Shown here piece by piece: positions 1 through 64,000 of a DNA stretch of 64,000 nt (within the stretch, counting starts at the first letter, position 1; the number at the start of each line of letters is the position of its first letter). A program made the position numbers and the translations under genes. The notes beneath the pieces are model-generated. The model was not told the origin of the DNA. It did no database searches and saw only the letters and a list, made by a program, of their open reading frames with translations. Origin of the DNA: Actinoplanes octamycinicus (GTDB lineage Bacteria > Actinomycetota > Actinomycetes > Mycobacteriales > Micromonosporaceae); contig NZ_JACHNB010000001.1 of NCBI RefSeq assembly GCF_014205225.1, positions 2,271,001-2,335,000 on the forward strand. The letters run 5' to 3'.

Positions 1-1429
1 CCGCCACCCGGTCGGTCAGGCAGTCCCGTAGTCCGCTGATCGCGGCCGCCGGGACGCCCCGCAACGACTCCGCCGAGCTGTCCACGTGGCGGCCGACCGC
101 CCCGGGCAGCAGCGCGAAGAAGATCGTGCCGAGCACCGCGATGCCGAACGCCCCGCCGAGCTGCTGCACCGAGGTGATCGCCCCGGACGCCGAGCCGCTC
201 TCCTCGTCGTCCACGCCGGCCAGCACGATGCCGAAGAACGGCGCCATCGCCAGGCCCATCCCGATGCCGAGCAGCAGCAGCGCCGGGATCAGGTGCCACG
301 GCGTGATGTCCGCGCCGGTCAGGTGCACGGTGCCGGTGAAGACCACGGTGCCGAGCACCATCACCAGCGTGCCGAGCTGCAGCAGCTTGCGGCCCAGCCG
401 CTCGGCCAGCCCGGCGCCGGCCACGATGAAGCCGGCCACCATGCCGAGCGCCTGCGGCAGCGTGGTGAGACCGGCCTTGAGCGGCGTGTAACCCAGCCCG
501 ATCTGCAGGTAGAAGGTGAAGACCAGGCTGGTGCCGATCAGCGAGGCGAAGAACATCAGGCCCAGCGCCAGGCCGCCGGTGAACGCCCGCTTGCGGAACA
601 GGCTCGGGGTGACCAGCGGGTCGAGGCCGCGCCGCTCCCGGCCGCCCTCGTAGACCGCGAACAGCCCGAACGCCAGCACGCCGAGCGCCAGCATCCCGAA
701 CGTCCACGCCGGCCAGTCCAGCTCCCGGCCCTGCACCAGCGGGAAGAGCAGCAGGAACGCGCCGACCGCGGCGAACAGCACGCCGGGCCCGTCGAGCCGC
801 GGCGCCCGGTCCAGGCGGGACTCGGGCAGGAACTTGATCGCGCCGAGCACGGCGAAGACGCCGAGCGGCAGGTTGATGAAGAAGATCATCCGCCAGCCGG
901 AGCCGAAGTAGTCCGCGTCGACCAGCCAGCCGGCCAGGATCGGGCCGCCGACCGAGGCCAGGCCCATCACCGGGCCGAACGCGCCGAACGCCTTGGCCCG
1001 CTCGGCCGGGCCGAACATGTCCCGCATCATGCCCAGGCCCTGCGGCAGCATCAGCGCGCCGAACAGGCCCTGCACCGCCCGCGCGCCGACCAGCACGCCG
1101 GGCGACGGGGCCAGCGCGCAGGCCAGCGAGGCGAGGGTGAAGCCGGCCGCGCCGATCAGGAACATCCGGCGGCGGCCGTAGATGTCGCCCAGCCGGCCGC
1201 CGGTGAGCAGGCCGATGGCCATGGCCAGGGTGTAGGCCGCGCCGAGCCATTGGATCAAGCTGTACGACCCGCCGAGCTCGGCCCGGATCACCGGGCCGGC
1301 GATCGTGGTGACCAGCGCGTCGAGCAGGTCCATCACCTCGACCGCGAGAATCACGAAGAGCGCGACCCACCGATATCGATAGGCGGCGGGGGCGCTCGTC
1401 TCCGTCGTCTGAACACTGTTCGTTGTCAC
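1..1429 (-). CDS. MFS drug efflux transporter, DHA2/EmrB-QacA type (3' end outside window)
   Basis: Multidrug-type proton antiporter of the inner membrane. I translated it from a GTG at 1429 down to base 1 without a stop; the C-terminus lies beyond the window. The first helix contains the family-typical stretch MDLLDALVTTIAGPVI, followed by the MFS signature loop GRLGDIYGRRRMF between helices 2 and 3 and the motif-C-like region FGPVMGLASVGGPILAG. A second in-frame GTG lies 6 bases upstream, so the start is uncertain by two codons. It is transcribed away from the TetR gene at 1482, and the shared gap carries three GAAC-N3-GTTC palindromes, one of them inside the first codons, so the transcript may be leaderless or nearly so. 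Substrate unknown; export under TetR control is inferred from the arrangement. Confidence 0.9.
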   Translation of the reverse strand, partial: MTTNSVQTTETSAPAAYRYRWVALFVILAVEVMDLLDALVTTIAGPVIRAELGGSYSLIQWLGAAYTLAMAIGLLTGGRLGDIYGRRRMFLIGAAGFTLASLACALAPSPGVLVGARAVQGLFGALMLPQGLGMMRDMFGPAERAKAFGAFGPVMGLASVGGPILAGWLVDADYFGSGWRMIFFINLPLGVFAVLGAIKFLPESRLDRAPRLDGPGVLFAAVGAFLLLFPLVQGRELDWPAWTFGMLALGVLAFGLFAVYEGGRERRGLDPLVTPSLFRKRAFTGGLALGLMFFASLIGTSLVFTFYLQIGLGYTPLKAGLTTLPQALGMVAGFIVAGAGLAERLGRKLLQLGTLVMVLGTVVFTGTVHLTGADITPWHLIPALLLLGIGMGLAMAPFFGIVLAGVDDEESGSASGAITSVQQLGGAFGIAVLGTIFFALLPGAVGRHVDSSAESLRGVPAAAISGLRDCLTDRVA

Positions 1430-1458
1430 GAACACCGTTCTAGTGGCGAACGGCGTTC
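1411..1458. promoter_or_regulatory. Triple palindromic operator between the pump and TetR genes
   Basis: Three 11-bp palindromes of the form GAACRSYGTTC lie at 1411-1421 (GAACACTGTTC), 1430-1440 (GAACACCGTTC) and 1448-1458 (GAACGGCGTTC). Their starts are 19 and 18 bp apart, so they sit on nearly the same DNA face. The location between divergent pump and TetR genes is the standard place for a TetR operator; binding by the neighbour is inferred. Confidence 0.75.
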
Positions 1459-1481
1459 GGTGTCAACTAAATTAGGCGGCG

Positions 1482-2204
1482 ATGAAGAACTCCCCTTGGA
1501 GCCCGCTCCCCGAGAAGCGGCCGGTCCGCGCCCAGCTCGACCGGGAGCAGATCGTCGACGCCGCGCTGCGCATCGTGGACGCCGAGGGCGTCGACGCGGT
1601 CAGCATGCGGCGGGTGGCCGGCGAGTTCGGCACCGGCCCGTCCAGTCTCTACGCCCACGTGTCCAACAAGGACGAGCTGCTCCGGCTGATGTTCGACCGG
1701 ATCTGCGGCGAGATCGACCTGCCCGGCCATCAGCCCGACCGGTGGCGGGAGCAGATCAAGCAGCTGATGCGGGACGTTCACCAGATCCTGATGGCGCACA
1801 ACGACCTGGCCCGGATCGCGCTGGCCACGATCCCCAACGGGCCGAACGCGCTGCTCGCCTCGGAGTGGATGATCGCGCTGCTGATCAAGGGTGGGGTGCC
1901 GCCGCGGATCGCCGCGTGGGCGCTCGACCGGGTCTTCCTCTACGTCACCACGGACGCCTACGAGAACTCCATCTGGCGCGCCCAGCTGCGCCACCTCGGG
2001 CTCCCGGCCAGCGAGGTGGAGCGGCAGGTCAAGGCGGAGATGGAGGTGCAGTTCCGGGACCTCCCGGCGGACCGCTTCCCCTATCTGAGCGAGCACTCCG
2101 CGGCGATGACGTCGGGCACCGCCGAGGAGCGCTTCGAGTTCGGTCTCGACCTGCTGATCGACGGGCTGGACCGGTCGGTCGGAGCGGCCGGCAGCCCCGG
2201 GTGA
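1482..2204 (+). CDS. TetR/AcrR-family transcriptional regulator
   Basis: DNA-binding repressor of 240 aa. The N-terminal helix-turn-helix covers roughly residues 22-70 and includes the characteristic MRRVAGEFGTGPSSLYAHV segment followed by NKDELL. The remaining helical part (about 80-235) would be the ligand-binding and dimerisation domain. It is divergent from the MFS pump at the left edge, and the gap carries three copies of one palindrome, so it most likely represses the pump and itself. Its stop codon abuts the stop of the convergent rhodanese gene. Ligand not predictable. Confidence 0.93.
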   Translation: MKNSPWSPLPEKRPVRAQLDREQIVDAALRIVDAEGVDAVSMRRVAGEFGTGPSSLYAHVSNKDELLRLMFDRICGEIDLPGHQPDRWREQIKQLMRDVHQILMAHNDLARIALATIPNGPNALLASEWMIALLIKGGVPPRIAAWALDRVFLYVTTDAYENSIWRAQLRHLGLPASEVERQVKAEMEVQFRDLPADRFPYLSEHSAAMTSGTAEERFEFGLDLLIDGLDRSVGAAGSPG

Positions 2205-2633
2205 TCAGGCGGTCGTGGTGGGAAGGCCGGCTTCGCGCCAGGCCTTGAAACCGCCGGCCAGGTCGGTGGCGCGGTGCAGGCCGAGGTCCTGCAGGGCGGC
2301 CGCGGCCAGGCTGCTGGTGTAACCCTCCTGGCAGGTGATGATCACCTGGAGGTCGTAGTCGCCGGCGAACGGCAGCCGGGCGTCGCTGCGCGGGTCGAGG
2401 CGCCACTCCAGCACGTTGCGCTCGATGACCAGGGCGCCGGGGATCTCGCCGTGCTCGGCGCGCTGGGCGGCCGGGCGGATGTCGATCAGCACGGCGCCGT
2501 CCCGGACCGCGGCGTCGGTCTCGGCCGGACCGAGCCGGACCAGCCGGGCGCGGGCCTGGTCGAGGATCTCGGCGATGCCGCGCGAGCCGGGCGGGGGAGT
2601 GACGCCGGCCGGGGCGGTGACGGCGGCGGTCAC
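2205..2633 (-). CDS. Rhodanese-like domain protein
   Basis: Single-domain sulfurtransferase-type protein of about 142 aa. The rhodanese fold is seen in AVLIDIRPAAQRAEHGEIPGA and in the active-site loop CQEGYTS, with the catalytic cysteine near residue 101, and in the closing LAGGFKAW segment. The GTG start overlaps the TGA of the upstream cysteine dioxygenase (GTGA at 2633-2630), so the two are translationally coupled. Pairing with a cysteine dioxygenase suggests handling of sulfane sulfur or sulfite produced during cysteine breakdown. That role is inferred; the rhodanese call itself is firm. Confidence 0.9.
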   Translation of the reverse strand: MTAAVTAPAGVTPPPGSRGIAEILDQARARLVRLGPAETDAAVRDGAVLIDIRPAAQRAEHGEIPGALVIERNVLEWRLDPRSDARLPFAGDYDLQVIITCQEGYTSSLAAAALQDLGLHRATDLAGGFKAWREAGLPTTTA

Positions 2634-3103
2634 CACTGGGCGCCGGCCCGCTCGACGACCAGCGTCTCCAGGCCGGCCGGGCCGAGGCGGTACTTCGTCA
2701 TGCTGGTCAGCGCCGGGCCGTAGACGTGGATGCTGATCGCCGGGTCGGCGCCGCGGTTGACGATCCGGTGCACGTGGTGGGTGCCGAACCGGCGACCGGC
2801 CCCGTCGCCCAGGTCGCGGCTGGTCACCCGGGGCGCGCTCGCCGGGCCGCTGACGGTGTCCTCGGTGAGGGTGCCGCTGAAGACGTGGAACGCGCCGGCC
2901 GAGCCGCCGTGGTCGTGCAGCTCGGTCTGCTGCCCGGGGAGCCAGGTGAGCAGCCACACCTCGTAGTCGTCGGCCACGTGCAGCCGGGAGTACCACCGCT
3001 CGATCGGGTCGAACCGGGGCGGCACCACCCAGCCCTCCGGCGCGTTGGCGAATCGCCGGGCGATGTCGAGATGGTCGAGGCGCAGGGTGGTGGCGGTGCT
3101 CAT
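2630..3103 (-). CDS. Cysteine dioxygenase-like cupin protein
   Basis: Non-haem iron enzyme of 157 aa that in this family oxidises L-cysteine to cysteine sulfinate with O2. The iron-binding cupin motif is present as ELHDHGGSAGAFHVFSG (H63, H65 with this start) and THHVHRIVN (H112). The ATG at 3103 is chosen because GAGGGAG lies about 8 bases before it; an ATG eight codons upstream (3127) would place that ribosome site inside the gene. It forms a two-gene operon with the rhodanese. A 7-bp inverted repeat sits 29 bp upstream and may be its operator. Distinction from 3-mercaptopropionate dioxygenase is not certain from sequence alone. Confidence 0.85.
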   Translation of the reverse strand: MSTATTLRLDHLDIARRFANAPEGWVVPPRFDPIERWYSRLHVADDYEVWLLTWLPGQQTELHDHGGSAGAFHVFSGTLTEDTVSGPASAPRVTSRDLGDGAGRRFGTHHVHRIVNRGADPAISIHVYGPALTSMTKYRLGPAGLETLVVERAGAQW

Positions 3104-3131
3104 GTCACTGACTCCCTCGTCAGACATACAT

Positions 3132-3152
3132 AACCTATGGGCAAGATAGGTT
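3132..3152. promoter_or_regulatory. Inverted repeat upstream of the cysteine dioxygenase gene
   Basis: Perfect 7-bp arms AACCTAT and ATAGGTT separated by 7 bases, in locally AT-rich DNA that also offers -10-like hexamers for the leftward gene. Size and place fit a dimeric repressor operator for the cdo-rhodanese operon. The regulator is not encoded next to it. Confidence 0.5.
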
Positions 3153-3205
3153 TTACCACAGAAGTGTGGCGCGCGGGGCGGTTTCCCGGATGTGGCGCGT
3201 CACCC

Positions 3206-3235
3206 GAAAGAGGCTTCACCGACTTTGCCTCTTTC
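3206..3235. other. Stem-loop in the leader of the neprosin-domain gene
   Basis: GAAAGAGGC (3206-3214) and GCCTCTTTC (3227-3235) form a perfect 9-bp stem around a 12-base loop. The structure is about 220 bases before the start codon at 3455, in a 351-bp gap without genes. It could be a 5' leader element or a terminator-like hairpin; there is no clean U-run on either strand. Confidence 0.45.
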
Positions 3236-3454
3236 CCGACTGGTGCGAAAAACTTCGATCCGCGATGGCGTGACCACGCTGCGTCGAACAAAGTGGGCGG
3301 GTTGTCACCGGAATGGCCGACGGCCTCAGCCATTACGGCAGAGTTCCTGGTCAGGACGTCCCTGTGCAATTGAGAAAGCTATATGGTGAGCCGATCGCCG
3401 GCAGGGCCCTGCTCGCCGGTCCCCCCAAGCCCCCCGATGAACGAGGACGGACAC

Positions 3455-4546
3455 GTGTTGAAGTCACGCCGCGGTCTGCTCGCCGCCGGCCTCACCGTCG
3501 CGGTGATCGGTGCGATCGGAGTCGCCTCCACCCTCAACGCGGGCGCCGAGCAGATCCCGGACGAGGCCGCTCCGGTGGCCGCCGCGGCGGCTCCGGCCGC
3601 GGTGACCCCGCCGGCCCATCTGCCGTGGGGTGCGAAACCGCAGCGGGTCAAGCGCGGGCGGGACGGCGCCACCAGCCGGTCGCTGAAGACCGCCGGGCTC
3701 AGCCTGGCCGCCCCGGACGACGCGGGCGCGGACAGCCCGCAGCCGGAGTACGCGCCGAAGGGCCGGACCGCGAAGGGCACCTTCCTCAAGTCGGCGAAGA
3801 CCACCGTGGTCCCGCCGGAGCCGTCCGCCTCCGTCCCGGCCGCCGCCGAGCCGACAGCCGAGCCGACGGCCGAGCCGACCAGCTCCGCGCCGACCGTGAA
3901 CTTCCTCTACAACGTCGGTTCGCAGGCCGCCGTCACGGACGGCGTCTACGCCAACCTGACGATCAACAAGCCGGTGCTGGCCAGGGACGACTACCACACG
4001 CTCGCCGAGATCGCGGTGCAGTCCGCGGACGGCAAGCAGATCGTCGAGGTCGGCTGGAACGTGGACCGGGTGGTGAACGGGGACGACGACCCGCACCTGT
4101 TCGTCTACCACTGGGTCAACCGGGAGACGTCCTGCTACAACGGCTGCGGCTTCGTGCAGTACAGCAAGACCGCGGTCGCCGGGGACACGCTGCCGATGGA
4201 CACCGCCAAGCGGTTCGGCATCCAGTACTTCAACGGCGCCTGGTGGATCGCCTACGACACCGAGTGGGTCGGGTACTTCCCGGCGAAGCTCTGGGGCGAC
4301 CTGGACTTCTCCAAGAGCGGTCTGATCCAGGTCTTCGGCGAGGTGGCGGCCGCCTCCGACAAGCCGTGCACGCAGATGGGCAACGGCAAGCGGTCCACCG
4401 ACGGCACCGCCGCCCGGATCGGCAGCCTGGCCTACCTCAACGGCCCACCGGTGGAGATGTTCGTCCGCAGCACCAGCGATTACTACAACGTCACCGCGCT
4501 GAGCAACCGCACTTTCCGGTACGGCGGCCCCGGCGCCTGCGGGTAA
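3455..4546 (+). CDS. Secreted neprosin-domain protein
   Basis: Exported protein of 363 aa. The GTG at 3455 is preferred because GAGGA lies 7 bases upstream; an ATG at 3437 in the same frame is possible. The N-terminus VLKSRRGLLAAGLTVAVIG followed by GVASTLNAGA is a signal peptide. Then come a basic/proline-alanine stretch and a repeated AEPTAEPT linker (about residues 128-142). The C-terminal ~220 residues match the neprosin (DUF239) domain: VGWNVDRVVNGDDDPHLFVYHW, a paired-cysteine segment ETSCYNGCGF, and IQYFNGAWWIAYDTEWVGYFPAKLW. Members best known from plants are glutamic-type prolyl endopeptidases; activity of this protein is inferred. It stands alone, followed by a long hairpin and tandem repeats. 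Confidence 0.8.
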   Translation: MLKSRRGLLAAGLTVAVIGAIGVASTLNAGAEQIPDEAAPVAAAAAPAAVTPPAHLPWGAKPQRVKRGRDGATSRSLKTAGLSLAAPDDAGADSPQPEYAPKGRTAKGTFLKSAKTTVVPPEPSASVPAAAEPTAEPTAEPTSSAPTVNFLYNVGSQAAVTDGVYANLTINKPVLARDDYHTLAEIAVQSADGKQIVEVGWNVDRVVNGDDDPHLFVYHWVNRETSCYNGCGFVQYSKTAVAGDTLPMDTAKRFGIQYFNGAWWIAYDTEWVGYFPAKLWGDLDFSKSGLIQVFGEVAAASDKPCTQMGNGKRSTDGTAARIGSLAYLNGPPVEMFVRSTSDYYNVTALSNRTFRYGGPGACG

Positions 4547-4557
4547 TTGAGTTGAGC

Positions 4558-4602
4558 TGAGCTGGCTGGCTCCGCTGAGCTGGCTGGCTCCGCTTCGCTC
4601 CG
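4558..4602. repeat. Short direct repeat of GAGCTGGCTGGCTCCGCT
   Basis: Just after the neprosin gene the 18-bp unit GAGCTGGCTGGCTCCGCT occurs twice in succession, preceded by a degenerate TTGAGTTGAGCTGAGCT run. No gene covers it. It immediately adjoins the long hairpin that follows. Confidence 0.6.
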
Positions 4603-4706
4603 CGGCAAAACGCCTTGTAACCGGCGAGAAGGTAGTTGATTTTCCGCCGCCGCAAACCCCGCGGCGTCGGAAAATCAGCTGCCTTTTCGCCGGCGGCGTT
4701 TTGCGG
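4603..4706. repeat. Long imperfect inverted repeat (hairpin about 104 nt)
   Basis: Left arm 4603-4653 and right arm 4661-4706 are complementary over nearly their whole length, around a seven-base AAACCCC loop. Matching blocks are GCAAAACGCC/GGCGTTTTGC, CCGGCGAGAAGG/CCTTTTCGCCGG and TGATTTTCCG/CGGAAAATCA, with a 6-base bulge TTGTAA in the left arm. Several differences are G-U compatible in RNA read rightward (for example GAGAAGGTAGTTGA against TCAGCTGCCTTTTC), so an RNA hairpin would be kept although the DNA arms differ. It may act as the terminator of the neprosin gene or be a small palindromic repeat element. Confidence 0.8.
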
Positions 4707-4710
4707 GGGG

Positions 4711-4939
4711 GTGTGGCTGGATTCCTCGTGAGGGTTGGGCCGGCGGAGTCTGCGGCGGGGGTGTGGCTAGGTCCCCCGTGAGGGTTGGGCTGGCGGAGTC
4801 TGCGGTGGGGTGTGGCTGGGTCGCTCGTGTGGGTTGGGCCGGTGGGGTCTGCGGCGGGGTGTGGCTGGGTGCCTCGTGTGGGTTGGGCCGGTGGGGTCTG
4901 CGGCGGGGGTGTGGCTGGGTCGCTCGTGAGGGTTGGGCA
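4711..4939. repeat. Tandem array, five copies of a 49-50 bp unit
   Basis: Units begin with GTGTGGCT at 4711, 4761, 4810, 4859 and 4909, spaced 50, 49, 49 and 50 bp; the last is partial. Each reads roughly GTGTGGCTGGGT, then CTCGTG, then GGGTTGGGC, then GGAGTCTGCGG or GGGGTCTGCGG. The unit is not a multiple of three, so the proline/histidine-rich reading frame on the minus strand is a by-product. There are no variable spacers, so it is not a CRISPR array. Confidence 0.92.
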
Positions 4940-5036
4940 TTGACGTTTTGCGCTTTCGTCGGCTCACGGTGAACCGGTTGCCGTGCCAGGATGTACATCC
5001 GGGTGGCCGGGCGGAACCCGAGGGGAGCTGGCGCCG

Positions 5037-5573
5037 ATGAAGCGACGGGTGAGCCCCGACGAGCAACTGATGACCGCGCTCTACACGGAGCACTACTCCG
5101 TGCTGCTCAATTTCGTCTCGCGATACGTCTCCGATCGGCACAAGGCCGAGGACCTGGTACAGGAGACGCTGTTACGGGCCTGGAAGCACATCGACCACCT
5201 CGACCCGGAACCCGGGCGGACCAGGTCGTACCTGCTCACCATCGCTCGCAACGTGGTGACCAACGCATGGCGGGCGGAACAGCGCCGCCCCCGGCTGGTC
5301 TCCGACGAGACCGCGGTCAACTCCGTGCCGTCGGCGGACAATGTGGATCAGATGGTGGAGGGCTGGCTGGTCGCGGAAGCGCTGGAACGGCTCTCCCCGG
5401 AACACCGGGCGGTGATACAGGCGATGTACTACGAGGGCCAGAGCGTGGCGGACGCGGCCCGGCGGCTCTCCGTACCGGAAGGCACGGTGAAGTCGCGTGC
5501 CTACTACGCGGTGCGCGCGCTCCGCGCCGTTTTCGAGGAGATGGGGATGCTGCGGAGTGGAGGTGCGGCATGA
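5037..5573 (+). CDS. ECF-type RNA polymerase sigma factor
   Basis: Group 4 sigma factor of 178 aa. Region 2 spans about residues 14-75 (YTEHYSVLLNFVSRYV...AEDLVQETLLRAWKH) and region 4 about 112-165 (ERLSPEHRAVIQAMYYEGQSVADAARRL...GTVKSRAYYAVRALR). The ATG at 5037 has GAGGGGAG about 9 bases upstream and gives the normal family length; an upstream in-frame ATG at 4983 adds 18 unconserved residues. The stop overlaps the anti-sigma start (ATGA), so the pair is co-translated. A TGAACC hexamer at about 4969-4974 could be the -35 of an autoregulated promoter, but this is weak. Confidence 0.95.
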   Translation: MKRRVSPDEQLMTALYTEHYSVLLNFVSRYVSDRHKAEDLVQETLLRAWKHIDHLDPEPGRTRSYLLTIARNVVTNAWRAEQRRPRLVSDETAVNSVPSADNVDQMVEGWLVAEALERLSPEHRAVIQAMYYEGQSVADAARRLSVPEGTVKSRAYYAVRALRAVFEEMGMLRSGGAA

Positions 5574-6295
5574 GCGATCTCGACGAGCACGACGACCTCC
5601 ACCGGTTGCTGGGTGGCTATCTGCTCGGCGGCCTGGACGAGACGGACACCGACCGGCTGGACGCGCACCTGCACGACTGCGCGGAGTGCCGGGCCGAGCT
5701 GGACCGGCTGGCGCCGGTGCCGGAGATGCTTCAACACCTGCCGGACGCCCGGCAGATGGGTGGTGATCTACCGCCGCTGATGGTCGCCCCGACCGCGCGG
5801 CCGAGTCCGCAGAACATCGAGAACCTGCTCAGCCGGATGCGGGCGGAGAAGACCCGGGAGACCCGGGTCAGCCGGGTGCGGTGGCTGGCCGCCGCGTCGG
5901 TGGCGCTGATCGCCGCCGCCGCGATCGGCTACGGCGTGCTGCGCGACCCCGGCACCCCGGGAGGCCAGCAGCAACAGCCGCCGCCGGTGGCCGCCGCGGT
6001 CACCGCGAACTTCCTGCCGGCCGCCGGCAGCGGGATGGGTGGCCAGGCGACGCTCACCCCGAAGGCGTGGGGCGTGGAGATCGCGCTGAACATGAGCCGG
6101 ATGGAGGGCAAGGCGCCGTTCTTCTGCATGGTCAAGCGGGCGGACGGCACCATGGAGCAGGCCGCGGCCTGGGGCGAGACACCGGAGCACACCGCGAAGG
6201 TGAGCGGCGCCAGCTCGATCAAGGCGACCGACGTGTCGGCCATCGTGATCACCGACAGCGGCGGAAAAGTGCTGGGCACCGCGCAGGTGACGTGA
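5570..6295 (+). CDS. Zinc-type membrane anti-sigma factor
   Basis: Partner of the sigma factor before it, 241 aa. The N-terminal anti-sigma domain carries the Hx3Cx2C zinc motif (H33, C37, C40 in DAHLHDCAECRAEL). One transmembrane helix follows at about 105-124 (WLAAASVALIAAAAIGYGVL), then a Gln/Pro-rich stretch and an outer domain of about 110 residues of the RskA-C kind (TLTPKAWGVEIALNMSRM...). In this family the cytoplasmic domain holds the sigma factor and proteolysis at the membrane releases it. The ATG overlaps the sigma stop codon. The signal sensed is not known. Confidence 0.92.
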   Translation: MSDLDEHDDLHRLLGGYLLGGLDETDTDRLDAHLHDCAECRAELDRLAPVPEMLQHLPDARQMGGDLPPLMVAPTARPSPQNIENLLSRMRAEKTRETRVSRVRWLAAASVALIAAAAIGYGVLRDPGTPGGQQQQPPPVAAAVTANFLPAAGSGMGGQATLTPKAWGVEIALNMSRMEGKAPFFCMVKRADGTMEQAAAWGETPEHTAKVSGASSIKATDVSAIVITDSGGKVLGTAQVT

Positions 6296-6308
6296 TCGGA
6301 TCGGGGGC

Positions 6309-7355
6309 ATGTCGATCGATCTCGAGATGCCCCCGAAACTCCGCCCCGGCGACCGGGTGGCCGTGCTGTCCCCGTCGTTCGCCGCGCCCGGGCTCTTCCC
6401 GGAGCGGCATGAGCAGGCGTTGCGGCGGGTGCGCGAGGAGCTCGGTCTGGAGCCGGTCGAGTTCCCGACCACCCGGCGGCTCGGCGCCACCCCGGCCGAC
6501 CGGGCCGCCGACCTGACCGCGGCCTACGCCGACCGGTCGATCCGCGCGGTCTTCGCCAGCATCGGCGGCGACGACCAGATCACCGTGCTGCCGCACCTGG
6601 ACCCGGCGGTGTTCCGGGCCGACCCGAAACCGTTCTTCGGCTTCTCCGACAACACCAATCTGCTCAACTGGCTCTGGTTCCACGGGCTGGCCGGCTATCA
6701 CGGCGGCTCGACGATGATGCACCTGGCGCGCGGCGGCGGCGTCCAGCCGGTGCACCTGGCCTCGTTGCGGGCCGCCCTCTTCGACGGCGGTGACCTGGTG
6801 ATCGAGCCGGTCGCCGAGTTCACCGAGGAGGAGACCGACTGGGCGCAGCCGATCTCGCTGACCGAGCCGGCGCGGCCGGTGCCGCACCCGGGCCGGGTCT
6901 GGCACCAGCCGGACCGGGTGGTGACCGGCCGGTCCTGGGGCGGCAACCTGGAGATCCTGCACTGGAACCTGGCGGCGGACCGGTGGCTCCGGCCGGTCGG
7001 CGACTACGCCGGCGGGGTGCTGCTGCTGGAGACCTCGGAGGAGATGCCGCCCGCCGAGGAGGTCTTCCGGATGCTTCGCAACTTCGGCGAGCGCGGCCTG
7101 TTGCGGCAGTTCCCGGCGGTACTGGTCGGCACCGCGAAAGCGACCGTCTTCACCAGCCCGCGCCCGGCCGCCGAGCGGCCGAAGTACCGCGACGAGCAGC
7201 GCGAGGCGATCCTACGGGCGATCGACGCCTACCACCCGGAGGCGATGGTGGTCTTCGGCGTCGACTTCGGACACACCGACCCGCAGTGGGTGCTGCCGTA
7301 CGGCGGCGCCATCACTGTGGACGGACCGGCGCGGACGATCGTCGCGCACTTCTGA
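6309..7355 (+). CDS. S66-family LD-carboxypeptidase / MccF-like peptidase
   Basis: Serine peptidase of 348 aa. The family removes the terminal D-alanine from tetrapeptide stems of recycled peptidoglycan, or in the MccF branch cleaves microcin C-type antibiotics. The nucleophile is Ser113 in FFGFSDNTNL; the partner Glu and His sit in WGGNLEILHWNL (about residue 222) and GVDFGHTDPQWVLPYG (about 320-335). No signal peptide is visible, so it should be cytoplasmic. It starts 13 bp after the anti-sigma gene and may belong to the same transcript. Its 3' end overlaps the convergent MFS gene by 44 bp. S66 call firm; LdcA versus MccF not resolved. Confidence 0.88.
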   Translation: MSIDLEMPPKLRPGDRVAVLSPSFAAPGLFPERHEQALRRVREELGLEPVEFPTTRRLGATPADRAADLTAAYADRSIRAVFASIGGDDQITVLPHLDPAVFRADPKPFFGFSDNTNLLNWLWFHGLAGYHGGSTMMHLARGGGVQPVHLASLRAALFDGGDLVIEPVAEFTEEETDWAQPISLTEPARPVPHPGRVWHQPDRVVTGRSWGGNLEILHWNLAADRWLRPVGDYAGGVLLLETSEEMPPAEEVFRMLRNFGERGLLRQFPAVLVGTAKATVFTSPRPAAERPKYRDEQREAILRAIDAYHPEAMVVFGVDFGHTDPQWVLPYGGAITVDGPARTIVAHF

Positions 7356-8790
7356 CCGGCGGCCCGGCCGGGTCGCAGAACCGGTGGTTCGGCACCGGCG
7401 CGGCCGGCCGGCCCGGGATCGTCAGGTACGCCGCGAGCGCCCCGCCCACCAGCAGCCCGGCGCAGATCAGCATGGCGTTCCGGTAGACCGGCTGCAGCTG
7501 GCCGGCCTCGGTCAGCGACCCCGAGCCGAGCCCGGCCGCGAGCGGCAGCACCGCGACCGCGAGCAGGCCGGCCGCCCGGGCCACCGCGTTGTTGACCCCG
7601 GAGGCGATGCCGGCGTGCGCGTCGTCCAGGGCGCCCAGCGCGGTGGCGGTGAGCGGGGCGACCAGCAGCGCCAGCCCGGCGCCGAAGAGCAGCACGCCGG
7701 GCAGCGCCTCGGTCAGGTAGTCGGCGTCCGGCCCGATCCGCGACATGATCAGCAAGGCTGCCGCGCAGACCAGCGGGCCGGCGGTCATCGGCAGGCGCGG
7801 GCCGATCCGCTGGCCGAGCGCGCCGCCCCGGGCGGAGAACAGCAGCATGATCACGGTGACCGGGAGCATGGCCAGGCCGGCGGCCAGCGCCGGGTACCCG
7901 GCGACCACCTGCAGGTTGACCACGACCAGGAAGAACACCCCGCCGTTGGCCGCGTAGACCAGGAAGGTGACCAGGTTGGCGCCGGTGAAGGCGCGGTGCC
8001 GCCAGATCTCCGGCGGCACCATCGGATGACCTGAGCGCAGCTCGGCCAGGACGAAGGCGGCCAGCCCGAGCACCCCGGCGATCAGCGGGACGAGCACCAC
8101 CGGGTGGGCCGCGCCGTGCGCCGGCCAGGCGGTGAAGCCGTAGGTCAGGCCGCCCAGCCCGACCACGCCGGTGACCAGCCCGGTCACGTCGAACCGGCGG
8201 GCCGCCGACGGGTCCCGGGACTCCGGCACGTGCCGGGCGGCGACCCAGAGGACCACCGCGGCCACCGGCACGTTGATCAGGAAGAGGTAGCGCCAGCTGC
8301 CGAGCTCCAGCAGCCAGCCGCCGAGGAACGGGCCGAGCGCGCCGCCCACGCCGCCGAGGCCGGACCAGGCGCCGATGGCCCGGGCCCGGTCATCCGAGGC
8401 GAACGACGCCTCCAGGATGGCGAGGGCGCCCGGGGTGAGCAGCGCGCCGCCGATCCCTTGCAGGACCCGTGCGGCGATCAGCAACTCGATGCTCGGGGCC
8501 AGGCCGCAGAGCAGCGACGCCACGGCGAACCAGGCGATGCCGGCCATGAAGATCCGCTTGCGGCCGTACCGGTCGCCGAGCGAGCCGCCGACCAGGATCA
8601 GCGCGGCCAGCGCCAGGCCGTACCCGTTGATCGTCCACTGCAGACCGGCGGCGGACGCGCCGAGGTCGCGGCCGAGTTCGGGCAGCGCCAGGTTGACCAC
8701 GGTGGCGTCGATGAACGCCAGGCTGGAGCCGAGCACGGTGGCCAGCAGCACCCAGCGGCCGGCGGCCGTGCCGTATCGGACCGGTTCCAT
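7312..8790 (-). CDS. MFS transporter, DHA2 (14-TM, EmrB/QacA) family
   Basis: Inner-membrane drug/proton antiporter of 492 aa. It has the family first helix LGSSLAFIDATVVNLALPEL, the loop SLGDRYGRKRIFMAG and a motif-C region GGVGGALGPFLGGWLLE. Fourteen hydrophobic segments are plausible, ending in a Pro/Arg-rich tail of about 40 residues, part of which is read antisense to the end of the S66 peptidase gene. The ATG at 8790 is directly followed by the conserved helix, so the start is reasonably secure. No regulator is adjacent; the response regulator upstream is a separate cistron 37 bp away on the same strand. Substrate unknown. Confidence 0.92.
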   Translation of the reverse strand: MEPVRYGTAAGRWVLLATVLGSSLAFIDATVVNLALPELGRDLGASAAGLQWTINGYGLALAALILVGGSLGDRYGRKRIFMAGIAWFAVASLLCGLAPSIELLIAARVLQGIGGALLTPGALAILEASFASDDRARAIGAWSGLGGVGGALGPFLGGWLLELGSWRYLFLINVPVAAVVLWVAARHVPESRDPSAARRFDVTGLVTGVVGLGGLTYGFTAWPAHGAAHPVVLVPLIAGVLGLAAFVLAELRSGHPMVPPEIWRHRAFTGANLVTFLVYAANGGVFFLVVVNLQVVAGYPALAAGLAMLPVTVIMLLFSARGGALGQRIGPRLPMTAGPLVCAAALLIMSRIGPDADYLTEALPGVLLFGAGLALLVAPLTATALGALDDAHAGIASGVNNAVARAAGLLAVAVLPLAAGLGSGSLTEAGQLQPVYRNAMLICAGLLVGGALAAYLTIPGRPAAPVPNHRFCDPAGPPVRSARRSSAPVRPQ

Positions 8791-8827
8791 GGCGCGACCC
8801 TACGCCGCGACCGGACCCGATCAAGCG

Positions 8828-9310
8828 TCAGGCGATGTGCCGGACGTGGATCCCGGCGTGCCGGGTGACCGGCGGCGGCACCGCGCGCCGGGCGGCGGCC
8901 AGCGCGGCCCGGGACGCCGCGGCCGAGCGGATCGCCCCGGTCACCGGGCGGCGCAGCAGGTCGCCGAGGCGGCTGGTCAGCTCGTCCCGGGTGAACGGTT
9001 TGGGCAGGTAGTCGTCGGCGCCGGCGTGCAGGGCGGCGGTCACCTGGCTGCGGTGCACGTCCGCGCTGACCACCATGATCGGCAGCGCCTCCAGGGCGGG
9101 GTCGCTGCGGATCCGGGCGCACAGTTCGATACCCGACAGGCCGGGCATCCGGACGTCGATCAGGGCCGCGTCGATGCCGCCGGAGGCGAGCGCGTCCAGG
9201 GCCCCGGGGGCGTCGGTGGCGGTCACCACCCGGTAACCGGTCCGGCTCAGGGCGAGCGTGAGGAGGTCGCGATGGTCGGCCTCGTCGTCGGCGATCAGTA
9301 CGGTGTACAC
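8828..9310 (-). CDS. Single-domain response regulator (CheY-like)
   Basis: Receiver protein of 160 aa with no output domain. The acidic pocket is in VLIADDEADHR, the phosphorylated Asp is in AALIDVRMPGLSG (about residue 53), the switch Thr/Ser region in IMVVSADV, and the conserved Lys in YLPKPFTRDEL. After the receiver (about 1-120) there is only a short Ala/Arg-rich tail. The GTG at 9310 is supported by a strong AGGAGG five bases upstream. No kinase is adjacent. It may act by protein contact, as single-domain regulators usually do. Confidence 0.92.
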   Translation of the reverse strand: MYTVLIADDEADHRDLLTLALSRTGYRVVTATDAPGALDALASGGIDAALIDVRMPGLSGIELCARIRSDPALEALPIMVVSADVHRSQVTAALHAGADDYLPKPFTRDELTSRLGDLLRRPVTGAIRSAAASRAALAAARRAVPPPVTRHAGIHVRHIA

Positions 9311-9394
9311 GCGGACCTCCTAGCGGACAGACGTGCCCTCTCCTCTTCGGCCCGGGGCTGGAACCACTGAGCCGTTGTGGGTTTGAATCGGCGA

Positions 9395-9898
9395 GTGATC
9401 AGAGTGGCGCGTGAGACCGAGATCCCGGACATGCAGCGGATCGAGGTGGAGGCCGGGCGGATGTTCCTGGCGGTGCGGATGGACCGGGTCGCCGGGGACG
9501 ATCCGCTTCCGGTCGCGGAGCTGCGGGACTACGTGCGGGACGGGCGGGCCTGGGTGGCCGTGGACGACGCCGGCCGGCCGGTGGCCTACGCCCTGGCCCG
9601 GTGGGTGGACGGGCTGGCGCACGTCGAGCAGGTCTCGGTGCACCCGGCGGCGGCCGGTCGCCGGCTCGGCGCCGCGCTGATCGAGCGGGTGGCCGACTGG
9701 GGGCGCGAGCGCGGCGCGGCGGCGCTCACCCTCACCACGTTCGCCGAGGTGGCGTGGAACGCGCCGTACTACGAGCGGCTCGGTTTCCAGCGGCTGCCGG
9801 ACGCCGGGCTGACCCCCGGGCTGCGCGCGATCCGGGCCGAGGAGGCCGCCCATGGTCTGGACGAGTGGCCGCGTCTGGCCATGCGCCGGGCCCTGTGA
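9395..9898 (+). CDS. GNAT-family N-acetyltransferase
   Basis: Acetyl-CoA-dependent acetyltransferase of about 167 aa. The fold begins with VIRVARETEIPDMQRIE, and the acetyl-CoA loop is QVSVHPAAAGRRLGAALIERV (about residues 79-99), followed by NAPYYERLGF near residue 130. I placed the start at the GTG at 9395, just before the first strand; a GTG at 9377 adds six residues and is equally allowed because neither has a clear ribosome site. It lies 19 bp before the MDR oxidoreductase on the same strand. Substrate unknown. Confidence 0.88.
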   Translation: MIRVARETEIPDMQRIEVEAGRMFLAVRMDRVAGDDPLPVAELRDYVRDGRAWVAVDDAGRPVAYALARWVDGLAHVEQVSVHPAAAGRRLGAALIERVADWGRERGAAALTLTTFAEVAWNAPYYERLGFQRLPDAGLTPGLRAIRAEEAAHGLDEWPRLAMRRAL

Positions 9899-9917
9899 GG
9901 CGACATAGGGTGGGGTG

Positions 9918-10937
9918 ATGCGAGCTGCCGTCTTCGCCGAGCCCGGTCCCGCCGCCACCGTCCTGGAGATCGCCGAGCGCGCGTTGCCGACGGCCGGCGC
10001 GGGGCAGGTGCGGGTCCGGATCGTGCTCTCCGCGGTGAACCCGACCGACACCGGCACCCGGGCCGGCCGCGGCGTGCAGGACGGCGTGGCGCCACCCCGG
10101 GTGCCGAACCAGGACGGCGCCGGCGTGGTCGACGCGCTCGGCGAGGGTGTCACCGGTCTGGAGCCGGGCGACCGGGTCTGGGTCTGGGACGCCGGTTACG
10201 GACGGGCGAACGGCACCGCGCAGGAATATCTGGTGCTGCCCCGCCACCAGGTGGTCCGGATGCGCGACGACGTCCCGTTCGAGGTCGGCGCCGCGCTGGG
10301 CATCCCGGCGCTCACCGCGCACCGCTGCCTGACCGTGGCCGCGGACGGCCCGGCCCGGCTGGCCCCGGGCGCGCTGACCGGGCGCACGGTGCTGGTCGCG
10401 GGCGGCGCCGGCGCGGTCGGCAACGCCACGATCCAGCTGGCCAAGTGGGCCGGCGCCACCGTGCCGACCACGGTGAGCAGCAAGGAGAAAGCGGTGCTGG
10501 CGGCCGCCGCCGGAGCCGACGCGGTGATCGACTACCGGGAGGAGGACGTGGTCGCCCGGGTCCGCGAGCTGAGCCCCACCGGTCCGCAGCTGATCGTCGA
10601 GGTGAGCACCGAGAACCTGGACACCGACCTGGACGTGATCGCCCCCGGCGGCACCATCGCGATCTACGTGGCCGGGCGGGTCGTGGTGCCCAGCTTCACG
10701 GCGATGCTGAAGAACGTCAGCTTGGACTTCGTGCTGACCTACACGACCCGGCCGGAGGAGAAGGCGCACGCGGTGGCCGCGGTCGCCGAGGCGGTGAACG
10801 CGGGCGCGTTCCGGGTCGGCGAGGAGCACGGCCTGCCGATCGTCCGGTTCCCGTTCGACCGGGTGGCCGAGGCGCACGAGGCGGTCGAGAACCACGTCGT
10901 GGGCAAGGTCGTCATCGAGGTGACCGCGCCACGCTGA
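9918..10937 (+). CDS. NADPH:quinone oxidoreductase-like MDR protein
   Basis: Zinc-independent medium-chain dehydrogenase/reductase of 339 aa. The N-terminal GroES-like domain carries VNPTDTGTRAG and NQDGAGVVDALGEGV; the Rossmann domain has the nucleotide loop VLVAGGAGAVGNATIQLAKWAGA (about residues 160-180). No catalytic-zinc cysteine/histidine set is seen, which fits the quinone-reductase branch (like zeta-crystallin). GTG ATG occurs at the start; I chose the ATG at 9918. The 3' end overlaps pseG, which is convergent, by 26 bp. Substrate not predictable. Confidence 0.9.
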   Translation: MRAAVFAEPGPAATVLEIAERALPTAGAGQVRVRIVLSAVNPTDTGTRAGRGVQDGVAPPRVPNQDGAGVVDALGEGVTGLEPGDRVWVWDAGYGRANGTAQEYLVLPRHQVVRMRDDVPFEVGAALGIPALTAHRCLTVAADGPARLAPGALTGRTVLVAGGAGAVGNATIQLAKWAGATVPTTVSSKEKAVLAAAAGADAVIDYREEDVVARVRELSPTGPQLIVEVSTENLDTDLDVIAPGGTIAIYVAGRVVVPSFTAMLKNVSLDFVLTYTTRPEEKAHAVAAVAEAVNAGAFRVGEEHGLPIVRFPFDRVAEAHEAVENHVVGKVVIEVTAPR

Positions 10938-11922
10938 GCAGGGCGCCGGCCACCCGTTCCACGCCGCGGCCGTCGACCGCGGCCCAGCCGGCCACGGCCA
11001 GCGCGGTGCGTGCCGCCGGGTCGGTGAGCAGCGTGCGCAGCACGTCGACGGCGGTGACGTCGAAGGCGCCCAGCCGGCCCAGTCCGGCGGCGTAGCCACG
11101 GGCGACCGTCCGGTCGTACCCGAGGATCTGGTTGTCGACCACCCAGACCAGCGCCGCGGCCCGGCCCAGGCAGAGCAGCTCCCAGGTCGACGTGCCGCTG
11201 GCGCTGACCACCAGGTCGGCGCCGGCCAGCAGCTTGGGCAGGTGGTCGGTGGGCGCGATGATCTCGAACCGCTGCCCCGGGCCGGCCGGGACGGCTTCCA
11301 GCTCGGCGCGCAGGCTGTCGTCGGCCGCGACCACGGTGGCGTCGAAGGGCACGCCGGTGTCCGCGAGGAGTCGCGCGACCGGCGGCGCGGCACGGTAGGC
11401 GTCGGTCCCACCGAAGAACGCGACGACCTTCGGCGTACGCACGGAGCCGTGCACCGGAGCCGCAACCGGGCGCAACTGCCGCACCGCCGACCGCAGCAAC
11501 GCGTAGTCCAGCCCGGTCAGCAGCCGCCCGTCCGCGGCCAGCGCGGTGTCCAGGTTCTGGTCGACGTAGATGTCGGCGCTCTGCCCGCGGGTGGCGCCGT
11601 CCACGATCGCCAGGACCGGGACGCCGGCCGCCCGGACCGCCGCGGTGTGCTGCGGCGGCAGCGTGTAGGAGTCCACCACCAGCGCGCCCAGGCCGAGCCG
11701 CCGGGTGGCGGCGACCAGGCCCACCTCGTCGTAGGGCGCCGGGTGCCAGGGCAGCCCGCGCTGGTCGAGCTGTGCCTCGGCCCAGGCCACGCCGCCCAGG
11801 TCGGCGAGGAAGTGCACGTCCACGCCGCGCGCGGTCAGCTCCTCGGCCAGCGCCACGCACCGCACCAGATGCCCGACCCCGGTGCGCGGTCCGGCGTCGC
11901 AGCGGATCCCGATCGCCATCAT
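10912..11922 (-). CDS. pseG: PseG-like UDP-sugar hydrolase (SpsG family)
   Basis: In the pseudaminic acid pathway PseG removes UDP from UDP-2,4-diacetamido-2,4,6-trideoxy-altrose. This 336-aa protein shows the SpsG/PseG hallmarks: IGIRCDAGPRTGVGHLVRC at the N-terminus with the glycine loop and catalytic-type His, DSYTLPP, VVAFFGGTDAYR, and ADLVVSASGTSTWELLCLG in the GT-B-like C-terminal domain. It is the last gene of the minus-strand operon starting with pseB. The ATG ATG start at 11922 has GGCAGG six bases upstream; this start region is itself the first of three 89-bp direct repeats. It overlaps the convergent MDR gene by 26 bp. Confidence 0.88.
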   Translation of the reverse strand: MMAIGIRCDAGPRTGVGHLVRCVALAEELTARGVDVHFLADLGGVAWAEAQLDQRGLPWHPAPYDEVGLVAATRRLGLGALVVDSYTLPPQHTAAVRAAGVPVLAIVDGATRGQSADIYVDQNLDTALAADGRLLTGLDYALLRSAVRQLRPVAAPVHGSVRTPKVVAFFGGTDAYRAAPPVARLLADTGVPFDATVVAADDSLRAELEAVPAGPGQRFEIIAPTDHLPKLLAGADLVVSASGTSTWELLCLGRAAALVWVVDNQILGYDRTVARGYAAGLGRLGAFDVTAVDVLRTLLTDPAARTALAVAGWAAVDGRGVERVAGALLSVARSPR

Positions 11923-12184
11923 GCGGTGCCTGCCTTGGCATGCTCTCCCGGCCCTCGCCCGCGAGGTCGGCCGGAGGGTGACGGTGGCTGCCGCCCGGTG
12001 CAGTCGATCATGCGGTGCCTGCCTTGGCATGCTCTCCTGGCTCTCGCCCGCGAGGTTGGCCGGAGGGTGACGGTGGCTGCCGCTCGGTGCAGTCGATCAT
12101 GCGGTGCCTGCCTTGGCATGCTCTCCCGGCCCTCGCCTGCGAGGTTCGCCGGAGGGTGACGGTGGCTGCCGCTCGGTGCAGTCG
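11918..12184. repeat. Three tandem 89-bp repeats between spsF and pseG
   Basis: The motif ATCATGCGGTGCCTGCCTTG begins at 11918, 12007 and 12096, exactly 89 bp apart, and the copies differ at only a few bases. A fourth ATCATG follows at 12185, where it forms the end of the spsF gene. Read on the transcribed (minus) strand each unit contains AAGGCAGGCACCGC followed by ATG, which is the ribosome site and start of pseG, and a CCTCGC-CC-GCGAGG stem. Because 89 is not a multiple of three, starts in successive copies fall in different frames. Confidence 0.95.
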
Positions 12185-12185
12185 A

Positions 12186-12914
12186 TCATGCCTGGGACAG
12201 CTCCTTCTGGTGCACATGCGCGTTCAGCTCGACCAGCTCAGGATGCTCGGCGAGCCACTCGGCGACGGCCGCCACGCCGACCGGGCGGTCACCGAACCGG
12301 TCGACGATCGCCTCGATCAGCTTCCAGTCGTCCTCGGTGTCCAGGGTCAGCCGCAGGTGCGACCGGTCCGGCAGCACGGTCACCCCGATCACGTCGAACT
12401 CGTCCGGGTGCGAGTAGAGGTACGACGTCACGTGCGTCCGGTGGTACCCGGTCGCCCGGTCGTCGATCGCCCGCAGTACGGCCGCCCGGACCACCTCGAC
12501 GTCCAGCCCGCGCGGCAGCGTCCGGGTGATCGAGGTGGTCAGGTAGTCCACACCGGACGCCGCGAAGACGTCGCACACCCGCCGGACCAGCGCCGGGTCC
12601 AGCAGCGGGCAGTCCGCGGTGAACCGCAGCACGGTGTGCACGTCGTCCCGCCCGGCGAGCACGCCGAGGAACCGGGTCAGCACGTCGTCGACCGGACCGC
12701 GGTGGCAGGCCACCCCGATCCGGGCGCACTCCGCCGCGACCGCGTCGTCGGCGGCCTCGGTGGTGGTCGCGACGACCAGGTCGTCGACCACCCCGCTGTC
12801 CCGGGCGGCGCGGACCACCCGGTGCAGGACGGTCCGGCCGCCGAGCCGGCGCAGGACCTTGCCGGGGAGCCGGGTGGAGCCCGTCCGGGCCTGGATGATG
12901 CCGAGGGTGGTCAC
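12186..12914 (-). CDS. SpsF-family cytidylyltransferase, probable CMP-nonulosonate synthetase
   Basis: Nucleotidyltransferase of 242 aa of the COG1861/SpsF type (CMP-KDO synthetase homologues). It begins GIIQARTGSTRLPGKVLRRL, the CTP-binding loop, and has LRFTADCPLLDP (metal-binding Asp) and YLTTSITRTLPRGLDVEV. No NeuA/PseF-type (COG1083) gene is seen in the window, so this is the best candidate for activating the sugar made by PseI to its CMP form; that assignment is inference. The GTG start overlaps the stop of the methyltransferase gene (GTGA). The spacer to pseG is filled by 89-bp repeats. Confidence 0.85.
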   Translation of the reverse strand: MTTLGIIQARTGSTRLPGKVLRRLGGRTVLHRVVRAARDSGVVDDLVVATTTEAADDAVAAECARIGVACHRGPVDDVLTRFLGVLAGRDDVHTVLRFTADCPLLDPALVRRVCDVFAASGVDYLTTSITRTLPRGLDVEVVRAAVLRAIDDRATGYHRTHVTSYLYSHPDEFDVIGVTVLPDRSHLRLTLDTEDDWKLIEAIVDRFGDRPVGVAAVAEWLAEHPELVELNAHVHQKELSQA

Positions 12915-14428
12915 GGTGATTCCTCAGTTCGGTCGGTGAGTCGATGGCGGGTCCGGCGGGCCAGGGCCAGGGCGGCCTTGGCGGCGCGGTAGCCGAGGCT
13001 GCCGCTGAACGCGGCGATCTGGGTCCGGGCGCGGCCCAGCTCGGCCTCCCGTTTCGCCAGCTCGTGCTCGAAGAAGCCGGCCCGGGCCTCGGCGTCGGTG
13101 AGCTGTCGGCGCAGGGCGGCCAGCTGCTCGGCGTGCTCCCGGCGGCCGTCCGGGAGGGGCTGGTCCCCGGCCGGTTCCGGCGCCTCGTCCAGCCCGGCCG
13201 CGCCGGCCAGGATCGCGGTGAGCCGGGACAGCTCGGTGATCGCCTGCCACGGATGCGAGTAGCCGCCGGTGGTCAGCGTCCGGGCGAACCGGATCAGCGC
13301 GTCCGGGCACTCCGGGGCGTCCGGGTCGAGCAGCGCGAACCGGCCGCCGTCCACCAGCACGTTGTCGGCGCTCGCGGTGGGCAGCGCGACCATCCAGCCG
13401 GTGAGCAGCCGGCGCAGCACCGGCAGCTCGTGCCGGACGGCCGCGGTGAGCAGCAGCTCCTCCAGCAGCCGTCCGGCGGGCAGTGGCAGATCACCGGACC
13501 GGCCGGCCGTCCGGCGGGTCCAGCCGCCGTCCGGTGTGCTGGTCAACTCGGTGATCACGTGCTGTGCTGACGGCGCTGCCGGACCGGCGCGCAGCACCGG
13601 CGGCAGCGTCACCGCCGGGGTCGCGGCCGGGGCCCGGTGCGCGACGGCCAGCCAGCCCGGGGCCAGCTCGGCACCCAGGCCGCGGCGCACGGCCGCGCCG
13701 GCCAGGCGCCGCGGATCGCTCAGGACCGGACGATTCCGGTACGCCGCCGCGACCGCCGCGGTGGCCAGCGCCCCGAGCGCGTCGATCGGCCCGTACCGCA
13801 GCGTCTCCGGGGTGACCAGCAACGTCGGGTGCTGCGGCAGCGGCCAGGCGGCGGCCAGCCCGGTCACCGGCAGACCCTCGGCGCCCAGGGCGGCGGCCAG
13901 CCGGTCGGCCCGGCCCGGCGCGGCGCCGAACTCGCCGAGCGGCCGCCAGGCGTCCCCGGTCCGGGGCGCGGTCGGCGAGCCCGGGTCGACCAGCCGGTGC
14001 ACGCCCAGCTCGTTCGCCACGGTGAGCAGCAGGGTGCCGCCCGGGCGCAGCACCCGCTTGAGCACCCGGACCGTGTCCAGCCAGTCCAGCTGGGAACCCT
14101 CCGGCGAGCAGAGCCGGTCGGCGCCGTCCAGGGCGAGCACCGCGTCGTACCGATCAATCTCGGTCAGCTTGGGAAGCGTGCCGCACAGCACGCGGACTCC
14201 CGGAACCCCGCGCCGGTCCTGGGCCAGCGCGTCCGGACGGGAGCGCAGCAGGCAGGTCACCGCACGGCCGGGGGCCAGCTCGGCGATCAGGTCCGGATCG
14301 TGCGGGCCGGCCAGCAGCACCCGGGCGCCGGTGGGCAGGCGGCCGGCCAGGTGCCGCAGCAGCGGGCCGCCGGCCGGCGGGAGCTGCTCGGCGTACTCCG
14401 GCATCTCGCCGCCGATGAGCTGGATCAT
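12911..14428 (-). CDS. Class I methyltransferase-like protein with C-terminal coiled coil
   Basis: Protein of 505 aa. Residues about 25-160 look like an SAM-dependent methyltransferase fold: ARVLLAGPHDPDLIAEL (motif I region), YDAVLALDGADRLC and LKRVLRPGGTLLLTVANELG (post-motif region). The middle (about 250-410) is not recognised. Near the C-terminus a Glu/Arg/Ala-rich stretch (EHAEQLAALRRQLTDAEARA and onward) is a predicted coiled coil, followed by a basic tail. Start at the ATG at 14428 gives an ATGA overlap with the upstream gene. In a nonulosonate operon it may methylate a sugar or the glycan chain end; no substrate is supported by sequence. Confidence 0.7.
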   Translation of the reverse strand: MIQLIGGEMPEYAEQLPPAGGPLLRHLAGRLPTGARVLLAGPHDPDLIAELAPGRAVTCLLRSRPDALAQDRRGVPGVRVLCGTLPKLTEIDRYDAVLALDGADRLCSPEGSQLDWLDTVRVLKRVLRPGGTLLLTVANELGVHRLVDPGSPTAPRTGDAWRPLGEFGAAPGRADRLAAALGAEGLPVTGLAAAWPLPQHPTLLVTPETLRYGPIDALGALATAAVAAAYRNRPVLSDPRRLAGAAVRRGLGAELAPGWLAVAHRAPAATPAVTLPPVLRAGPAAPSAQHVITELTSTPDGGWTRRTAGRSGDLPLPAGRLLEELLLTAAVRHELPVLRRLLTGWMVALPTASADNVLVDGGRFALLDPDAPECPDALIRFARTLTTGGYSHPWQAITELSRLTAILAGAAGLDEAPEPAGDQPLPDGRREHAEQLAALRRQLTDAEARAGFFEHELAKREAELGRARTQIAAFSGSLGYRAAKAALALARRTRHRLTDRTEESP

Positions 14429-15243
14429 GCCGGCTCCCGGACGGCGGTCCAGCCGAGGATCGCGCGCAGCTCGGCCGGCCCGGCCAGGTGGCCGTCGCCG
14501 AGTTCGGCGAGGGCGCTCTCCCGGGCCGCGGCCGGGTCCGGGGCGACCCCGTGCAGCTCCGGCCACTCCCGGCGGATCCGGGTGGCGGTCGAGGTGTCCT
14601 CCGCGGCCAGGTGCATCGGGTCGCCGTAGACGGCCGGCTCGCAGCCGGCCGCCGCTCCGTAGAGCACCGCGCTGCTCAGCCGGTTGGACGCCACCCGCCG
14701 GTGCCGGCGCAGCTCGGCCAGCTGGTGGTGCAGGAATCGGGTGTCGGTCCGGGTCCGCATGTACCCCCGGTAGCCGTGGCAGATCACCCGGCCGGCCCGC
14801 TCGTAGAACGCCCGCACCCGGTCGTCCCGGAACTCCTGCCAGTAGAGGCAGAAGGTGATCGGGCCGGGCTCGGTGGCCACGATCTCGTCGATCAGCCGCT
14901 GGTGGTCGCCGGTGACGTGCTGACCCTCCCAGCCGTGGAACGGGTACCAGATGGTGCCGTCCCGGCCGGCGCGCTCGTCCGGAGTGGACCCGAGCAGGTA
15001 GAGGAACGGGGCGCCGATCACGGTGGCCAGCGGCCGGCCCATCGACCAGGCACGCCGCCGGGTCCGCTCGGACCAGACGAAGATCGGCCGGCCGGGCGCG
15101 TACGGGGTGCCGGCGCCCAGCCCGTCGACCACGTTCCAGCCGTGCTGCAGGTACCCGTCGATCCGGGGCGGATCCGCCGGGTCGAGCCCGCAGTACCCGG
15201 CCAGCACGTGCGCGTGGCCGTAGAAGTGGTTGCCGTGGTGCAC
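14425..15243 (-). CDS. Putative glycosyltransferase-like protein of the nonulosonate operon
   Basis: 272 aa, not confidently recognised. It begins two bases after the pseC stop with GTG CAC CAC. Visible features are HHGNHFYGHAHVLAGYCG, DGYLQHGWNVVDGLG, FVWSERTRRRAW, ITFCLYWQEF and a C-terminal segment RRHRRVASNRLSSAVLYGAAAG that resembles the donor-site end of GT-B capsule/spore-coat enzymes. No signal peptide or membrane segment. Its position between pseC and the methyltransferase, with tight spacing on both sides, ties it to glycan assembly. A nonulosonate or sugar transferase is a reasonable guess only. Confidence 0.6.
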   Translation of the reverse strand: MHHGNHFYGHAHVLAGYCGLDPADPPRIDGYLQHGWNVVDGLGAGTPYAPGRPIFVWSERTRRRAWSMGRPLATVIGAPFLYLLGSTPDERAGRDGTIWYPFHGWEGQHVTGDHQRLIDEIVATEPGPITFCLYWQEFRDDRVRAFYERAGRVICHGYRGYMRTRTDTRFLHHQLAELRRHRRVASNRLSSAVLYGAAAGCEPAVYGDPMHLAAEDTSTATRIRREWPELHGVAPDPAAARESALAELGDGHLAGPAELRAILGWTAVREPA

Positions 15244-15245
15244 GG

Positions 15246-16370
15246 CTAGCTCCCGAGAACGCTGCGCAGAGTGTCGATGACGCGGTCCTGGTCGGCGTCG
15301 CTCAGGTCGACGAAGAGCGGAAGGGACAGCTCCTCGGCGTAGAAGGCCTCGGCGACCGGGCACATGCCGCGCCGGTAGCCGAGGTCCTCGAAGACCGGGT
15401 GCCAGTAGACCGGGATGTAGTTGACCTGCACCCCGATCCCGGCCGCGTGCAGCCGGTCGTAGACCTCGCGGCGCCGGCCGTCCAGCACCCGGACCGGGTA
15501 GAGGTGGCGCATCGGGTCGGTGCCGTCCGGGGTCACCGGCAGGCGCAGTCCCGGCACGTCGGCGAGCAGCGCGTCGTACCGGGCGGCGAGCCGCTGCCGC
15601 CGCTGCTTGAACGCGGCCAGCCGGCTCAGCTGCGCGCTGCCCAGTGCGCAGAGCACGTCGGGCAGCCGGTAGTTCAGGCCGAACTCGTGCACCTCGTAGA
15701 ACCACCGGCCCTCGTCCCGGTGGCGCAGCGCCTCCGGCTGCTTGACCATGCCGACCGTGCGGAACGTGCGCAGCCGCTCCACCAGGTCGGGGTGGATCGA
15801 GGCGACCGCGCCGCCCTCGGCGGTGGTCAGGTTCTTGGTCGGGAAGAACGAGAAGGTGGTCAGGTCGGCGATCGAGCCGACCGGCCGGCCGTGGTAGGTG
15901 GAGCCGATCGCGTGCGCCGCGTCCGCGACCAGCACCGCGCCGGCACTGTCGCTGAGCTTGCGCAGCCGGTCGTAGTCGGCCGGCACGCCGGCGTAGTCGA
16001 CCGCGGCGATCGCCCGGGTGCGCGAGGTGACCGCGGCCTCGGCGGCGGCCGGATCGAGATTGGCGGTGTCCTCGTCGATGTCGGCGAAGACCACGGTGGC
16101 GCCGAGCATGGCCGCGCCGGACGCGGTGGCCACGAACGTCATCGGCGTGGTGACCACCTCGTCGCCGCGGCCCAGGCCGGCCGCGGCGTACGCGGCGTGC
16201 AGGGCGGTGGTCCCGTTGGTGACCGTCACGCACGGGGCGCCGGCCACCCGCTCCAGGTCCGCCTCGAACTCGCGGACCCGGGGACCGGTGGTCAGCCAGT
16301 CGCTGCCCAGCGCGGCCACCACGGCGTCCACGTCGGACGGCTCGATGGACTGGCGTCCGTACGGCAGCAT
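15246..16370 (-). CDS. pseC: PseC-like UDP-4-keto-sugar aminotransferase
   Basis: PLP enzyme of the DegT/DnrJ/EryC1 family, 374 aa. PseC aminates C4 of the 4-keto sugar made by PseB. The PLP lysine is in FSFFPTKNLTTAEGGAV, the cofactor pocket in VTNGTTALHAAY and VADAAHAIGSTYHG, and the C-terminal YIPVYWHPVFEDLGY is typical of the UDP-altrosamine branch. The ATG at 16370 shares one base with the pseB stop (GTGATG); a GTG one codon earlier is possible. Direct linkage to pseB supports the specific name over other sugar aminotransferases. Confidence 0.9.
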   Translation of the reverse strand: MLPYGRQSIEPSDVDAVVAALGSDWLTTGPRVREFEADLERVAGAPCVTVTNGTTALHAAYAAAGLGRGDEVVTTPMTFVATASGAAMLGATVVFADIDEDTANLDPAAAEAAVTSRTRAIAAVDYAGVPADYDRLRKLSDSAGAVLVADAAHAIGSTYHGRPVGSIADLTTFSFFPTKNLTTAEGGAVASIHPDLVERLRTFRTVGMVKQPEALRHRDEGRWFYEVHEFGLNYRLPDVLCALGSAQLSRLAAFKQRRQRLAARYDALLADVPGLRLPVTPDGTDPMRHLYPVRVLDGRRREVYDRLHAAGIGVQVNYIPVYWHPVFEDLGYRRGMCPVAEAFYAEELSLPLFVDLSDADQDRVIDTLRSVLGS

Positions 16371-17350
16371 CACTTCTCCGACAGCAGGTCGCGCATCTCG
16401 TCGACCGAGAGCCAGAGGTCGTTGTTGTCGGAGCGGTAGTTGAAGCCGTCGGCGACCTGCTCGCCACCCTCCGGCGCCTGGTAGCCCCAGCTCGCGGCGA
16501 CCGGCTGGACCACGTACCGGTCCTTGAAGCGCAGCGTGCGCCGGCTGTCGTCGGCCGCGATCATCTCCTCGTGCAGCTTCTCGCCGGGCCGCATGCCGAT
16601 CTCGTGGATCGGCGAGTCCGGGGCCACCGCCTCGACCAGGTCGAGGATCCGCATGCTCGGGATCCGCGGCACGTAGAGCTCGCCGCCGCGCATCACGTCG
16701 AACGAGTTGACGACGAACTCGACCGCCTGGTCCAGGGTGATCCAGAACCGGGTCATCCGCTTGTCGGTGATCGGCAGGCTCTGGTTCTCGGCGGCCAGCT
16801 TGCGGAAGAACGGGACCACCGAGCCGCGGCTGCCCATCACGTTGCCGTAGCGGACCACGGCCAGCCGGGTCGGGTGGGTGGCGGCGTAGTGGTTGCCAGC
16901 CACCACGATCTTGTCGGCGGCCAGCTTGGTCGCGCCGTACAGGTTGATCGGGCTGGACGCCTTGTCGGTGGAGAGCGCCACCACCTTCTTGACCTCGGCG
17001 TGGATCGCCGCGTCGATCACGTTCTGAGTGCCGTTGATGTTCGTGGCGACGAACTCCGACGGGTTGTACTCGGCGGTGTCCACCTGCTTCAGGGCGGCGG
17101 CGTGCACCACGTGGTCGATCCCGTGCATGGCCCGGTCCAGGCGGGCCCGGTCCCGGATGTCGCCGAGGAAGAACCGCAGCCGGGGGTCGTCCCCGAAGAT
17201 CTGCCGGACCTCGTACTGCTTCAGCTCGTCACGGGAGAACACCACGATGCGGTGCGGGTCGAGATGCGTGAGCGCGTACTTCAGGAATGCCTTGCCGAAC
17301 GAGCCGGTGGCGCCGGTGACAAGGATCGAGGATCCGCTGATTTCAGACAC
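16370..17350 (-). CDS. pseB: PseB, UDP-GlcNAc 4,6-dehydratase (C5-inverting)
   Basis: First enzyme of CMP-pseudaminic acid synthesis, converting UDP-GlcNAc to the 4-keto-6-deoxy-altro sugar. 326 aa SDR fold with NAD loop LVTGATGSFGKAFLKYAL, then VFSRDELKQYEVR, HAAALKQVDTAEYNP, VVALSTDKASSPINLYGATK with the catalytic Lys, and MRPGEKLHEEM. The short form without membrane helices, together with GSFGKAF, marks the inverting PseB type rather than PglF/CapD. Start is the GTG at 17350, with GGAG seven bases upstream; the longer reading frame reaching 17449 has no support. It is the first gene of the operon and faces the acyl carrier protein gene across a 189-bp divergent promoter region. Confidence 0.94.
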   Translation of the reverse strand: MSEISGSSILVTGATGSFGKAFLKYALTHLDPHRIVVFSRDELKQYEVRQIFGDDPRLRFFLGDIRDRARLDRAMHGIDHVVHAAALKQVDTAEYNPSEFVATNINGTQNVIDAAIHAEVKKVVALSTDKASSPINLYGATKLAADKIVVAGNHYAATHPTRLAVVRYGNVMGSRGSVVPFFRKLAAENQSLPITDKRMTRFWITLDQAVEFVVNSFDVMRGGELYVPRIPSMRILDLVEAVAPDSPIHEIGMRPGEKLHEEMIAADDSRRTLRFKDRYVVQPVAASWGYQAPEGGEQVADGFNYRSDNNDLWLSVDEMRDLLSEK

Positions 17351-17539
17351 GTGTTTTCTCCGGAGGACTGGGCGGTAAGCCGCTACGGGGCGGAAGCATA
17401 ACCACCTGTCCAGGCAATTCCGTGGGTCGCGGAGAACAGCCAATGGCAATTCATTCTCAGTTCAACCGGCATTGGTCGTGACGACCGCGCGCCTGCGGGA
17501 AGGTGAAGTCCTCCATTCACCGCCTCTGGGAGTAACACC
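17351..17539. promoter_or_regulatory. Divergent promoter region between pseB and the acyl-ACP operon
   Basis: 189 bp that must hold promoters for both operons. It contains a perfect palindrome GGTCGTGACGACC at 17474-17486 and an inverted repeat GGTGAA-N8-TTCACC at 17502-17521, both closer to the rightward gene. It is less GC-rich than its surroundings, with CAATGGCAATTCATTCTCAG in the middle. No standard -35/-10 pair stands out. Shared regulation of the two operons is possible but not shown. Confidence 0.5.
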
Positions 17540-17782
17540 GTGACTGAGCTGCAGAGACTGCGCGACGCGTTCCGTACCGCGCTGGACCTTCCGGCGGACG
17601 CGCCCGTGGACGACCTGCGCTACCAGGACAATGAGAAGTGGGACTCCCTGGCGCACATGTCGCTTGTCGCGGCTATTGAAGATGAATTCTCGGTAATGAT
17701 CGACACCGACGATGTCATCAATATGTCCAGCTTCGCCGAGGCCGCGCGAATCCTCGGTAAATACGGGGTGGACGTCAAGTGA
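17540..17782 (+). CDS. Acyl carrier protein
   Basis: 80-aa carrier protein. The phosphopantetheine attachment Ser is in EKWDSLAHMSLVAAIEDEFS (about residue 36), in the expected place after helix 1, and the acidic helix 2 continues as FSVMIDTDDVINM. The GTG start has GGGAG 8 bases upstream. It is the first gene of a six-gene plus-strand operon in which each of the next four genes overlaps its predecessor by 4 bases. A dedicated ACP beside an acyl ligase and a reductase points to carrier-bound acyl intermediates rather than housekeeping fatty-acid synthesis. Confidence 0.92.
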   Translation: MTELQRLRDAFRTALDLPADAPVDDLRYQDNEKWDSLAHMSLVAAIEDEFSVMIDTDDVINMSSFAEAARILGKYGVDVK

Positions 17783-18510
17783 GCGTCGCCCTGGTCACCG
17801 GGGCGTCGCGCGGCATCGGCCGGGCGGTCGCGCACCGTCTCGCCGAGCAGGGGTACGACCTGGTCCTGCACGGGCACGGCCCGGCCGGGGTGGCCGAGGC
17901 GGCCGAGGCGCTGGCCGGCAAGTTCGGTGTGACCGTGCTGCACGGCGCCGGCGACATCGCCGACCCGCAGACCAGCAAGGCCCTGGTCCGCCTGGCCTTC
18001 GAGCGATTCCAGCGGCTGGACGCGCTGGTGGTCAACGCCGGCACGCACGCCGCCGGGATGCTCGGCATGACCGGCGACGACACCATCGCGCGGCTGTTCG
18101 CGGTGAACGCGGCCGGCGCGGCCTACACCCTGCAGCACGCGGTCCGCCTGCTGGCCCGCGGCGAGCACCCGGCCGTGGTGCTGACCGCCTCGATCACCGG
18201 CACCCAGGGCGCGGCCGGCCAGGCCGTCTACGCCGCGTCCAAGGCCGCCGTGGCCGGCCTGACCCGGTCGGCCGCCAAGGAGCTCGGCCCGCGCGGGATC
18301 CGGGTCAACGCGGTCGCGCCCGGCTTCATCGCCACCGACATGCTCGACACCCTGGACGAGGCCGGCCGCGCCGAGCGGATCGCCGGCACCGCGCTGGGCC
18401 GGCTGGGCACCGCCGAGGAGGTGGCCGACGTGATCGCCTTCCTGCTCTCCACCCAGGCCCGGTTCGTGACCGGCCAGATCGTCGGGGTCGACGGGGGACT
18501 GACGCTGTGA
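17779..18510 (+). CDS. FabG-like 3-oxoacyl-ACP reductase (SDR)
   Basis: Classical short-chain dehydrogenase of 243 aa. NAD(P) loop VTGASRGIGRAVAHRL, catalytic Ser in TASITGTQG, YAASKAAVAGL with the Tyr-x3-Lys pair, and the family end VTGQIVGVDGGLTL. Its GTG overlaps the ACP stop (GTGA at 17779), so it is coupled to the carrier protein; the natural substrate is then a 3-oxoacyl-ACP, giving a 3-hydroxyacyl-ACP. The SDR fold is certain; reduction of an ACP-bound substrate is inferred from context. Confidence 0.9.
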   Translation: MSVALVTGASRGIGRAVAHRLAEQGYDLVLHGHGPAGVAEAAEALAGKFGVTVLHGAGDIADPQTSKALVRLAFERFQRLDALVVNAGTHAAGMLGMTGDDTIARLFAVNAAGAAYTLQHAVRLLARGEHPAVVLTASITGTQGAAGQAVYAASKAAVAGLTRSAAKELGPRGIRVNAVAPGFIATDMLDTLDEAGRAERIAGTALGRLGTAEEVADVIAFLLSTQARFVTGQIVGVDGGLTL

Positions 18511-19730
18511 ACCTGCTCCACCCCGACGCCCGGGTGCTCGACGCCGCGACCGGCGACCAGCTCACCCCCGAGATGATCGACGCGGCCGCCGCCGAGCTGG
18601 CCGGCGAGCGGCTGGTCTTCCTTCCGATGCCGGCCACCGTCCCGGCGGTCGCCCGTTACCTGGCGGCGCTGCGTCTCGGCGTGCCGGTGGTGCTGCTCGA
18701 CCCGGAGACCGACCACACCGACCTGATCGAGCGGTACGCCACCGACCGGGTGCACCCGGACCTGGCCCTGCTGCTCACCACCAGCGGGTCGACCGGCAAC
18801 CCCAAGCTGGTCCGGCTGTCCCGCTCGGCGGTGCTGGCCAACGCCGGCCAGGTGGCCGACAGCCTCGGCATCACCGGGGCCGACGTGGCGATCACCACGC
18901 TGCCGCTGTTCTACTCGTACGGCCTGTCGGTGCTGCACTCGCACCTGCTGCGCGGGGCCACCGTGGTGCTCGAGCGCACCGGCATCATGCAGCGCGACTT
19001 CTGGGCGGCGGTGGACGAGCACCGGGTCAGCTCGATGGCGTTGGTGCCGTACCAGTACGAGATGCTCCGCCGGCTCCGCTTCGACCCGGCGAAGTACCCG
19101 TCGCTGCGGACGATCACGCAGGCCGGCGGCCGGCTGCGGACCGAGCTGGTGTCCGAGTTCGCGGGCCGGATGGCGGCCGTGGGCGGCCGGATGTTCGTGA
19201 TGTACGGGCAGACCGAGGCCGCGCCGCGGATGGCCACGCTGCCCGCCGAGCGGATCGCCGACAAGCTCGGCTCGGTCGGCCTGCCGATGGCCGGCGCCAG
19301 CTTCACCATCGAGGACGGCGAGGTCGTCTACCGCGGCCCGAACGTGATGATGGGGTACGCCGAGTCCGCCGCCGACCTGGTCAAGGGTGACGAGCTGGGT
19401 GGCGTGCTGCGCACCGGCGATTTGGGCCGGCTCGACGACGAGGGGTTCCTGTTCATCACCGGGCGGCGCAAGCGGATGGGCAAGGTGTTCGGCGTCCGGA
19501 TCAACCTGGACGACGTGGAGCGCGAGTTCCCGGTGACCGCGGTGGCCGGCGACGACAGACTGCACGTCTTCGCCGAGGGGATCGGGGACGACGAGGCCCG
19601 CGCCTTGCGGACGAAGATCGCCGAGTGGCTGGGCAGCCACTTCACCGGCATCGACGTGCGGGTGATCGAGGCGTTGCCGCTGCTGCCCAACGGCAAGACG
19701 GACTATCGGGCGCTGGAGGCGTCGCTGTGA
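18507..19730 (+). CDS. AMP-dependent acyl/aryl ligase (ANL superfamily)
   Basis: Adenylate-forming enzyme of 407 aa, shorter than usual acyl-CoA synthetases (about 500). The P-loop-like motif is LLTTSGSTGNPKLVRLSRS (about residues 90-108), followed by MFVMYGQTEAAPRM, the hinge region LRTGDLGRLDDEGFLFITGRRKRMGKVFG and the C-terminal Lys in LLPNGKTDYRAL. All core motifs are present, so the short length reflects trimmed N-terminal parts, not a break. GTG start in a 4-base overlap with the reductase. It may load an acid onto the adjacent ACP. Confidence 0.9.
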   Translation: MNLLHPDARVLDAATGDQLTPEMIDAAAAELAGERLVFLPMPATVPAVARYLAALRLGVPVVLLDPETDHTDLIERYATDRVHPDLALLLTTSGSTGNPKLVRLSRSAVLANAGQVADSLGITGADVAITTLPLFYSYGLSVLHSHLLRGATVVLERTGIMQRDFWAAVDEHRVSSMALVPYQYEMLRRLRFDPAKYPSLRTITQAGGRLRTELVSEFAGRMAAVGGRMFVMYGQTEAAPRMATLPAERIADKLGSVGLPMAGASFTIEDGEVVYRGPNVMMGYAESAADLVKGDELGGVLRTGDLGRLDDEGFLFITGRRKRMGKVFGVRINLDDVEREFPVTAVAGDDRLHVFAEGIGDDEARALRTKIAEWLGSHFTGIDVRVIEALPLLPNGKTDYRALEASL

Positions 19731-20761
19731 GTGTCTTCACCCTGCCGCAGGTGGACAAGGAAGCGGTGTTGTTGCCGCAGCTCGCCGACCTGACCAAGCA
19801 CCATCGGGCGAACTGCGAGCCTTATGACCGCATCCTCGCCGCCTCCGGCTTCGCCGAGGCCGCCGACCTCTCCGCGTTGCCCTGGCTGCCGGTGCGGCTC
19901 TTCAAGACCCTGGAGCTGAAGAGCATCCCGGACGACGAGGTGTTCAAGGTCCTCACCTCCAGCGGCACCACCGGCGACGTCAGCCGGATCTACCTGGACA
20001 AGGCGGCCGCCGCCGAGCAGCAGCGACGGCTCGCCGCCACGGTGCAGACCGTGCTCGGCCCGAAACGGCTGCCGATGCTGCTGGTCGACACGAAGGCGAT
20101 GCTCAAGGACCGCCGCTCGTTCAGTGCCCGGGGCGCCGGGGTGCTCGGCATGTCGACCTTCGGCCGGGACCACGTCTGGGCGCTCGACCTGGACGGCCGG
20201 GTCGACCTGGCGGCGATCCGCGGTTTCCTCGACCAGCACGGTGACCAGCCGTTCCTGATCTTCGGGTTCACCTTCCTGGTCTGGCTGCACCTCTACGAGG
20301 TGGCCCGGGACCACGGCCTGGACCTGTCGAACGGCATCCTGATCCACTCCGGCGGCTGGAAGAAGCTGGTCGACCAGGCGGTCTCGCCTGCCGAGTTCCG
20401 GTCCCGGCTGGCCGGCGTCGGCCTGACCGCCGTGCACAACTACTACGGCATGGTGGAGCAGATCGGCACGATCTTCCTGGAGGGGCCGGACGGCGGCGCG
20501 CTCTACTGCCCGGACTTCGCCGACGTGATCATCCGGGATCCGGAGACCTGGGCCGAGCTGCCGCCCGGCAAGCCGGGACTGATCGAGGTGATCAGCACGC
20601 TGCCGACCTCGTACCCCGGGCATGTGCTGCTCACCGAGGACCTCGGCGTGGTGCACGGAATCGACGACGGGGCCTGGCCGGGCAAGCGGTTCTCGGTGCT
20701 CGGGCGGCTGCCCCGGGCCGAGGCGCGGGGCTGCTCCGACACGTACCGGGAGGCGTCGTGA
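19727..20761 (+). CDS. LuxE/PaaK-like acyl-protein synthetase
   Basis: 344-aa homologue of LuxE, the subunit of the bioluminescence fatty-acid reductase complex that activates an acid as acyl-AMP and passes it to an internal cysteine and then to LuxC. Seen here: LPVRLFKTLELKSIPDDEVFKVLTSSGTTG (nucleotide loop) and FGFTFLVWLHLYEVARDHGL, ILIHSGGWKKL, HNYYGMVEQIGTIFLEG, which match the LuxE domain closely. GTG start overlaps the ligase stop by 4 bases. No luxA, luxB or luxD is found in the window, so light production is not suggested. Confidence 0.9.
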   Translation: MSVFTLPQVDKEAVLLPQLADLTKHHRANCEPYDRILAASGFAEAADLSALPWLPVRLFKTLELKSIPDDEVFKVLTSSGTTGDVSRIYLDKAAAAEQQRRLAATVQTVLGPKRLPMLLVDTKAMLKDRRSFSARGAGVLGMSTFGRDHVWALDLDGRVDLAAIRGFLDQHGDQPFLIFGFTFLVWLHLYEVARDHGLDLSNGILIHSGGWKKLVDQAVSPAEFRSRLAGVGLTAVHNYYGMVEQIGTIFLEGPDGGALYCPDFADVIIRDPETWAELPPGKPGLIEVISTLPTSYPGHVLLTEDLGVVHGIDDGAWPGKRFSVLGRLPRAEARGCSDTYREAS

Positions 20762-21939
20762 TCTTTCGATTCGGGGTTGCGGGTGACCTCACGGCGCCGT
20801 CCGAGGATCGGCTCACCGTCGGGGATCCGCGGATCGTCGACTTCCTCGCCAAGCTGGCCCGCAAGCTGCTCACCCCGGCGCTCGCCCGGCGGCACCCGGA
20901 GCTGGGCTCGCTCGGCTACTTCCTGCGCCCGGCCGAGCTCCGCCGCGCGGTGGCGCGGATGCAGCGGGACGACGCGCTGGTCTTCCCGCGCGGCACCGTC
21001 TTCCACCTGCCACCGGCCAACGTGGACACCATCTTCGTGTACTCCTGGGCGCTCTCCGCGCTGGCCGGCAACCACAACGTGGTCCGGATCTCGACCCGGG
21101 CGGCCGGCGCCGCCGAGGCCATCTTCGACGCGCTGAACGCGGTGGACGCCGACCCGGTGATCGCCCGCACCCAGCGGATGGTCACCTACGGCCGGGACGA
21201 CGCGATCACCGCGGCGCTGAGCCGGTGGGCCGACCTGCGGGTGATCTGGGGCGGCGACGCGGCGGTGGACGCCATCCGCCGGCACCCGCTGCGCCCGTCG
21301 GCCCGCGACCTGACCTTCCCGGACCGCACCTCCTGGGCGGTCCTCTCGGTGCCCGGCTGGCGGGCCGCCGACCCGGCCGCCCGCCGGGCCGCGGTGACCG
21401 GATTCGCCAACGACGCGTACTGGTTCGACCAGGCCGCCTGTTCGTCCCCGCGGACCGTCTTCCTGATCGGTGACGGCGACCTCGACGCGGTCCGGCGGGA
21501 GTTTCTCGACCTGCTGCTCGATGTCGTCGACCAGCGCGGCTGGACGGTGGACGCGGCGATGGCGGTGGAGAAGCGGGTGCACGCCTACGGGCTGGCGGCG
21601 ACCGGCGCGGCCACCGCGGTGAGCTTCCCGGACAACCGGATCACCGCGCTGACGCTGACCGGATCGGATCAGGTGCCGCGGCGCTGGATCGGGGCCGGCG
21701 CGTTCCCGTTCGCGCACGCCGGCTCGCTGCTCGACCTGGTGCCGGCGATGACCCGGCAGGACCAGACCGTGAGCCACTTCGGGTTCACCCCGGCCGAGCT
21801 GGGCGAGTTCGCCACCGCGCTGGGCGGCCGCGGAGTGGACCGGATCGTGCCGTTCGGCTCGGCGCTGACCTTCGGCGCGATCTGGGACGGGTACGACCTG
21901 CCCGCCGAGTTCACCCGCCTCACCACCCTGCAGACCTGA
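20758..21939 (+). CDS. LuxC-like acyl-CoA/acyl-protein reductase
   Basis: 393-aa aldehyde-dehydrogenase-fold enzyme of the LuxC family, which reduces an activated acyl group with NADPH to an aldehyde. The catalytic cysteine is in FDQAACSSPRTVF (about residue 227), matching the LuxC active-site pattern; NVDTIFVYSWALSALAGNHNVVRIS is the nucleotide-binding region. GTG start overlaps luxE-like stop by 4 bases. Together with the LuxE-like protein it forms a fatty-acid-reductase-type pair. The aldehyde could be a precursor for amination or for attachment to a sugar; this is inference. Confidence 0.9.
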   Translation: MIFRFGVAGDLTAPSEDRLTVGDPRIVDFLAKLARKLLTPALARRHPELGSLGYFLRPAELRRAVARMQRDDALVFPRGTVFHLPPANVDTIFVYSWALSALAGNHNVVRISTRAAGAAEAIFDALNAVDADPVIARTQRMVTYGRDDAITAALSRWADLRVIWGGDAAVDAIRRHPLRPSARDLTFPDRTSWAVLSVPGWRAADPAARRAAVTGFANDAYWFDQAACSSPRTVFLIGDGDLDAVRREFLDLLLDVVDQRGWTVDAAMAVEKRVHAYGLAATGAATAVSFPDNRITALTLTGSDQVPRRWIGAGAFPFAHAGSLLDLVPAMTRQDQTVSHFGFTPAELGEFATALGGRGVDRIVPFGSALTFGAIWDGYDLPAEFTRLTTLQT

Positions 21940-21950
21940 TCAAGCGAGCG

Positions 21951-24239
21951 ATGACGACAACCCTGGTGGCCCCCGCGGCCACGGAGACGGCGTCCGGCCC
22001 GCCCCGCGCGTGGCGGTCGCTGCTGCCCTGGATCCTCCCGGCGGTGGCGGCGCTCGGGGCGTTGCTGGGCACCGGTACGCCGGCCCGGGACATCGCGGTC
22101 TACGGCGGGTATTTCCTGCTGGCCATCGTCGTACCGGGAACCCTGGTCCTCCGGGCCTTCTTCGGCAGCCGGGGCAACTGGCCGGAGGATCTGGCGCTGG
22201 GCACCGCCACCGGCCTGGTGGTGATGCTGGCCGGGTGGGCGCTGGGTGCGGCGCTGAGCCTGCAGTCGCTGCTGATCGGCTGGCCGGTGCTGGTGGTGCT
22301 GCCGTTCCTGCTGGTGCCCCGGCTGCGGCGGTGCTGGCGGCGGGGCGCGGGGGAGCCGCTGCCGCTCGGCTGGCACGGGGCGATGGCCGCGGTGCTGCTG
22401 CTGGTGATCCTCTGGCTGGCCACCGTCTTCCAGAACTTCCCGCTGCCGCCGGTCCGCTTCGAGTACTACAAGGACCTCTACTACCACCTGGCGCTGGTGC
22501 ACGAGATGACCCGCTCGATGCCGTTCCAGGTGCCGCAGCTGGCCGGGTACGAACTCCGCTACCACTACCTGTCCGACGCGGACCTCGCCACCGCGCACAT
22601 GGTCACCGGGATCGCCCCGACCACGCTGCTCTTCCGGCTGTGGCTGCTGGCGATCACGGTGGCCGGGGTGTTCGCCTTCGCCACCCTGGCCCGGGTGGTC
22701 AGCGGCCGCTGGTGGGCCGCGCCGGTCGCGGCGGCGGCCGGATTCGCCGGGCAGGCGGTGTCGTTCGGCTCGGCGGCCGCCACCTTCAACAGCGGCGGCC
22801 CGGTCACTCTGCTCAGCCCGTCGCAGGACCTCGCCATGCCGCTGATCGCCCTGTTCGCGGTGCTCGCCGTGGACCGGCTGCGCGGCCGCCCGCTGGGCTG
22901 GGGCTGGGCTTTCCTGCCGGTCCTGGCGGTGGCCAACGCCGGCGCCAAGGCGAGCGTGCTGCCCCCGCTCGCGGCCGGCCTGGCGCTGGCCGCGGTGGTG
23001 TCGCTGTGGCGGCGGCGGACGACGCCGTGGGCGGCGGCCGGCCTGTTCGGGGTGACCGCGTTCGGCATGCTGTTCGGGGCCACGTTCTTCGCCGGCGGCG
23101 GGGCGAGCGTGCTCCAGCCGCAACCGTTGGGCACGCTGCGCTGGATGGCCCCGTACACGGAGACGCTGGGCGTGCACGACGGCCCGCGGTGGGGTGGCCT
23201 CGTGCCGCCCGGTATCCAGGACGCCGGCACCACCGGCCGGCTGTTCGTCGCCTGGGTGGTGATCTGGGCGCTCCTGCTGCAGGCGCCCCGATTGATCGGG
23301 TTGGTGCTGCCGCCCCGCACGCGCGGGACCGGTGACCCGGCGCTGCCGCTGATCGCCGGGGTCCTGATCGCCGGCACCGCGGCCACCTGGGTGTTCTGGC
23401 ACCCGACCGCGAGCCAGATCTACTTCTTCGCCGGGGTGATCCCGTTCGGCGCGGTGCTGGCCGCCTGGTCGCTGGCCGACCGCGCCCGTTCCTGGCGGGT
23501 TCCGGTCGCCGGGGCGGTCGCCGGGGCGCTCTGCGCCGTGCTGCTGCCCGACGTCGGCCCGCCGGCCGGCAAGACCGTCGGCGACTGGGCCTGGACCCTG
23601 GCCGTGCCGCTGCTCCGGCTCGCCGCGATCACCGCGGTGGTGGTCGCGGTGGTGCTCGCGGTCCGGCGGGGCCGGGCCCGGCGGGCGCTGCCGGTGGCGC
23701 TGATCGCCGCCACGCTGGGCGCCGGGGTGGCGACCTGCACGGCGCACAACGTCGACGCGGTCCTCGACACCTCGGTGGCCAAGGGCGAGCCGAGATACCA
23801 GGTCACGGCACTGGAGATGCGGGCGGCACGGTGGCTGGACCGCAACGCCGGAGCGAACGACCTGGTGGCGACGAACGTGCACTGCCGGCCGATCAGCGCC
23901 GGACAGCCCTGTGACGCCCGGGCGTTCTGGGTGGCCGGCCTCGGCGGCCGTCGCACGCTCGTGGAGAGCTGGGGTTACAGCGACCAGGCGCTGGCCCGGA
24001 ACGGGACGAACAACCTCAACTACGTCTACGCGCCACCGCCGGACCGGAACGTCTACGCGCTGAACCAGAAGGCCTTCACCACCGGTGACCCGGCGGTCGT
24101 CGCCCGGCTGCGGGACGAGTACGGCGTACGCTGGTTGTTCGCCGACAGCCGGGCCGGAAAGGTGGCGCCGGAGCTGGCCGCGGTCGCCACCGAGCGGCTC
24201 CGTCTCGGTACGGTGACCATCTATGAGCTGGGCCGGTAG
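21951..24239 (+). CDS. Large polytopic membrane protein, GT-C-like
   Basis: 762 aa with many hydrophobic helices across residues 25-580 and a soluble C-terminal domain of about 150 residues. After the first helices an extracytoplasmic-type loop reads FEYYKDLYYHLALVHEMTRSM and YELRYHYLSDADLA, an acidic/Tyr/His-rich loop as in GT-C glycosyltransferases; the C-terminus holds WLDRNAGANDLVATNVHC and GLGGRRTLVESWGY, segments I associate with lipid-linked sugar transferases. It starts 11 bp after the LuxC-like gene and is probably the last gene of that operon. A membrane glycosyltransferase or polymer-transfer role is inferred; no family name is secure. Confidence 0.75.
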   Translation: MTTTLVAPAATETASGPPRAWRSLLPWILPAVAALGALLGTGTPARDIAVYGGYFLLAIVVPGTLVLRAFFGSRGNWPEDLALGTATGLVVMLAGWALGAALSLQSLLIGWPVLVVLPFLLVPRLRRCWRRGAGEPLPLGWHGAMAAVLLLVILWLATVFQNFPLPPVRFEYYKDLYYHLALVHEMTRSMPFQVPQLAGYELRYHYLSDADLATAHMVTGIAPTTLLFRLWLLAITVAGVFAFATLARVVSGRWWAAPVAAAAGFAGQAVSFGSAAATFNSGGPVTLLSPSQDLAMPLIALFAVLAVDRLRGRPLGWGWAFLPVLAVANAGAKASVLPPLAAGLALAAVVSLWRRRTTPWAAAGLFGVTAFGMLFGATFFAGGGASVLQPQPLGTLRWMAPYTETLGVHDGPRWGGLVPPGIQDAGTTGRLFVAWVVIWALLLQAPRLIGLVLPPRTRGTGDPALPLIAGVLIAGTAATWVFWHPTASQIYFFAGVIPFGAVLAAWSLADRARSWRVPVAGAVAGALCAVLLPDVGPPAGKTVGDWAWTLAVPLLRLAAITAVVVAVVLAVRRGRARRALPVALIAATLGAGVATCTAHNVDAVLDTSVAKGEPRYQVTALEMRAARWLDRNAGANDLVATNVHCRPISAGQPCDARAFWVAGLGGRRTLVESWGYSDQALARNGTNNLNYVYAPPPDRNVYALNQKAFTTGDPAVVARLRDEYGVRWLFADSRAGKVAPELAAVATERLRLGTVTIYELGR

Positions 24240-24295
24240 TCGGGTTAACCCTACTGTCATCCGGGCGGCCCGCAGGATCGGATGGGAGGACTCCG

Positions 24296-25624
24296 GTGCC
24301 TAGCGTCGAAGACATGGAGACGACGTACGCCGGAGCCCCGGCCACCTACCCGATCGCCCCGGCCCGGCGCTTCCTGCGTCAGCTCGGCGTGGACACGCAG
24401 TACGTGCTGCTCGGCTTCCCGCTCGGGCTGCTCACCATCGTGCTCTGCATGACCGGCTTCGCGCTCGGCCTGGGCACCATGATCATCTGGATCGGGGTGC
24501 CGATCCTGGCCGGCTCGCTCGCGATGTCCCGCGGGTTCGCCCACCTGGAGCGGTTGCGGATCAACCCGGTGCTGCGCCGCCGGGTCCCGCACCCGCGGTA
24601 CCGGACCACCAAGGCCACCAGCTGGATCGGCAAGATGTTCGCCCCGATCGCCGACGGTCAGTCCTGGTTGGACCTGGTGCACGGGATCTTCCGGTTCATC
24701 CCGAGCACGATCGCCTTCTGTTTCACCTTCACCTGGTGGGTCGGCGCGCTGGCCGGGCTGACCTACCCGCTCTACGACTGGGCGCTGCCGCACGTGCCGG
24801 ACAACCAGGAGCTGCCCGAGCTGCTCGGCTTCCCGGACACCGCGGCCGTGCGGATCGTCTTCAACCTGGCGATCGGCCTGTTCTTCGCGATCACCCTGTT
24901 CCCGGTGGTCCGGGGTTCCGCGCTGCTCGAGGCGCAGTTCGCCCGGGGCCTGCTCAGCGGCGTCGGCGAGCTGCGCCGGCAGGTGGCCGAGGCGAACGCC
25001 GCCCGGGACGTGGCCCAGGAGCAGAAGGCCGCCGCCGTCTCGGCCGAGGCGACCGCGCTGCGCAAGCTGGAGCGCGACATCCACGACGGCCCGCAGCAGC
25101 GGCTGGTCCGGCTGGCGATGGACCTGGGCCGGGCCGAGCAGCAGTTCGCCCACGACCCGGAGGCGGCCCGGGCCACCGTGGCCGAGGCACTCACCCAGAC
25201 CCGGGAGACGCTCGACGAGCTGCGCGCGCTGTCCCGCGGGATCGCCCCGCCGATCCTGGTCGACCGCGGGCTGCAGGCCGCGCTGACCGCGCTGGCCGGG
25301 CGCTGCACGGTCCCGGTCGACCTGGACGCCCCGGTGGTCGAGCGGCTGGACCCGGCGGTCGAGTCGGCGGCGTACTTCGTGGTCGCCGAGGCGCTGACCA
25401 ACGTGGCCAAGCACAGTCACGCCACCGAGGTGCAGGTCAGCGTGCAGCGCAACGCCACCGGCCTGCTGATCACCGTGGCCGACGACGGGGTGGGCGGGGC
25501 CAGCCTGGCGAAAGGGCACGGCCTGGCCGGCCTGGACGATCGGGTCAAGGCGGCCGGCGGGGTGCTGGCCGTGGAGAGCCCGGACGGCGCCGGTACCCGG
25601 CTGACCGCGGCCCTGCCCCTTTAG
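24296..25624 (+). CDS. NarL-type sensor histidine kinase with membrane sensor domain
   Basis: 442 aa. N-terminal sensor part has four hydrophobic segments (about 35-55, 60-80, 135-160, 180-205). Then comes a coiled linker (LRRQVAEANAARDVAQEQKA), the HisKA_3 dimerisation helix with the phospho-His in LRKLERDIHDGPQQRLVRLA, and an ATPase domain with NVAKHSHATEVQV (N box), VADDGVGG (G1) and GHGLAGLDDRV (G2). GTG at 24296 follows GGGAGGA at 6 bases; an ATG at 24314 is an alternative. The matching regulator at 27243 is separated from it by a peptidase gene. Confidence 0.93.
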   Translation: MPSVEDMETTYAGAPATYPIAPARRFLRQLGVDTQYVLLGFPLGLLTIVLCMTGFALGLGTMIIWIGVPILAGSLAMSRGFAHLERLRINPVLRRRVPHPRYRTTKATSWIGKMFAPIADGQSWLDLVHGIFRFIPSTIAFCFTFTWWVGALAGLTYPLYDWALPHVPDNQELPELLGFPDTAAVRIVFNLAIGLFFAITLFPVVRGSALLEAQFARGLLSGVGELRRQVAEANAARDVAQEQKAAAVSAEATALRKLERDIHDGPQQRLVRLAMDLGRAEQQFAHDPEAARATVAEALTQTRETLDELRALSRGIAPPILVDRGLQAALTALAGRCTVPVDLDAPVVERLDPAVESAAYFVVAEALTNVAKHSHATEVQVSVQRNATGLLITVADDGVGGASLAKGHGLAGLDDRVKAAGGVLAVESPDGAGTRLTAALPL

Positions 25625-25664
25625 CCGATCCATGGGGTTGCGACGGGGCCGTATCGTCCCCAGC

Positions 25665-27221
<1,557 letters not shown>

Positions 27222-27242
27222 CCGATCTGACAGCATGGCGGC

Positions 27243-27887
27243 ATGCGGGTGGTGATTGCCGACGACGCGGTGCTGTTGCGCGAGGGACTGGTCCGGCTCG
27301 TCGAGGAGAACGGCCACACCGTGGTGGCGGCCGTCGGCGACGGGCCGTCTCTCGTCGCGGCCATCCGCGACCACCGTCCGGACGTCTCCATCGTGGACGT
27401 CCGGATGCCGCCGTCGCACACCGACGAGGGCCTGCGGGCCGCGGTCGCGGCCCGCGCCGAGGTGCCCGGCACCCCGATCCTGGTGCTGTCGCAGTATGTC
27501 GAGGTCTCCTACGCCGACGACCTGCTGGCCGACCGCCGCGGCGCGGTCGGCTACCTGCTCAAGGACCGGGTCTCGCTGGTCGCCGACTTCCTGGACGGGC
27601 TGCGCCGGGTGGCCGAGGGCGGCACCGTGCTCGACCCCGAGGTGGTCGGCCAGCTGCTGGTCCGGCGCCGCCGGGACGACCCGCTGCGCAGCCTCACCCC
27701 GCGCGAGCGGGAGGTGCTGGGCCTGATGGCCGAGGGCATGTCGAACACCGCGATCGCCCGCAAGATGGTGGTCACCGACGGCGCGGTGGAGAAACACGTC
27801 CGCAACATCTTCACCAAGCTCGACCTGCACCAGGACGAGGAGCAGCACCGGCGGGTGCTGGCGGTGCTGGCCTACCTCCAGACGTAG
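27243..27887 (+). CDS. NarL/FixJ-type response regulator
   Basis: 214 aa. Receiver domain 1-120 with acidic pair in VVIADDAVLLREG, phospho-Asp in SIVDVRMPPSHTDEGL (about residue 53) and Lys in YLLKDRV. LuxR-type helix-turn-helix at about 150-205: LTPREREVLGLMAEGMSNTAIARKM...VEKHVRNIFTKL. It is 21 bp after the M1 peptidase and most likely the partner of the histidine kinase at 24296, given matching subfamilies. The next gene, an MMPL transporter 71 bp downstream, is a plausible target. Confidence 0.94.
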   Translation: MRVVIADDAVLLREGLVRLVEENGHTVVAAVGDGPSLVAAIRDHRPDVSIVDVRMPPSHTDEGLRAAVAARAEVPGTPILVLSQYVEVSYADDLLADRRGAVGYLLKDRVSLVADFLDGLRRVAEGGTVLDPEVVGQLLVRRRRDDPLRSLTPREREVLGLMAEGMSNTAIARKMVVTDGAVEKHVRNIFTKLDLHQDEEQHRRVLAVLAYLQT

Positions 27888-27958
27888 GGCTAGCCCTACC
27901 CCCGGTCGGGGGCTCGCCGGATCGAACCCGGCCTGCCGGATCCATAGCGTTTCTTGCC

Positions 27959-30190
27959 ATGGAGACCAGGGGGAAAGTGAAAGGGATCGCGGCGCGCGCG
28001 GCGATCTGGAGTGCCCGGCACCGGGTGCTCGCGATACTCGGCTGGATCGCCTTCGTGGCCGCGACCGTGGTGCTCAGCGCCCAGGTCGGCACCCGCGAGG
28101 CGACCTCGGCCGAGCAGGGCAACGGCGACTCCGGCCGGGCCGACAAGATCGTCGAGGCGGCCGGCTTCCCGGTCCGCCCGGCCGGCGAGATGGTGCTGAT
28201 CCAGAACCGCTCCGGCGCCGACCGGGCGGCGGTCACCACCGAGGTGACCCGCACGCTGAAGACGCTGGCCGACGTCACCGACGTGCAGCCGCCGCTGCAG
28301 TCCGCGGACGGCAGGTCGACGCTGGTGGCGTTCAGCATCATCGGCGACCCGGAGACCGCGAAGGAGCGGGTCGGGCCGGCGCTGGACGCGGTTGCCAAGA
28401 TCCAGGCGGGGCACCCGGAGCTCTACGTGACCGAGGCGGGCGACGCCAGCGGCGACAAGCTGATCGGTGACGAGCTGGACGCGGGCCTGTCCCGGCTCTC
28501 CATGCTCTCCATCCCGGTGACCCTGGGCATCCTGCTGGTGGCCTTCGGCGCGGTGGTGGCCGCGCTGCTGCCGGTCGGCCTGGCGGTGACCGCGGTGATC
28601 GCGGCGATCGGGCTGATGGCGGCCGGCAGCCGGTTCGCGCCGACGGTGGACGCCACCACGCACGTGATGCTGCTGGTCGGACTGGCCGTCGGGGTCGACT
28701 ACTGCCTGTTCTACATCCGGCGGGAGCGCGACGAGCGCCGGGCCGGCGCCGATCCGGACCGGGCCCTGATGATCGCCGCGCAGACCTCCGGACGGTCGAT
28801 CTGGATCTCCGGTCTCACCGTGATCGTGGCGATGGCCGGCATGTTCCTCACCCACGACACCACGTTCGTCAGCTTCGGCCTGGGCACCATCCTGGTGGTC
28901 GCCACCGCCGTGCTCGGCTCGCTGACCGTGCTGCCCGCCCTGCTCTCGGTGCTCGGCGACCGGGTCGACGCCATCAAGATCCCCGGCCTCTACCGGCGGC
29001 GCAGCGACGGCCGGCTGTGGAACGGGTTCCTGCGCGTCGTGCTGGCCCGCCCGCTGATCTCGACGCTGGTCGCGGTGGGTGTGCTCGGCGCGCTGGCCGC
29101 CCCGGTCATCGACATGCGCACCCGCGGGCAGAACATCCTGGACGTCTCGCCGCACGCCCCGGTGGTGCAGGGCTACCAGGCGATCAGTGAGGCGTTCCCG
29201 AGCAAGACCTCGCCGGCCCAGGTCGTGGTGCAGGCGCCGGCCGTTCGCGGGGAGCGGTTCGACCAGGCGGTCGCCGAGCTGCGGGCCGCGGTCGGGCGCA
29301 GCGGCGGCAAGCTGGTCGAGCCGGTCGACGTCGAGGTCAACCCGGCCGGCACGGTGGCGATCGTCTCGGTCGGCCTGGCCGGCAACGGGGAGAACAAGGC
29401 GTCCACCGACGCGCTGGAACTGCTGCGCGGCGAGGTGGTGCCGGCTGCCTTCGGCGACCTGCCGGGCGCGACCGCGCTGGTCACCGGCTCGGCCGCGAGC
29501 AACGCCGACTTCAACCACCAGATGCAGCAGAGTCTGCCCTGGGTCTTCGGGTTCGTGCTCGGGCTGGCCTTCATCCTGCTGCTGGTGTCGTTCCGGTCGG
29601 TGACCGTGGCGATCACCGGGGTGGTGCTCAACCTGCTCTCGGTCGCCGCCGCCTACGGCATGCTGGTCTTCGTCTTCCAGTACGGGCACTTCGACGAGCA
29701 GCTCGGGTTCCTGCCCTCGGACGGCATCATCAACTGGATCCCGCTCTTCCTCTTCGTGATCCTTTTCGGCCTGTCGATGGACTACCACGTCTTCGTGCTG
29801 AGCCGGATCCGGGAGGGCCACAACCGCGGCCTGCCGACCCGCCAGGCGGTCGCCGAGGGCATCGGCCGCACGGCCGGCGTGATCACCAGCGCGGCCGTGG
29901 TGATGATGGCGGTGTTCGCGCTCTTCGCGACGCTGCCGCTGACCTCGACCAAGGAGCTCGGGGTGGGCCTGGCGGCCGCGGTGCTGCTGGATGCCACGAT
30001 CATCCGGGCGGTCCTGCTCCCGGCCGTGATGGTCCTGCTCGGCAAGGCGAACTGGTGGCTTCCGCGTGGCCTGCGCTGGCTCCCGGAGATCGCGCACGAG
30101 ACGGTGCTGACCGGCGTCGCCTCCGGCTCGCCGGCATCGCGCCCCGAGGAGCCGACGTCGAGGACGCCGGAATTGACCACGCTTCGCTAG
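27959..30190 (+). CDS. MMPL-family (RND-type) membrane transporter
   Basis: 743 aa with the two-fold MMPL layout: one N-terminal helix (about 21-42), a first periplasmic domain, five helices (about 190-370), a second periplasmic domain and six more helices (about 525-690). The SSD-like segments LLVGLAVGVDYCLFYIRRERDERR and VILFGLSMDYHVFVLSRIREGH carry the conserved Asp-Tyr pairs thought to relay protons. Such proteins export lipids, glycolipids or drugs in actinomycetes. It follows the two-component system and may be regulated by it. Substrate unknown. Confidence 0.93.
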   Translation: METRGKVKGIAARAAIWSARHRVLAILGWIAFVAATVVLSAQVGTREATSAEQGNGDSGRADKIVEAAGFPVRPAGEMVLIQNRSGADRAAVTTEVTRTLKTLADVTDVQPPLQSADGRSTLVAFSIIGDPETAKERVGPALDAVAKIQAGHPELYVTEAGDASGDKLIGDELDAGLSRLSMLSIPVTLGILLVAFGAVVAALLPVGLAVTAVIAAIGLMAAGSRFAPTVDATTHVMLLVGLAVGVDYCLFYIRRERDERRAGADPDRALMIAAQTSGRSIWISGLTVIVAMAGMFLTHDTTFVSFGLGTILVVATAVLGSLTVLPALLSVLGDRVDAIKIPGLYRRRSDGRLWNGFLRVVLARPLISTLVAVGVLGALAAPVIDMRTRGQNILDVSPHAPVVQGYQAISEAFPSKTSPAQVVVQAPAVRGERFDQAVAELRAAVGRSGGKLVEPVDVEVNPAGTVAIVSVGLAGNGENKASTDALELLRGEVVPAAFGDLPGATALVTGSAASNADFNHQMQQSLPWVFGFVLGLAFILLLVSFRSVTVAITGVVLNLLSVAAAYGMLVFVFQYGHFDEQLGFLPSDGIINWIPLFLFVILFGLSMDYHVFVLSRIREGHNRGLPTRQAVAEGIGRTAGVITSAAVVMMAVFALFATLPLTSTKELGVGLAAAVLLDATIIRAVLLPAVMVLLGKANWWLPRGLRWLPEIAHETVLTGVASGSPASRPEEPTSRTPELTTLR

Positions 30191-30449
30191 CCGATTCCGG
30201 AGCCCTCGACGTCGGCGGCCGCGATGCGCCGGGGGTTCCGGTCCGAAGATCCGACCCGAGGTCCGGTCGGCTCAGATCGAGGGGAACGGTCCGGGTGCGC
30301 TTCGCATCCGGGCCGTTTCGCGCTTTCGGTACGACCGCACCCGCCCCCTGCCGGTCCGCGCCGAGCCGTCCGCCGGCCACGCCGTGACGGGCTGTTTTCT
30401 GGCGCCGCGGTGCTTACCGCGTACCGGAAATGGGGGTTGATCCGGTGGG

Positions 30450-30806
30450 TCAGAAGGCGCCGGCGGCGATCGTGCCGAGTGTCGCGGCGCCGAGGCCGGC
30501 CAGCAGACTGACCAGGACGTAGGCGACGGCGGTGGCCTGCTCGCCGCGGCGGGCGAAGGTGAGCGTCTCCCAGGAGAACGTGGAGTAGGTGGTGAGCGCG
30601 CCGCAGAAGCCGGTGCCGACCAGGGCGGTGACGGTGGGGGAGAGCGGGCGGCCGAGGACGAGGCCGAGGAGCAGCGAGCCGGCCACGTTCACCGCCAGGG
30701 TGCCCCACGGGAAGCCGGCGCCGTAGCGGGCCTGGACGTACCGATCGGTCAGATAGCGCAGCGGCGCCCCGATCGCCGCGCCGAGCGCGACCATCAGCAG
30801 GGTCAT
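30450..30806 (-). CDS. crcB: CrcB/Fluc fluoride channel, copy 1
   Basis: 118-aa four-helix membrane protein that exports fluoride as a dual-topology dimer or heterodimer. Hallmarks: GAAIGAPLRYLTDRYV, FPWGTLAVNVAGSLLLGL (conserved Asn) and TGFCGALTTYSTFSWET (the central GxxTTFST-type break). ATG at 30806 chosen because it begins the first helix; the frame extends further upstream without conservation. It lies 40 bp after the second crcB on the same strand. Two adjacent, diverged copies fit the heterodimer form. No fluoride riboswitch consensus was found upstream. Confidence 0.93.
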   Translation of the reverse strand: MTLLMVALGAAIGAPLRYLTDRYVQARYGAGFPWGTLAVNVAGSLLLGLVLGRPLSPTVTALVGTGFCGALTTYSTFSWETLTFARRGEQATAVAYVLVSLLAGLGAATLGTIAAGAF

Positions 30807-30846
30807 GACGCCCCGGCCGGCTTCGCGGGGATGACGCGGGGACCGG

Positions 30847-31260
30847 TCACTTCGCCTCCACCGCCGATCCGCGCCGGGGTCGGGTGGCGGACGAGGCCAG
30901 GGCACTGCCGGCCCAGACCGCGAGCAGGGCGCCGACGATCGTGGCGGCCAGGTAGGCGAGGGCGATCGTCGGGACGGCGCGCTCGACCTCGACCTCCGCG
31001 GTGGAGAACGTGGTGTAGCCGCCGAGCACGCCGGTGCCGAGGAAGAGCCGGGTCAGCCGGTGACCCGGGCGGAACCGGGCGAGCAGGGTGAACAGCACGC
31101 CGATCAGGAAGCAGCCGGAGACGTTGATCAGCCAGGTGGACCAGGGGAACTCGCTCGGGGTGTGCGGCCAGGCCGTGCCGATGGCGTAGCGGGCCAGCGC
31201 GCCGAGCACGCCACCGGCCGAGACGGCAGCCAGCGCCCGGCGATCAACGTCGAGATCCAT
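30847..31260 (-). CDS. crcB: CrcB/Fluc fluoride channel, copy 2
   Basis: 137 aa, partner of the copy downstream. It has GGVLGALARYAIG, FPWSTWLINVSGCFLIGVL with the conserved Asn, and GTGVLGGYTTFSTAEVE with the Phe-box/sodium-site region. Start taken at ATG 31260; sequence upstream in frame is Arg/Pro-rich and unlike the family. First gene of the two-gene operon; the 274 bp upstream hold no other gene and no recognisable fluoride riboswitch. Confidence 0.93.
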   Translation of the reverse strand: MDLDVDRRALAAVSAGGVLGALARYAIGTAWPHTPSEFPWSTWLINVSGCFLIGVLFTLLARFRPGHRLTRLFLGTGVLGGYTTFSTAEVEVERAVPTIALAYLAATIVGALLAVWAGSALASSATRPRRGSAVEAK

Positions 31261-31534
31261 CACCGGAACGGTATCGCGCGGGTGGAGACGGCGCGGGTGC
31301 CGGGAAGAAGAAGCGGGTGCGCGGGCGGCCGGGGGGACGTGGCGGCGTCCTCCCCGGCCGGTTCCGGGCGCTTCGGGCAGATCCACCGATCGCATGAAAC
31401 GACCTGAAACAGGCGATGTAAATGCCCGTTGACCTGTGCCTCAGCGGTTTCATCGTCCACTGTAGGCGACGATCTTGCGGGGTGGGTACCCGGCCCCGGA
31501 CGGGTGCGGGAGGTAGCGCCGCGGTTCCGCTGCG

Positions 31535-32509
31535 TCAGGCGCAGCGGGCGCAGCCCTGGCCGGCGCTGGTGACGGTCAGGTTGTCGAGTTCCACGCCGGA
31601 GGCCTGTTCCACGACGAGGGGTGACCAGTTGCCGGCAGTCCCGGTCCCGGCGAGGTGGCAGTCACGGACCACGCTGTCGCGGTAGGGCAGGACGGTGACC
31701 ACCCCGTCCACCTCGCTGCGGCCCCAACCGGCGATCCGGACCGCGTACCGGGGCCCGGACCAGCGCACACAGACGTCGCGCACCGCGATCCGCGCGCCGA
31801 CCTCCCCGGACGACGACGACACGAAGCGGTCGGTGTTGTCGCCGGGCAGCAGCCGGAAGCCCATCTCGACGTCGCGCAGGCAGGCGCCGGTCACCCGGAC
31901 GTCGTACACCGAGCTGAGGTAGAACCCCTCGACCGCGTCCCGGACCCGCAGATCAGAAACGGTCAGCCGGTGCGGGTGGTAGGTCGGCCCGGCGATCGAC
32001 GACACGTCCGCGCCGGCCGCACCCCAGTGCACCGCCACCCCGGTGTACCCGCCGGTGACCAGCACGTCGTGCAGCGTGGTGTCGCGGACCGCGCCCATCA
32101 CGCCGATCCCGTTCGCGGTCCGCAGCGGGCCGTGGTCGACGTGCACCCGGCGGATGTCGACGTCGCCGATCCACTGCGGCTCACCGCGGTACAGGTACTC
32201 GCCGACGGTGAGGCCGGTGCCCCGGTCGCCGCCGTGCTCCCCCGGGTCGGACGGGGCCGGCCGGAGCCCGAGGTCGCTGATCGACACCGCGGAGCCGAGC
32301 ACGTGCAGCACCGGGTGCCCGGTCCGGGACGCGGAGACCAGCCAGGTGTCCCCGGCCGAGGCGCCGCGCAGCGTCCAGCCGCCGGGCACCCGCAGCCCCT
32401 CGGCCAGCGGGTGGTCGCCCGGGGGCAGGTCGAGGGTGCCCGGCGGCTCGGTGTCCAGCAGGTCCTGCAGCGTCCGGTGGTTCGCCACCGGGTCGTCACC
32501 GAGAAGCAT
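31535..32509 (-). CDS. Right-handed beta-helix repeat protein
   Basis: 324 aa. The sequence shows repeating short strands with Asn/Gly/Val turns (VSISDLGLRP, VDIRRVHVDHG, DTTLHDVLVTGGYTGVAVHW, RLTVSDLRVRDAVEGFYLSS, DSVVRDCHLAG, ELDNLTVTSAG), the pattern of pectate-lyase-like beta-helices. There is no signal peptide, and it ends with Cys-Ala-Arg-Cys-Ala. It starts 3 bp after the preceding gene's stop and is last in the second glycan operon. Beta-helix proteins in such loci often act on or bind polysaccharide; no catalytic residues can be assigned. Confidence 0.75.
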   Translation of the reverse strand: MLLGDDPVANHRTLQDLLDTEPPGTLDLPPGDHPLAEGLRVPGGWTLRGASAGDTWLVSASRTGHPVLHVLGSAVSISDLGLRPAPSDPGEHGGDRGTGLTVGEYLYRGEPQWIGDVDIRRVHVDHGPLRTANGIGVMGAVRDTTLHDVLVTGGYTGVAVHWGAAGADVSSIAGPTYHPHRLTVSDLRVRDAVEGFYLSSVYDVRVTGACLRDVEMGFRLLPGDNTDRFVSSSSGEVGARIAVRDVCVRWSGPRYAVRIAGWGRSEVDGVVTVLPYRDSVVRDCHLAGTGTAGNWSPLVVEQASGVELDNLTVTSAGQGCARCA

Positions 32510-32512
32510 GGG

Positions 32513-33517
32513 TTACCGCGTCCCGGCCGGCCGGGACGATCCGGGCGGGGCCGGCGCGGCGCGCTGGGGCGACGAGCCGGTCAGGCGCCAGGACAGGGTG
32601 GGCTGCGCCTCGGCCGATCCGAGCAGCACCGGGTTCACCGGCGGCTCGGCCAGCCGTACGGTGGCCGTCCCGTCCGCCCCGCGGGTCACCTCGGCCCGCA
32701 CCGGTGAGCCGGTGATCAGGTCGGTGGCCAGCACCTCGGCCAGCTCGCCGGGCCGCTGCGGGATCGCCCGCACCGCCACCCGCCGGGCCGCCCGGGACAG
32801 CTTGAAGACGGCGCGGGCCGGCTTCTGCCGGGTCCACCGGTTGCGCGGGCTGATCGCCACCGGCGGCGCCGCCGCCACCCCGGCCGCCGCCAGCCGGTAG
32901 CCGAGCGGCCCGCCCGGCTGGACGATCGCGAAGTCGCAGCCGGTGTGCCCGGCCGGGCCGCTGACCGGGGCGGCCTGCTCGGCGGGCTGCGCCGTGACGC
33001 TGTTGAGCCGCAGGCCGATCGCCGAGCGCGGGCTGAGCCGCCCGGCCGCCCACTCCGGGTGCCGTGCCTCGGCCAGCTCCACGATCAGCAGGCCGTCCTC
33101 GGCGAGTTCCCCGGCGGCCAGGTCGAAGCCGAGGGTGGCCTCGGCCGGCGCGGCGGCCCGCCAGCCCTGCCGCCGGGCCAGCACCAGCGCGCCGCGGATC
33201 CGGCCCTGCGCCCGCACCAGGACCAGCCGGGGCAGTTCGGGCGCCAGCCGGGACGGCCGCACCCGGTCGGACCACCAGCGGGTGGCCATCTCGTCCAGGC
33301 CGACCGAGACGGCGACCCGGACCGGGCCGCCGGTGCCGTTCACCTTGATCGCGACCGCGCCGAACTCGCCGGCCGCCCGGGCCACGATGCCGGTGCCCCG
33401 GATCATTTGGTCCACGATCCGGATCGCCGAGCTGGATCCGCTGGTCAGCTCCATCGGCAGGGTGGCGGCCACGGCCGGCTCGTCGAAGTCGGTGCGGAAG
33501 TGCCGGCCGGCCCTCAT
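32513..33517 (-). CDS. Unknown protein of the second glycan operon
   Basis: 334 aa, family not recognised. The middle (about 60-170) alternates short beta-like segments such as FGAVAIKVNGTGGPVRVAVSV and RLVLVRAQGRIRGALVLA, consistent with a beta-sandwich; the C-terminal third is rich in Pro, Arg and Ala. No signal peptide or membrane helix. The ATG overlaps the stop of the upstream putative glycosyltransferase (ATGA at 33517-33514), and the beta-helix gene starts 3 bp after its stop, so the three are co-translated and probably functionally linked. Confidence 0.7.
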   Translation of the reverse strand: MRAGRHFRTDFDEPAVAATLPMELTSGSSSAIRIVDQMIRGTGIVARAAGEFGAVAIKVNGTGGPVRVAVSVGLDEMATRWWSDRVRPSRLAPELPRLVLVRAQGRIRGALVLARRQGWRAAAPAEATLGFDLAAGELAEDGLLIVELAEARHPEWAAGRLSPRSAIGLRLNSVTAQPAEQAAPVSGPAGHTGCDFAIVQPGGPLGYRLAAAGVAAAPPVAISPRNRWTRQKPARAVFKLSRAARRVAVRAIPQRPGELAEVLATDLITGSPVRAEVTRGADGTATVRLAEPPVNPVLLGSAEAQPTLSWRLTGSSPQRAAPAPPGSSRPAGTR

Positions 33518-35073
33518 GACAGGTCGGTCCGGGTCAGCAGCGGCTCGCGCCGGGTCCACATCCGCTCCACCGTCTCGAAGAGCGGATCGGCGTCGCTCTC
33601 GATGTGCCGGAACGTCGCCCGCAACGACTTGAGCAGGATGTTCGCGCCCCAGACCTCCCACTGCGGGACCTGCGGGGTGACCACGTCCGAGCCGCTGCGG
33701 TAGAGCCACAGCCAGAGCCGGGCGCGCTGCACCTGCTCCTCGGTGACCAGGTCGGCGCCGTCCCGGATCGCCGTGATGCTCTCGTCCAGCGTCTTGAAGT
33801 AGGCGTCGGTCGAGTCGACCACGGTGGACAGTCCGCACGAGCTCCACTCCGACCAACCGGCCTGGACCACCGGGATGCCGTAGGCGGGGAGCTCGTTGCT
33901 GACGCTGCCGCGCACCGTGACCCCGAGGTCGGTGAGGCTCCACAGCGCGTTCTTGCTCAGCGTGGCGCTCGGCTGGAAGATCATGTGCGGCGACTTCCGG
34001 TGCCGCCGGGCCAGGTCGTCGAAGAAGCCGGTGGAGTCGTAGAGCCGCTGGCTCGGGTGGTCCAGGAACAGCCACTGCGCGTCGGTCCGGGACGCCGCCC
34101 AGTCCGCCGTCTCGGTGAACCAGGCGGAGAGGCTGGGGAACAGCTCCCGGTTGGTGCCGAGCGCGTCCGAGACGGCGTGGTTGAAGACCGCCACGATCGG
34201 TTTCTCCGGGTCGAACCCGAACCGGGCCGCGGCGTGGCTGCGCAGCAGGGCCCGCTCGGCCGGGTCGTTCAGGTCGACCGAGGCGTTCGTGCCGCCCCGC
34301 CACCAGCTCGGCCGGCCCAGGTTGACCTTGGCCCGCCAGGCGATCAGCTCGGTGGTCGGGCGCAGCTGCTCCCGGCGCGGCCAGACCCGGGTCTCGAAGA
34401 CCTCGCCGATCTGCCGGGTCAGCTCACCCCGGAACGTCTCGGTGTGCGTGTCGTGCTCGGGGAACAGCGCGTACGCCTTGAGGCAGCCGGTCTGCTGGGT
34501 GTGGATCACCGGGACGCCGGCCCGGCGCGCCACGTCCACCGCGAGCCCCCACTGGTCGTAGTCGACGTGGCTGGTGACCAGCGCGACGACGTTCCGGGTG
34601 GCGAACGCCTCCTCGTAGTACGCGGCCAGGGCGTTGCCGTAGCGGACCCGCTCGGCCGGCGGGTTCTCCCGCATCCGGGCGAGTTTGGCGAGCCGGGCGT
34701 CGGTCGCCCGGATGGTCTCGGTGACGTCGAAGGACGGCGTGGCGTCCGACCGGCGCACGACGTCCCAGACGTCGATCACCTCGGCCGCGCCGTACGCCTG
34801 GCAGAACTCCCGCACCAGCGACACGTCGAAGCCCTGCCACAGCGTCTTGGCCCAGGCCTCCTCGACCCCGGTGACGACGACCATCCGGGACGGGCGCACC
34901 CGGCGGATCGCGTTGGCGACCGCGAGGTTGCGCAGCGTCACCCGCAGGTCCTGGTGGAACGCCTCGACCAGCACCACCCCGTCGTCGGCCGGGGCCGGCA
35001 GGTTCTTCTGCCAGAACACCTCGGCGGCGTTGAGGAAGTGCTTCCACTCCTGCTTGTTCGCGTTCAGCAGCAC
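33514..35073 (-). CDS. Putative capsule-type glycosyltransferase
   Basis: 519 aa cytoplasmic protein. The N-terminal part carries ALVTSHVDYDQWGLAVDVAR and GVPVIHTQQTGCLKAYALFP, and the C-terminal part DAQWLFLDHPSQRLYD, LSKNALWSLTDLGVTVRGSVSNELPAYGIPVV, the kind of sequence seen in GT-B capsule polysaccharide enzymes where SVSNELPAYGIP would be the donor-site loop. I could not assign a precise family. The GTG start lies one base after the PseI stop. Position directly behind the nonulosonate synthase makes a nonulosonate transferase an attractive but unproven reading. Confidence 0.65.
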   Translation of the reverse strand: MLLNANKQEWKHFLNAAEVFWQKNLPAPADDGVVLVEAFHQDLRVTLRNLAVANAIRRVRPSRMVVVTGVEEAWAKTLWQGFDVSLVREFCQAYGAAEVIDVWDVVRRSDATPSFDVTETIRATDARLAKLARMRENPPAERVRYGNALAAYYEEAFATRNVVALVTSHVDYDQWGLAVDVARRAGVPVIHTQQTGCLKAYALFPEHDTHTETFRGELTRQIGEVFETRVWPRREQLRPTTELIAWRAKVNLGRPSWWRGGTNASVDLNDPAERALLRSHAAARFGFDPEKPIVAVFNHAVSDALGTNRELFPSLSAWFTETADWAASRTDAQWLFLDHPSQRLYDSTGFFDDLARRHRKSPHMIFQPSATLSKNALWSLTDLGVTVRGSVSNELPAYGIPVVQAGWSEWSSCGLSTVVDSTDAYFKTLDESITAIRDGADLVTEEQVQRARLWLWLYRSGSDVVTPQVPQWEVWGANILLKSLRATFRHIESDADPLFETVERMWTRREPLLTRTDLS

Positions 35074-35074
35074 G

Positions 35075-36091
35075 TCAGATCAGATCCCAGGTGAGCGGCG
35101 TGCCCTTGGCGGCGTCGGTGCGGAAGACGCGACCCAGCACGCTGCCGATCGCGTCCGGCTCGAGGCCGCCGGTGGGGCGGATGGAGCGGACGTTCGCCTC
35201 GGTCACCGGCTCGCCGGCCCGGACGTCGGTGACCACGTAGAGCGAGCGGCGGAACCGCAGGCCCTCCTTCTCCGCCTCGGTCGGGCCGATGGCGGTGCTG
35301 CCCAGCGCCTGCCAGGCCCGCTCCGATTCCACCACGAGGGCGGCCAGCTCGGCCGGGTCCAGCGAGAACGCCGAGTCCACGCCGCCGTCGGCGCGGTCCA
35401 GGGTGACGTGCTTCTCGATCAGCACGGCGCCGAGCGCGACGGCGGCGACCGGCACCCCGATGCCGAGCGTGTGGTCGCTCAGCCCGATCGGCAGCCGGAG
35501 CGCCTCGGCCAGCACCGGGATCCGCCGCAGGTTGGTCGACTCGGGCGGGGCCGGGTACGACGCCGTGCAGCTGAGCACGGTGACGTCGGTGGCCCCGGCG
35601 CCCCGCGCGGCGTCCACCGCCGCGGTGATCTCGCGGAGCGTGGCCATCCCGGTGGAGATGATGATCGGCTTGCCGGTCGAGGCGCAGAGCCGGATCAGCG
35701 GCAGGTCGGTGATCTCCGACGAGGCGATCTTGTAGCGCGGCGCGTCGAGCTTTTCCAGCAGCTCCACGGCGGTCGGGTCGAACGGGCTGGAGAACGCCTC
35801 GATGCCCCGCTCCCGGGCGCGCTCGAAGATCGGCGCGTGCCAGTCCCACGGGGTGTGCGCGCGGGTGTAGAGGTCGTACAGGTACTCGCCGCCCCACAGC
35901 TCGTGGCCGGCGGAGAGCTGGAACCGCGGGTGCTTGACGTCCACGGTCAGCGTGTCCGCGGTGTACGTCTGGATCTTGATGGCGTCCGCGCCCGCGTCCG
36001 CGGCGGCGTCCACCAGCGCCAGCGCGCGGTCGAGGGAACCGTTGTGGTTCCCGGACATCTCCGCGACGATGTAGGGCTTCGTTGGGCTCAT
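35075..36091 (-). CDS. pseI: PseI-like nonulosonic acid synthase (NeuB family)
   Basis: Condenses phosphoenolpyruvate with the PseG product to give the nine-carbon acid. 338 aa. TIM-barrel motifs: YIVAEMSGNHNGSLDRAL, AIKIQTYTADTLT, SSPFDPTAVELLE, YKIASSEITDLPLI, IISTGMATLREI, CTASYPAPPESTNLR, IGLSDHTLGIGV, EKHVTLDRADGGVDSAFS; then a C-terminal antifreeze-like SAF domain (about 280-338) with RRSLYVV and GTPLTWDLI. The length and EMSGNHN suit PseI more than NeuB or LegI, but the three are hard to separate by eye. ATG overlaps the stop of the acetyltransferase (ATGA). Confidence 0.92.
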   Translation of the reverse strand: MSPTKPYIVAEMSGNHNGSLDRALALVDAAADAGADAIKIQTYTADTLTVDVKHPRFQLSAGHELWGGEYLYDLYTRAHTPWDWHAPIFERARERGIEAFSSPFDPTAVELLEKLDAPRYKIASSEITDLPLIRLCASTGKPIIISTGMATLREITAAVDAARGAGATDVTVLSCTASYPAPPESTNLRRIPVLAEALRLPIGLSDHTLGIGVPVAAVALGAVLIEKHVTLDRADGGVDSAFSLDPAELAALVVESERAWQALGSTAIGPTEAEKEGLRFRRSLYVVTDVRAGEPVTEANVRSIRPTGGLEPDAIGSVLGRVFRTDAAKGTPLTWDLI

Positions 36092-36537
36092 TTCGCTCTC
36101 TCTGTCCAGACGACCGTCTTCGGCACGCCGTCGACCAGCCGTTCGTATCTGCGCGTCTCGCGGAACCCGAAGCGCCGGTGCAGGGCGAGCACCTGGGTGT
36201 TCTCCGCGAGCGTCTCGCCGCCCAGGGTGGCCAGGCCGAGGGTGCCGAAGGCGTACTCGACAGCCTCTTTCTCCAGCCGCATCCAGGCCGGGAGCAGCCG
36301 CGGGCCGAGCCCCTCGACGTCGAGGTAGAACGACCAGGTGGCGCCGTTGAAGATCACCACGCCGGCCGGCACGCCGTCCTCCTCGTAGATCAGGATGTCG
36401 GCGGCCCGGTTCGCCCACCAGGCCGCGTGCTCGGCCGGCTGGATCTCGTGGGTGGTGAGGCTGACGGCGCGTACCGCGGGATGGTTGCGCCAGGTCAGCA
36501 CCCGGTCGCGGTCGGAGTCGGTGGCGGGTCGAAGCAC
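36088..36537 (-). CDS. pseH: PseH-like GNAT acetyltransferase
   Basis: 149 aa GNAT protein. In the pathway PseH acetylates the C4 amino group installed by PseC. MLRPATDSDRDRVLTWRNHP is the typical sugar-acetyltransferase N-terminus (RimJ/PseH-like), followed by IYEEDGVPAGVVIFNG and ENTQVLALHRRFGFRETRRY at the acetyl-CoA end. GTG start at 36537; 4 bp after the GT2 stop codon. Placement just before pseI supports the PseH role over a general acetyltransferase. The acyl donor might not be only acetyl-CoA, given the acyl operon nearby (inference). Confidence 0.82.
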   Translation of the reverse strand: MLRPATDSDRDRVLTWRNHPAVRAVSLTTHEIQPAEHAAWWANRAADILIYEEDGVPAGVVIFNGATWSFYLDVEGLGPRLLPAWMRLEKEAVEYAFGTLGLATLGGETLAENTQVLALHRRFGFRETRRYERLVDGVPKTVVWTERAK

Positions 36538-36541
36538 GCGG

Positions 36542-37603
36542 TCACCGTAGGGAGGTGGTTTGGACCGGCCGTGGCGTCGCGGAGAGGTCCGGGGAAACCG
36601 CAGGTGGCCGTTCGGTGGCCCGGTGCCGGGCCGCGGCCAGCCGGTACGCCGCCCGCAGCGCCGAGTACAGCGGGTAGCTGTTCGCCGCGACCAGCCGGTG
36701 CTTCAGCCCGGCCGGGCCGGCCGGGACGCGGTGGCCGGCCGGGCGGTGCCGCCGGTACTGCCCGACGATGCCGCGGAAGAAGCGGCGGCGGCAGCTCGGG
36801 TGCATCCGGGAGTCGTTGCCGGCCACCACCAGCAGGTGGTTGATCATCAAGGTGAACACCCGGGACCGGACCGCGGCCGGGGCGCCCAGCCGGTCGAGCC
36901 GCTGGTACAGCTCGTCGTACTGCGCGAAGGCTTCGAAGTGCCGCTCGCTGCGGGTCGCGGTGATCGCGCCGGGCCGGCCGATCCGGTAGTGGTAGCAGAC
37001 CCGGTTCAGCACCTCGACGTGCCCGGCGGCGACCAGGACCGGATTGCTGAACGGGACGTCCTCGTACCACCCGGCCGGGAAGCGCAGGCCGTGCTCGGTG
37101 AGCAGGCCGCGCCGCGTGATCCGGTTCCACGCGGTGTGCTGCAGGCCGAGCAGCCGGTCCAGGGTGGCCGGGCCGGCCAGCAGCGGGGAGCTGGCGTCCT
37201 GCTCCAGCCGGCCGTCCGGGTGCTCGCGCAGGTGGTCGACGAGCAGTACGTCCGGCACCGACGAGCGGAGCCGCTGGAGCACCGCGCGCACCGAGCCGGG
37301 TGGCAGCCGGTCGTCGCTGTCGACGAACCAGACGTAGCGCCCGGTGGCCTCGGCCAGCCCGGCGTTGCGGGCCGGCCCGAGGCCGACGTTGCTGGACAGG
37401 TGCAGCACTCGCAGGCCGCCGTGCCGGGCCGCGTAGGCGTCCAGCAGCGCGCCGCAGCCGTCCGGGGAGGCGTCGTCGACCGCGATGATCTCGACCGCCG
37501 CGTTCTCCTCAGCGGTCAGCCCGGCCCGGACCGAGTCCAGGCAGGTCTCGAGGAACCCCTCGACCGCGTAGACCGGCACCACGACGGTCAGCAGAGCGTC
37601 CAT
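36542..37603 (-). CDS. Family 2 glycosyltransferase
   Basis: 353 aa. GT-A fold with LTVVVPVYAVEGFLETCLDS, VEIIAVDDASPDG, VGLGPARNAGLAEATGRYVWFVDSDDRLP (the DxD motif). The remaining 150 residues include RFPAGWYEDVPFSNPVLVAAG, common to capsule and teichoic-acid type GT2 enzymes, and a basic C-terminus. It is the first gene of the second minus-strand glycan operon. Probably adds a hexose or related sugar to the glycan that also receives the nonulosonic acid; donor and acceptor unknown. Confidence 0.9.
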   Translation of the reverse strand: MDALLTVVVPVYAVEGFLETCLDSVRAGLTAEENAAVEIIAVDDASPDGCGALLDAYAARHGGLRVLHLSSNVGLGPARNAGLAEATGRYVWFVDSDDRLPPGSVRAVLQRLRSSVPDVLLVDHLREHPDGRLEQDASSPLLAGPATLDRLLGLQHTAWNRITRRGLLTEHGLRFPAGWYEDVPFSNPVLVAAGHVEVLNRVCYHYRIGRPGAITATRSERHFEAFAQYDELYQRLDRLGAPAAVRSRVFTLMINHLLVVAGNDSRMHPSCRRRFFRGIVGQYRRHRPAGHRVPAGPAGLKHRLVAANSYPLYSALRAAYRLAAARHRATERPPAVSPDLSATPRPVQTTSLR

Positions 37604-37675
37604 CCGACCACCGTGCTGGCCGGACGTGACGCCGAGGCGAACCGCAGTTGAAGCCGCCGCGCGTCGGAGGCGAAT

Positions 37676-39928
37676 TCACCCGGCGGGGGGCGGGTTGGGG
37701 AAGAGCAGGTTGTCCATCGCCGCGGTGGTCAGCGGCTCGGCGAAGTAGTAGCCCTGACCCAGCTCGCAGTTGCCGCCGGCGAGCTCGCTGAGCTGCCCGG
37801 CGTCCTCGATCCCCTCGGCCACCGTGGACAGTTGCAGGGCCTGCCCGAGCTGGATGATGCCGAGGGTGAGCGCGGCCGCGGCGGGCAGGTCGCCGATGTC
37901 GTCGACGAACGACTTGTCGATCTTGATGATGTCCACCGGGAAGTTCCGCAGGTACGCCAGCGACGAGTACCCGGTGCCGAAGTCGTCGATCGCCAGCCGG
38001 ACCCCGAGCGCCTTGATCTCCTGCAACCGGCGCAGCGTCTCCGGCCGGTGGTCCACCAGCAGCGACTCGGTCAGCTCGATGATCAGGCAGCGGGCCGGCA
38101 GCCCGCTGTCGGCCAGCGCCGACTCGACCAGCCGCGGCAGGTCGGCCCGGTCCAGCTGGACCGCGGACAGGTTGACGCTGACCGTCAGCGGCGTCCCGTC
38201 CTGCCGTTGCGCGTTCCACCGGGCCGCCTGCCGGCACGCCTCGCGCAGCACCCACTCGCCGATCGGCACGATCAGCCCGGTCTCCTCGGCCAGCGGGATG
38301 AACTCCAGCGGCGGGATCATCCCGCGCTCCGGGTGCTGCCAGCGGACCAGCGCCTCCAGGCCGGAGATCTCCTCGGTGCGCAGCCGCACGATCGGCTGGA
38401 AGCGCAGCTCGAACTCGTGCCGCAGCACCGCCCGGCGCAGGTCCGCCTCCAGCTCCAGGTGCTTCTGGAAGGACTCGCGCATGGCCGGCTCGAAGACCGC
38501 GAGCTGGTCCTTGCCCTGCTTCTTCGCCTCGAACATGGCCAGGTCGGCGCGGACCAGCAGATCCTCCGCGTCGGCCGCGCCGGGCTCGGCGTAGGCCACC
38601 CCGACGCTGCAGGTGGCGAACACCTCCCGCCCGTCCAGGTCGAACGGGTCGCGCAGCGCGTGCACGATCCGCCGGGCCACCGGCACCGCCGCCGCCACGC
38701 CGGCCACCCCGGGCAGCAGCACCGCGAACTCGTCGCCGCCCAGCCGGGCCGCGGTGTCCCCGGCGCGCAGGCACTCGCGCAGCCGGTCGGCCACCGCGGC
38801 CAGCAGCCGGTCGCCGGCCGCGTGCCCCAGCGAGTCGTTCACCACCTTGAACCGGTCCAGGTCGACCAGCAGCGTGGCCACCCCGCCGGACCGGGTGGTG
38901 ACCAGCGCGTTCTCCATCCGGGTGGTGAACAGCGAACGGTTGGCCAGCCCGGTCAGCGAGTCGTGGAACGCGTGGTTCATCTCGCGCAGCGTGCGCGCGT
39001 CGGTGATGGCCAGGCTGACGTGCTCGGCGAACGCCCGGAGGACCTCCTGCGCCGCCCGGTCCCACTCCCGGATCCCCTGGTAGGAGCCGACGAACAGGGC
39101 GCCGACCACGGTGCCGTCCTCGTGCACCGGCACCGCCATCACGCTCTTCAGCCGGGCCCGGACGATCTCCGGAACGGCGATCGGCGAGTTCGCGTAGTCG
39201 TCCACCGCGACCAGCTCGTCGCCCATGATGGCGAGCCCGGCGACGCCCAGCGCGGCGACCGGCACCGCCTGCATCCGCAGCACCGCCTCCTCCGGGACGC
39301 CCCGGCTGCTGATCAGGCTGGTCCGGGCCGGGTCGTCCAGGTCCAGCACGGTCAGCCCGGACATCTCCACGTCGAGCAGGTCGGCCGCGCTCGCGGTGAT
39401 CTGGTCCAGGATCCGGCGCAGCGGCTCGCGCCGGGCGATCGCCCGCTGCACCGAGCTCAGCTCGTCGAAGAGCCGCTGCCGGCGCTGCAGCGAGCTGATC
39501 AGGCGGTCGTTCTCGGCGGCCTGCCGGCGTTCCACCTCGATCAGGTGCAGCGCCTGCAGGCTCAGCTCGAGCACCCGGGCCATGCCGCGGAGCAGGCACA
39601 CCTCCTCGACGGTGAACGGCGTCTCCCGGCCGAGCACCAGCACGCCCGGGGCGACGCCGTCGAGGTGCGCCAGGGTGACCGCGTAGCGGCGGTCGTCGAC
39701 CTCGAAGTCGGCCCGCCGGCTGGCGGCGATCTCGGTCAGGACGCCGGCCGGGATCCGGTCCACCGGCGATCCGACCGCGGCGACCACACCTCCGTCGACC
39801 ATCAGCACGGCGAGGTCGGCGCCGAGCGCGCGCACCGCGCACTCGACGGCGGCATGCTGGGCGGCGGCCTCATCGGGCCGATCGGCGACGACGGCGAGAA
39901 ACTCCGTCAGCTGCTGGGTGGCGAGCAC
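37676..39928 (-). CDS. Cyclic-di-GMP enzyme with GAF, GGDEF and EAL domains
   Basis: 750 aa soluble protein. A first sensor-like region (1-130), a coiled linker, a GAF domain (about 165-310), GGDEF (about 325-480) and EAL (about 495-740). The cyclase signature RLGGDEFAVLLPG is intact; the phosphodiesterase signature GLEALVRWQHPERG and downstream ELTESLLVD, AIDDFGTGYSSL, IKIDKSFV are also intact, so both activities are possible. GTG start at 39928. In motile actinomycetes c-di-GMP affects development and motility; placement next to the glycan operon may be chance. Confidence 0.95.
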   Translation of the reverse strand: MLATQQLTEFLAVVADRPDEAAAQHAAVECAVRALGADLAVLMVDGGVVAAVGSPVDRIPAGVLTEIAASRRADFEVDDRRYAVTLAHLDGVAPGVLVLGRETPFTVEEVCLLRGMARVLELSLQALHLIEVERRQAAENDRLISSLQRRQRLFDELSSVQRAIARREPLRRILDQITASAADLLDVEMSGLTVLDLDDPARTSLISSRGVPEEAVLRMQAVPVAALGVAGLAIMGDELVAVDDYANSPIAVPEIVRARLKSVMAVPVHEDGTVVGALFVGSYQGIREWDRAAQEVLRAFAEHVSLAITDARTLREMNHAFHDSLTGLANRSLFTTRMENALVTTRSGGVATLLVDLDRFKVVNDSLGHAAGDRLLAAVADRLRECLRAGDTAARLGGDEFAVLLPGVAGVAAAVPVARRIVHALRDPFDLDGREVFATCSVGVAYAEPGAADAEDLLVRADLAMFEAKKQGKDQLAVFEPAMRESFQKHLELEADLRRAVLRHEFELRFQPIVRLRTEEISGLEALVRWQHPERGMIPPLEFIPLAEETGLIVPIGEWVLREACRQAARWNAQRQDGTPLTVSVNLSAVQLDRADLPRLVESALADSGLPARCLIIELTESLLVDHRPETLRRLQEIKALGVRLAIDDFGTGYSSLAYLRNFPVDIIKIDKSFVDDIGDLPAAAALTLGIIQLGQALQLSTVAEGIEDAGQLSELAGGNCELGQGYYFAEPLTTAAMDNLLFPNPPPAG

Positions 39929-40070
39929 GTCGTTGCAGTCGGCGCGGCCGCGGCCCAGTTGAGGAATTGCAACCCAGCCGCCGCGACCCCGGGAACCCGT
40001 GTGCCAATCTGGTCACGAGCGGTCAGTGTGTCGTCACGTATGGTTGTCAAAGCCCGGTCCGGTGGGCTGA

Positions 40071-41654
40071 ATGGAGTCCGTGGGCACGACCGAGGAACCT
40101 CCCCATCCGGCACCCTCCGGGCTCGCTCCGGGGCGGCTCGGCGCGGTCTCCGCCACGTTCTTCGGCGTCGCGGCCGCCGCCCCGATCGCCACCGTGGTCA
40201 CCGTGATCCCGCCGGTCCTGGCCGCCGGCGCCGGCCCGCTGGCGGCACTCTCGGTGGCCGCCGTCACGGTCGTCCTGCTCCTTTTCGGTACGCCGTACGC
40301 CGCCATGATCCGCCGCACTCCCGGCGCCGGCGCGGCCTACCCGCAGCTCGCCCGCGGTCTGGGCCGGCCGGCCGCGCTGATCGGCGCCTGGCTGGCGCTG
40401 GCCGGCTATCATGCGATCCAATTCGGTCTCTACGCCGTGCTCGGCCAGGCCGCCGCGCCGCTGCTGGACAGCTGGTTCGGGGTGACCGCCCCGTGGTGGC
40501 TGGTGGCCGGCGCGGGCTGGCTGCTGGTCTCGCTCGGCGGCATCCTGCGCGTCGAGTTCGCGGCCGGCGTGATCGCCCTGCTCACCGTCGCCGAGACGGC
40601 GGTGCTGGCCGGCCTGGCCGCGGCGAACGTGCTGCGCCCGGCCGGCGGCGGCCCGATCCCGACCGGCACCTACCTGATCACCGACCCGGCTCGGATCGAC
40701 CGCCCGCTGCTCGGCCTGCTGCTCGCCGTCGCGGTGCTGGCCTTCGCCGGTTTCGAGACCACCGCGACGTACGCGGAGGAGGCCCGCGACCCGCGCCGCA
40801 CCCCGGGCCGGGCCGCGCGCGGAGCGGTCCTGCTGGTCGCCGTGCTGCTGGCCGGCGTCACCTGGAGCCTGATCGTGGCGGCCGGGCCGCCCGGGGTGGC
40901 CGGCCGGGCCGCCGCCCGCGGGCCCGAGCTGCTGTTCGCCCTGGCCGACGAGCGGCTCGTCCCGTGGGCCGTCACGCTCGGGCGGCTGATGCTGGTCACC
41001 GGCCTGCTCGCGGCCATCCTGGCGATGCACCACGCGATCACCCGCTACCTGTTCGCGCTCGGCCGGGAACGGGTGCTCCCGGGCGTACTGGGAAATGTCT
41101 CGTCCCGGACCGGCGCGCCGCGCGCCGCCTCGCTGACCCAGTCGCTGATCGCGGGGGCCGCCCTGACCGGCGCCTTCCTGGCCGGGGCGGCGGCCTCGGC
41201 CCGCACCGCCCGCTGGCTGGTGGTCGGCGGCGGCCTCACCGTCCTGGTGCTGCTGCTGCTCACCGCGGTGGCGGCGCTGCTGCACCTGAACCGCAGCCCG
41301 GGCCGGGAAGGCGTCTGGACCCGCTTCTTCGCGCCCGTTCTGTCCATTGTGTCCCTTGGCGTGCTGCTCTACCTGGCCTGCCGCAACCTCGCCGCGCTGC
41401 TGGTGGTCCGCCCCGGCTCGCCGTGGGTGGCGGTGGTCCTCGGGGCGCTCGCCGCGTGCCCGCTGGCCGGGCTCGCGCACGCGCTGGTGCTGCGGACGGC
41501 GCGCCCGGTCCGCTACGCGGGCATCGGCCTCGGCGGCGCGGTCCTGGTGATCACCCCGCGGCCGGTCCCCGGCGACCCGCCGGCCCCGATCCCGCGGCAG
41601 CGCACCCCGGGCGCGCACCGGCCCGAGCGCGTGCACCCGGACGGCGCCGGCTAG
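40071..41654 (+). CDS. APC-superfamily amino acid permease
   Basis: 527 aa with about twelve membrane helices. Opening LGAVSATFFGVAAAAPIATVV, then PYAAMIRRTPGAGAAYPQLARGLGRPAALIGAW and AFAGFETTATYAEEARDPRRTPGRA are the typical APC-fold substrate and cation sites. A charged Pro-rich tail of about 50 residues follows the last helix. ATG at 40071; a TTGTCA-like hexamer lies about 20 bp upstream. Its TAG stop is shared in palindromic fashion (CTAG) with the convergent dehydrogenase gene. Transported substrate unknown. Confidence 0.9.
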   Translation: MESVGTTEEPPHPAPSGLAPGRLGAVSATFFGVAAAAPIATVVTVIPPVLAAGAGPLAALSVAAVTVVLLLFGTPYAAMIRRTPGAGAAYPQLARGLGRPAALIGAWLALAGYHAIQFGLYAVLGQAAAPLLDSWFGVTAPWWLVAGAGWLLVSLGGILRVEFAAGVIALLTVAETAVLAGLAAANVLRPAGGGPIPTGTYLITDPARIDRPLLGLLLAVAVLAFAGFETTATYAEEARDPRRTPGRAARGAVLLVAVLLAGVTWSLIVAAGPPGVAGRAAARGPELLFALADERLVPWAVTLGRLMLVTGLLAAILAMHHAITRYLFALGRERVLPGVLGNVSSRTGAPRAASLTQSLIAGAALTGAFLAGAAASARTARWLVVGGGLTVLVLLLLTAVAALLHLNRSPGREGVWTRFFAPVLSIVSLGVLLYLACRNLAALLVVRPGSPWVAVVLGALAACPLAGLAHALVLRTARPVRYAGIGLGGAVLVITPRPVPGDPPAPIPRQRTPGAHRPERVHPDGAG

Positions 41655-42928
41655 CCGTCGGCGGCGAGCGGGATCGCGCTGCCACGCACCAGGCCCAGCT
41701 GGACCGGCTGGCGGGACAGCGTGGCGTCGAGCAGCCAGTCGGTGACCACCCGGGTGCGGTTGCCCGGCATCGACAGCAGGTGGTAACCGCGGGTGACCGC
41801 CTTGCCGGCCACCCCGCCCAGCGGGACGCCGAGCGGGTTCGCCGCCGCCTTCCAGCCGCCCAGGTCGACCGCGAAACCCAGGTCGCGATGCCGGTACGGC
41901 CGCCGCCGCCCGTGCCCGTAGGAGGCGGCCACGTTCCCGGCGGCCAGCCGGCCCTGCCGGACCGCGTGCTGCGCGGTCATCCCGGTCAGCGAGCCCGGAC
42001 GCAGCACGTCCGGCACCGCCGCGGCGTCCCCGCAGGCGAACACGTCCGGCCGGCCGGGCACGTTGAGGAACTCGTCGACCACCAGCCGCCCGTCCTGGGT
42101 GGCCAGCCCCAGCCCGGCGACCAGGGGCTCGGGCCGCACGCCGACGCACCAGACCAGCGTCCGGGTGGGCACCTGCTCGCCGGTGCTCAGCCGCACCCCG
42201 TCCGGCCCGGCCCGGTCCACCCCGGTCCCGGTGAGCACCCGCACGCCGCGCATCCGCAGCACCTCGGCGGCGGTGTGCGAGAGCCGCGGGTCGAGGGTCG
42301 GCAGCACCCGGTCGGCGGTGTCCACGACCAGCCAGCGGGGCAGGTCCCGGACCAGCGGCCGGCCGGCGGCCAGCGCCGCGGTGAACAGCGTGCCCTGGGC
42401 GGCCACCTCGGTGCCGGTGTAGCCGGCGCCGGCCACCACGAAGGTGCACCGGGCGCGGCGCTCGGCCGGGTCGGTGGCCTGCTCGGCGAGCTCGATCTGC
42501 CGGGTCAGGTGGTCACGCAGGTAGAGCGCCTCAGCCACGCCCCGGAAGCCGTGCGCGTACTCGCTCACGCCGGGCACCGGGAGCAGCTTGTTCACGCTGC
42601 CCAGGGCGAGCACCAGCCGGTGGTAGCCGAGCACCCGGCGGCGGCCCTCCGGATCGGCCCACTCCACCGTGCGGGCGTTCAGGTCGACGGCGCCGGCATG
42701 GCCGAGCAGGACCCGGACGCCGGGCAGCGTGGCCGCGAGCGGGACCGAGATCCGCCGCGGTTCGAGCACCCCGGTCGCCACCTCGGGCAGCAGCGGCAGG
42801 TAGAGGAAGTAGTCGGTCGGGTTGAGCAGCACGATCTCCGCCCGGCCGCGGGCGAGCCGCTGCAACCGGCGGGCGGCCGAGTGGCCGGCGAAGCCGGCGC
42901 CGACGATGACGATCCGCGGGCGAGCCAT
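41651..42928 (-). CDS. NDH-2-like FAD-dependent NAD(P)H dehydrogenase
   Basis: 425 aa two-dinucleotide-binding-domain flavoprotein. FAD loop IVIVGAGFAGHSAARRLQRL at residues 5-24, EIVLLNPTDYFLYLPLLPEVATG, NAD loop TFVVAGAGYTGTEVAAQ, and the second FAD motif DVFACGDAAAV, with the Gln-His pair in MTAQHAVRQG. The C-terminal ~80 residues fit the amphipathic membrane-binding region of type II NADH dehydrogenases. ATG at 42928 directly precedes the FAD loop. It probably feeds electrons from NADH to quinone without pumping protons. Confidence 0.9.
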   Translation of the reverse strand: MARPRIVIVGAGFAGHSAARRLQRLARGRAEIVLLNPTDYFLYLPLLPEVATGVLEPRRISVPLAATLPGVRVLLGHAGAVDLNARTVEWADPEGRRRVLGYHRLVLALGSVNKLLPVPGVSEYAHGFRGVAEALYLRDHLTRQIELAEQATDPAERRARCTFVVAGAGYTGTEVAAQGTLFTAALAAGRPLVRDLPRWLVVDTADRVLPTLDPRLSHTAAEVLRMRGVRVLTGTGVDRAGPDGVRLSTGEQVPTRTLVWCVGVRPEPLVAGLGLATQDGRLVVDEFLNVPGRPDVFACGDAAAVPDVLRPGSLTGMTAQHAVRQGRLAAGNVAASYGHGRRRPYRHRDLGFAVDLGGWKAAANPLGVPLGGVAGKAVTRGYHLLSMPGNRTRVVTDWLLDATLSRQPVQLGLVRGSAIPLAADG

Positions 42929-43008
42929 GCGCAACAGCGTGCCACCAGGGAAAACCGTCGCGGTGAAGTTACCGAAAGTTTCCCGCGGAGCTGGCAGCAT
43001 GATTCCTG

Positions 43009-44019
43009 ATGACCGTGACCGGCACCCCGGCGGCGGCCACCAGGGGACCGCTGGTGGCGGCTGTGCTGGTGATCGTCCTCGGCGGCGAGCTGATCCTCGG
43101 CTGGCCCGCGCTGACCGCGGCGATCGCCCAGTTGCGCACGCCGCACTGGGGCTGGGTGGGCGCCGCACTGGCCGCCGAGATCGTCTCGATGGGCACCTAC
43201 GCCCGGATGCAGCGGGCGCTGCTGCGCGGCGCGGGCACCAAGGTCAGCGTGCGGCGGCACGTGGCGATGGCCTACGCGGCGCATTCGCTGAGCGTCACGC
43301 TGCCCGGCGGCCCGGTCTTCTCGACCAGCTTCAACTTCCGGCAGATGCGCCGCTACGGGGTGTCGCCCGCGGCGGCGTCCTGGTGCATCGCGCTGAGCGG
43401 GGTGCTCTCCACCGGCGCGCTGATCCTGGTCGGCTCGGTCGGCGGGCTGCTGACCCGGAACACCGGCAGCTGGCGCACGCTGCTCGGCTACGCGCTCGGG
43501 GCGATCCTGGTGACCGCCGGGGTGCGGTGGCTGGCCAAGCATCCACTGTGGCTGGAGCGGCCGGTGCGGGCGCTGCTCGGCGGGGTGAACCGGGTCCGCC
43601 GGCGGCCGCCCGAGCACGGCGCGGACCGGCTGTTCGGGTTCGTCACCCAGCTGCGCGCGATCCGGGTGCACCCGGTGCACTTCGCCGTCGCGGTGCTGCT
43701 CGCGCTGGCCAACTGGCTGTTCGACGCGTTGTGCCTGTGGATGTGCTGCGTGGCGGTGGGCGCGGACCGGATCGCGCCGGTGCACCTGCTGATCGCGTAC
43801 TGCGCCGGGATGGCGGCGGCCAGCGTCCCGGTGATCCCCGGCGGGCTCGGGGTGGTCGACGCGGCCCTCGTGCTCGGTCTGGTCGCCGGCGGCCTGACCA
43901 GCGCGAACGCGGTCGCCGCGGTGGTCCTCTACCGGCTGATCAGCTTCGGGTTCATCATCGGCACCGGATGGCTGGTCTGGCTGCTGCTGCGGCACCGGGC
44001 GAAGAAGGCGGCCGCCTGA
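43009..44019 (+). CDS. YbhN/UPF0104-type membrane protein (LPG synthase TM-like)
   Basis: 336 aa with eight or so membrane helices. It shows AAEIVSMGTYARMQRALLRGAG, VAMAYAAHSLSVTLPGGPVFSTSFNFRQMRRYGVSPAAA, and YCAGMAAASVPVIPGGLGVVDAALVLGL, all hallmarks of the lysylphosphatidylglycerol synthase membrane domain family. It lacks the soluble aminoacyl-transferase domain, so it is the flippase-like half only. Divergent from the NDH-2 gene with 80 bp between. Lipid or lipid-linked substrate is likely, but which one is unknown. Confidence 0.9.
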   Translation: MTVTGTPAAATRGPLVAAVLVIVLGGELILGWPALTAAIAQLRTPHWGWVGAALAAEIVSMGTYARMQRALLRGAGTKVSVRRHVAMAYAAHSLSVTLPGGPVFSTSFNFRQMRRYGVSPAAASWCIALSGVLSTGALILVGSVGGLLTRNTGSWRTLLGYALGAILVTAGVRWLAKHPLWLERPVRALLGGVNRVRRRPPEHGADRLFGFVTQLRAIRVHPVHFAVAVLLALANWLFDALCLWMCCVAVGADRIAPVHLLIAYCAGMAAASVPVIPGGLGVVDAALVLGLVAGGLTSANAVAAVVLYRLISFGFIIGTGWLVWLLLRHRAKKAAA

Positions 44020-44020
44020 T

Positions 44021-44725
44021 TCAGGTGCGCTCCTCCGGCCGGACCGGGGCCTCGTCGTGCTTGCGGCCGAACAGCTTCCAGCCCCGCTTCTTCTTCTCCA
44101 CCACGGGCGCCGCGGCCCCGTTCAGGATGTCCAGCCGCTGCCGGGCCACCGGGTTGTTCGGCTCCAGCCGCAGTGACGTGGTGAGCGCCTGCCGGGCCTG
44201 GTCGACGTGGCCGAGCGCGGCCAGCGCCACCCCGTGCGTGAAGTAGTAGTGCGCCTCGTTCGGGTCCAGCCCGATCGCGGTGCGCGCGGCCTGCTCGGCG
44301 TCGGCCAGCTGGCGGTCGGCGGCGAGCAGCGCCCAGGCCACCCGGTCGTGCCAGAGCGGGTTCTTCGGCTCCACGATGACCGCCCGGTACGCCATCGACA
44401 TCGCCTCGTCGTGCTTGCCCTGCAGGGTCAGCGCGCGGCTGGCGATGGCCAGCGGGCGCGGGTCCTCGGGGGCCAGCTCGATCGCCCGGTGCGCGGCGGC
44501 CAGCGCCGGTTCCACCTGGTCCAGTGCGAGCCGGACGCGGGCCATCAGGATCCAGCCGGCGGCCGCCTGCGGGTTGCCGGCCAGCACCGGTTCGAGCATC
44601 GCGGCGGCCTCGGCCGGCTGCAGGTTCTCGAAGAGGGCGGCCGAGCGCGCGATCGCCATGTCGGTCGGATCGGCGAAGGCCCGCTCGGCGACGCCGGGAT
44701 GGGCGGTTGGGGCCACATCGGTCAT
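44021..44725 (-). CDS. TPR-repeat protein
   Basis: 234 aa composed of about four to five tetratricopeptide units between residues 20 and 190 (for example LFENLQPAEAAAMLEPVLAG, ARVRLALDQVEPALAAAHRA, ASRALTLQGKHDEAMSMAYRA, GVALAALGHVDQARQALTTS). The C-terminus is Lys/Arg-rich (VEKKKRGWKLFGRKH). No signal peptide. Its stop is 2 bp from the stop of the convergent YbhN gene. It lies behind a second TPR gene of similar make-up, suggesting duplication. Scaffold role inferred. Confidence 0.88.
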   Translation of the reverse strand: MTDVAPTAHPGVAERAFADPTDMAIARSAALFENLQPAEAAAMLEPVLAGNPQAAAGWILMARVRLALDQVEPALAAAHRAIELAPEDPRPLAIASRALTLQGKHDEAMSMAYRAVIVEPKNPLWHDRVAWALLAADRQLADAEQAARTAIGLDPNEAHYYFTHGVALAALGHVDQARQALTTSLRLEPNNPVARQRLDILNGAAAPVVEKKKRGWKLFGRKHDEAPVRPEERT

Positions 44726-44791
44726 CGGGCCGCTCCGGGTAGCCAGGGGACGGGGCTCACAGGCTTCCCTTCGGCACCCGGTCGGGATTTC

Positions 44792-45808
44792 TTAGAAGCG
44801 CGGCACCATCGAGGTCAGCAACCGGACCGCGAAACCGGCCAGGCTGGCCACCCCGAGCAGGCCGGGCAGCCAGCCGGCCGGCGCCACGGTGGCGGCGATC
44901 AGGAGGGCGAGGGTCAGGGCCGCCGCGCCGCTCGCGGCCCGCTGCCGGGTGACCACTTCTTTGAGGTACGACCGCAGCACCCGATCCACCCGGTGCAGGA
45001 AGTACCCGGCGTACCCGGCCGGAGCCAGCGCGGCCACCGCGGCCAGCACCCGAGCCCACCCGGGCGAGTCGTCCGCCACCCGCCAGCCCAGGTAGGCGAA
45101 GACCACCATGATGATCGCCGTGTAGATCAGGAACTGCCGCAACGCCGCGTCCAGCAGGTTCCGGCTGGCCTCCTGCCGCGGGTCCGCGCGCAGCGCCGCC
45201 ACCAGCCCGGTCGCGCCCCGGGCCAGCCGGCTCAGCGCGAACGGGTTGCGGTGCACCACGTCGAAGGCGGCCAGCTCGTGCCGGGCCACCGCGTTCTCCG
45301 GGTCCAGCCGGAGCGCGTCGAGCAGCGCCGCCCGGGCCCGCTCCGGCAGGTTCAGCTGCTTCATCACGATGGCGTAGGTGATCCGGAAGTCGGCCTCGTC
45401 CGGGCCCAGCCGGACCGCCTCGCGGGCCGCGTGCTCCGCCTCCACCGACCGGGTGCCCTGCTCCAGCAGCGCCCAGGCCAGCCGGTTGTGCCGGTACGGG
45501 TTGTCCGCCTGCCGGGCCACCGCCTCCCGCGCCGTGCCGATCGCCTCGTCGTGCCGCCCGAGCGCGGTCAGCGTCCGGCTCAGCGCGGTCAGCGCCTCGG
45601 CCGAGCCGGGGGCCTGCCGGACCGCCCGGGTGGCCACCTCGTGCGCCAGCTCGGGTTTCTCCAGCGCCAGCTGGGCGTGCGTCATCAGCACCAGGGCCGG
45701 GAGGTGGTCGGGTTCCGCCGCGAGCACCGGCCCGAGCAGCTCGGCGGCCGCGGCCGGCTCGCCCCGTTGCAGCCGCACCCGGGCCAGCGCGACCGGCTGA
45801 CCGGTCAT
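44792..45808 (-). CDS. TPR-repeat membrane protein
   Basis: 338 aa: TPR units over residues 1-185 (VRLQRGEPAAAAELLGPVLAAEP, LSRTLTALGRHDEAIGTARE and others) followed by three to four hydrophobic helices (about 225-245, 255-275, 295-330). The TPR part resembles that of the next gene downstream, including NPYRHNRLAWALL against NPLWHDRVAWALL, so the pair probably arose by duplication. The ATG shares one base with the stop of the cyclase gene (TGATG). Cytoplasmic TPRs tethered to the membrane would fit a protein-assembly role. Confidence 0.87.
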   Translation of the reverse strand: MTGQPVALARVRLQRGEPAAAAELLGPVLAAEPDHLPALVLMTHAQLALEKPELAHEVATRAVRQAPGSAEALTALSRTLTALGRHDEAIGTAREAVARQADNPYRHNRLAWALLEQGTRSVEAEHAAREAVRLGPDEADFRITYAIVMKQLNLPERARAALLDALRLDPENAVARHELAAFDVVHRNPFALSRLARGATGLVAALRADPRQEASRNLLDAALRQFLIYTAIIMVVFAYLGWRVADDSPGWARVLAAVAALAPAGYAGYFLHRVDRVLRSYLKEVVTRQRAASGAAALTLALLIAATVAPAGWLPGLLGVASLAGFAVRLLTSMVPRF

Positions 45809-46701
45809 CAGGCCGGCACCGTGGCGTACGCCCGCACCGGGAACGTCCCGAAGCCGGCGATCCGCGGCGGCACCGCGGTGAACCGGAAGCCGTGCGGCGG
45901 CAGCGCGGCGAGGTTGGTCAGGTGCTCGACGATCGGGATCCCGGCGGCCAGCAGCAGGCTGTGCGCCGGCCGCTCGCCGTGGGCCTGCGCCGTGATGTCG
46001 TCGATGTTCACCGCGTCGATCCCGACCAGCGCGGCGCCCCGGTCGACCAGGTCCTGCGCACCGTCCCGGGTCAGGTAGGGCGCGTCGACCGCATAGTCCT
46101 TGGTGGCCCAGTGCCGGTCACCGCCGGTGTGCAGCAGCACCGCCCGGCCGGCCACGTCCACCTCGGCCAGCGCCGCGGCGGTGACCCCGCGCGGGCCGCC
46201 GGCCGCCCGGACCACCACGGCGGGCAGCTCGGCGAGCCGGTCCAGCGGCAGCCCGGCCAGGTCCGTCCCGTCCGGGTAGCGGTGGAACGGGCTGTCCAGG
46301 TAGGTCCCGGTGTTGCCGACCAGGGTGATCCGGTCGATGGAGAACTCCGTGCCGGGCGCGTACCGGTCGCGCGACTCGGCGTGGCTGAGGTACCGGCTGA
46401 TCCGCGGGCCGGGCAGCCCCGGATAGGTGGTCAGCCCGTCCCGGATCACGTGGCTCAGCTCGACGAACCGGGTCGGCGGCCGGCGTGGCCCGGGGATCAC
46501 CGCCGGCTCGCCGAAGACCCGGACCGCGCTCAGCCGCGCCCGGTCGACCGGACGCGGCGCGAGCAGGGCGATCAGCCGTTCGGTGATCTCCGCCTCGGTG
46601 ACGTCGGGATGCGGCACGTCCACCTGGAAGCGCCGGGCGCTCAGGTCACCGCCGTCGGTGAAGGTGACCTCCGCGTCGAACTCGGCCCGATACCGCAGCA
46701 C
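45808..46701 (-). CDS. Cyclase-family metal-dependent hydrolase
   Basis: 297 aa of the PF04199 (kynurenine formamidase-like) family. After an extra N-terminal region of about 75 residues comes FVELSHVIRDGLTTYPGLPGP, then GNTGTYLDSPFHRYPDG, the family metal motif with two changes: the usual HxGTHxDxPxH reads NTGTYLDSPFH, so two His positions are Asn and Tyr. LHTGGDRHW and LVGIDAVNIDDI complete the fold. The altered form seems to be a subgroup rather than a single broken gene, but metal binding may differ. GTG start. Confidence 0.85.
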   Translation of the reverse strand: MLRYRAEFDAEVTFTDGGDLSARRFQVDVPHPDVTEAEITERLIALLAPRPVDRARLSAVRVFGEPAVIPGPRRPPTRFVELSHVIRDGLTTYPGLPGPRISRYLSHAESRDRYAPGTEFSIDRITLVGNTGTYLDSPFHRYPDGTDLAGLPLDRLAELPAVVVRAAGGPRGVTAAALAEVDVAGRAVLLHTGGDRHWATKDYAVDAPYLTRDGAQDLVDRGAALVGIDAVNIDDITAQAHGERPAHSLLLAAGIPIVEHLTNLAALPPHGFRFTAVPPRIAGFGTFPVRAYATVPA

Positions 46702-46716
46702 GTGCGCCTCCTGACA

Positions 46717-47304
46717 TCAGGACAGGCCGATCACGCCCTCGGCGATCAGCCAGATGCCGAAGATAGCGAAAAGTGCCGCCGCGCCCCACTTGATGATGTG
46801 CTCCGGTAGGTGTTTACCGAGCATCCGGCCGACCAGGATGGCCAGCGCGTCGGCGGCCACCATGCCGATCGTGGAGCCCAGCCAGGTGCCGAACCAGCCG
46901 TACTGGGTGGCCAGGGTGATCGTCGCCAGCATGGTCTTGTCGCCCAGCTCGGCCAGGAAGAAGGCGCCGCCGACGGCCAGGATCGCCGAGCCGGTGGAGC
47001 GCTCCGCCTTGTTCTTCTCGTCGTCGGTGAGCTTGTCGCCGCGCAGCGTCCAGGCGCCGAAGGCGAGGAAGGCGACGCCGGCGATCAGCGAGATCCAGTC
47101 GGTCGGCAGGGTCGCCCCGAGGAAGTATCCGACGCCGACCGAGACCAGGTGGACCAGCGCGGTGGCCGCGGTGATCCCGATCAGCACCGGGATCGGTTTG
47201 AAGCGGGTGGCGAAGGTCATCGCCATGAGCTGGGACTTGTCGCCGAGCTCGGCGACGAAGATGACCGCGAAGCTGACGCCCAGCGCGGTGAGGAAAACTT
47301 CCAC
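46717..47304 (-). CDS. TMEM165/GDT1-family manganese exporter
   Basis: 195 aa, six helices in two halves, each with the family ExGDKS/T motif: FVAELGDKSQLMAMTFATRF near the N-terminus and FFLAELGDKTMLATITLATQY in the second half. Members move Mn2+ (and Ca2+) out of the cytoplasm. The GTG at 47304 has GGGAG 6 bases upstream; an earlier in-frame codon at 47325 is less likely. A yybP-ykoY manganese riboswitch precedes it, which strongly supports the Mn role and tells how it is regulated. Confidence 0.93.
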   Translation of the reverse strand: MEVFLTALGVSFAVIFVAELGDKSQLMAMTFATRFKPIPVLIGITAATALVHLVSVGVGYFLGATLPTDWISLIAGVAFLAFGAWTLRGDKLTDDEKNKAERSTGSAILAVGGAFFLAELGDKTMLATITLATQYGWFGTWLGSTIGMVAADALAILVGRMLGKHLPEHIIKWGAAALFAIFGIWLIAEGVIGLS

Positions 47305-47382
47305 AGATAACTCCCGGTGAAGCACGACCGGGTTTCAGACGCAGGGCGACCTCGACCCGGCCGTCCGATTGGAACAGCCTGG

Positions 47383-47480
47383 TCGAAGGTCTCGCTCGCC
47401 TCGGTGTGAGGCCGCGCGGCCGGACGGTCCGTGGAACGTCAGTATGTCGACCGCGACATTGGGAGCTACTCCCCTTCGCG
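47383..47480 (-). ncRNA. yybP-ykoY manganese riboswitch
   Basis: On the transcribed (minus) strand the 5' part reads CGCGAAGGGGAGTAGCTCCC and the 3' part GCGAGCGAGACCTTCG, which are the two conserved ends of this class; P1 pairs CGAAGG (47478-47473) with CCTTCG (47389-47384). The inner arm has GTCGCGGTCGAC and CCGTCCGGCCGCGCGGCC. It ends about 80 bases before the start codon of the TMEM165-type exporter. In this class Mn2+ binding turns expression on. The segment after it can pair CCGGGT with ACCCGG ahead of the ribosome site, so translational control is possible. Confidence 0.9.
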
Positions 47481-47552
47481 AGATCGACTCTACCCGAACA
47501 GCAGCGGAGCCCGGCGGCGAGATACGTCACCGGGCCCCGCTGTCCGCGAACC

Positions 47553-49142
47553 TCAGCGGCCGATCAGCCGCTGCAGGCGCATCCGGTCGGCCGGTCCGGC
47601 CGAGCGCTTGAGTGCCGGCTGACCCGGGTCCGGCGGGGTGAGCGGCTTGCACTGCTTGTCCGAGCGGTCGCCCCGGGCCCGCGCCGGCAGCGCGCCGGTG
47701 GCCAGGTAGTCGGCGACCGCGTCGTCCACGCACGCGTTGCCGAACAGCGACCCGGCGTGCGTGGTGCCGTTCACCCCCTCGATCAGCGCGGCGCGCGGGA
47801 ACCGCCGCCGCACCTCGAGGCTCCCGGAGTACGGCGTGGCCGCGTCCAGCGTCTCGCTGAGCAGCAGGATCGGCGGCACCTTCGACCCGTCCACCCGGGC
47901 CGCCGGCTTCGCGGGCGCGGCCCAGTGCCGGCACGGCGCGTTGTACCAGGCGTTGCCCCAGGTCTCGAACGGCGCCCGGTGGTGGACCCGCCAGTTCTCC
48001 CTGGACCAGGTCGACCAGGACGCCGGCCAGGGCGCGTCGGTGCACTGCACGGCCAGGTAGATCGCGTAGTTGTTGTCGCTGCCCGGGGTCTGCGGGTTGT
48101 TGTCGTCGTAGAGCTTCTTCAGCCCGGCCGGGTCCTTCTTGGTGACCCAGCTGGAGAACGCCTGCCCGACCTGCTCCCAGCCGAAGATGTAGTAGCCGGG
48201 CTGCAGGAAGATGTCGGTCAGCTCGGCCGGGCCGATCACCCCGCCGGCCGGCTTGGCGCCCAGCGCGGCGAGCTGGCGGTAATAGAGCTGCTCGACCGCC
48301 TTGCGGGTCCGGCCCAGGTGGTAGACGGCGTCGTGGTCGGCCAGCCAGCGGAAGTAGATCTTGATGTTCCGGTCGAACGCGATGTCCTGGTCCAGGTTCG
48401 ACTGCCACCAGATCCGGCCCGGGTTGACGTTGCCGTCCAGCACCATCCGGCGCACCCGCTCCGGGAACCGGGTCGCGTAGACCTGACCGAGGTAGGTCCC
48501 GTAGGAGAAGCCGTAGAAGCTGACCTTCTCGGCGCCCAGCGCCTGCCGGATGCTGTCGATGTCCCGGACCGAGTCCTCGGTGCGCAGGTGCCGCAGCAGC
48601 GCCCCGCCGGCCTTGGCGCAGTCCGCCGCGTACTTGCGGCTGCGGGCGTGCCAGGCGGCCTCGATCGCCGGGGTGACCGGCACGTAGGCCGGCCGGCGGT
48701 ACCCGGCGTAGTCACTGTCGCAGGTCAGCTTGGGCTTGCTGGCGCCGACCCCGCGCGGGTCGAAGCCGATCCAGTCGTAGCCGGCGCCGGCCTGTTTCGG
48801 CACGTGCGAGCCGAGCGTGGCCATGCCCCGCCCGGCGCCGCCCGGCCCGCCCGGGTTGACCAGGATCGGGCCCTGGTACTTGTCGGCCGGCACGGTGTGC
48901 TTGACCCGGGCGACGGCCAGCTCGATGGTGGCGCCGCCGGGGTTCGCGTAGTCCATCGGCACGGTGACGAACCCGCACTCCGCGCCCTGCGCCTTGAGCG
49001 AGGTGTCGGTGCAGGGGCTCCACACGATCGGCGCCGGCTTGTAGCTCGGGGCGCCGCGTGGTGGCGCCGCCTCCGCCGAGGTGACCGCGGCGCCCACCGC
49101 GCCGAGCACGACCACGGTCGCGGCCGCCCAGATTCTCTTCAT
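47553..49142 (-). CDS. Secreted S33 tripeptidyl aminopeptidase-like alpha/beta hydrolase
   Basis: 529 aa serine hydrolase. Signal peptide MKRIWAAATVVVLGAVGAAV cleaved after SAEAA. Nucleophile Ser in FYGFSYGTYLGQVYATRFP, oxyanion region LVNPGGPGGAGRGMA, acidic residue in SETLDAATPYSGS, His in NGTTHAGSLFG inside the C-terminal TAP-like domain. Such enzymes cleave tripeptides from exported proteins in Streptomyces. ATG at 49142 has GAGGGG six bases upstream. Single-gene unit between the riboswitch-controlled exporter and the MFS gene. Confidence 0.93.
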   Translation of the reverse strand: MKRIWAAATVVVLGAVGAAVTSAEAAPPRGAPSYKPAPIVWSPCTDTSLKAQGAECGFVTVPMDYANPGGATIELAVARVKHTVPADKYQGPILVNPGGPGGAGRGMATLGSHVPKQAGAGYDWIGFDPRGVGASKPKLTCDSDYAGYRRPAYVPVTPAIEAAWHARSRKYAADCAKAGGALLRHLRTEDSVRDIDSIRQALGAEKVSFYGFSYGTYLGQVYATRFPERVRRMVLDGNVNPGRIWWQSNLDQDIAFDRNIKIYFRWLADHDAVYHLGRTRKAVEQLYYRQLAALGAKPAGGVIGPAELTDIFLQPGYYIFGWEQVGQAFSSWVTKKDPAGLKKLYDDNNPQTPGSDNNYAIYLAVQCTDAPWPASWSTWSRENWRVHHRAPFETWGNAWYNAPCRHWAAPAKPAARVDGSKVPPILLLSETLDAATPYSGSLEVRRRFPRAALIEGVNGTTHAGSLFGNACVDDAVADYLATGALPARARGDRSDKQCKPLTPPDPGQPALKRSAGPADRMRLQRLIGR

Positions 49143-49234
49143 GCCTCGCCCCTCGGTGTCCGATTCGCCCCATATGCTGAAGCGTTCTCGGGCACTTTCC
49201 ACCTGTCCACGCCGACGGTGGCCCCCGAAAGGGA

Positions 49235-50434
49235 TCAGGAGCGGCGCCGGGTCAGCAGCGCCAGCAGGCCCAGGGCGGCGACGATCGTGCCGTACCAGAG
49301 CGCGGTGGTGTGCAGCCCGATCCGGGTGGCGGCCTGCCCGGCGATCACCGCGGGGATGCTCAGCGCCGCGTACGAGATGGTCAGCGCCACCGCCAGCAGC
49401 TCGCCCCGCTCGTGCGGCGCGGCGATCCGGGCGAGCGTGCTGAACGAGGCCAGCGACGCCGCCCCGAACCCGGCCCCGGCGATCACCGTGCCCGCGGTGG
49501 CCAGCGCCAGGCTGCCGGTGACCAGCCCGGCCACCCCGAGCGCGCCGCCGGTCAGCAGCCCGGCCCCGGCGATGGTCAGCACCCGGGCGGTGGCCACCCC
49601 GCGCAGCAGGAACGAGGTGATCGCCCCGGTGCCGGTGACCAGCGCGACCACCAGGCCGGCCAGCAGGTGGTCGTGGACGCCGAACGCCTCGGACGCCACC
49701 GACGGGCCGAGCGACAGGTAGAGCCCGCCCAGCGCCCAGCTCGCCACGATGATCGGGACCAGCGCGAACAGGTCGCCACGCAGCCGGGCCGGCACCCCGA
49801 GCCGGGGGATCAGCGAGGCGGCGGCGCCCGGCCGGCGGACCGAGGTCTCCGGCATCCCGGCGACCGCCAGGCCGGCGATCACCATGGCGGTGAGCAGCAC
49901 CGCGTAGACCAGGTGGGTGGGGAACGGCGCGAACTCGACCAGCGCGCCGGCCCCGAACGCGCCCAGCCCCAGCCCGGCCACCGGCGCGAGGCCGCTGATC
50001 AGGCCGGCCCGGCCGGGCGCGTGCGCCGGATTCAGGTCGATCAGCGTGGCGCCCAGCGTGCTGAGCGCGGCGCCGGTCGCCACGCCCTGCACGATCCGGG
50101 CCACCAGCAGCACGGACACGTCGCCGGCGGTCAGGAAGAGGACCAGCGCGACGGCCTCCAGCAGGATCGCGCCGGCCAGCACCGGGCGGCGGCCGACGTG
50201 GTCGGAGAGCGCGCCGGCGGTGAGCAGGGTGGCGATCAGGGCGACCACGTAGACCGCGAAGATCACCGTCAACATCGCCGGGGAGAAGCCCCAGAGCTGC
50301 TGGTAGACGACGTAGAGCGGGGACGGGACGGCGGAGGCGGCGGCGAACGTCACCAGGATGGCGGCGATCGCGGTGAACGCGGCGGGCCGGCTCAACCGGG
50401 CCGGTGCGACGGTGCGCTCGGCGACGACGGTCAT
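49235..50434 (-). CDS. MFS transporter (12-TM drug efflux type)
   Basis: 399 aa with twelve hydrophobic segments. VPSPLYVVYQQLWGFSPAML near helix 1, TAGALSDHVGRRPVLAGAIL (MFS loop 2-3), and LAPVAGLGLGAFGAGALVEF (motif C) mark a drug:H+ antiporter. ATG at 50434, in the divergent gap with the TetR gene at 50521 that holds a very large palindrome overlapping the presumed promoters. Control by that TetR is highly likely. Substrate unknown. Confidence 0.92.
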   Translation of the reverse strand: MTVVAERTVAPARLSRPAAFTAIAAILVTFAAASAVPSPLYVVYQQLWGFSPAMLTVIFAVYVVALIATLLTAGALSDHVGRRPVLAGAILLEAVALVLFLTAGDVSVLLVARIVQGVATGAALSTLGATLIDLNPAHAPGRAGLISGLAPVAGLGLGAFGAGALVEFAPFPTHLVYAVLLTAMVIAGLAVAGMPETSVRRPGAAASLIPRLGVPARLRGDLFALVPIIVASWALGGLYLSLGPSVASEAFGVHDHLLAGLVVALVTGTGAITSFLLRGVATARVLTIAGAGLLTGGALGVAGLVTGSLALATAGTVIAGAGFGAASLASFSTLARIAAPHERGELLAVALTISYAALSIPAVIAGQAATRIGLHTTALWYGTIVAALGLLALLTRRRS

Positions 50435-50454
50435 GAGGAATCCCCCAGTGATTG

Positions 50455-50508
50455 AACAGACAGGTCTGTCTAGTTGTCTGACGCAGACACTAGACAGACC
50501 TGTCTGTT
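50455..50508. promoter_or_regulatory. Large palindromic operator between MFS and TetR genes
   Basis: AACAGACAGGTCTGTCTAG (50455-50473) is repeated as its exact reverse complement at 50490-50508, and the spacer itself contains TGTCTG-ACG-CAGACA (50475-50489). The whole is a 54-bp palindrome broken by one extra T. Each 19-bp arm contains AGACA-N4-TGTCT, so two outer dimer sites and one inner half-size site can be read. Location in the divergent pump/TetR gap fits the TetR operator. Confidence 0.85.
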
Positions 50509-50520
50509 ACCGTCAATCGC

Positions 50521-51093
50521 ATGTCAGTCGCGTCACCCCGCCGGTCGGCCCGCGAGCGCCTGCTGGCTGCCGCCGACGAGCTCTTCTACGCCGAGGGCGT
50601 GCACACCGTGGGCATCGACCGGGTGATCGAGCGCGCCGGGGTCGCCAAGGCGTCCCTCTACTCCGCGTTCGGCAACAAGGACGGCCTGGTCCGGGCCTAT
50701 CTGCAGGGGCGGCACGAGGAGCGCCAGGCGCGCATCCTGCGCCGCGTCCACGCCCACGACGATCCGCGTGACCGGCTGCTCGCCGTCTTCGACTCGCTCG
50801 CCGAGTCGGCCGCCAAGCCCGGCTTCCGCGGCTGCGCCTTCTACAACGCCGGCGCCGAGGCCGACCCGCACGGCGTGGTCCGCGAGGAGTCCGACGCCAG
50901 CCGCGCCTGGACCCGGCAGCTCTTCACCGACCTGGCCCGGGAGGCCGGCGCGCCGGACCCGGCCGCGCTCGCCGCCCAGCTGGTCATCCTCTACGACGGC
51001 GCGATGGTCGGTGCCCGCCAGGACCCCGGCCCGGCCGCCGTGCACCAGGCGCGGGTGATCGCCGCCGCCCTGCTCGACGCCGCGACCGGGTGA
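50521..51093 (+). CDS. TetR-family transcriptional regulator
   Basis: 190 aa. HTH at about residues 12-58: ARERLLAAADELFYAEGVHTVGIDRVIERAGVAKASLYSAFGNKDGLV, the classical TetR N-terminal domain. The C-terminal domain (about 75-188) has GFRGCAFYNAGAEA, common in TetR proteins of the YxaF/LmrA_A type that control drug pumps. Divergent from the MFS gene with 86 bp between starts, filled by a 54-bp palindrome. Likely represses itself and the pump until a ligand binds. Confidence 0.93.
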   Translation: MSVASPRRSARERLLAAADELFYAEGVHTVGIDRVIERAGVAKASLYSAFGNKDGLVRAYLQGRHEERQARILRRVHAHDDPRDRLLAVFDSLAESAAKPGFRGCAFYNAGAEADPHGVVREESDASRAWTRQLFTDLAREAGAPDPAALAAQLVILYDGAMVGARQDPGPAAVHQARVIAAALLDAATG

Positions 51094-51180
51094 CCCTCCC
51101 AGGATCAAGACCACTTTCCGGTACGCCCACCCGTACCGAAAATCGGCTTTGATCTCGATCTGGTGGCCGCCTCGTCAAGC

Positions 51181-51335
51181 GTCCCGCGTTCCCGCGACCA
51201 TCCGGTCCCGCGTTCCCGCAACCGTCCAGTCCCGCGTTCCCGCAACCATCCGGTCCCGCGTTCCCGCAACCATCCGGTCCCGCGTTCCCGCAACCATCCG
51301 GTCCCGTGCTCCCGCAACCATCCAGTCCCGCCCTC
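51181..51335. repeat. Tandem array of a 24-bp unit (six copies plus part)
   Basis: Units beginning GTCCCGCGTTCCCGC start at 51181, 51205, 51229, 51253, 51277 and 51301 with a degenerate seventh at 51325. They differ at one to three bases, the middle copies being identical. As 24 is a multiple of three, both strands stay open: the minus strand reads GTGWLRER repeatedly and the plus strand VPRSRNHP. There are no spacers, so not CRISPR. It fills the gap between the TetR gene and the end of the MFS gene at 51424. Confidence 0.95.
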
Positions 51336-51421
51336 CCCAGGGGGCCTCCCCGAGGACAGTGTGGCGCGGAACGGCGGCTCCGCGCGGCGAGGTTGTGGAC
51401 GGCGCGCTGGTGTGGACAACC
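51325..51421. repeat. Dispersed intergenic element, copy 1, with DnaA-box-like pair
   Basis: Layout GTCCCGCCC, CCCCAGGGGG, CCCCGAGGACAGTGTG, then TTGTGGACGGCGCGCTGGTG and TGTGGACAACC. The same order recurs at 60057-60157. TGTGGACAA at 51411-51419 is the exact complement of the actinomycete DnaA box TTGTCCACA; a weaker TGTGGACGG lies 17 bp before it. Confidence 0.65.
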
Positions 51422-51423
51422 GG

Positions 51424-53220
51424 TCACTCCCGGATCGCGGGCTTCTCCAGCGGCTCCGGGATCCGCGCGGCGCTCTGCAGCGGCTGCGCCTCGGCCAGCT
51501 CCGCGCTGACCTTCGCCTCGTCCGCCACGAATTCCCCGGACGCGGCCCGGCCGGCGGCCGGTGCGGCGATGGACCGGCTGCGGACCAGTGACGCCAGCGC
51601 GCCGAGCACGGCCATCCCGATCGCCATCCAGAAGACCACCACCAGGCCGTCGTGGAACGGGTCGGCGATCAGCCGGGGGAAGAACTCCAGGCCGGTCAGG
51701 GTGGCCGCGTTGTCCGGCGGCAGCGCGCCCAGCACCGACGGCCCGAGCAGTTCGGCGATCGGGTTGTAGCCGAGGAACGCGGCGAACAGCGTGCCGACCG
51801 GCGGGATCTGCGCGGCGTTGGTGGCCACGTCGGCCGGCACGCCCTGCGCGGTGAGCCCGGCGTGCAGGCTGGCCGGCAGCGAGTCGGAGAGACCGGCCAC
51901 CATCAGCGAGAAGAAGACGCCGATGGAGAGCACCTGCCCGGCGTTCATGAAGGTGGCCCGCATGCCGGAGGCCGCGCCGCGCATGTTCGCCGGGACGCTG
52001 GACATCAGCAGCGCGGTGTTCGGCGCGGAGAACAGGCCGCCGCCCAGGCCGTTGATGAAGATCAGCACGGCGAACACCGGGTAGCCGAAGTCGCCCGGGA
52101 CGAGCAGCAGCCCGGCGAACGACGCGGCCATCACCAGCAGGCCGCCGGCCGCGAACGGGCGGGCGCCGAACCGGTCGGAGAGGAACCCGGCGAGCGGGCC
52201 GGCGACCAGGAAGCCGATGGTCAGCGGGACCAGGTAGATGCCGGCCCAGAGCGGGGTCTGCTCGTAGTCGTAGCCGTGCAGCGGCAGCCAGATCCCCTGC
52301 AACCAGATGATCAGCATGAACTGCAGGCCGCCGCGGGCCACGCTGGCCAGCAGGTTCGCCAGGTTGCCGCCGGTGAACGCGGCGTCGCGGAACAGCTTGA
52401 GCGGGAACATCGGCTCGGCCACCCGGGTCTCGATGATCCCGAAGAGCACCAGCACCAGCGCGCCGCCGATCAGCCCGGCCAGCACCCACGGGTTGGTCCA
52501 GCCCTGGGTGTGCCCGCCGTACGGCTGGATGCCGTAGGTGATCGCGACCAGCACCGCGGTCAGGCCGAGCGCGAACGTGGCGTTGCCCCACCAGTCGATC
52601 CGGGCCTGCCGCCGGGCCCCGGTGTCGTGCAGCGACCGGTACGCCCAGACCGCCCCGGCGATGCCGAGCGGGATGTTCACCCAGAACACCGAGCGCCAGT
52701 CCCACTCGGCCAGCACCCCACCGGCGACCAGGCCGATGAACGAGCCGGCCAGCGCCGAGACGATGTTGACGCCGAGCGCCATGCCGCGCTGCTCGGCCGG
52801 GAACGCGTCGGTGATGATCGCGGCCGAGTTGGCCATCAGCATGGCGCCGCCGATCGCCTGCAGCACCCGCCAGCCGATCAGCCAGACGGCGCCGCCGCCC
52901 CCGTGGAACGGGTCGACGGAGAGGATGACCGAGGTGAGCGCGAAGATGGCGAAGCCGACGTTGTAGATCTTGACCCGGCCGTACATGTCGCCGAGCCGGC
53001 CCAGGGTGACCACCAGCACCGCGGTGACCAGCATGTAGCCCATCAGCATCCAGAGCAGGTAGCTGACGTTGCCTGGGGCGAGCGGGTTGATGCCGATGCC
53101 CTTGAAGATGGCGGGCAGCGAGATCAGCACGATGGACGAGTTGATCGTCGCGAGCAGGTTGCCGAGCGTGGTGTTGGAGAGCGCGACCCACTTGTAGCGC
53201 GGATGATCCACGGCGAGCAT
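51424..53220 (-). CDS. MFS transporter, DHA2 family, long form
   Basis: 598 aa. MFS signature loops: [21 protein letters not shown] in helix 1, [18 protein letters not shown], and [19 protein letters not shown] (motif C). Fourteen helices, a 60-residue extracytoplasmic insertion before the last pair (about 455-520), and a charged C-terminal tail rich in Glu/Ala. It is the second gene of an operon with the MarR regulator, whose stop lies 4 bp upstream of the ATG. Regulation of the pump by MarR is the usual arrangement. Confidence 0.92.
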
Positions 53221-53224
53221 GCGA

Positions 53225-53665
53225 TCAGTCCTTCCGGGTGTCCATGAGCAGGTCGTTCAGCCGGTCCAGGGCGGGCAGCGCGGCGACGATCGCGGCCCGG
53301 TCGGCCTCCGGGAGCCGGTTCAGCACCTCGGCGAGCGCCTCGGCGCGCCCGGCCCGGCGCTTAGCCACCGCGTCCCGTCCGGCGTCGGTGATGCCGACGA
53401 CCACCGCCCGGCCGTCCGCCGGGTCGCTGCCCCGGCTGGCCAGCCCGTCCCGCTCCAGGCGGGTGACCAGCTGGGTCATCGCCGGCTGGGTCACCCCCTC
53501 GGGGCCGTGCAGCTCGCAGAGCCGGTGCGGCCCGGAGCGCTCCAGGCGGGCCAGCGTGGAGGCGGCGGTGAGGCTGAGCTCGCTGCGCGGCGTGATCCGC
53601 CGCAGGCCGGCGTAGAGACGTTCGAAGGTGGTCGCGACGGCCGCGTCCTCGTTCGGGGTGCGCAC
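53225..53665 (-). CDS. MarR-family transcriptional regulator
   Basis: 146 aa winged-helix protein. The recognition region is [45 protein letters not shown] (about residues 48-93), with the wing sequence DPADGRAV typical of MarR. Dimerisation helices lie at both ends. GTG start at 53665. An AT-rich imperfect inverted repeat lies just upstream. It is the first gene of the pump operon and divergent from the unknown gene at 53773. Confidence 0.93.
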
Positions 53666-53672
53666 CCCGAAT

Positions 53673-53693
53673 TTATATCACCTACTTATACAA
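53673..53693. promoter_or_regulatory. AT-rich imperfect inverted repeat upstream of marR-type gene
   Basis: TTATAT-N9-ATACAA, arms matching at five of six bases, in a short AT-rich stretch that is conspicuous against the surrounding GC. It lies 7 bp before the MarR GTG and could be both its -10 region and operator. Confidence 0.4.
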
Positions 53694-53772
53694 GCATGTT
53701 ATGTACCGTGGCGCTTTCCACTCCGACGCGCGACCCCGGAATTCCCACGAGGCACCCGGGTCGCCTGGGACC

Positions 53773-54279
53773 ATGCGAGACATGGACGAGTTCTGGCTCC
53801 ACCCGCGGCTGGGGACGGCAACTCGGGACGGCCGGGCGCCGCGGCACTTCCTGGTCGCGCTCCAGCACGCCGCGCACACCATCGACGCGGACCCGCGCTG
53901 GCAGCGGTGGTGGCACCGGAGCGGCATCCAGGGGTGCCAGCTCGGCATCGTCACCGAGGGCGTCGACCACCTGCGCCCGAGCGCCGACATCCGCCGGGTC
54001 GACGACCAGCTGCGCGCCAACTTCACCTGCGCGCTGCCGCCGGCCTGCTCGGAGACCGAGCTGATGCGACTCGCGGTGACCGAGGTGCGGACCATGTTCG
54101 AGGTGATCCGGGAGGCGATGGCGCTGCCCGACCTGCCGCCCGACCCGGAGCCGGCCCCGCCCCCGGCCAGCGGCGGCGCCGACCTGCCGGTGATCGAGAA
54201 GGCGCTCCCGTCGGTCCCGCGTGAGCTGGCCGGACAGGGCTACCTGACGCTCACCCAGGTGCAGAACTTCTTCGGGTGA
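53773..54279 (+). CDS. Unknown cytoplasmic protein
   Basis: 168 aa with the start at ATG 53773; an ATG three codons later (53782) is equally possible. Not recognised. The first ~110 residues include a Trp/His-rich stretch (ADPRWQRWWHRSGIQGCQLG) and two cysteines in NFTCALPPACSE; then a Pro-rich linker (PDLPPDPEPAPPP) and a short C-terminal part EKALPSVPRELAGQGYLTLTQ. No signal or membrane segment. Its stop overlaps the start of the LamG gene (GTGA), so the two are coupled. Confidence 0.7.
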   Translation: MRDMDEFWLHPRLGTATRDGRAPRHFLVALQHAAHTIDADPRWQRWWHRSGIQGCQLGIVTEGVDHLRPSADIRRVDDQLRANFTCALPPACSETELMRLAVTEVRTMFEVIREAMALPDLPPDPEPAPPPASGGADLPVIEKALPSVPRELAGQGYLTLTQVQNFFG

Positions 54280-54968
54280 TCATGCTGCTGTCCCTGCTGG
54301 CGGTGAGCGCCGGACTGTCGATCGGCGCGCCGGTCCCGGTCACCATCGCCCGGTACGACTTCAACGGCCGTGGCGGCCTGGTCCTCGACGACTCCGGGTT
54401 CGGCCATCACCTGCGGATCATCTCCGGGCACGGCGGTCAGGTCCGGCTGGTGGTGCACGGCGCCGGCAACGCGGTCGCCTTCCCGGCCCACTGCGAGCAG
54501 GCCGTCTGCCCGCACGTGGCGTTGCAGAGCCCGGGCACCGCCGATCTGAACCCGGGCACCCGCAACCTCGCCTACGGCGCCGACGTGCTGCTCGCCCCGG
54601 CCGCCACCAGCAAGGGGCAGAACGTGGTGCAGAAGGGCTACTCCAAGACCAGCAGTCAGTACAAGCTGCAGGTCGACGGTGCGGCCGGGCAGCCCAGCTG
54701 CGTGCTGGTGGACGTGCGCAGCCCGGGGATCCGGATGGTGCGCAGCTCGGCCTCGGTCGCCGACGGCCGCTGGCACCGGGTGCGCTGCGAGCGGGCCGGC
54801 GGCCGGTTCGACATCTACGTGGACGACGTGCTGCGCGGCCGGACCCGGATCCCGGCCGGTCTCGCGGTCGCCAACAACCGGCCGCTGAGCATCGGCGGCA
54901 AGGGCGCCTACCGGGACAACGATCAGTTCAACGGCGCCCTGGACAACGTCTGGGTCCGGATCGGATGA
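54276..54968 (+). CDS. Secreted LamG/concanavalin-like domain protein
   Basis: 230 aa. Short signal peptide MIMLLSLLAVSAGLSIGAPV. The rest is one jelly-roll domain of the laminin-G-like type: IARYDFNGRGGLVLDDSGFGHHL, LAYGADVLLAPAAT, NVVQKGYSKTSSQYKLQ, DGRWHRVRCERAGGRFDIYVDDVLRGR, PLSIGGKGAYRDNDQFNGALDNVWV. This is the common polysaccharide- or protein-binding module of secreted actinomycete proteins. GTG start overlaps the preceding stop. Ligand unknown. Confidence 0.88.
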   Translation: MIMLLSLLAVSAGLSIGAPVPVTIARYDFNGRGGLVLDDSGFGHHLRIISGHGGQVRLVVHGAGNAVAFPAHCEQAVCPHVALQSPGTADLNPGTRNLAYGADVLLAPAATSKGQNVVQKGYSKTSSQYKLQVDGAAGQPSCVLVDVRSPGIRMVRSSASVADGRWHRVRCERAGGRFDIYVDDVLRGRTRIPAGLAVANNRPLSIGGKGAYRDNDQFNGALDNVWVRIG

Positions 54969-54981
54969 GGGGCGTGACCCG

Positions 54982-56151
54982 CTAGCCGGCCAGGGCGGTG
55001 AGCAGGGCTCCGTCCGGGGTGTCCCCGGACAGCTCCCAGGCGAAGACCCCGCCCAGCGCCCGGCTCCGGGCGAAGGCCACCTTGCCGCGGATGGTGTCCG
55101 GGGTGTCGTAGGACCACCACTGCGCCCCGCACCGCGCGTACGCCGTCCCGCCCACCGTCCCGGTCGGCGGGCAGCGGGTGGCCAGCACCTTGTAATCCTC
55201 CATCCCCTTCTCGTACTTCCCGGGCGCCGGCCCCGTGGCGGCCGCGCCCGGCGCCGGACTGCGCACCCCGGTCCACCCGCGTCCGTAGAACCCGATCCCG
55301 AAGAGCAGTTTCGCGGCCGGCACGCCCTGGCCGAGCAGCCGGGACACGGTCGCCTCGGTGGTCGCCCCGGGCCGCGGGATGCCCGGGTACTCGGTCAGCG
55401 GCGAGTGCGGCGCCGTCCGTACCCCGGAATCCCCGGCCCCGAAATAGTCGTAGGTCATCGCGCTGAGCCAGTCGGCCGGCGCGGCCGCCGCCGAGTAGTC
55501 GGTCGCCGCGAGCTTCCGCAGATCGCCCGGCACCGCCGCGGTGACCAGCGCGTCCTCGCCGAAGGCGGTGCGCAGCCCGCCAAGTACCCGGGCCAGCGCC
55601 TCCCGCCCGCTGGTGTCGCAGCTCAGGCCGCACGCGTTCGGGTACTCCCAGTCCACGTCGATGCCGTCGAACAACCCGGCCCAGCGCGGATCGGTGACCA
55701 GGTCGTGGCAGGACTTGGCGAACGCCGCCGGGTCGGCGGCCGCCGCGGTGAACCCGGACGACCAGGTCCACCCCCCGAACGACCAGATGATCTTCAGTCC
55801 GGGGTGCGCCGCCTTCAGCTTCCGGAGCTGCCCGAAGTTCCCGCGCAGCGGCGCGTCGGCGGCGTCCGCCTCGCCGTCCACACTGTTCGCCGCGGTCACC
55901 GGTTTCTGGTACGCCGCCCACGCGTCGCCCACCCCGCACCGGCCCTGGTCGACCTTGCCGAAGGCGTACAGCAGGTGGGTGAGCCGCCCGGCCTGCACGT
56001 CCCGCACCCGGAACCCGCGCCCGTAGACGCCCCACTCGGTGAAGTACCCGGCCACCACCGGCCCGTCCGGGACCCGTGGCGCCGGGCGGGCCGGGGCCGA
56101 GCAGGCGGTCAGGAACAGGAGCAGCAGGGCGAGAAAGGCACGCACCGGCAC
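54982..56151 (-). CDS. GH18 chitinase-like lipoprotein
   Basis: 389 aa. Signal VPVRAFLALLLLFLTACSAP with a lipobox (LTAC), so a surface lipoprotein. The catalytic GH18 motif is FDGIDVDWEYPNACG (DxxDxDxE complete). Other barrel motifs: VVAGYFTEWGVYGRGF, IIWSFGGWTWSSGFTA, WLSAMTYDYFGAG, LFGIGFYGRGWTGV, GGVFAWELSGDTPDG. Length and layout match GH18 family A. GTG at 56151 or 56145 is the start; both fit. Its stop lies 14 bp from the convergent LamG stop. Likely cleaves chitin or a related GlcNAc polymer. Confidence 0.93.
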   Translation of the reverse strand: MPVRAFLALLLLFLTACSAPARPAPRVPDGPVVAGYFTEWGVYGRGFRVRDVQAGRLTHLLYAFGKVDQGRCGVGDAWAAYQKPVTAANSVDGEADAADAPLRGNFGQLRKLKAAHPGLKIIWSFGGWTWSSGFTAAAADPAAFAKSCHDLVTDPRWAGLFDGIDVDWEYPNACGLSCDTSGREALARVLGGLRTAFGEDALVTAAVPGDLRKLAATDYSAAAAPADWLSAMTYDYFGAGDSGVRTAPHSPLTEYPGIPRPGATTEATVSRLLGQGVPAAKLLFGIGFYGRGWTGVRSPAPGAAATGPAPGKYEKGMEDYKVLATRCPPTGTVGGTAYARCGAQWWSYDTPDTIRGKVAFARSRALGGVFAWELSGDTPDGALLTALAG

Positions 56152-56242
56152 GAAAGTAGCCGCCGAACCGGGTGATCGGCCCCACGTTCCCCCTATCGTG
56201 TGCCGCCGTACGACCCGAGCCGGGCTGTGCCATTGTCGAGCC

Positions 56243-58279
56243 GTGGCCGTATTCGCTTGGCGCCGAGTCCTGGGCCGGGCGCGTGCCGTGCTCCGCAGCG
56301 CGCTGATCACCTTCGTCGTGGTCACCGTGACCCTGTGGCTGATGCCCGGCGTGGCCAGCGCGGACATCCTGGACACGCTGAGCCTGGTGGTCCTGGTCGC
56401 GGTGGTCGGCGCGGTGCTGCGGCCGCTGCTGCTGCTCGGGATCACCGCGCTGGGCGGCTGGGGCGCCATGCTGTTCGGCGTGGTCACCCAGGTCGCGGTG
56501 ATGGTGGTGGCCCTCGACCTGGACCCGGCGAACCGGATCAGCGGGCTGCCCACCCTGGTCGTCGCGGCGATCCTGGCGGTGATCTTCGCGGCGCTGCTGG
56601 ACTGGATGGTGGACGCCGGCAGCGACGACACCTTCGTCCGGGAGGCCCGGCGGCTGATGCGCGGCGTCCGGCGCCGCGCCGCCCGGCGGGCCGGCGGGCC
56701 GTTCCTCACCCTGCGCCGGCCCCGTCCGGGCACCGAGCCGGGGCTGCTCGTGGTGCAGCTCGACGGGGTCGCCGAGCCGGTGCTGCGCTGGGCGGTCCGG
56801 GCCGGCAACCTGCCGGTTCTCGGGCACTGGCTGCGGTCCGGCAGCCACACCGTGCGCCGCTGGCACACCGGGCTGCCGTCCACCACCCCGGCCTCGCAGG
56901 CCGGCATCCTGCACGGCGCGTCCCGGCAGATCCCGGCGTTCCGCTGGTTCGAGAAGGAGTCCGGCAAGATCCTGGTGGCGAACCGGCCGCGGGACGCCGC
57001 GGTGATCGAGCGCCGGCTCAGCGACGGCCGCGGCCTGCTCCGCGACGGCGGGGTGAGCATCGGCAACGCGTTCGGCGGGGACGCCGCCACCAACCTGCTC
57101 ACGGTCAGCCACGCGGCTCTGCCCGGCCGGTCGGCGCGCGGCTGGGCGGCGTTCATGGCCTCGCCCTACGGCTTCACCCGCGCGCTGGTGCTCGGCGTCG
57201 CCGAGGTCTTCACCGAGCTGCACCAGGCCCGCCTGCAGCGCCGCCGCAACCTGCTGCCCCGGGTCAGCCGCTCGGGGGCGTACCTGGCGCTGCGCCCGGC
57301 CGCCATGCTGCTGCGCGACGTGAACGTGTCGCTGGTCGCCGAGCAGATGGCCCGCGGCGTCCCGGTGATCTACTGCGACCTGGTCGACTACGACGAGGTG
57401 GCGCACCACGCCGGCCCGGCCCGGCCGGAGTCGATGCGCCAGCTGGAGAGCCTGGACCGGGTGCTCGGCGTGCTGGAGCGGCTGTCGCCCGAGGCGGCCC
57501 GGCGCTACCACCTGGTGGTGCTCTCCGACCATGGGCAGAGCCAGGGCGCCACGTTCCGGCAGCGGCACGGCGAGACGCTCGACGAGGTGGTCCAGCGGCT
57601 CACCGCGGAGACCGCGGCCGCGCCCCGGGAGCCGGCCGAGGAGCAAGGCAAACGCGCGCCCGATCCGGCTCCGGCGGCGCCACTGCTGGTGCTGTCGTCC
57701 GGGAACCTGTCGCTGGTCTACCTGACCCGCTTCCCGCACCGGGTGCTGCGCGCCGAGATCGAGGAGACCTACCCCAGGCTGATCGCCGGGCTGGCCGCCC
57801 ATCCGGGCATCGGGCTGGTGGTGGTCGGGGACGAGCAAGGGCCGATCGCTTTCGGTCCGGGTGGCAGCCATCGGTTGCGGGACGGCGAGGTGTCCGGGCA
57901 GGACCCGCTGCTTCCGTACGGCCGGCAGGCGCGCGCCGACCTGCTGCGTCACCAGGAGGCCGCGCACGTCGGCGACCTGGTCGTGATCAGCTCGGTCGAC
58001 TCGGAGACCGAGGAGGTCGCGGCGTTCGAGGAGCTGGTCGGCTCGCACGGCGGCCTGGGCGGCTGGCAGACCGACGCGGTGCTGGTGCACCCGGCGGCCT
58101 GGACCGTCACCGCCGAGCTGGACGGCCCGGACGCGGTGCACCGGCAGCTGATCGAGTGGCTGACCATGCTCGGCCTGCGCGAGACAGCCCGGCCCGCGGT
58201 CACCGCCGGCGACCCGATCCACGCCGACGACCTCGACCGGAACCGGTCACCGCGACTTTCCCCGACCCGCGAGGGTTAG
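56243..58279 (+). CDS. Membrane-anchored alkaline-phosphatase-superfamily phosphodiesterase
   Basis: 678 aa. About four N-terminal helices (residues 15-125, the phage-holin-IV-like region) precede a nucleotide-pyrophosphatase-type domain. The nucleophile region is LLVVQLDGVAEPV followed by HTGLPSTTPASQAGILHG (Thr-Thr in place of the usual Thr); metal residues appear in YCDLVDYDEVAHHAGP and VLSDHGQSQGATFRQRHGE. GTG at 56243 starts the first helix. Divergent from the GH18 gene with 91 bp between. Substrate probably a phosphodiester of a lipid or polymer; unproven. Confidence 0.88.
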   Translation: MAVFAWRRVLGRARAVLRSALITFVVVTVTLWLMPGVASADILDTLSLVVLVAVVGAVLRPLLLLGITALGGWGAMLFGVVTQVAVMVVALDLDPANRISGLPTLVVAAILAVIFAALLDWMVDAGSDDTFVREARRLMRGVRRRAARRAGGPFLTLRRPRPGTEPGLLVVQLDGVAEPVLRWAVRAGNLPVLGHWLRSGSHTVRRWHTGLPSTTPASQAGILHGASRQIPAFRWFEKESGKILVANRPRDAAVIERRLSDGRGLLRDGGVSIGNAFGGDAATNLLTVSHAALPGRSARGWAAFMASPYGFTRALVLGVAEVFTELHQARLQRRRNLLPRVSRSGAYLALRPAAMLLRDVNVSLVAEQMARGVPVIYCDLVDYDEVAHHAGPARPESMRQLESLDRVLGVLERLSPEAARRYHLVVLSDHGQSQGATFRQRHGETLDEVVQRLTAETAAAPREPAEEQGKRAPDPAPAAPLLVLSSGNLSLVYLTRFPHRVLRAEIEETYPRLIAGLAAHPGIGLVVVGDEQGPIAFGPGGSHRLRDGEVSGQDPLLPYGRQARADLLRHQEAAHVGDLVVISSVDSETEEVAAFEELVGSHGGLGGWQTDAVLVHPAAWTVTAELDGPDAVHRQLIEWLTMLGLRETARPAVTAGDPIHADDLDRNRSPRLSPTREG

Positions 58280-58285
58280 TCCGGT

Positions 58286-59545
58286 GTGCGCCGCCGTGCT
58301 CTGACCACCGTCCTGCTCGCCTGGACCCTGCTGCTCCCCGCGGCCCCGGCGTCCGCTCTCCCTCCGGCGTCGCCCCGCCCGGCCCCGTCCTCAGCACCCG
58401 CCGCGTCCTCAGCACCCGCCGCGTCCTCAGCACCCGCCCGGTCCTGGCCTGCGCCGGTCCCCGCCTTCCGTGCGGTGTCGCGTTCCACCGCACCGGTGTC
58501 GTCCCGGGTCGCGCCCACGTTCAACGGCAGCGTCCACGCGATCGTCCACCGCGGCACGACCGTCTACATCGGTGGGGCGTTCACCACCGCGACGTCGGGT
58601 GGCCGGACCTACCCGAGGCAGCGGCTGGCCGCCTACGACACACGTACCGGGGAACTGCTGAGCTGGGCGCCACCGGCCGACGGCACGGTCCGCGCGCTGG
58701 CCGCCACGCCGGACGCGCTCTACGCTGCCGGGTTCTTCCACACCGTCGCCGGCAAGAAGCGGGACGCGGTCGCCGCGCTCGACCCCGCCTCCGGGCGGGT
58801 GCTCCGGTTCGCCCACCCGGTGGACGGGACCCCGTACGCGCTGGCCGTCGCGAACGGCCGCCTCTACCTGGCCGGCAGCTTCACCCGGGTGGACGGCGAG
58901 CCACGCGCCAACCTGGCCGCGTTCACACTGGCCACCGGGCGCCTCGACGGGACCTGGCACCCGGCCGCCGACGACCGGGTGCACAGCCTCGCGGCCGGCG
59001 GCGGCCGGATCTACCTGGGCGGCGCATTCCGCAGCGTGGACGGCGTACGCGGCACCCCGCGGCTGGCGGTGACCGACGGACGTACCGGAGCCGTCGACCC
59101 GTGGTTCCAGCCCGCACCGGTGGCCGAGGTGACCGCGGTGGCGGTGGACGGCGCCGGCGTCTACGCGGCCACCGGCGGCCAGGGCGGCCGGGCCGTCGCC
59201 TACGCCTTCGACGGCCGGATGCGCTGGCAGCAGGTCTTCGACGGAGACGCTGCCGCGATCATCACGGCCGCCGGAGTGACCTATGTGGGCGGCCACTTCG
59301 ACCGGGCCTGCCGCACCCCGCGAACCGGCCCGCAGGGCGCCTGCCTGGACGGCGCCCTGCCCCGGGTCAAACTCGCCGCGATCAGCCCGGACGGCCGCCT
59401 CACCCCGTGGAACCCCCAGGCCAACGGCGTGATCGGCGTCCGCGCCCTGGCCGTGGGCCGCAACCCACCCACCCTGGAAGCCGGCGGCGACTTCACCACC
59501 ATCGGCGGCCTTCCGTCCCCCCGCTTCGCCAGCCTCTCCCGCTAG
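58286..59545 (+). CDS. Secreted beta-propeller-like protein with Ala/Ser/Pro linker
   Basis: 419 aa. Signal peptide from GTG 58286 ([20 protein letters not shown]), then a Pro/Ala/Ser linker that contains an 18-bp nucleotide repeat encoding SSAPAA (58387-58440), then repeated blades: [111 protein letters not shown]. This is the DUF5122 / delta-60 type of propeller repeat. It starts 6 bp after the phosphodiesterase gene. Extracellular function unknown. Confidence 0.85.
58387..58440. repeat. 18-bp tandem repeat inside the propeller gene
   Basis: GTCCTCAGCACCCGCCGC occurs at 58387, 58405 and 58423 (the last with one change), giving Ser-Ser-Ala-Pro-Ala-Ala repeats in the linker behind the signal peptide. 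Copy number could vary between strains. Confidence 0.85.
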
Positions 59546-59674
59546 TAGCCACGGCGGCCGTCCCGCCCACGCCGGTTCGGCTCGCGCTGGTCCGTCCACT
59601 TGCCAGCCCCCGCCCACGAGGGCGTAATCCCCCCAATTCGGCAATGTCAGGGTTCTCCGACTCGACTCCGCCCC

Positions 59675-59920
59675 CGCCGCAGCTCCGCTCCGGCTCCGCC
59701 CTCGCCCCGGCTCCGGCGTCGGCTCCGCCCTCGCCCGGCTCCGCTCCGGCGTCGGCTCCGCCCCCGCTCCGGCTCCGCCCGGCCCGGCTCCGCTCCGGCT
59801 CCGGCGTCGGCTCCGGCGTCGGCTCCGCTCCGGTTCCGGGTCCGCTGCGGCTCCGGCTCCGGGTCTGCTTCGGCTCCGCTCCGGCCCGGGTGCGCTTCGG
59901 CTCCGGCCCCGGTTGCTGTG
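59675..59920. repeat. Low-complexity GGCTCCG/GCTCCGGCTCC repeat region
   Basis: About 250 bp built almost wholly from hexamer-like runs such as GGCTCCGCTCCGGCTCCG and CTCCGGCGTCGGCTCC, with frequent small changes. It lies between the propeller gene and the SDR gene. Open frames through it are Ser/Ala/Pro/Arg-rich artefacts. No gene is supported between 59546 and 60169. Confidence 0.85.
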
Positions 59921-60056
59921 TCGGCTGGACGTGGCCCAGTCACTTCAGTCGCCGGCTTGGAAGCGTCCCGTGGCGTCTGGGCGACCCCGCCAACTTCCGG
60001 TCCCCGCCCGGGAATCTTCCTGCGATGTCGATCGAGGGCGGGCCGGCAACTTTTCA

Positions 60057-60157
60057 GTCCCCGCCCACCCAAGGGGGAGCCGCCCCGAAAACAGTGTGAC
60101 CTGGTAGCGGGATCTTGGGCGCCGGGCCTGTGGACAACGCGCTGATGTGGATGACCT
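60057..60157. repeat. Dispersed intergenic element, copy 2, with DnaA-box-like pair
   Basis: Same layout as 51325-51421: GTCCCCGCCCACCCAAGGGGG, CCCCGAAAACAGTGTG, then CTGTGGACAACGCGCTGATG and TGTGGATGACC. TGTGGACAA at 60129-60137 is again the exact complement of TTGTCCACA, and TGTGGATGA follows 17 bp later. Related CCCGCCC fragments preceded by (A)CTTNCNNGTCC occur at about 59593-59618 and 59990-60010. Confidence 0.65.
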
Positions 60158-60169
60158 GACGGGGGCGGG

Positions 60170-61006
60170 TCAGGTCAGTTTGCGGCGGCGGGCGACGGCC
60201 TCGCTGATCGTCCAGTAGCGGGCGGGCAGCACCCGGGCCAGCAGGTCGGCGGCGCGTGCCGCCTTGGTGATCACCAGGCGGGGGCGGCGGGACTGGATGG
60301 CGGCGACGATCTGGCGGGCGGCCTCCTCCGATGGGAGGGTCAGCGCGGTCTCGTGGAACCGCCTGTTCTCCGCGGCCTGGGCGCCGTCCGGGTCGGGGCC
60401 GCTGAGCCGGGCGTTCAGCGCGATGTTGGTGCGCACCCCGCCGGGATGCACCACGGTCACCCCGACTCCCCGCGGCTCCAGCTCGTGCCGCAGCGCCTCG
60501 GTGAACCCGCGCACCGCGTACTTGCTGGTCGCGTACGCCACCTGGCCGGGCGGGGCGATCAGGCCGAACAGGCTGGACACGTTCACCAGGTGCGAGCCGG
60601 GGCGGGCCAGCAATTGTGGCAGGAACGCCTTGGTCATCCGGAGCACCGCGTGCAGGTTGATCTCCAGCAGCCATTCGACGTCGGCGAGCGCGTTCTGCTC
60701 GAAGGTGCCGGACAGCGTCACGCCGGCGTTGTTGATCAGCAGGTCGGCGCCGCCGAGCCGGGAGGCCACCTCGGCGGCCAGGTCGCCGCGGTCACCACCG
60801 TCGGCCAGATCGATGACGTACGTCGAGACGTCCGGCGCGCCCAGTTCCCGGGCCATCGTCGCGACCCGGGCCAGCCCTTCGGCGTCGCGGTCGACCAGCA
60901 CCAGCACCGCGCGGCGCTTCGCCAGGTCGAGGGCGAGCGCGGCGCCGATCCCACCGGCCGCTCCGGTGATCACACAGGTACGTCCCGCGAAGGTGAACCG
61001 TCGCAC
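60170..61006 (-). CDS. Short-chain dehydrogenase/reductase
   Basis: 278 aa. NAD(P) loop CVITGAAGGIGAALALDLAK, DLLINNAGVTLSG, catalytic HLVNVSSLFGLIAPPGQVAYATSKYAVRGF with Ser, Tyr-x3-Lys, and HPGGVRTNIA. The C-terminal 60 residues are basic (RRPRLVITKAARAADLLARVLPARYW), a form common among actinomycete SDRs thought to act on lipids or in cell-envelope metabolism. GTG start at 61006. No partner genes; substrate unknown. Confidence 0.9.
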   Translation of the reverse strand: MRRFTFAGRTCVITGAAGGIGAALALDLAKRRAVLVLVDRDAEGLARVATMARELGAPDVSTYVIDLADGGDRGDLAAEVASRLGGADLLINNAGVTLSGTFEQNALADVEWLLEINLHAVLRMTKAFLPQLLARPGSHLVNVSSLFGLIAPPGQVAYATSKYAVRGFTEALRHELEPRGVGVTVVHPGGVRTNIALNARLSGPDPDGAQAAENRRFHETALTLPSEEAARQIVAAIQSRRPRLVITKAARAADLLARVLPARYWTISEAVARRRKLT

Positions 61007-61146
61007 CGCATGCCCTCCGGGTAAGCCGCCGTCCCCGGAGACTATCCCGGCACCGTCCGGCAGCTGGCCCTTACCGGCCGCTCGGGGCGCGCACGGGCAG
61101 GCGGAAAGAAGCAGGGGCGGTGCTCACCGCGTACGCCACAAGGGTC

Positions 61147-61815
61147 TTATGCCGGGTTTTCCTCGACCGGCGCGCTGGCCGCGGCGCGGGCCCGGCGCCG
61201 GCGGATGTGCCGCACGTGCAGCGTCACATAGGTGCCGACCGCGAGCACGATCACCGCGATGGCCGGCCACTTGTACTTGTGCACGTGCTCGAAGATCGTC
61301 CCCAGGTTGGCGCCGAGGAAGTACGACACGGTCGTCCACCAGCCGACCCAGAGCGCCGCGCCGATCGCGTTGTAGAGCGTGAACGTCTTCCACGGCATTT
61401 TGGTGATGCCGGCGATCACGCCGTTGAGCTGGCGCAGCCCGTCGATGAAGCGGGCCACCACGATGATCCGGTTGCCGCGCCGGGCGAAGAACTTCTCCGC
61501 CTTCTCCAGCCGCTCCGGGGTGATGAAGATGTACTTGCCCCAGCGGTGCACCGCCTTGCGGCCGCCGCGCAGGCCGATCCAGTACCCGATGTTGTCGCCG
61601 ACCACCGCGGTGACGAAGCTGACCAGCGCCACCACATAGATGTTCATCCGGCCGGTGCTCGAGTAGATCGAGGCGGCCACCATGATCGTCTGGCCGGGCG
61701 CGGGCACCCCGAAGCTCTCCACGACCATCACCGCGGCGAGAGCCAGGTATCCCCAGCGGTCCAGGATCGGGGCGACGCTGTGCAGGAACCCGGGGAGCTC
61801 GGCTGAAGGTGGCAT
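61147..61815 (-). CDS. DedA-family membrane protein
   Basis: 222 aa with the DedA (SNARE-associated/VTT) core: VESFGVPAPGQTIMVAASIYS, VGDNIGYWIGLRGGRKAVHRWG, FFARRGNRIIVVARFIDGLRQLNGVIAGITKM, and YNAIGAALWVGWWTTVSYFLG. These carry the conserved Glu/Asp and Arg residues needed for polyprenyl-phosphate or phospholipid flipping in characterised homologues. ATG at 61815 chosen; sequence upstream is not family-like. The C-terminal helix ends in a basic tail. Relevant to the window because undecaprenyl phosphate recycling supports glycan export (inference). Confidence 0.93.
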   Translation of the reverse strand: MPPSAELPGFLHSVAPILDRWGYLALAAVMVVESFGVPAPGQTIMVAASIYSSTGRMNIYVVALVSFVTAVVGDNIGYWIGLRGGRKAVHRWGKYIFITPERLEKAEKFFARRGNRIIVVARFIDGLRQLNGVIAGITKMPWKTFTLYNAIGAALWVGWWTTVSYFLGANLGTIFEHVHKYKWPAIAVIVLAVGTYVTLHVRHIRRRRARAAASAPVEENPA

Positions 61816-61910
61816 CGGCACTACGGTAGCCGCCGATGGTGACGACGGTCGCATGGACCTGTTCCGCAATCCTGGTCAGACCTTTTCGGGTGGCGGCGCG
61901 GTCACCCAGC

Positions 61911-61947
61911 GAAACGGCCCCGCTCCGAGGAGGAGCGGGGCCGTTTC
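61911..61947 (-). terminator. Strong terminator hairpin after the sigma-factor gene
   Basis: GAAACGGCCCCGCTCC (61911-61926) and its exact reverse complement at 61932-61947 enclose a 5-base loop: a perfect 16-bp stem whose outer end is AAA/TTT. It lies 10 bp past the stop of the sigma gene. Since it is symmetric it could work in both directions, but only the minus strand has a gene running into it. Confidence 0.88.
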
Positions 61948-61956
61948 ACAGCGTCA

Positions 61957-62775
61957 CTAGATGGTCTCGGAGGCCAGCTGGTTGCGCAGCTTGGCGAGCG
62001 CCTTGGTGAGCAGGCGGGAGACGTGCATCTGGGAGATCCCGATCTGGTCGGCGATCTGCGACTGGGTCAGGTTGCCGTAGAAACGCAGCGTCAGGATCCG
62101 CTGCTCACGCTCGTCCAGGGTGGCGAGCGCCGGGCCCAGGGCGACCCGGGTCTCGGCCAGCTCGAACTCGTGGTCCTCGCCGCCCAGGGTGTCGCCCAGC
62201 TCGGTGGAGCCGTCCGCGCTGATCGGAGTGGAGAGCGAGGTGGCGTTGTAGGCGCGGGCGCCCTCCAGGCCCTCCAGCACCTCCTCCTCGCTGATGCCGA
62301 GGTGGGCGGCGATGTCCGGGACCGTCGGGGAGCGGCCGAGGGAGTGGGTGAGCGTGCTGTTCGCCTCGGTGATCGCCAGGCGCAGCTCCTGCAGCCGGCG
62401 CGGGACGCGGACCGACCAGGTGCGGTCGCGGAAGTGCCGCTTGATCTCGCCGATGATGGTGGGGATCGCGTAGCCGGCGAAGTCGACGCCGCGCTCCGGG
62501 TCGAACTTGTCGACCGCCTTGATCAGGCCGACCATGGCGGTCTGCACCAGGTCGTCGGTGGGCTCACCGCGACCGGAGTAACGGTTGGCGAGGTGGCGGG
62601 CGAGCGGCTGCCAGGCCTCGATCGCCTGGTCGCGGAGCGCGGCCCGGGACGGGTGCCCGGCCGGCATCGCAGCCATCGCGTTGAGCAGTTCCGCAGCGCT
62701 GTCCACGGGGCTTTCGGCGCTGGCAGCCGTCGACGGTGCGACGGTCGTCGAAGTCGAAGTCTCCATGACGGTCAT
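61957..62775 (-). CDS. SigB/SigF-type RNA polymerase sigma factor
   Basis: 272 aa group 3 sigma factor. Region 2: ARHLANRYSGRGEPTDDLVQTAMVGLIKAVDKFDPERGVDFAGYA and IKRHFRDRTWSVRVPRRLQEL; region 3: LTHSLGRSPTVPDIAAHLGISEEEV; region 4: LATLDEREQRILTLRFYGNLTQSQIADQIGISQMHVSRLL. This is the stress/sporulation SigB-SigF class. ATG at 62775 has GGGAGGA six bases upstream; a further ATG at 62766 is possible. No anti-sigma or anti-anti-sigma gene is adjacent, unlike the usual rsb layout. The Ser/Thr/Val-rich N-terminus is not conserved. Confidence 0.93.
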   Translation of the reverse strand: MTVMETSTSTTVAPSTAASAESPVDSAAELLNAMAAMPAGHPSRAALRDQAIEAWQPLARHLANRYSGRGEPTDDLVQTAMVGLIKAVDKFDPERGVDFAGYAIPTIIGEIKRHFRDRTWSVRVPRRLQELRLAITEANSTLTHSLGRSPTVPDIAAHLGISEEEVLEGLEGARAYNATSLSTPISADGSTELGDTLGGEDHEFELAETRVALGPALATLDEREQRILTLRFYGNLTQSQIADQIGISQMHVSRLLTKALAKLRNQLASETI

Positions 62776-63366
62776 GCGAGGTCCTCCCTGGCACCTTTCC
62801 GGAGAGCCGGTCCACATGGCACATGGACCCAGTCGGTCGGGCGTCCTTACCCACGGGCGACGCCGCCTAGTCACTCGGCGGCGCCCGCGCATGGTGGTCC
62901 GTTCAGTTGGGACCACCCTAGCTTGATGTCTGACGAAAGACTAGCCGAAAGTATGAGTGACACTCGTCCGACTGGTGTGCAGCGGCCGCAGTCCGGCGCG
63001 AGCCGGCCGCATCACTGCACTTCCTGGCTGGTGCGGTGCGCGGCGACCACCGGACGTTGTAGCCACTCCTCGTGGTCGTCCTCACGGTGACGCTGCCGTG
63101 GCGATGTGCCCCACCGATCGCCTCCGAGCCGGTCTGATCCGGCTTCCGCGTCTCGACGAGCTCTTCCCCGTCGCTTTCAAGACCCGATTGGGGTACGCCC
63201 ACCGCGCTCGTGCCGCCGGGCCGCGTAGCTCTGACGTTCCGCACAGGCGTCATCACAGAATGAACAGAAGTCGTATCCACTTCACCTTCTCACCGACGTT
63301 CACACGGGTTCGCCGGAACCGCAGCGGACTCATCCACAACAACGGTGTCGTAGGAGGGGGGTGGAT
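62776..63366. other. Gene-free region between sigma factor and rRNA operon
   Basis: About 590 bp without a credible gene. It must hold the promoter of the sigma gene (minus strand). Base composition becomes more AT-rich after about 63250. I see no hairpin or repeat that stands out; the frames that stay open here lack ribosome sites and family-like sequence. Confidence 0.6.
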
Positions 63367-63395
63367 TTGGCGCCGCGCGAGCGGCCGGGTAATGT
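63367..63395 (+). promoter_or_regulatory. rRNA promoter, distal
   Basis: -35 TTGGCG at 63367-63372, a 17-bp spacer, and -10 TAATGT at 63390-63395. The hexamers and spacer match the more proximal promoter closely, and both -35 boxes are preceded by GGAT. It is about 365 bp before the 16S start. Confidence 0.7.
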
Positions 63396-63545
63396 TCTCC
63401 GAGCCGGCAGGGAAACGGGCGAGCGGAGAGATCCGCAGCGGCCGTCCTGCCAAACCCCCAAGATCGAGCGCGGCGCTTCGTCGTGTAAGGTTCCGCGGGG
63501 CTCGAGCGAGATTCGCTTCCGGCAAATCTGAGGGAAACCGCGGAT

Positions 63546-63574
63546 TTGGCGAAACGAAAGCGCGAGGGTAAAGT
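63546..63574 (+). promoter_or_regulatory. rRNA promoter, proximal
   Basis: -35 TTGGCG at 63546-63551, exactly 17 bp, -10 TAAAGT at 63569-63574, followed by TTGAACG. Same -35 and spacing as the distal promoter 179 bp upstream. A weaker TAAGGT at 63486-63491 between them may be a third start site but has no good -35. Confidence 0.72.
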
Positions 63575-63630
63575 TGAACGAGTGCCCCGGAGGGCGGGCC
63601 GCGAAAGCGGAGCGTTTGATGGTGTGCGGT

Positions 63631-63650
63631 TGTTCTTTGAGAACTCAACA
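63631..63650 (+). promoter_or_regulatory. BoxA-like antitermination region of the rRNA leader
   Basis: TGTTCTTTGAGAACTCAACA resembles the boxA/boxB-type element found in front of actinomycete 16S genes, where Nus factors bind and suppress termination. It contains a TTCTTTGAGAA palindrome. Position 110 bp before 16S is typical. Confidence 0.7.
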
Positions 63651-63723
63651 GGGTGCTTGAAAAGCCAGTGCCAATTATGGCAATACCCCGGCCTGTCCTT
63701 CGGGATGGGTGGGAGATTCCTTT

Positions 63724-63740
63724 GGCAACATTTTGTTGCC
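63724..63740 (+). other. Leader stem-loop before 16S
   Basis: GGCAACA-TTT-TGTTGCC is a perfect 7-bp stem with a three-base loop. A second possible pairing, CAACA with TGTTG, lies just downstream at the 16S 5' end. Such stems are usual in rRNA leaders and probably guide processing. Confidence 0.6.
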
Positions 63741-63760
63741 GGGACGCTTTACAACAGATT

Positions 63761-64000
63761 TTGTTGGAGAGTTTGATCCTGGCTCAGGACGAACGCTGGC
63801 GGCGTGCTTAACACATGCAAGTCGAGCGGAAAGGCCCTTCGGGGTACTCGAGCGGCGAACGGGTGAGTAACACGTGAGTAACCTGCCCCAGACTTTGGGA
63901 TAACCCTCGGAAACGGGGGCTAATACCGAATATGACCTGGCACCGCATGGTGCTGGGTGGAAAGTTTTTCGGTTTGGGATGGACTCGCGGCCTATCAGCT
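63761..64000 (+). rRNA. 16S ribosomal RNA (5' part, continues beyond window)
   Basis: AGAGTTTGATCCTGGCTCAG (63768 onward) is the universal 8F primer site at E. coli position 8, which places the mature 5' end near 63761. The rest includes GACGAACGCTGGCGGCGTGC, AACACATGCAAGTCGAGCGG and GTGAGTAACACGTGAGTAAC. The run TGGGATAACCCTCGGAAACGGGGGCTAATACCG and the following hypervariable loop are of Micromonosporaceae type. Only about 240 of 1,500 bases are in the window. Confidence 0.98.

Follow-up and report, generated by a model that had tools for sequence, protein, structure and literature searches.

Genes of the locus

The stretch of DNA analysed here (the window, 64,000 nucleotides of Actinoplanes octamycinicus) contains a cassette of five genes, encoding in order an acyl carrier protein (ACP), an SDR-family reductase, an AMP-dependent acyl ligase, a LuxE-like acyl-protein synthetase and a LuxC-like acyl reductase (Table 1). 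This order and the 4-base overlaps given in the initial annotation were borne out, all four junctions reading GTGA, as were the 11 bp gap between the LuxC gene and the membrane protein gene that follows it, confirmed from coordinates, and the divergent orientation of the cassette and pseB. The LuxC segment AACSSPR is indeed intact, C228 aligning with the Cys-bearing LuxC segment of the PDB 7xc6 chains, and C336 in the C-terminal RGCSD of the LuxE-like protein has its aligned counterpart in the C-terminal Cys of the 7xc6 LuxE chain; both Cys columns are invariant (109/109 LuxC and 106/106 LuxE rows). Pfam membership and both active-site cysteines are thereby held in common with the lux fatty-acid reductase. 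The window differs from that system in having an ACP and a second ligase, in a LuxC 84 residues shorter than the LuxC chain of 7xc6 and in the absence of luciferase: as noted initially, luxA and luxB are missing, none of the 43 luciferase-family (PF00296) matches of the genome falling in the window.

The cassette had been described as set between two nonulosonate operons. Pseudaminic acid (Pse) genes do flank it on both sides; however, these are not two separate operons but the halves of one Pse pathway, with pseB, pseC and the pseF-like and pseG-like genes in the left half, and pseH and pseI in the right.

Table 1. Cassette genes and flanking Pse genes in the window
Feature	Position	Strand	Evidence
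pseG-like protein	10912..11922	-	named from position and reading; no family above cut-off
pseF-like cytidylyltransferase	12186..12914	-	PF02348
Conserved Pse-cluster protein, 505 aa	12911..14428	-	no Pfam match
Conserved Pse-cluster protein, 272 aa	14425..15243	-	no Pfam match
pseC	15246..16373	-	TIGR03588 401.2 bits, narrowly below cut-off 423.5
pseB	16370..17350	-	TIGR03589 483.4 bits, above cut-off 407.75
Acyl carrier protein (ACP)	17540..17782	+	DSL serine motif (EKWDSLAHM); Pfam PP-binding 6.3e-06
SDR-family reductase, FabG-like	17779..18510	+	YxxxK present; Pfam adh_short_C2 4.6e-59
AMP-dependent acyl ligase	18507..19730	+	Pfam AMP-binding 5.3e-38
LuxE-like acyl-protein synthetase	19727..20761	+	LuxE PF04443 1.5e-43
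LuxC-like acyl reductase	20758..21939	+	LuxC PF05893 3.5e-30
Polytopic membrane protein, soluble C-terminal part	21951..24239	+	762 aa, no Pfam match
Three conserved genes downstream of pseI (519, 334, 324 aa)	31535..35073	-	no family above cut-off
pseI	35075..36091	-	TIGR03586 461.9 bits, above cut-off 340.25
pseH, cassette-associated type	36088..36537	-	TIGR03585 63.4 bits, below cut-off 93.1 (acetyltransferase equivalog)
GT2 glycosyltransferase of Pse cluster	36542..37603	-	

Distribution of the cassette and of PseH types

Among 300 genomes of the family, LuxE (called at E ≤ 1e-20) was found in 97 and PseI in 135 (above the profile cut-off; 141 at E ≤ 0.001), with both in 80, and in 76 of these 80 the two lie no more than 27 kb apart. 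The 207 genomes without flagellin comprise 20 with both genes, five with LuxE only, 54 with PseI only and 128 with neither; the co-occurrence of LuxE and PseI holds among these genomes too. A flagellin-specific role as a general rule was rejected, given the 20 genomes that have LuxE and PseI without flagellin above cut-off. Within the genus of the window, all 67 sampled genomes have a flagellin match (weak in G588) and ten are without LuxE and PseI above cut-off; the flagellin gene of the present genome is about 1 Mb away from the window.

For a wider view, 43 loci were dereplicated from 109 LuxE loci (29 of 31 chosen stretches plus the best 80 of at least 546 relatives). They were selected by LuxE, whose presence there is by choice; LuxC occurs in 43/43, the family ligase in 42/43, the family SDR in 41/43 and the ACP in 37/43, genes having been called by a simple codon-position caller that easily misses short ACP genes. 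This recurrence indicates that the grouping is more than chance. Relatives of the membrane protein are present in just 10 of the 43 loci, so it was not retained as a core member. Far from lying mostly away from glycan loci, the block is accompanied by an amino-sugar transaminase or a candidate sugar acyltransferase in 40/43 loci, against 0/20 sampled stretches of the window's own genome, although the query proteins came from the same loci in which they were then counted; the three loci with neither are L049, L053 and L079. Cassettes that are not Pse-linked lie mostly near other sugar acyltransferases, of PseH-like, LpxA-like or NeuD/PglD type. An LpxA-like family gene stands immediately upstream of the ACP gene in 13/43 loci (the member in L055 matches TIGR01852 at 2.9e-45, below cut-off), NeuD/PglD matches above cut-off lie downstream of LuxC in L046, L051 and a Deinococcus plasmid, and a GT2-like family follows LuxC in L064, L066 and L080. 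The same cassette is also found alongside genes for different amino sugars, so the earlier description of the block as dedicated to nonulosonates is too narrow.

The type of PseH follows the cassette. The top PseH match scores 135 bits or more, a line picked after the scores were seen, in 79 of the 80 LuxE+PseI+ genomes and in 0/55 LuxE-PseI+ genomes, seven of the latter having been assigned 94 bits from listed E-values, all below the line. The sole exception among the 80, G396, has a partial match (64% identity), and the PseH tree places its protein on the cassette side. In that tree one branch (SH-aLRT 99) splits 28 LuxE+ rows (27 plus the window) from 22 LuxE- rows, the latter drawn from 23 of the 55 LuxE-PseI+ genomes; G501, truncated by a contig end, yielded no row for PseH, and genomes outside the tree are represented by scores only. 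The same split requires four changes on the PseI tree, six on that of PseB and five on that of PseC. Median identities to the window in 17 loci with LuxE and 37 without are 72/72% for PseI, 76/76% for PseB, 69/68% for PseC and 62/46% for PseH, where 'without' means no LuxE in the stretch and so includes LuxE+ genomes; re-sorted by genome, PseH identity to the window is 53–88% in 27 LuxE+ loci versus 41–48% in 22 LuxE- loci. Residue 120 of PseH is His in 28/28 LuxE+ rows versus Asn in 22/22 LuxE- rows, and is a Tyr in Campylobacter jejuni PseH. After correction for relatedness there are four independent switches, 4/4 in agreement (sign test p=0.125). G654, of the same genus as the window, lacks LuxE and carries a PseH of the other type, yet its PseI is 86% identical to that of the window. 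A strong PseH without LuxE was seen in two genomes: G488, which is 87% complete and has its PseI truncated at contig ends, and G469, which lacks PseI. Of the 17 LuxE+PseI- genomes, ten have a PseH-like match (124–146 bits) and seven have none. At three Pse loci from LuxE+ genomes, namely additional PseI copies in G474 and G403, the stretch contains no PseH. The TIGR03585 score was discarded as a test of acetyl-CoA versus acyl-ACP use: all ten proteins examined, five of each type, fall below cut-off, and the profile therefore cannot tell which type uses acetyl-CoA.

Nine LuxE+ genomes without the Pse-linked block keep a PseH of the cassette type, and all nine bear a complete five-gene block of a second type elsewhere; two of them retain an intact lone ACP at the Pse site, in one case beside a remnant of the SDR that matches at 52% over 59 aa (E=5e-5). 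Among the 14 LuxE+ genomes of one genus (g2), seven have only the Pse-linked block and seven only the second type, and the joint tree requires three changes of state. From these patterns, another cassette type seems able to replace the Pse-linked one.

Proposed function and competing explanations

An acyl-supply role for the cassette, as initially suggested for nonulosonates, is well supported by genome comparison, the block being tied to pseI (80 of 97 LuxE genomes) and to one PseH type. In our view the five genes probably produce an unusual N-acyl group and load it for attachment to Pse. Our working model is that LuxE would adenylate one carboxyl of a small diacid such as succinate or malate and hold the acyl on C336, from which it would move to C228 of LuxC for reduction to the semialdehyde. 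The SDR might then reduce the aldehyde to a hydroxy acid, and the AMP ligase would attach this to the ACP. From there PseH could pass it on to the 4-amino group of the sugar formed by PseB and PseC, the nitrogen that later is N7 of Pse. We infer this order of the LuxE, LuxC and SDR steps, the ACP as direct donor to PseH, a surface polymer as recipient and 4-hydroxybutyrate or dihydroxybutyrate as the acid. At other loci the cassette may serve acyltransferases of LpxA-like, NeuD/PglD-like or PseH-like type that modify different amino sugars.

Amide-linked 4-hydroxybutyrate is known on Pse (PMC9912281). The computed mass of Pse in which a C4H6O3 acyl replaces one acetyl is 376.148 Da, and the cassette-bearing A. 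piscicola AH-3 is described as having a Pse derivative of 376.14 Da (PMC7874193). Sch3N is stated to carry Pse5Ac7Ac (PMC3426422, PMC3958885). A mass of 376 Da also fits isomers, for example O-methylglyceroyl, and the comparison spans two Aeromonas strains only. Useful Pse masses for other Aeromonas strains were not found in number searches of PMC9290775 and PMC3426422. The characterized PseH enzymes of Helicobacter pylori and C. jejuni use acetyl-CoA (PMC4964394), which counts against an acyl-ACP donor.

The closest solved structures to the SDR are FabG, so a ketoacyl-ACP step fits as well, to the detriment of our model, and adjustment of a 3-keto group, as first proposed, is possible. The ligase would then load a short acid on the ACP and a true FabG would yield 3-hydroxybutyryl-ACP for PseH, leaving LuxE and LuxC a side task. 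A flagellar 3-hydroxybutanamido sugar, a modified viosamine, is known (PMC3958885), and an O-antigen locus of Flavobacterium psychrophilum is described with its own ACP, ketosynthases, ketoreductase and PglD-type acyltransferase (PMC6519341). We nevertheless regard this route as unlikely: the five-gene block contains no ketosynthase, and a side task leaves unexplained both the presence of LuxC in 43/43 loci and its invariant Cys column, as well as that of LuxE. The Aeromonas and enterobacterial authors (PMC7874193, PMC4875605) read the genes as a fatty-aldehyde or 'liposugar' pathway, in which a long-chain fatty acid reduced by LuxE and LuxC becomes the lipid of the glycan or of its anchor; homology to the lux fatty-acid reductase speaks for this. 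That pathway seems very improbable here, given the recurrence of sugar acyltransferases near the block, the switching of PseH type together with the cassette and a reported Aeromonas Pse derivative just 60 Da heavier than Pse5Ac7Ac (PMC7874193). The same recurrence makes an acyl thioester a likelier end product than an aldehyde, and the initial idea of the aldehyde itself or a lipid anchor as product is not upheld.

The link between cassette and PseH might also reflect nothing beyond shared cluster ancestry, the cassette product being unrelated and modifying, for instance, another sugar of the polymer. The few events behind the relatedness-corrected test (p=0.125) leave room for this, as does the different layout of cassette-free and cassette-bearing clusters. 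It nonetheless appears rather improbable, since the split is not mirrored by PseI, PseB or PseC, PseH remains of the cassette type where the Pse-linked block is missing but another block is present, and G654 combines the other PseH type with a PseI so close to that of the window.

Related systems and wider meaning

The rfb tetronate pathway of Vibrio cholerae O1 was reportedly described by Morona in 1995; other members of this pathway include a dehydrogenase of the iron-type alcohol dehydrogenase class. RfbL is described as the activating enzyme for 2,4-dihydroxybutanoate, with a putative role in joining this acid to CoA or to the carrier RfbK (PMC12208996), and RfbN contains a LuxE domain (PMC4772473). 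As compared from these papers only, a carrier, a dihydroxybutanoic acid ligase, a LuxE-domain protein and an N-acylated amino sugar recall the window, which has carrier, ligase, dehydrogenase, LuxE/LuxC-type reductase and sugar N-acyltransferase functions; the V. cholerae sugar is perosamine, whereas here it is Pse. The O-antigen R-group genes of F. psychrophilum are likewise described with an ACP of their own, believed to supply a PglD-type acyltransferase that modifies an amino sugar, but use ketosynthases, and luxE is nowhere named in the main text (PMC6519341).

The cassette itself has already been published, a precedent absent from the initial annotation: the Aeromonas Group II flagellin glycosylation island (FGI) is described as having ACP, ketoreductase, AMP synthetase, luxE and luxC near pseH and other pse genes (PMC7874193, 2021), the same five functions in the same order, going by the published description, with the adjacency to pse genes also found in the window. 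There a conserved GT2 gene, fgi-1, lies directly downstream of luxC, in place of the 762-aa membrane protein gene here, and the set was read as fatty-acid genes, whereas here it belongs to an actinobacterium and is also present in flagellin-less genomes. Enterobacterial flagellin glycosylation islands are reported to encode Acp, LuxE, LuxC, CaiC and FabG, with a liposugar suggested (PMC4875605, 2016); the likeness concerns the kinds of protein. We found no paper linking LuxE or LuxC to PseH or to Pse N-acyl supply among open-literature titles, abstracts and passages, with few subscription journals; what is new here is the evidence on the role of the cassette, which comes from genome comparison.

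If the cassette of this soil bacterium makes an unusual acid group for Pse, a sialic-acid-like surface sugar, as it probably does, the presence of 'light' genes in the sugar-coat islands of non-glowing bacteria would be explained. The coupling of PseH type and cassette, even where the two are not neighbours, would give these genes a concrete, testable role as acyl donor for sugar N-acylation, predicting a mass and naming the enzyme that uses the product, and surface-sugar N-acyl groups could become predictable from genomes. It is tempting to speculate, and we do so tentatively, that the 'lux' genes of flagellin- and surface-glycan islands have nothing to do with fatty acids and instead form a portable module for reducing and loading small acids, able to feed any sugar N-acyltransferase. 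LuxE/LuxC and the SDR would convert a diacid of central metabolism to a hydroxy acid, and ligase and ACP would deliver it to PseH, LpxA-like or NeuD/PglD enzymes, so that one cassette copy might serve two glycans per cell. Such a module would account for the 376 Da Pse derivative of A. piscicola, and perhaps for its 102 Da moiety.

Gene layout and published precedents

The gene order given in the initial annotation was confirmed, as were the 4-base overlaps, which read GTGA at every junction among the first five genes (the cassette), and the start of the membrane-protein gene 11 bp past that for LuxC. The two groups of pse genes flanking the cassette together constitute one pseudaminic acid (Pse) pathway. 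The genome is a single contig of 10.28 Mb, and the closest named relatives of its LuxE, among the best 80 of at least 546, belong to Actinoplanes and Paractinoplanes, with identities of up to 91%. The arrangement is of a known kind and has already been published: portions of one report describe Group II islands in 98 Aeromonas strains with genes for an ACP, a 3-oxoacyl-ACP reductase and an AMP synthetase, luxE and luxC, read there as fatty-acid or liposugar genes (PMC7874193), and an excerpt of another describes enterobacterial islands encoding the same kinds of protein, for which a liposugar role was likewise proposed (PMC4875605). What is new here is a probable role for the cassette.

Judged by their conserved residues, the cassette enzymes look active. 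The column of LuxC Cys228 holds Cys in 109/109 rows and that of LuxE Cys336 in 106/106, each aligning with cysteines of the LuxC–LuxE chains of 7xc6; the serine motif is present in 83/83 ACPs and YxxxK in 105/105 SDRs, while 99/108 ligases carry their family motif. The window's SDR is closest to FabG. No luciferase-family gene was found within the window.

Features of the window and of related loci (window positions unless a locus is named; L numbers denote individual loci)
Position	Strand	Feature	Remarks
	-	pseB, pseC, two family-less genes, pseF-like gene, pseG-like gene	Left of the cassette
12911-15243		The two family-less genes of the left pse group (505 and 272 aa)	Accompany pseB/pseC in many Pse clusters, cassette present or absent; relatives of both duplicated within some clusters (L060)
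17540-24239	+	ACP, SDR reductase, AMP-dependent ligase, LuxE homologue, LuxC homologue, large membrane protein	Six-gene run
21951-24239		Membrane protein, 762 aa	Polytopic, with 16 hydrophobic stretches; C-terminal region soluble, beginning near residue 597; no match in Pfam or NCBIfam
24314-30190		Histidine kinase, M1-type peptidase (named from sequence), response regulator (two-component pair with the kinase), MMPL protein	Nearer right of the cassette, separating the two Pse-pathway halves; kinase and regulator relatives at the same place in L059, L060, L061 and L063
	-	GT2, pseH, pseI, three orphan genes	Further right of the cassette
31535-35073		The three orphan genes of the right pse group (519, 334 and 324 aa), conserved and family-less	3' of pseI; trio found with pseI in 4/43 dereplicated loci
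37676-39928		GAF-GGDEF-EAL cyclic-di-GMP protein	Adjoins the Pse cluster; close relatives beside the Pse cluster in L060 and L063
L150:4422-6907, L151:3203-5692		Rhizobium cassette variant	Transketolase genes beside acyltransferase, ACP and ligase
L053:9268-14713		Rearranged cassette: ACP, LuxE, extra SDR, SDR, ligase, LuxC	Same genome also holds a usual-order cassette; neither transaminase nor candidate acyltransferase in the stretch

Association with PseI and with the type of PseH

Among 300 genomes of the host family, LuxE (E<=1e-20; LuxE+) was found in 97, PseI over its curated cut-off (PseI+) in 135 and flagellin over its cut-off in 93. LuxE and PseI occurred together in 80 genomes, LuxE only in 17, PseI only in 55 and neither in 148 (Fisher p 4.7e-20, uncorrected for relatedness). 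The two share one contig in 78 of the 80 genomes and lie no more than 27 kb apart in 76, the two remaining same-contig pairs being 0.8 and 5.6 Mb apart. Since the association persists in flagellin-free genomes (both 20, LuxE only 5, PseI only 54, neither 128), flagella are not the common factor.

At the fetched Pse loci, the identity of PseI, PseB and PseC to those of the window was unchanged by the presence of the cassette in the stretch, but that of PseH, the Pse N-acyltransferase, differed. Sorted by genome, PseH identity was 53–88% at 27 loci from LuxE+ genomes and 41–48% at 22 loci from LuxE- genomes. A single branch of the PseH tree (SH-aLRT 99) splits these two sets, whereas the PseI, PseB and PseC trees require 4, 6 and 5 changes, respectively, for the same split; the independent switches on the PseI tree number only four, and all four agree (sign test p=0.125). 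Across all 300 genomes, the top PseH score reached at least 135 bits in 79/80 LuxE+PseI+ genomes and in 0/55 LuxE-PseI+ genomes (maximum 121.6). The lone LuxE+PseI+ exception, G396, gives a partial match at 64% identity, and its own PseH groups with those of the LuxE+ set in the tree. The rule is broken in the opposite direction by G488, an 87% complete genome whose PseI is truncated at contig ends, and by G469, which lacks PseI. The 17 LuxE+PseI- genomes gave a PseH-like match in 10 and none in 7. Both PseH types fall under the family cut-off (ten proteins scored). Nine residues tell them apart, among them His120 (28/28) versus Asn (22/22), at the position where GNAT enzymes have the acid that protonates the leaving thiolate; this column is Tyr in C. 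jejuni PseH (4xpk). The PseH enzymes of H. pylori and C. jejuni use acetyl-CoA as donor, according to a part of PMC4964394.

Nine LuxE+ genomes (G532, G607, G631, G643, G658, G669, G670, G465 and G445) have no cassette at the pseI–pseB junction, a site that is occupied by one in relatives, G573, G683 and G666 among them. The junction of G658 retains an SDR remnant (52% over 59 aa, E=5e-5), those of G465 and G445 give weaker matches (E 0.02 and 0.006), and a lone intact ACP with its serine kept stands at those of G532 and G658. All nine keep the cassette-type PseH, and in all nine a second type of cassette, with all five genes, lies elsewhere, adjoining a Gfo/Idh dehydrogenase and DegT transaminases. 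In one genus (g2), 14 LuxE+ genomes have one LuxE each, seven in a Pse-linked cassette and seven in the second type; the joint PseI–PseB–PseC tree, which includes 13 of the 14, shows three changes of state. The plain reading is that both types make the same product and that either is able to feed PseH. The acyl-supply role put forward in the initial annotation is supported by the co-occurrence of LuxE and PseI, by the PseH type that tracks the cassette and by the second cassette, which seems able to stand in for the first, and we consider it probable that the cassette supplies the acyl donor for PseH. The cassette may comprise two working units, as suggested by G400, in which the ACP–SDR–ligase set is separated from LuxE by about 17 kb, and by G441, in which LuxE–LuxC is present with neither ACP nor ligase in the fetched stretch.

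Cassettes at other loci

After dereplication at 85% LuxE identity, a DegT amino-sugar transaminase was present at 33 of 43 loci, a candidate sugar acyltransferase at 30 and at least one of the two at 40; neither occurred in 20 own-genome stretches of 19.5 kb, a control that proves low background only, because the queries were taken from such loci. The acyltransferases near the cassette belong to differing families: a PseH-like GNAT at L045 (matching TIGR03585 at 7.3e-20, below its cut-off), an LpxA-like family immediately 5' of the ACP gene at 13/43 loci (the L055 member matching TIGR01852 at 2.9e-45, under cut-off), and NeuD/PglD above its cut-off immediately 3' of LuxC at L046 and L051. On a Deinococcus plasmid the five cassette genes are followed by NeuD (185.5 versus 160.8 bits). 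Since one cassette lies near unrelated sugar acyltransferases, its product appears to be an acyl donor, and neither an aldehyde product nor decoration of a lipid anchor, both entertained earlier, found support; nor did a role confined to nonulosonates, as cassettes of this kind also accompany genes for other amino sugars.

In a variant on two Rhizobium plasmids, a pair of transketolase genes accompanies those for a NeuD/LpxA-like acyltransferase, an ACP, a ligase, LuxE and LuxC; on one of the plasmids, DegT is annotated as well. The LuxC aldehyde could serve there as transketolase acceptor.

The acid and the membrane protein

Two of the cassette enzymes are adenylating, and within the cassette carboxyl reduction can be expected from LuxE/LuxC alone. 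In our working scheme, LuxE/LuxC would reduce a diacid to a semialdehyde, the SDR would convert this to a hydroxy acid, and the ligase would load the latter on the ACP, a route that would occupy all five genes. We put at about even the chance that the acyl donor arises from a small diacid that is partially reduced. Vibrio cholerae O1 offers a parallel. Excerpts of the literature state that its perosamine amino groups bear 3-deoxy-L-glycero-tetronate (PMC3441752), that RfbL is assigned the activation of 2,4-dihydroxybutanoate, with putative attachment to CoA or to the carrier RfbK (PMC12208996), and that a LuxE domain is present in RfbN (PMC4772473). Amide-linked 4-hydroxybutyrate on Pse is known from parts of PMC9912281, a paper with at least one mention each of teichulosonic and of the actinobacterium Kribbella.

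In the cassette-bearing strain A. piscicola AH-3, a Pse derivative with a mass of 376.14 Da is accompanied by an unassigned moiety of 102 Da (PMC7874193, in part); exchange of one acetyl of Pse5Ac7Ac (316.127) for C4H6O3 gives a computed 376.148, and C4H6O3 itself computes to 102.032. A. caviae Sch3N carries Pse5Ac7Ac and is described in a section of PMC3426422 as encoding no more than six genes needed to glycosylate flagellin. The fit to a C4H6O3 acyl group is suggestive only, since isomers such as O-methylglyceroyl are equal in mass and the comparison covers only two strains.

Relatives of the membrane protein encoded after LuxC (30–64% identity) recur at this place in Actinoplanes and Nonomuraea loci, and the protein may be a glycosyltransferase of the GT-C type.
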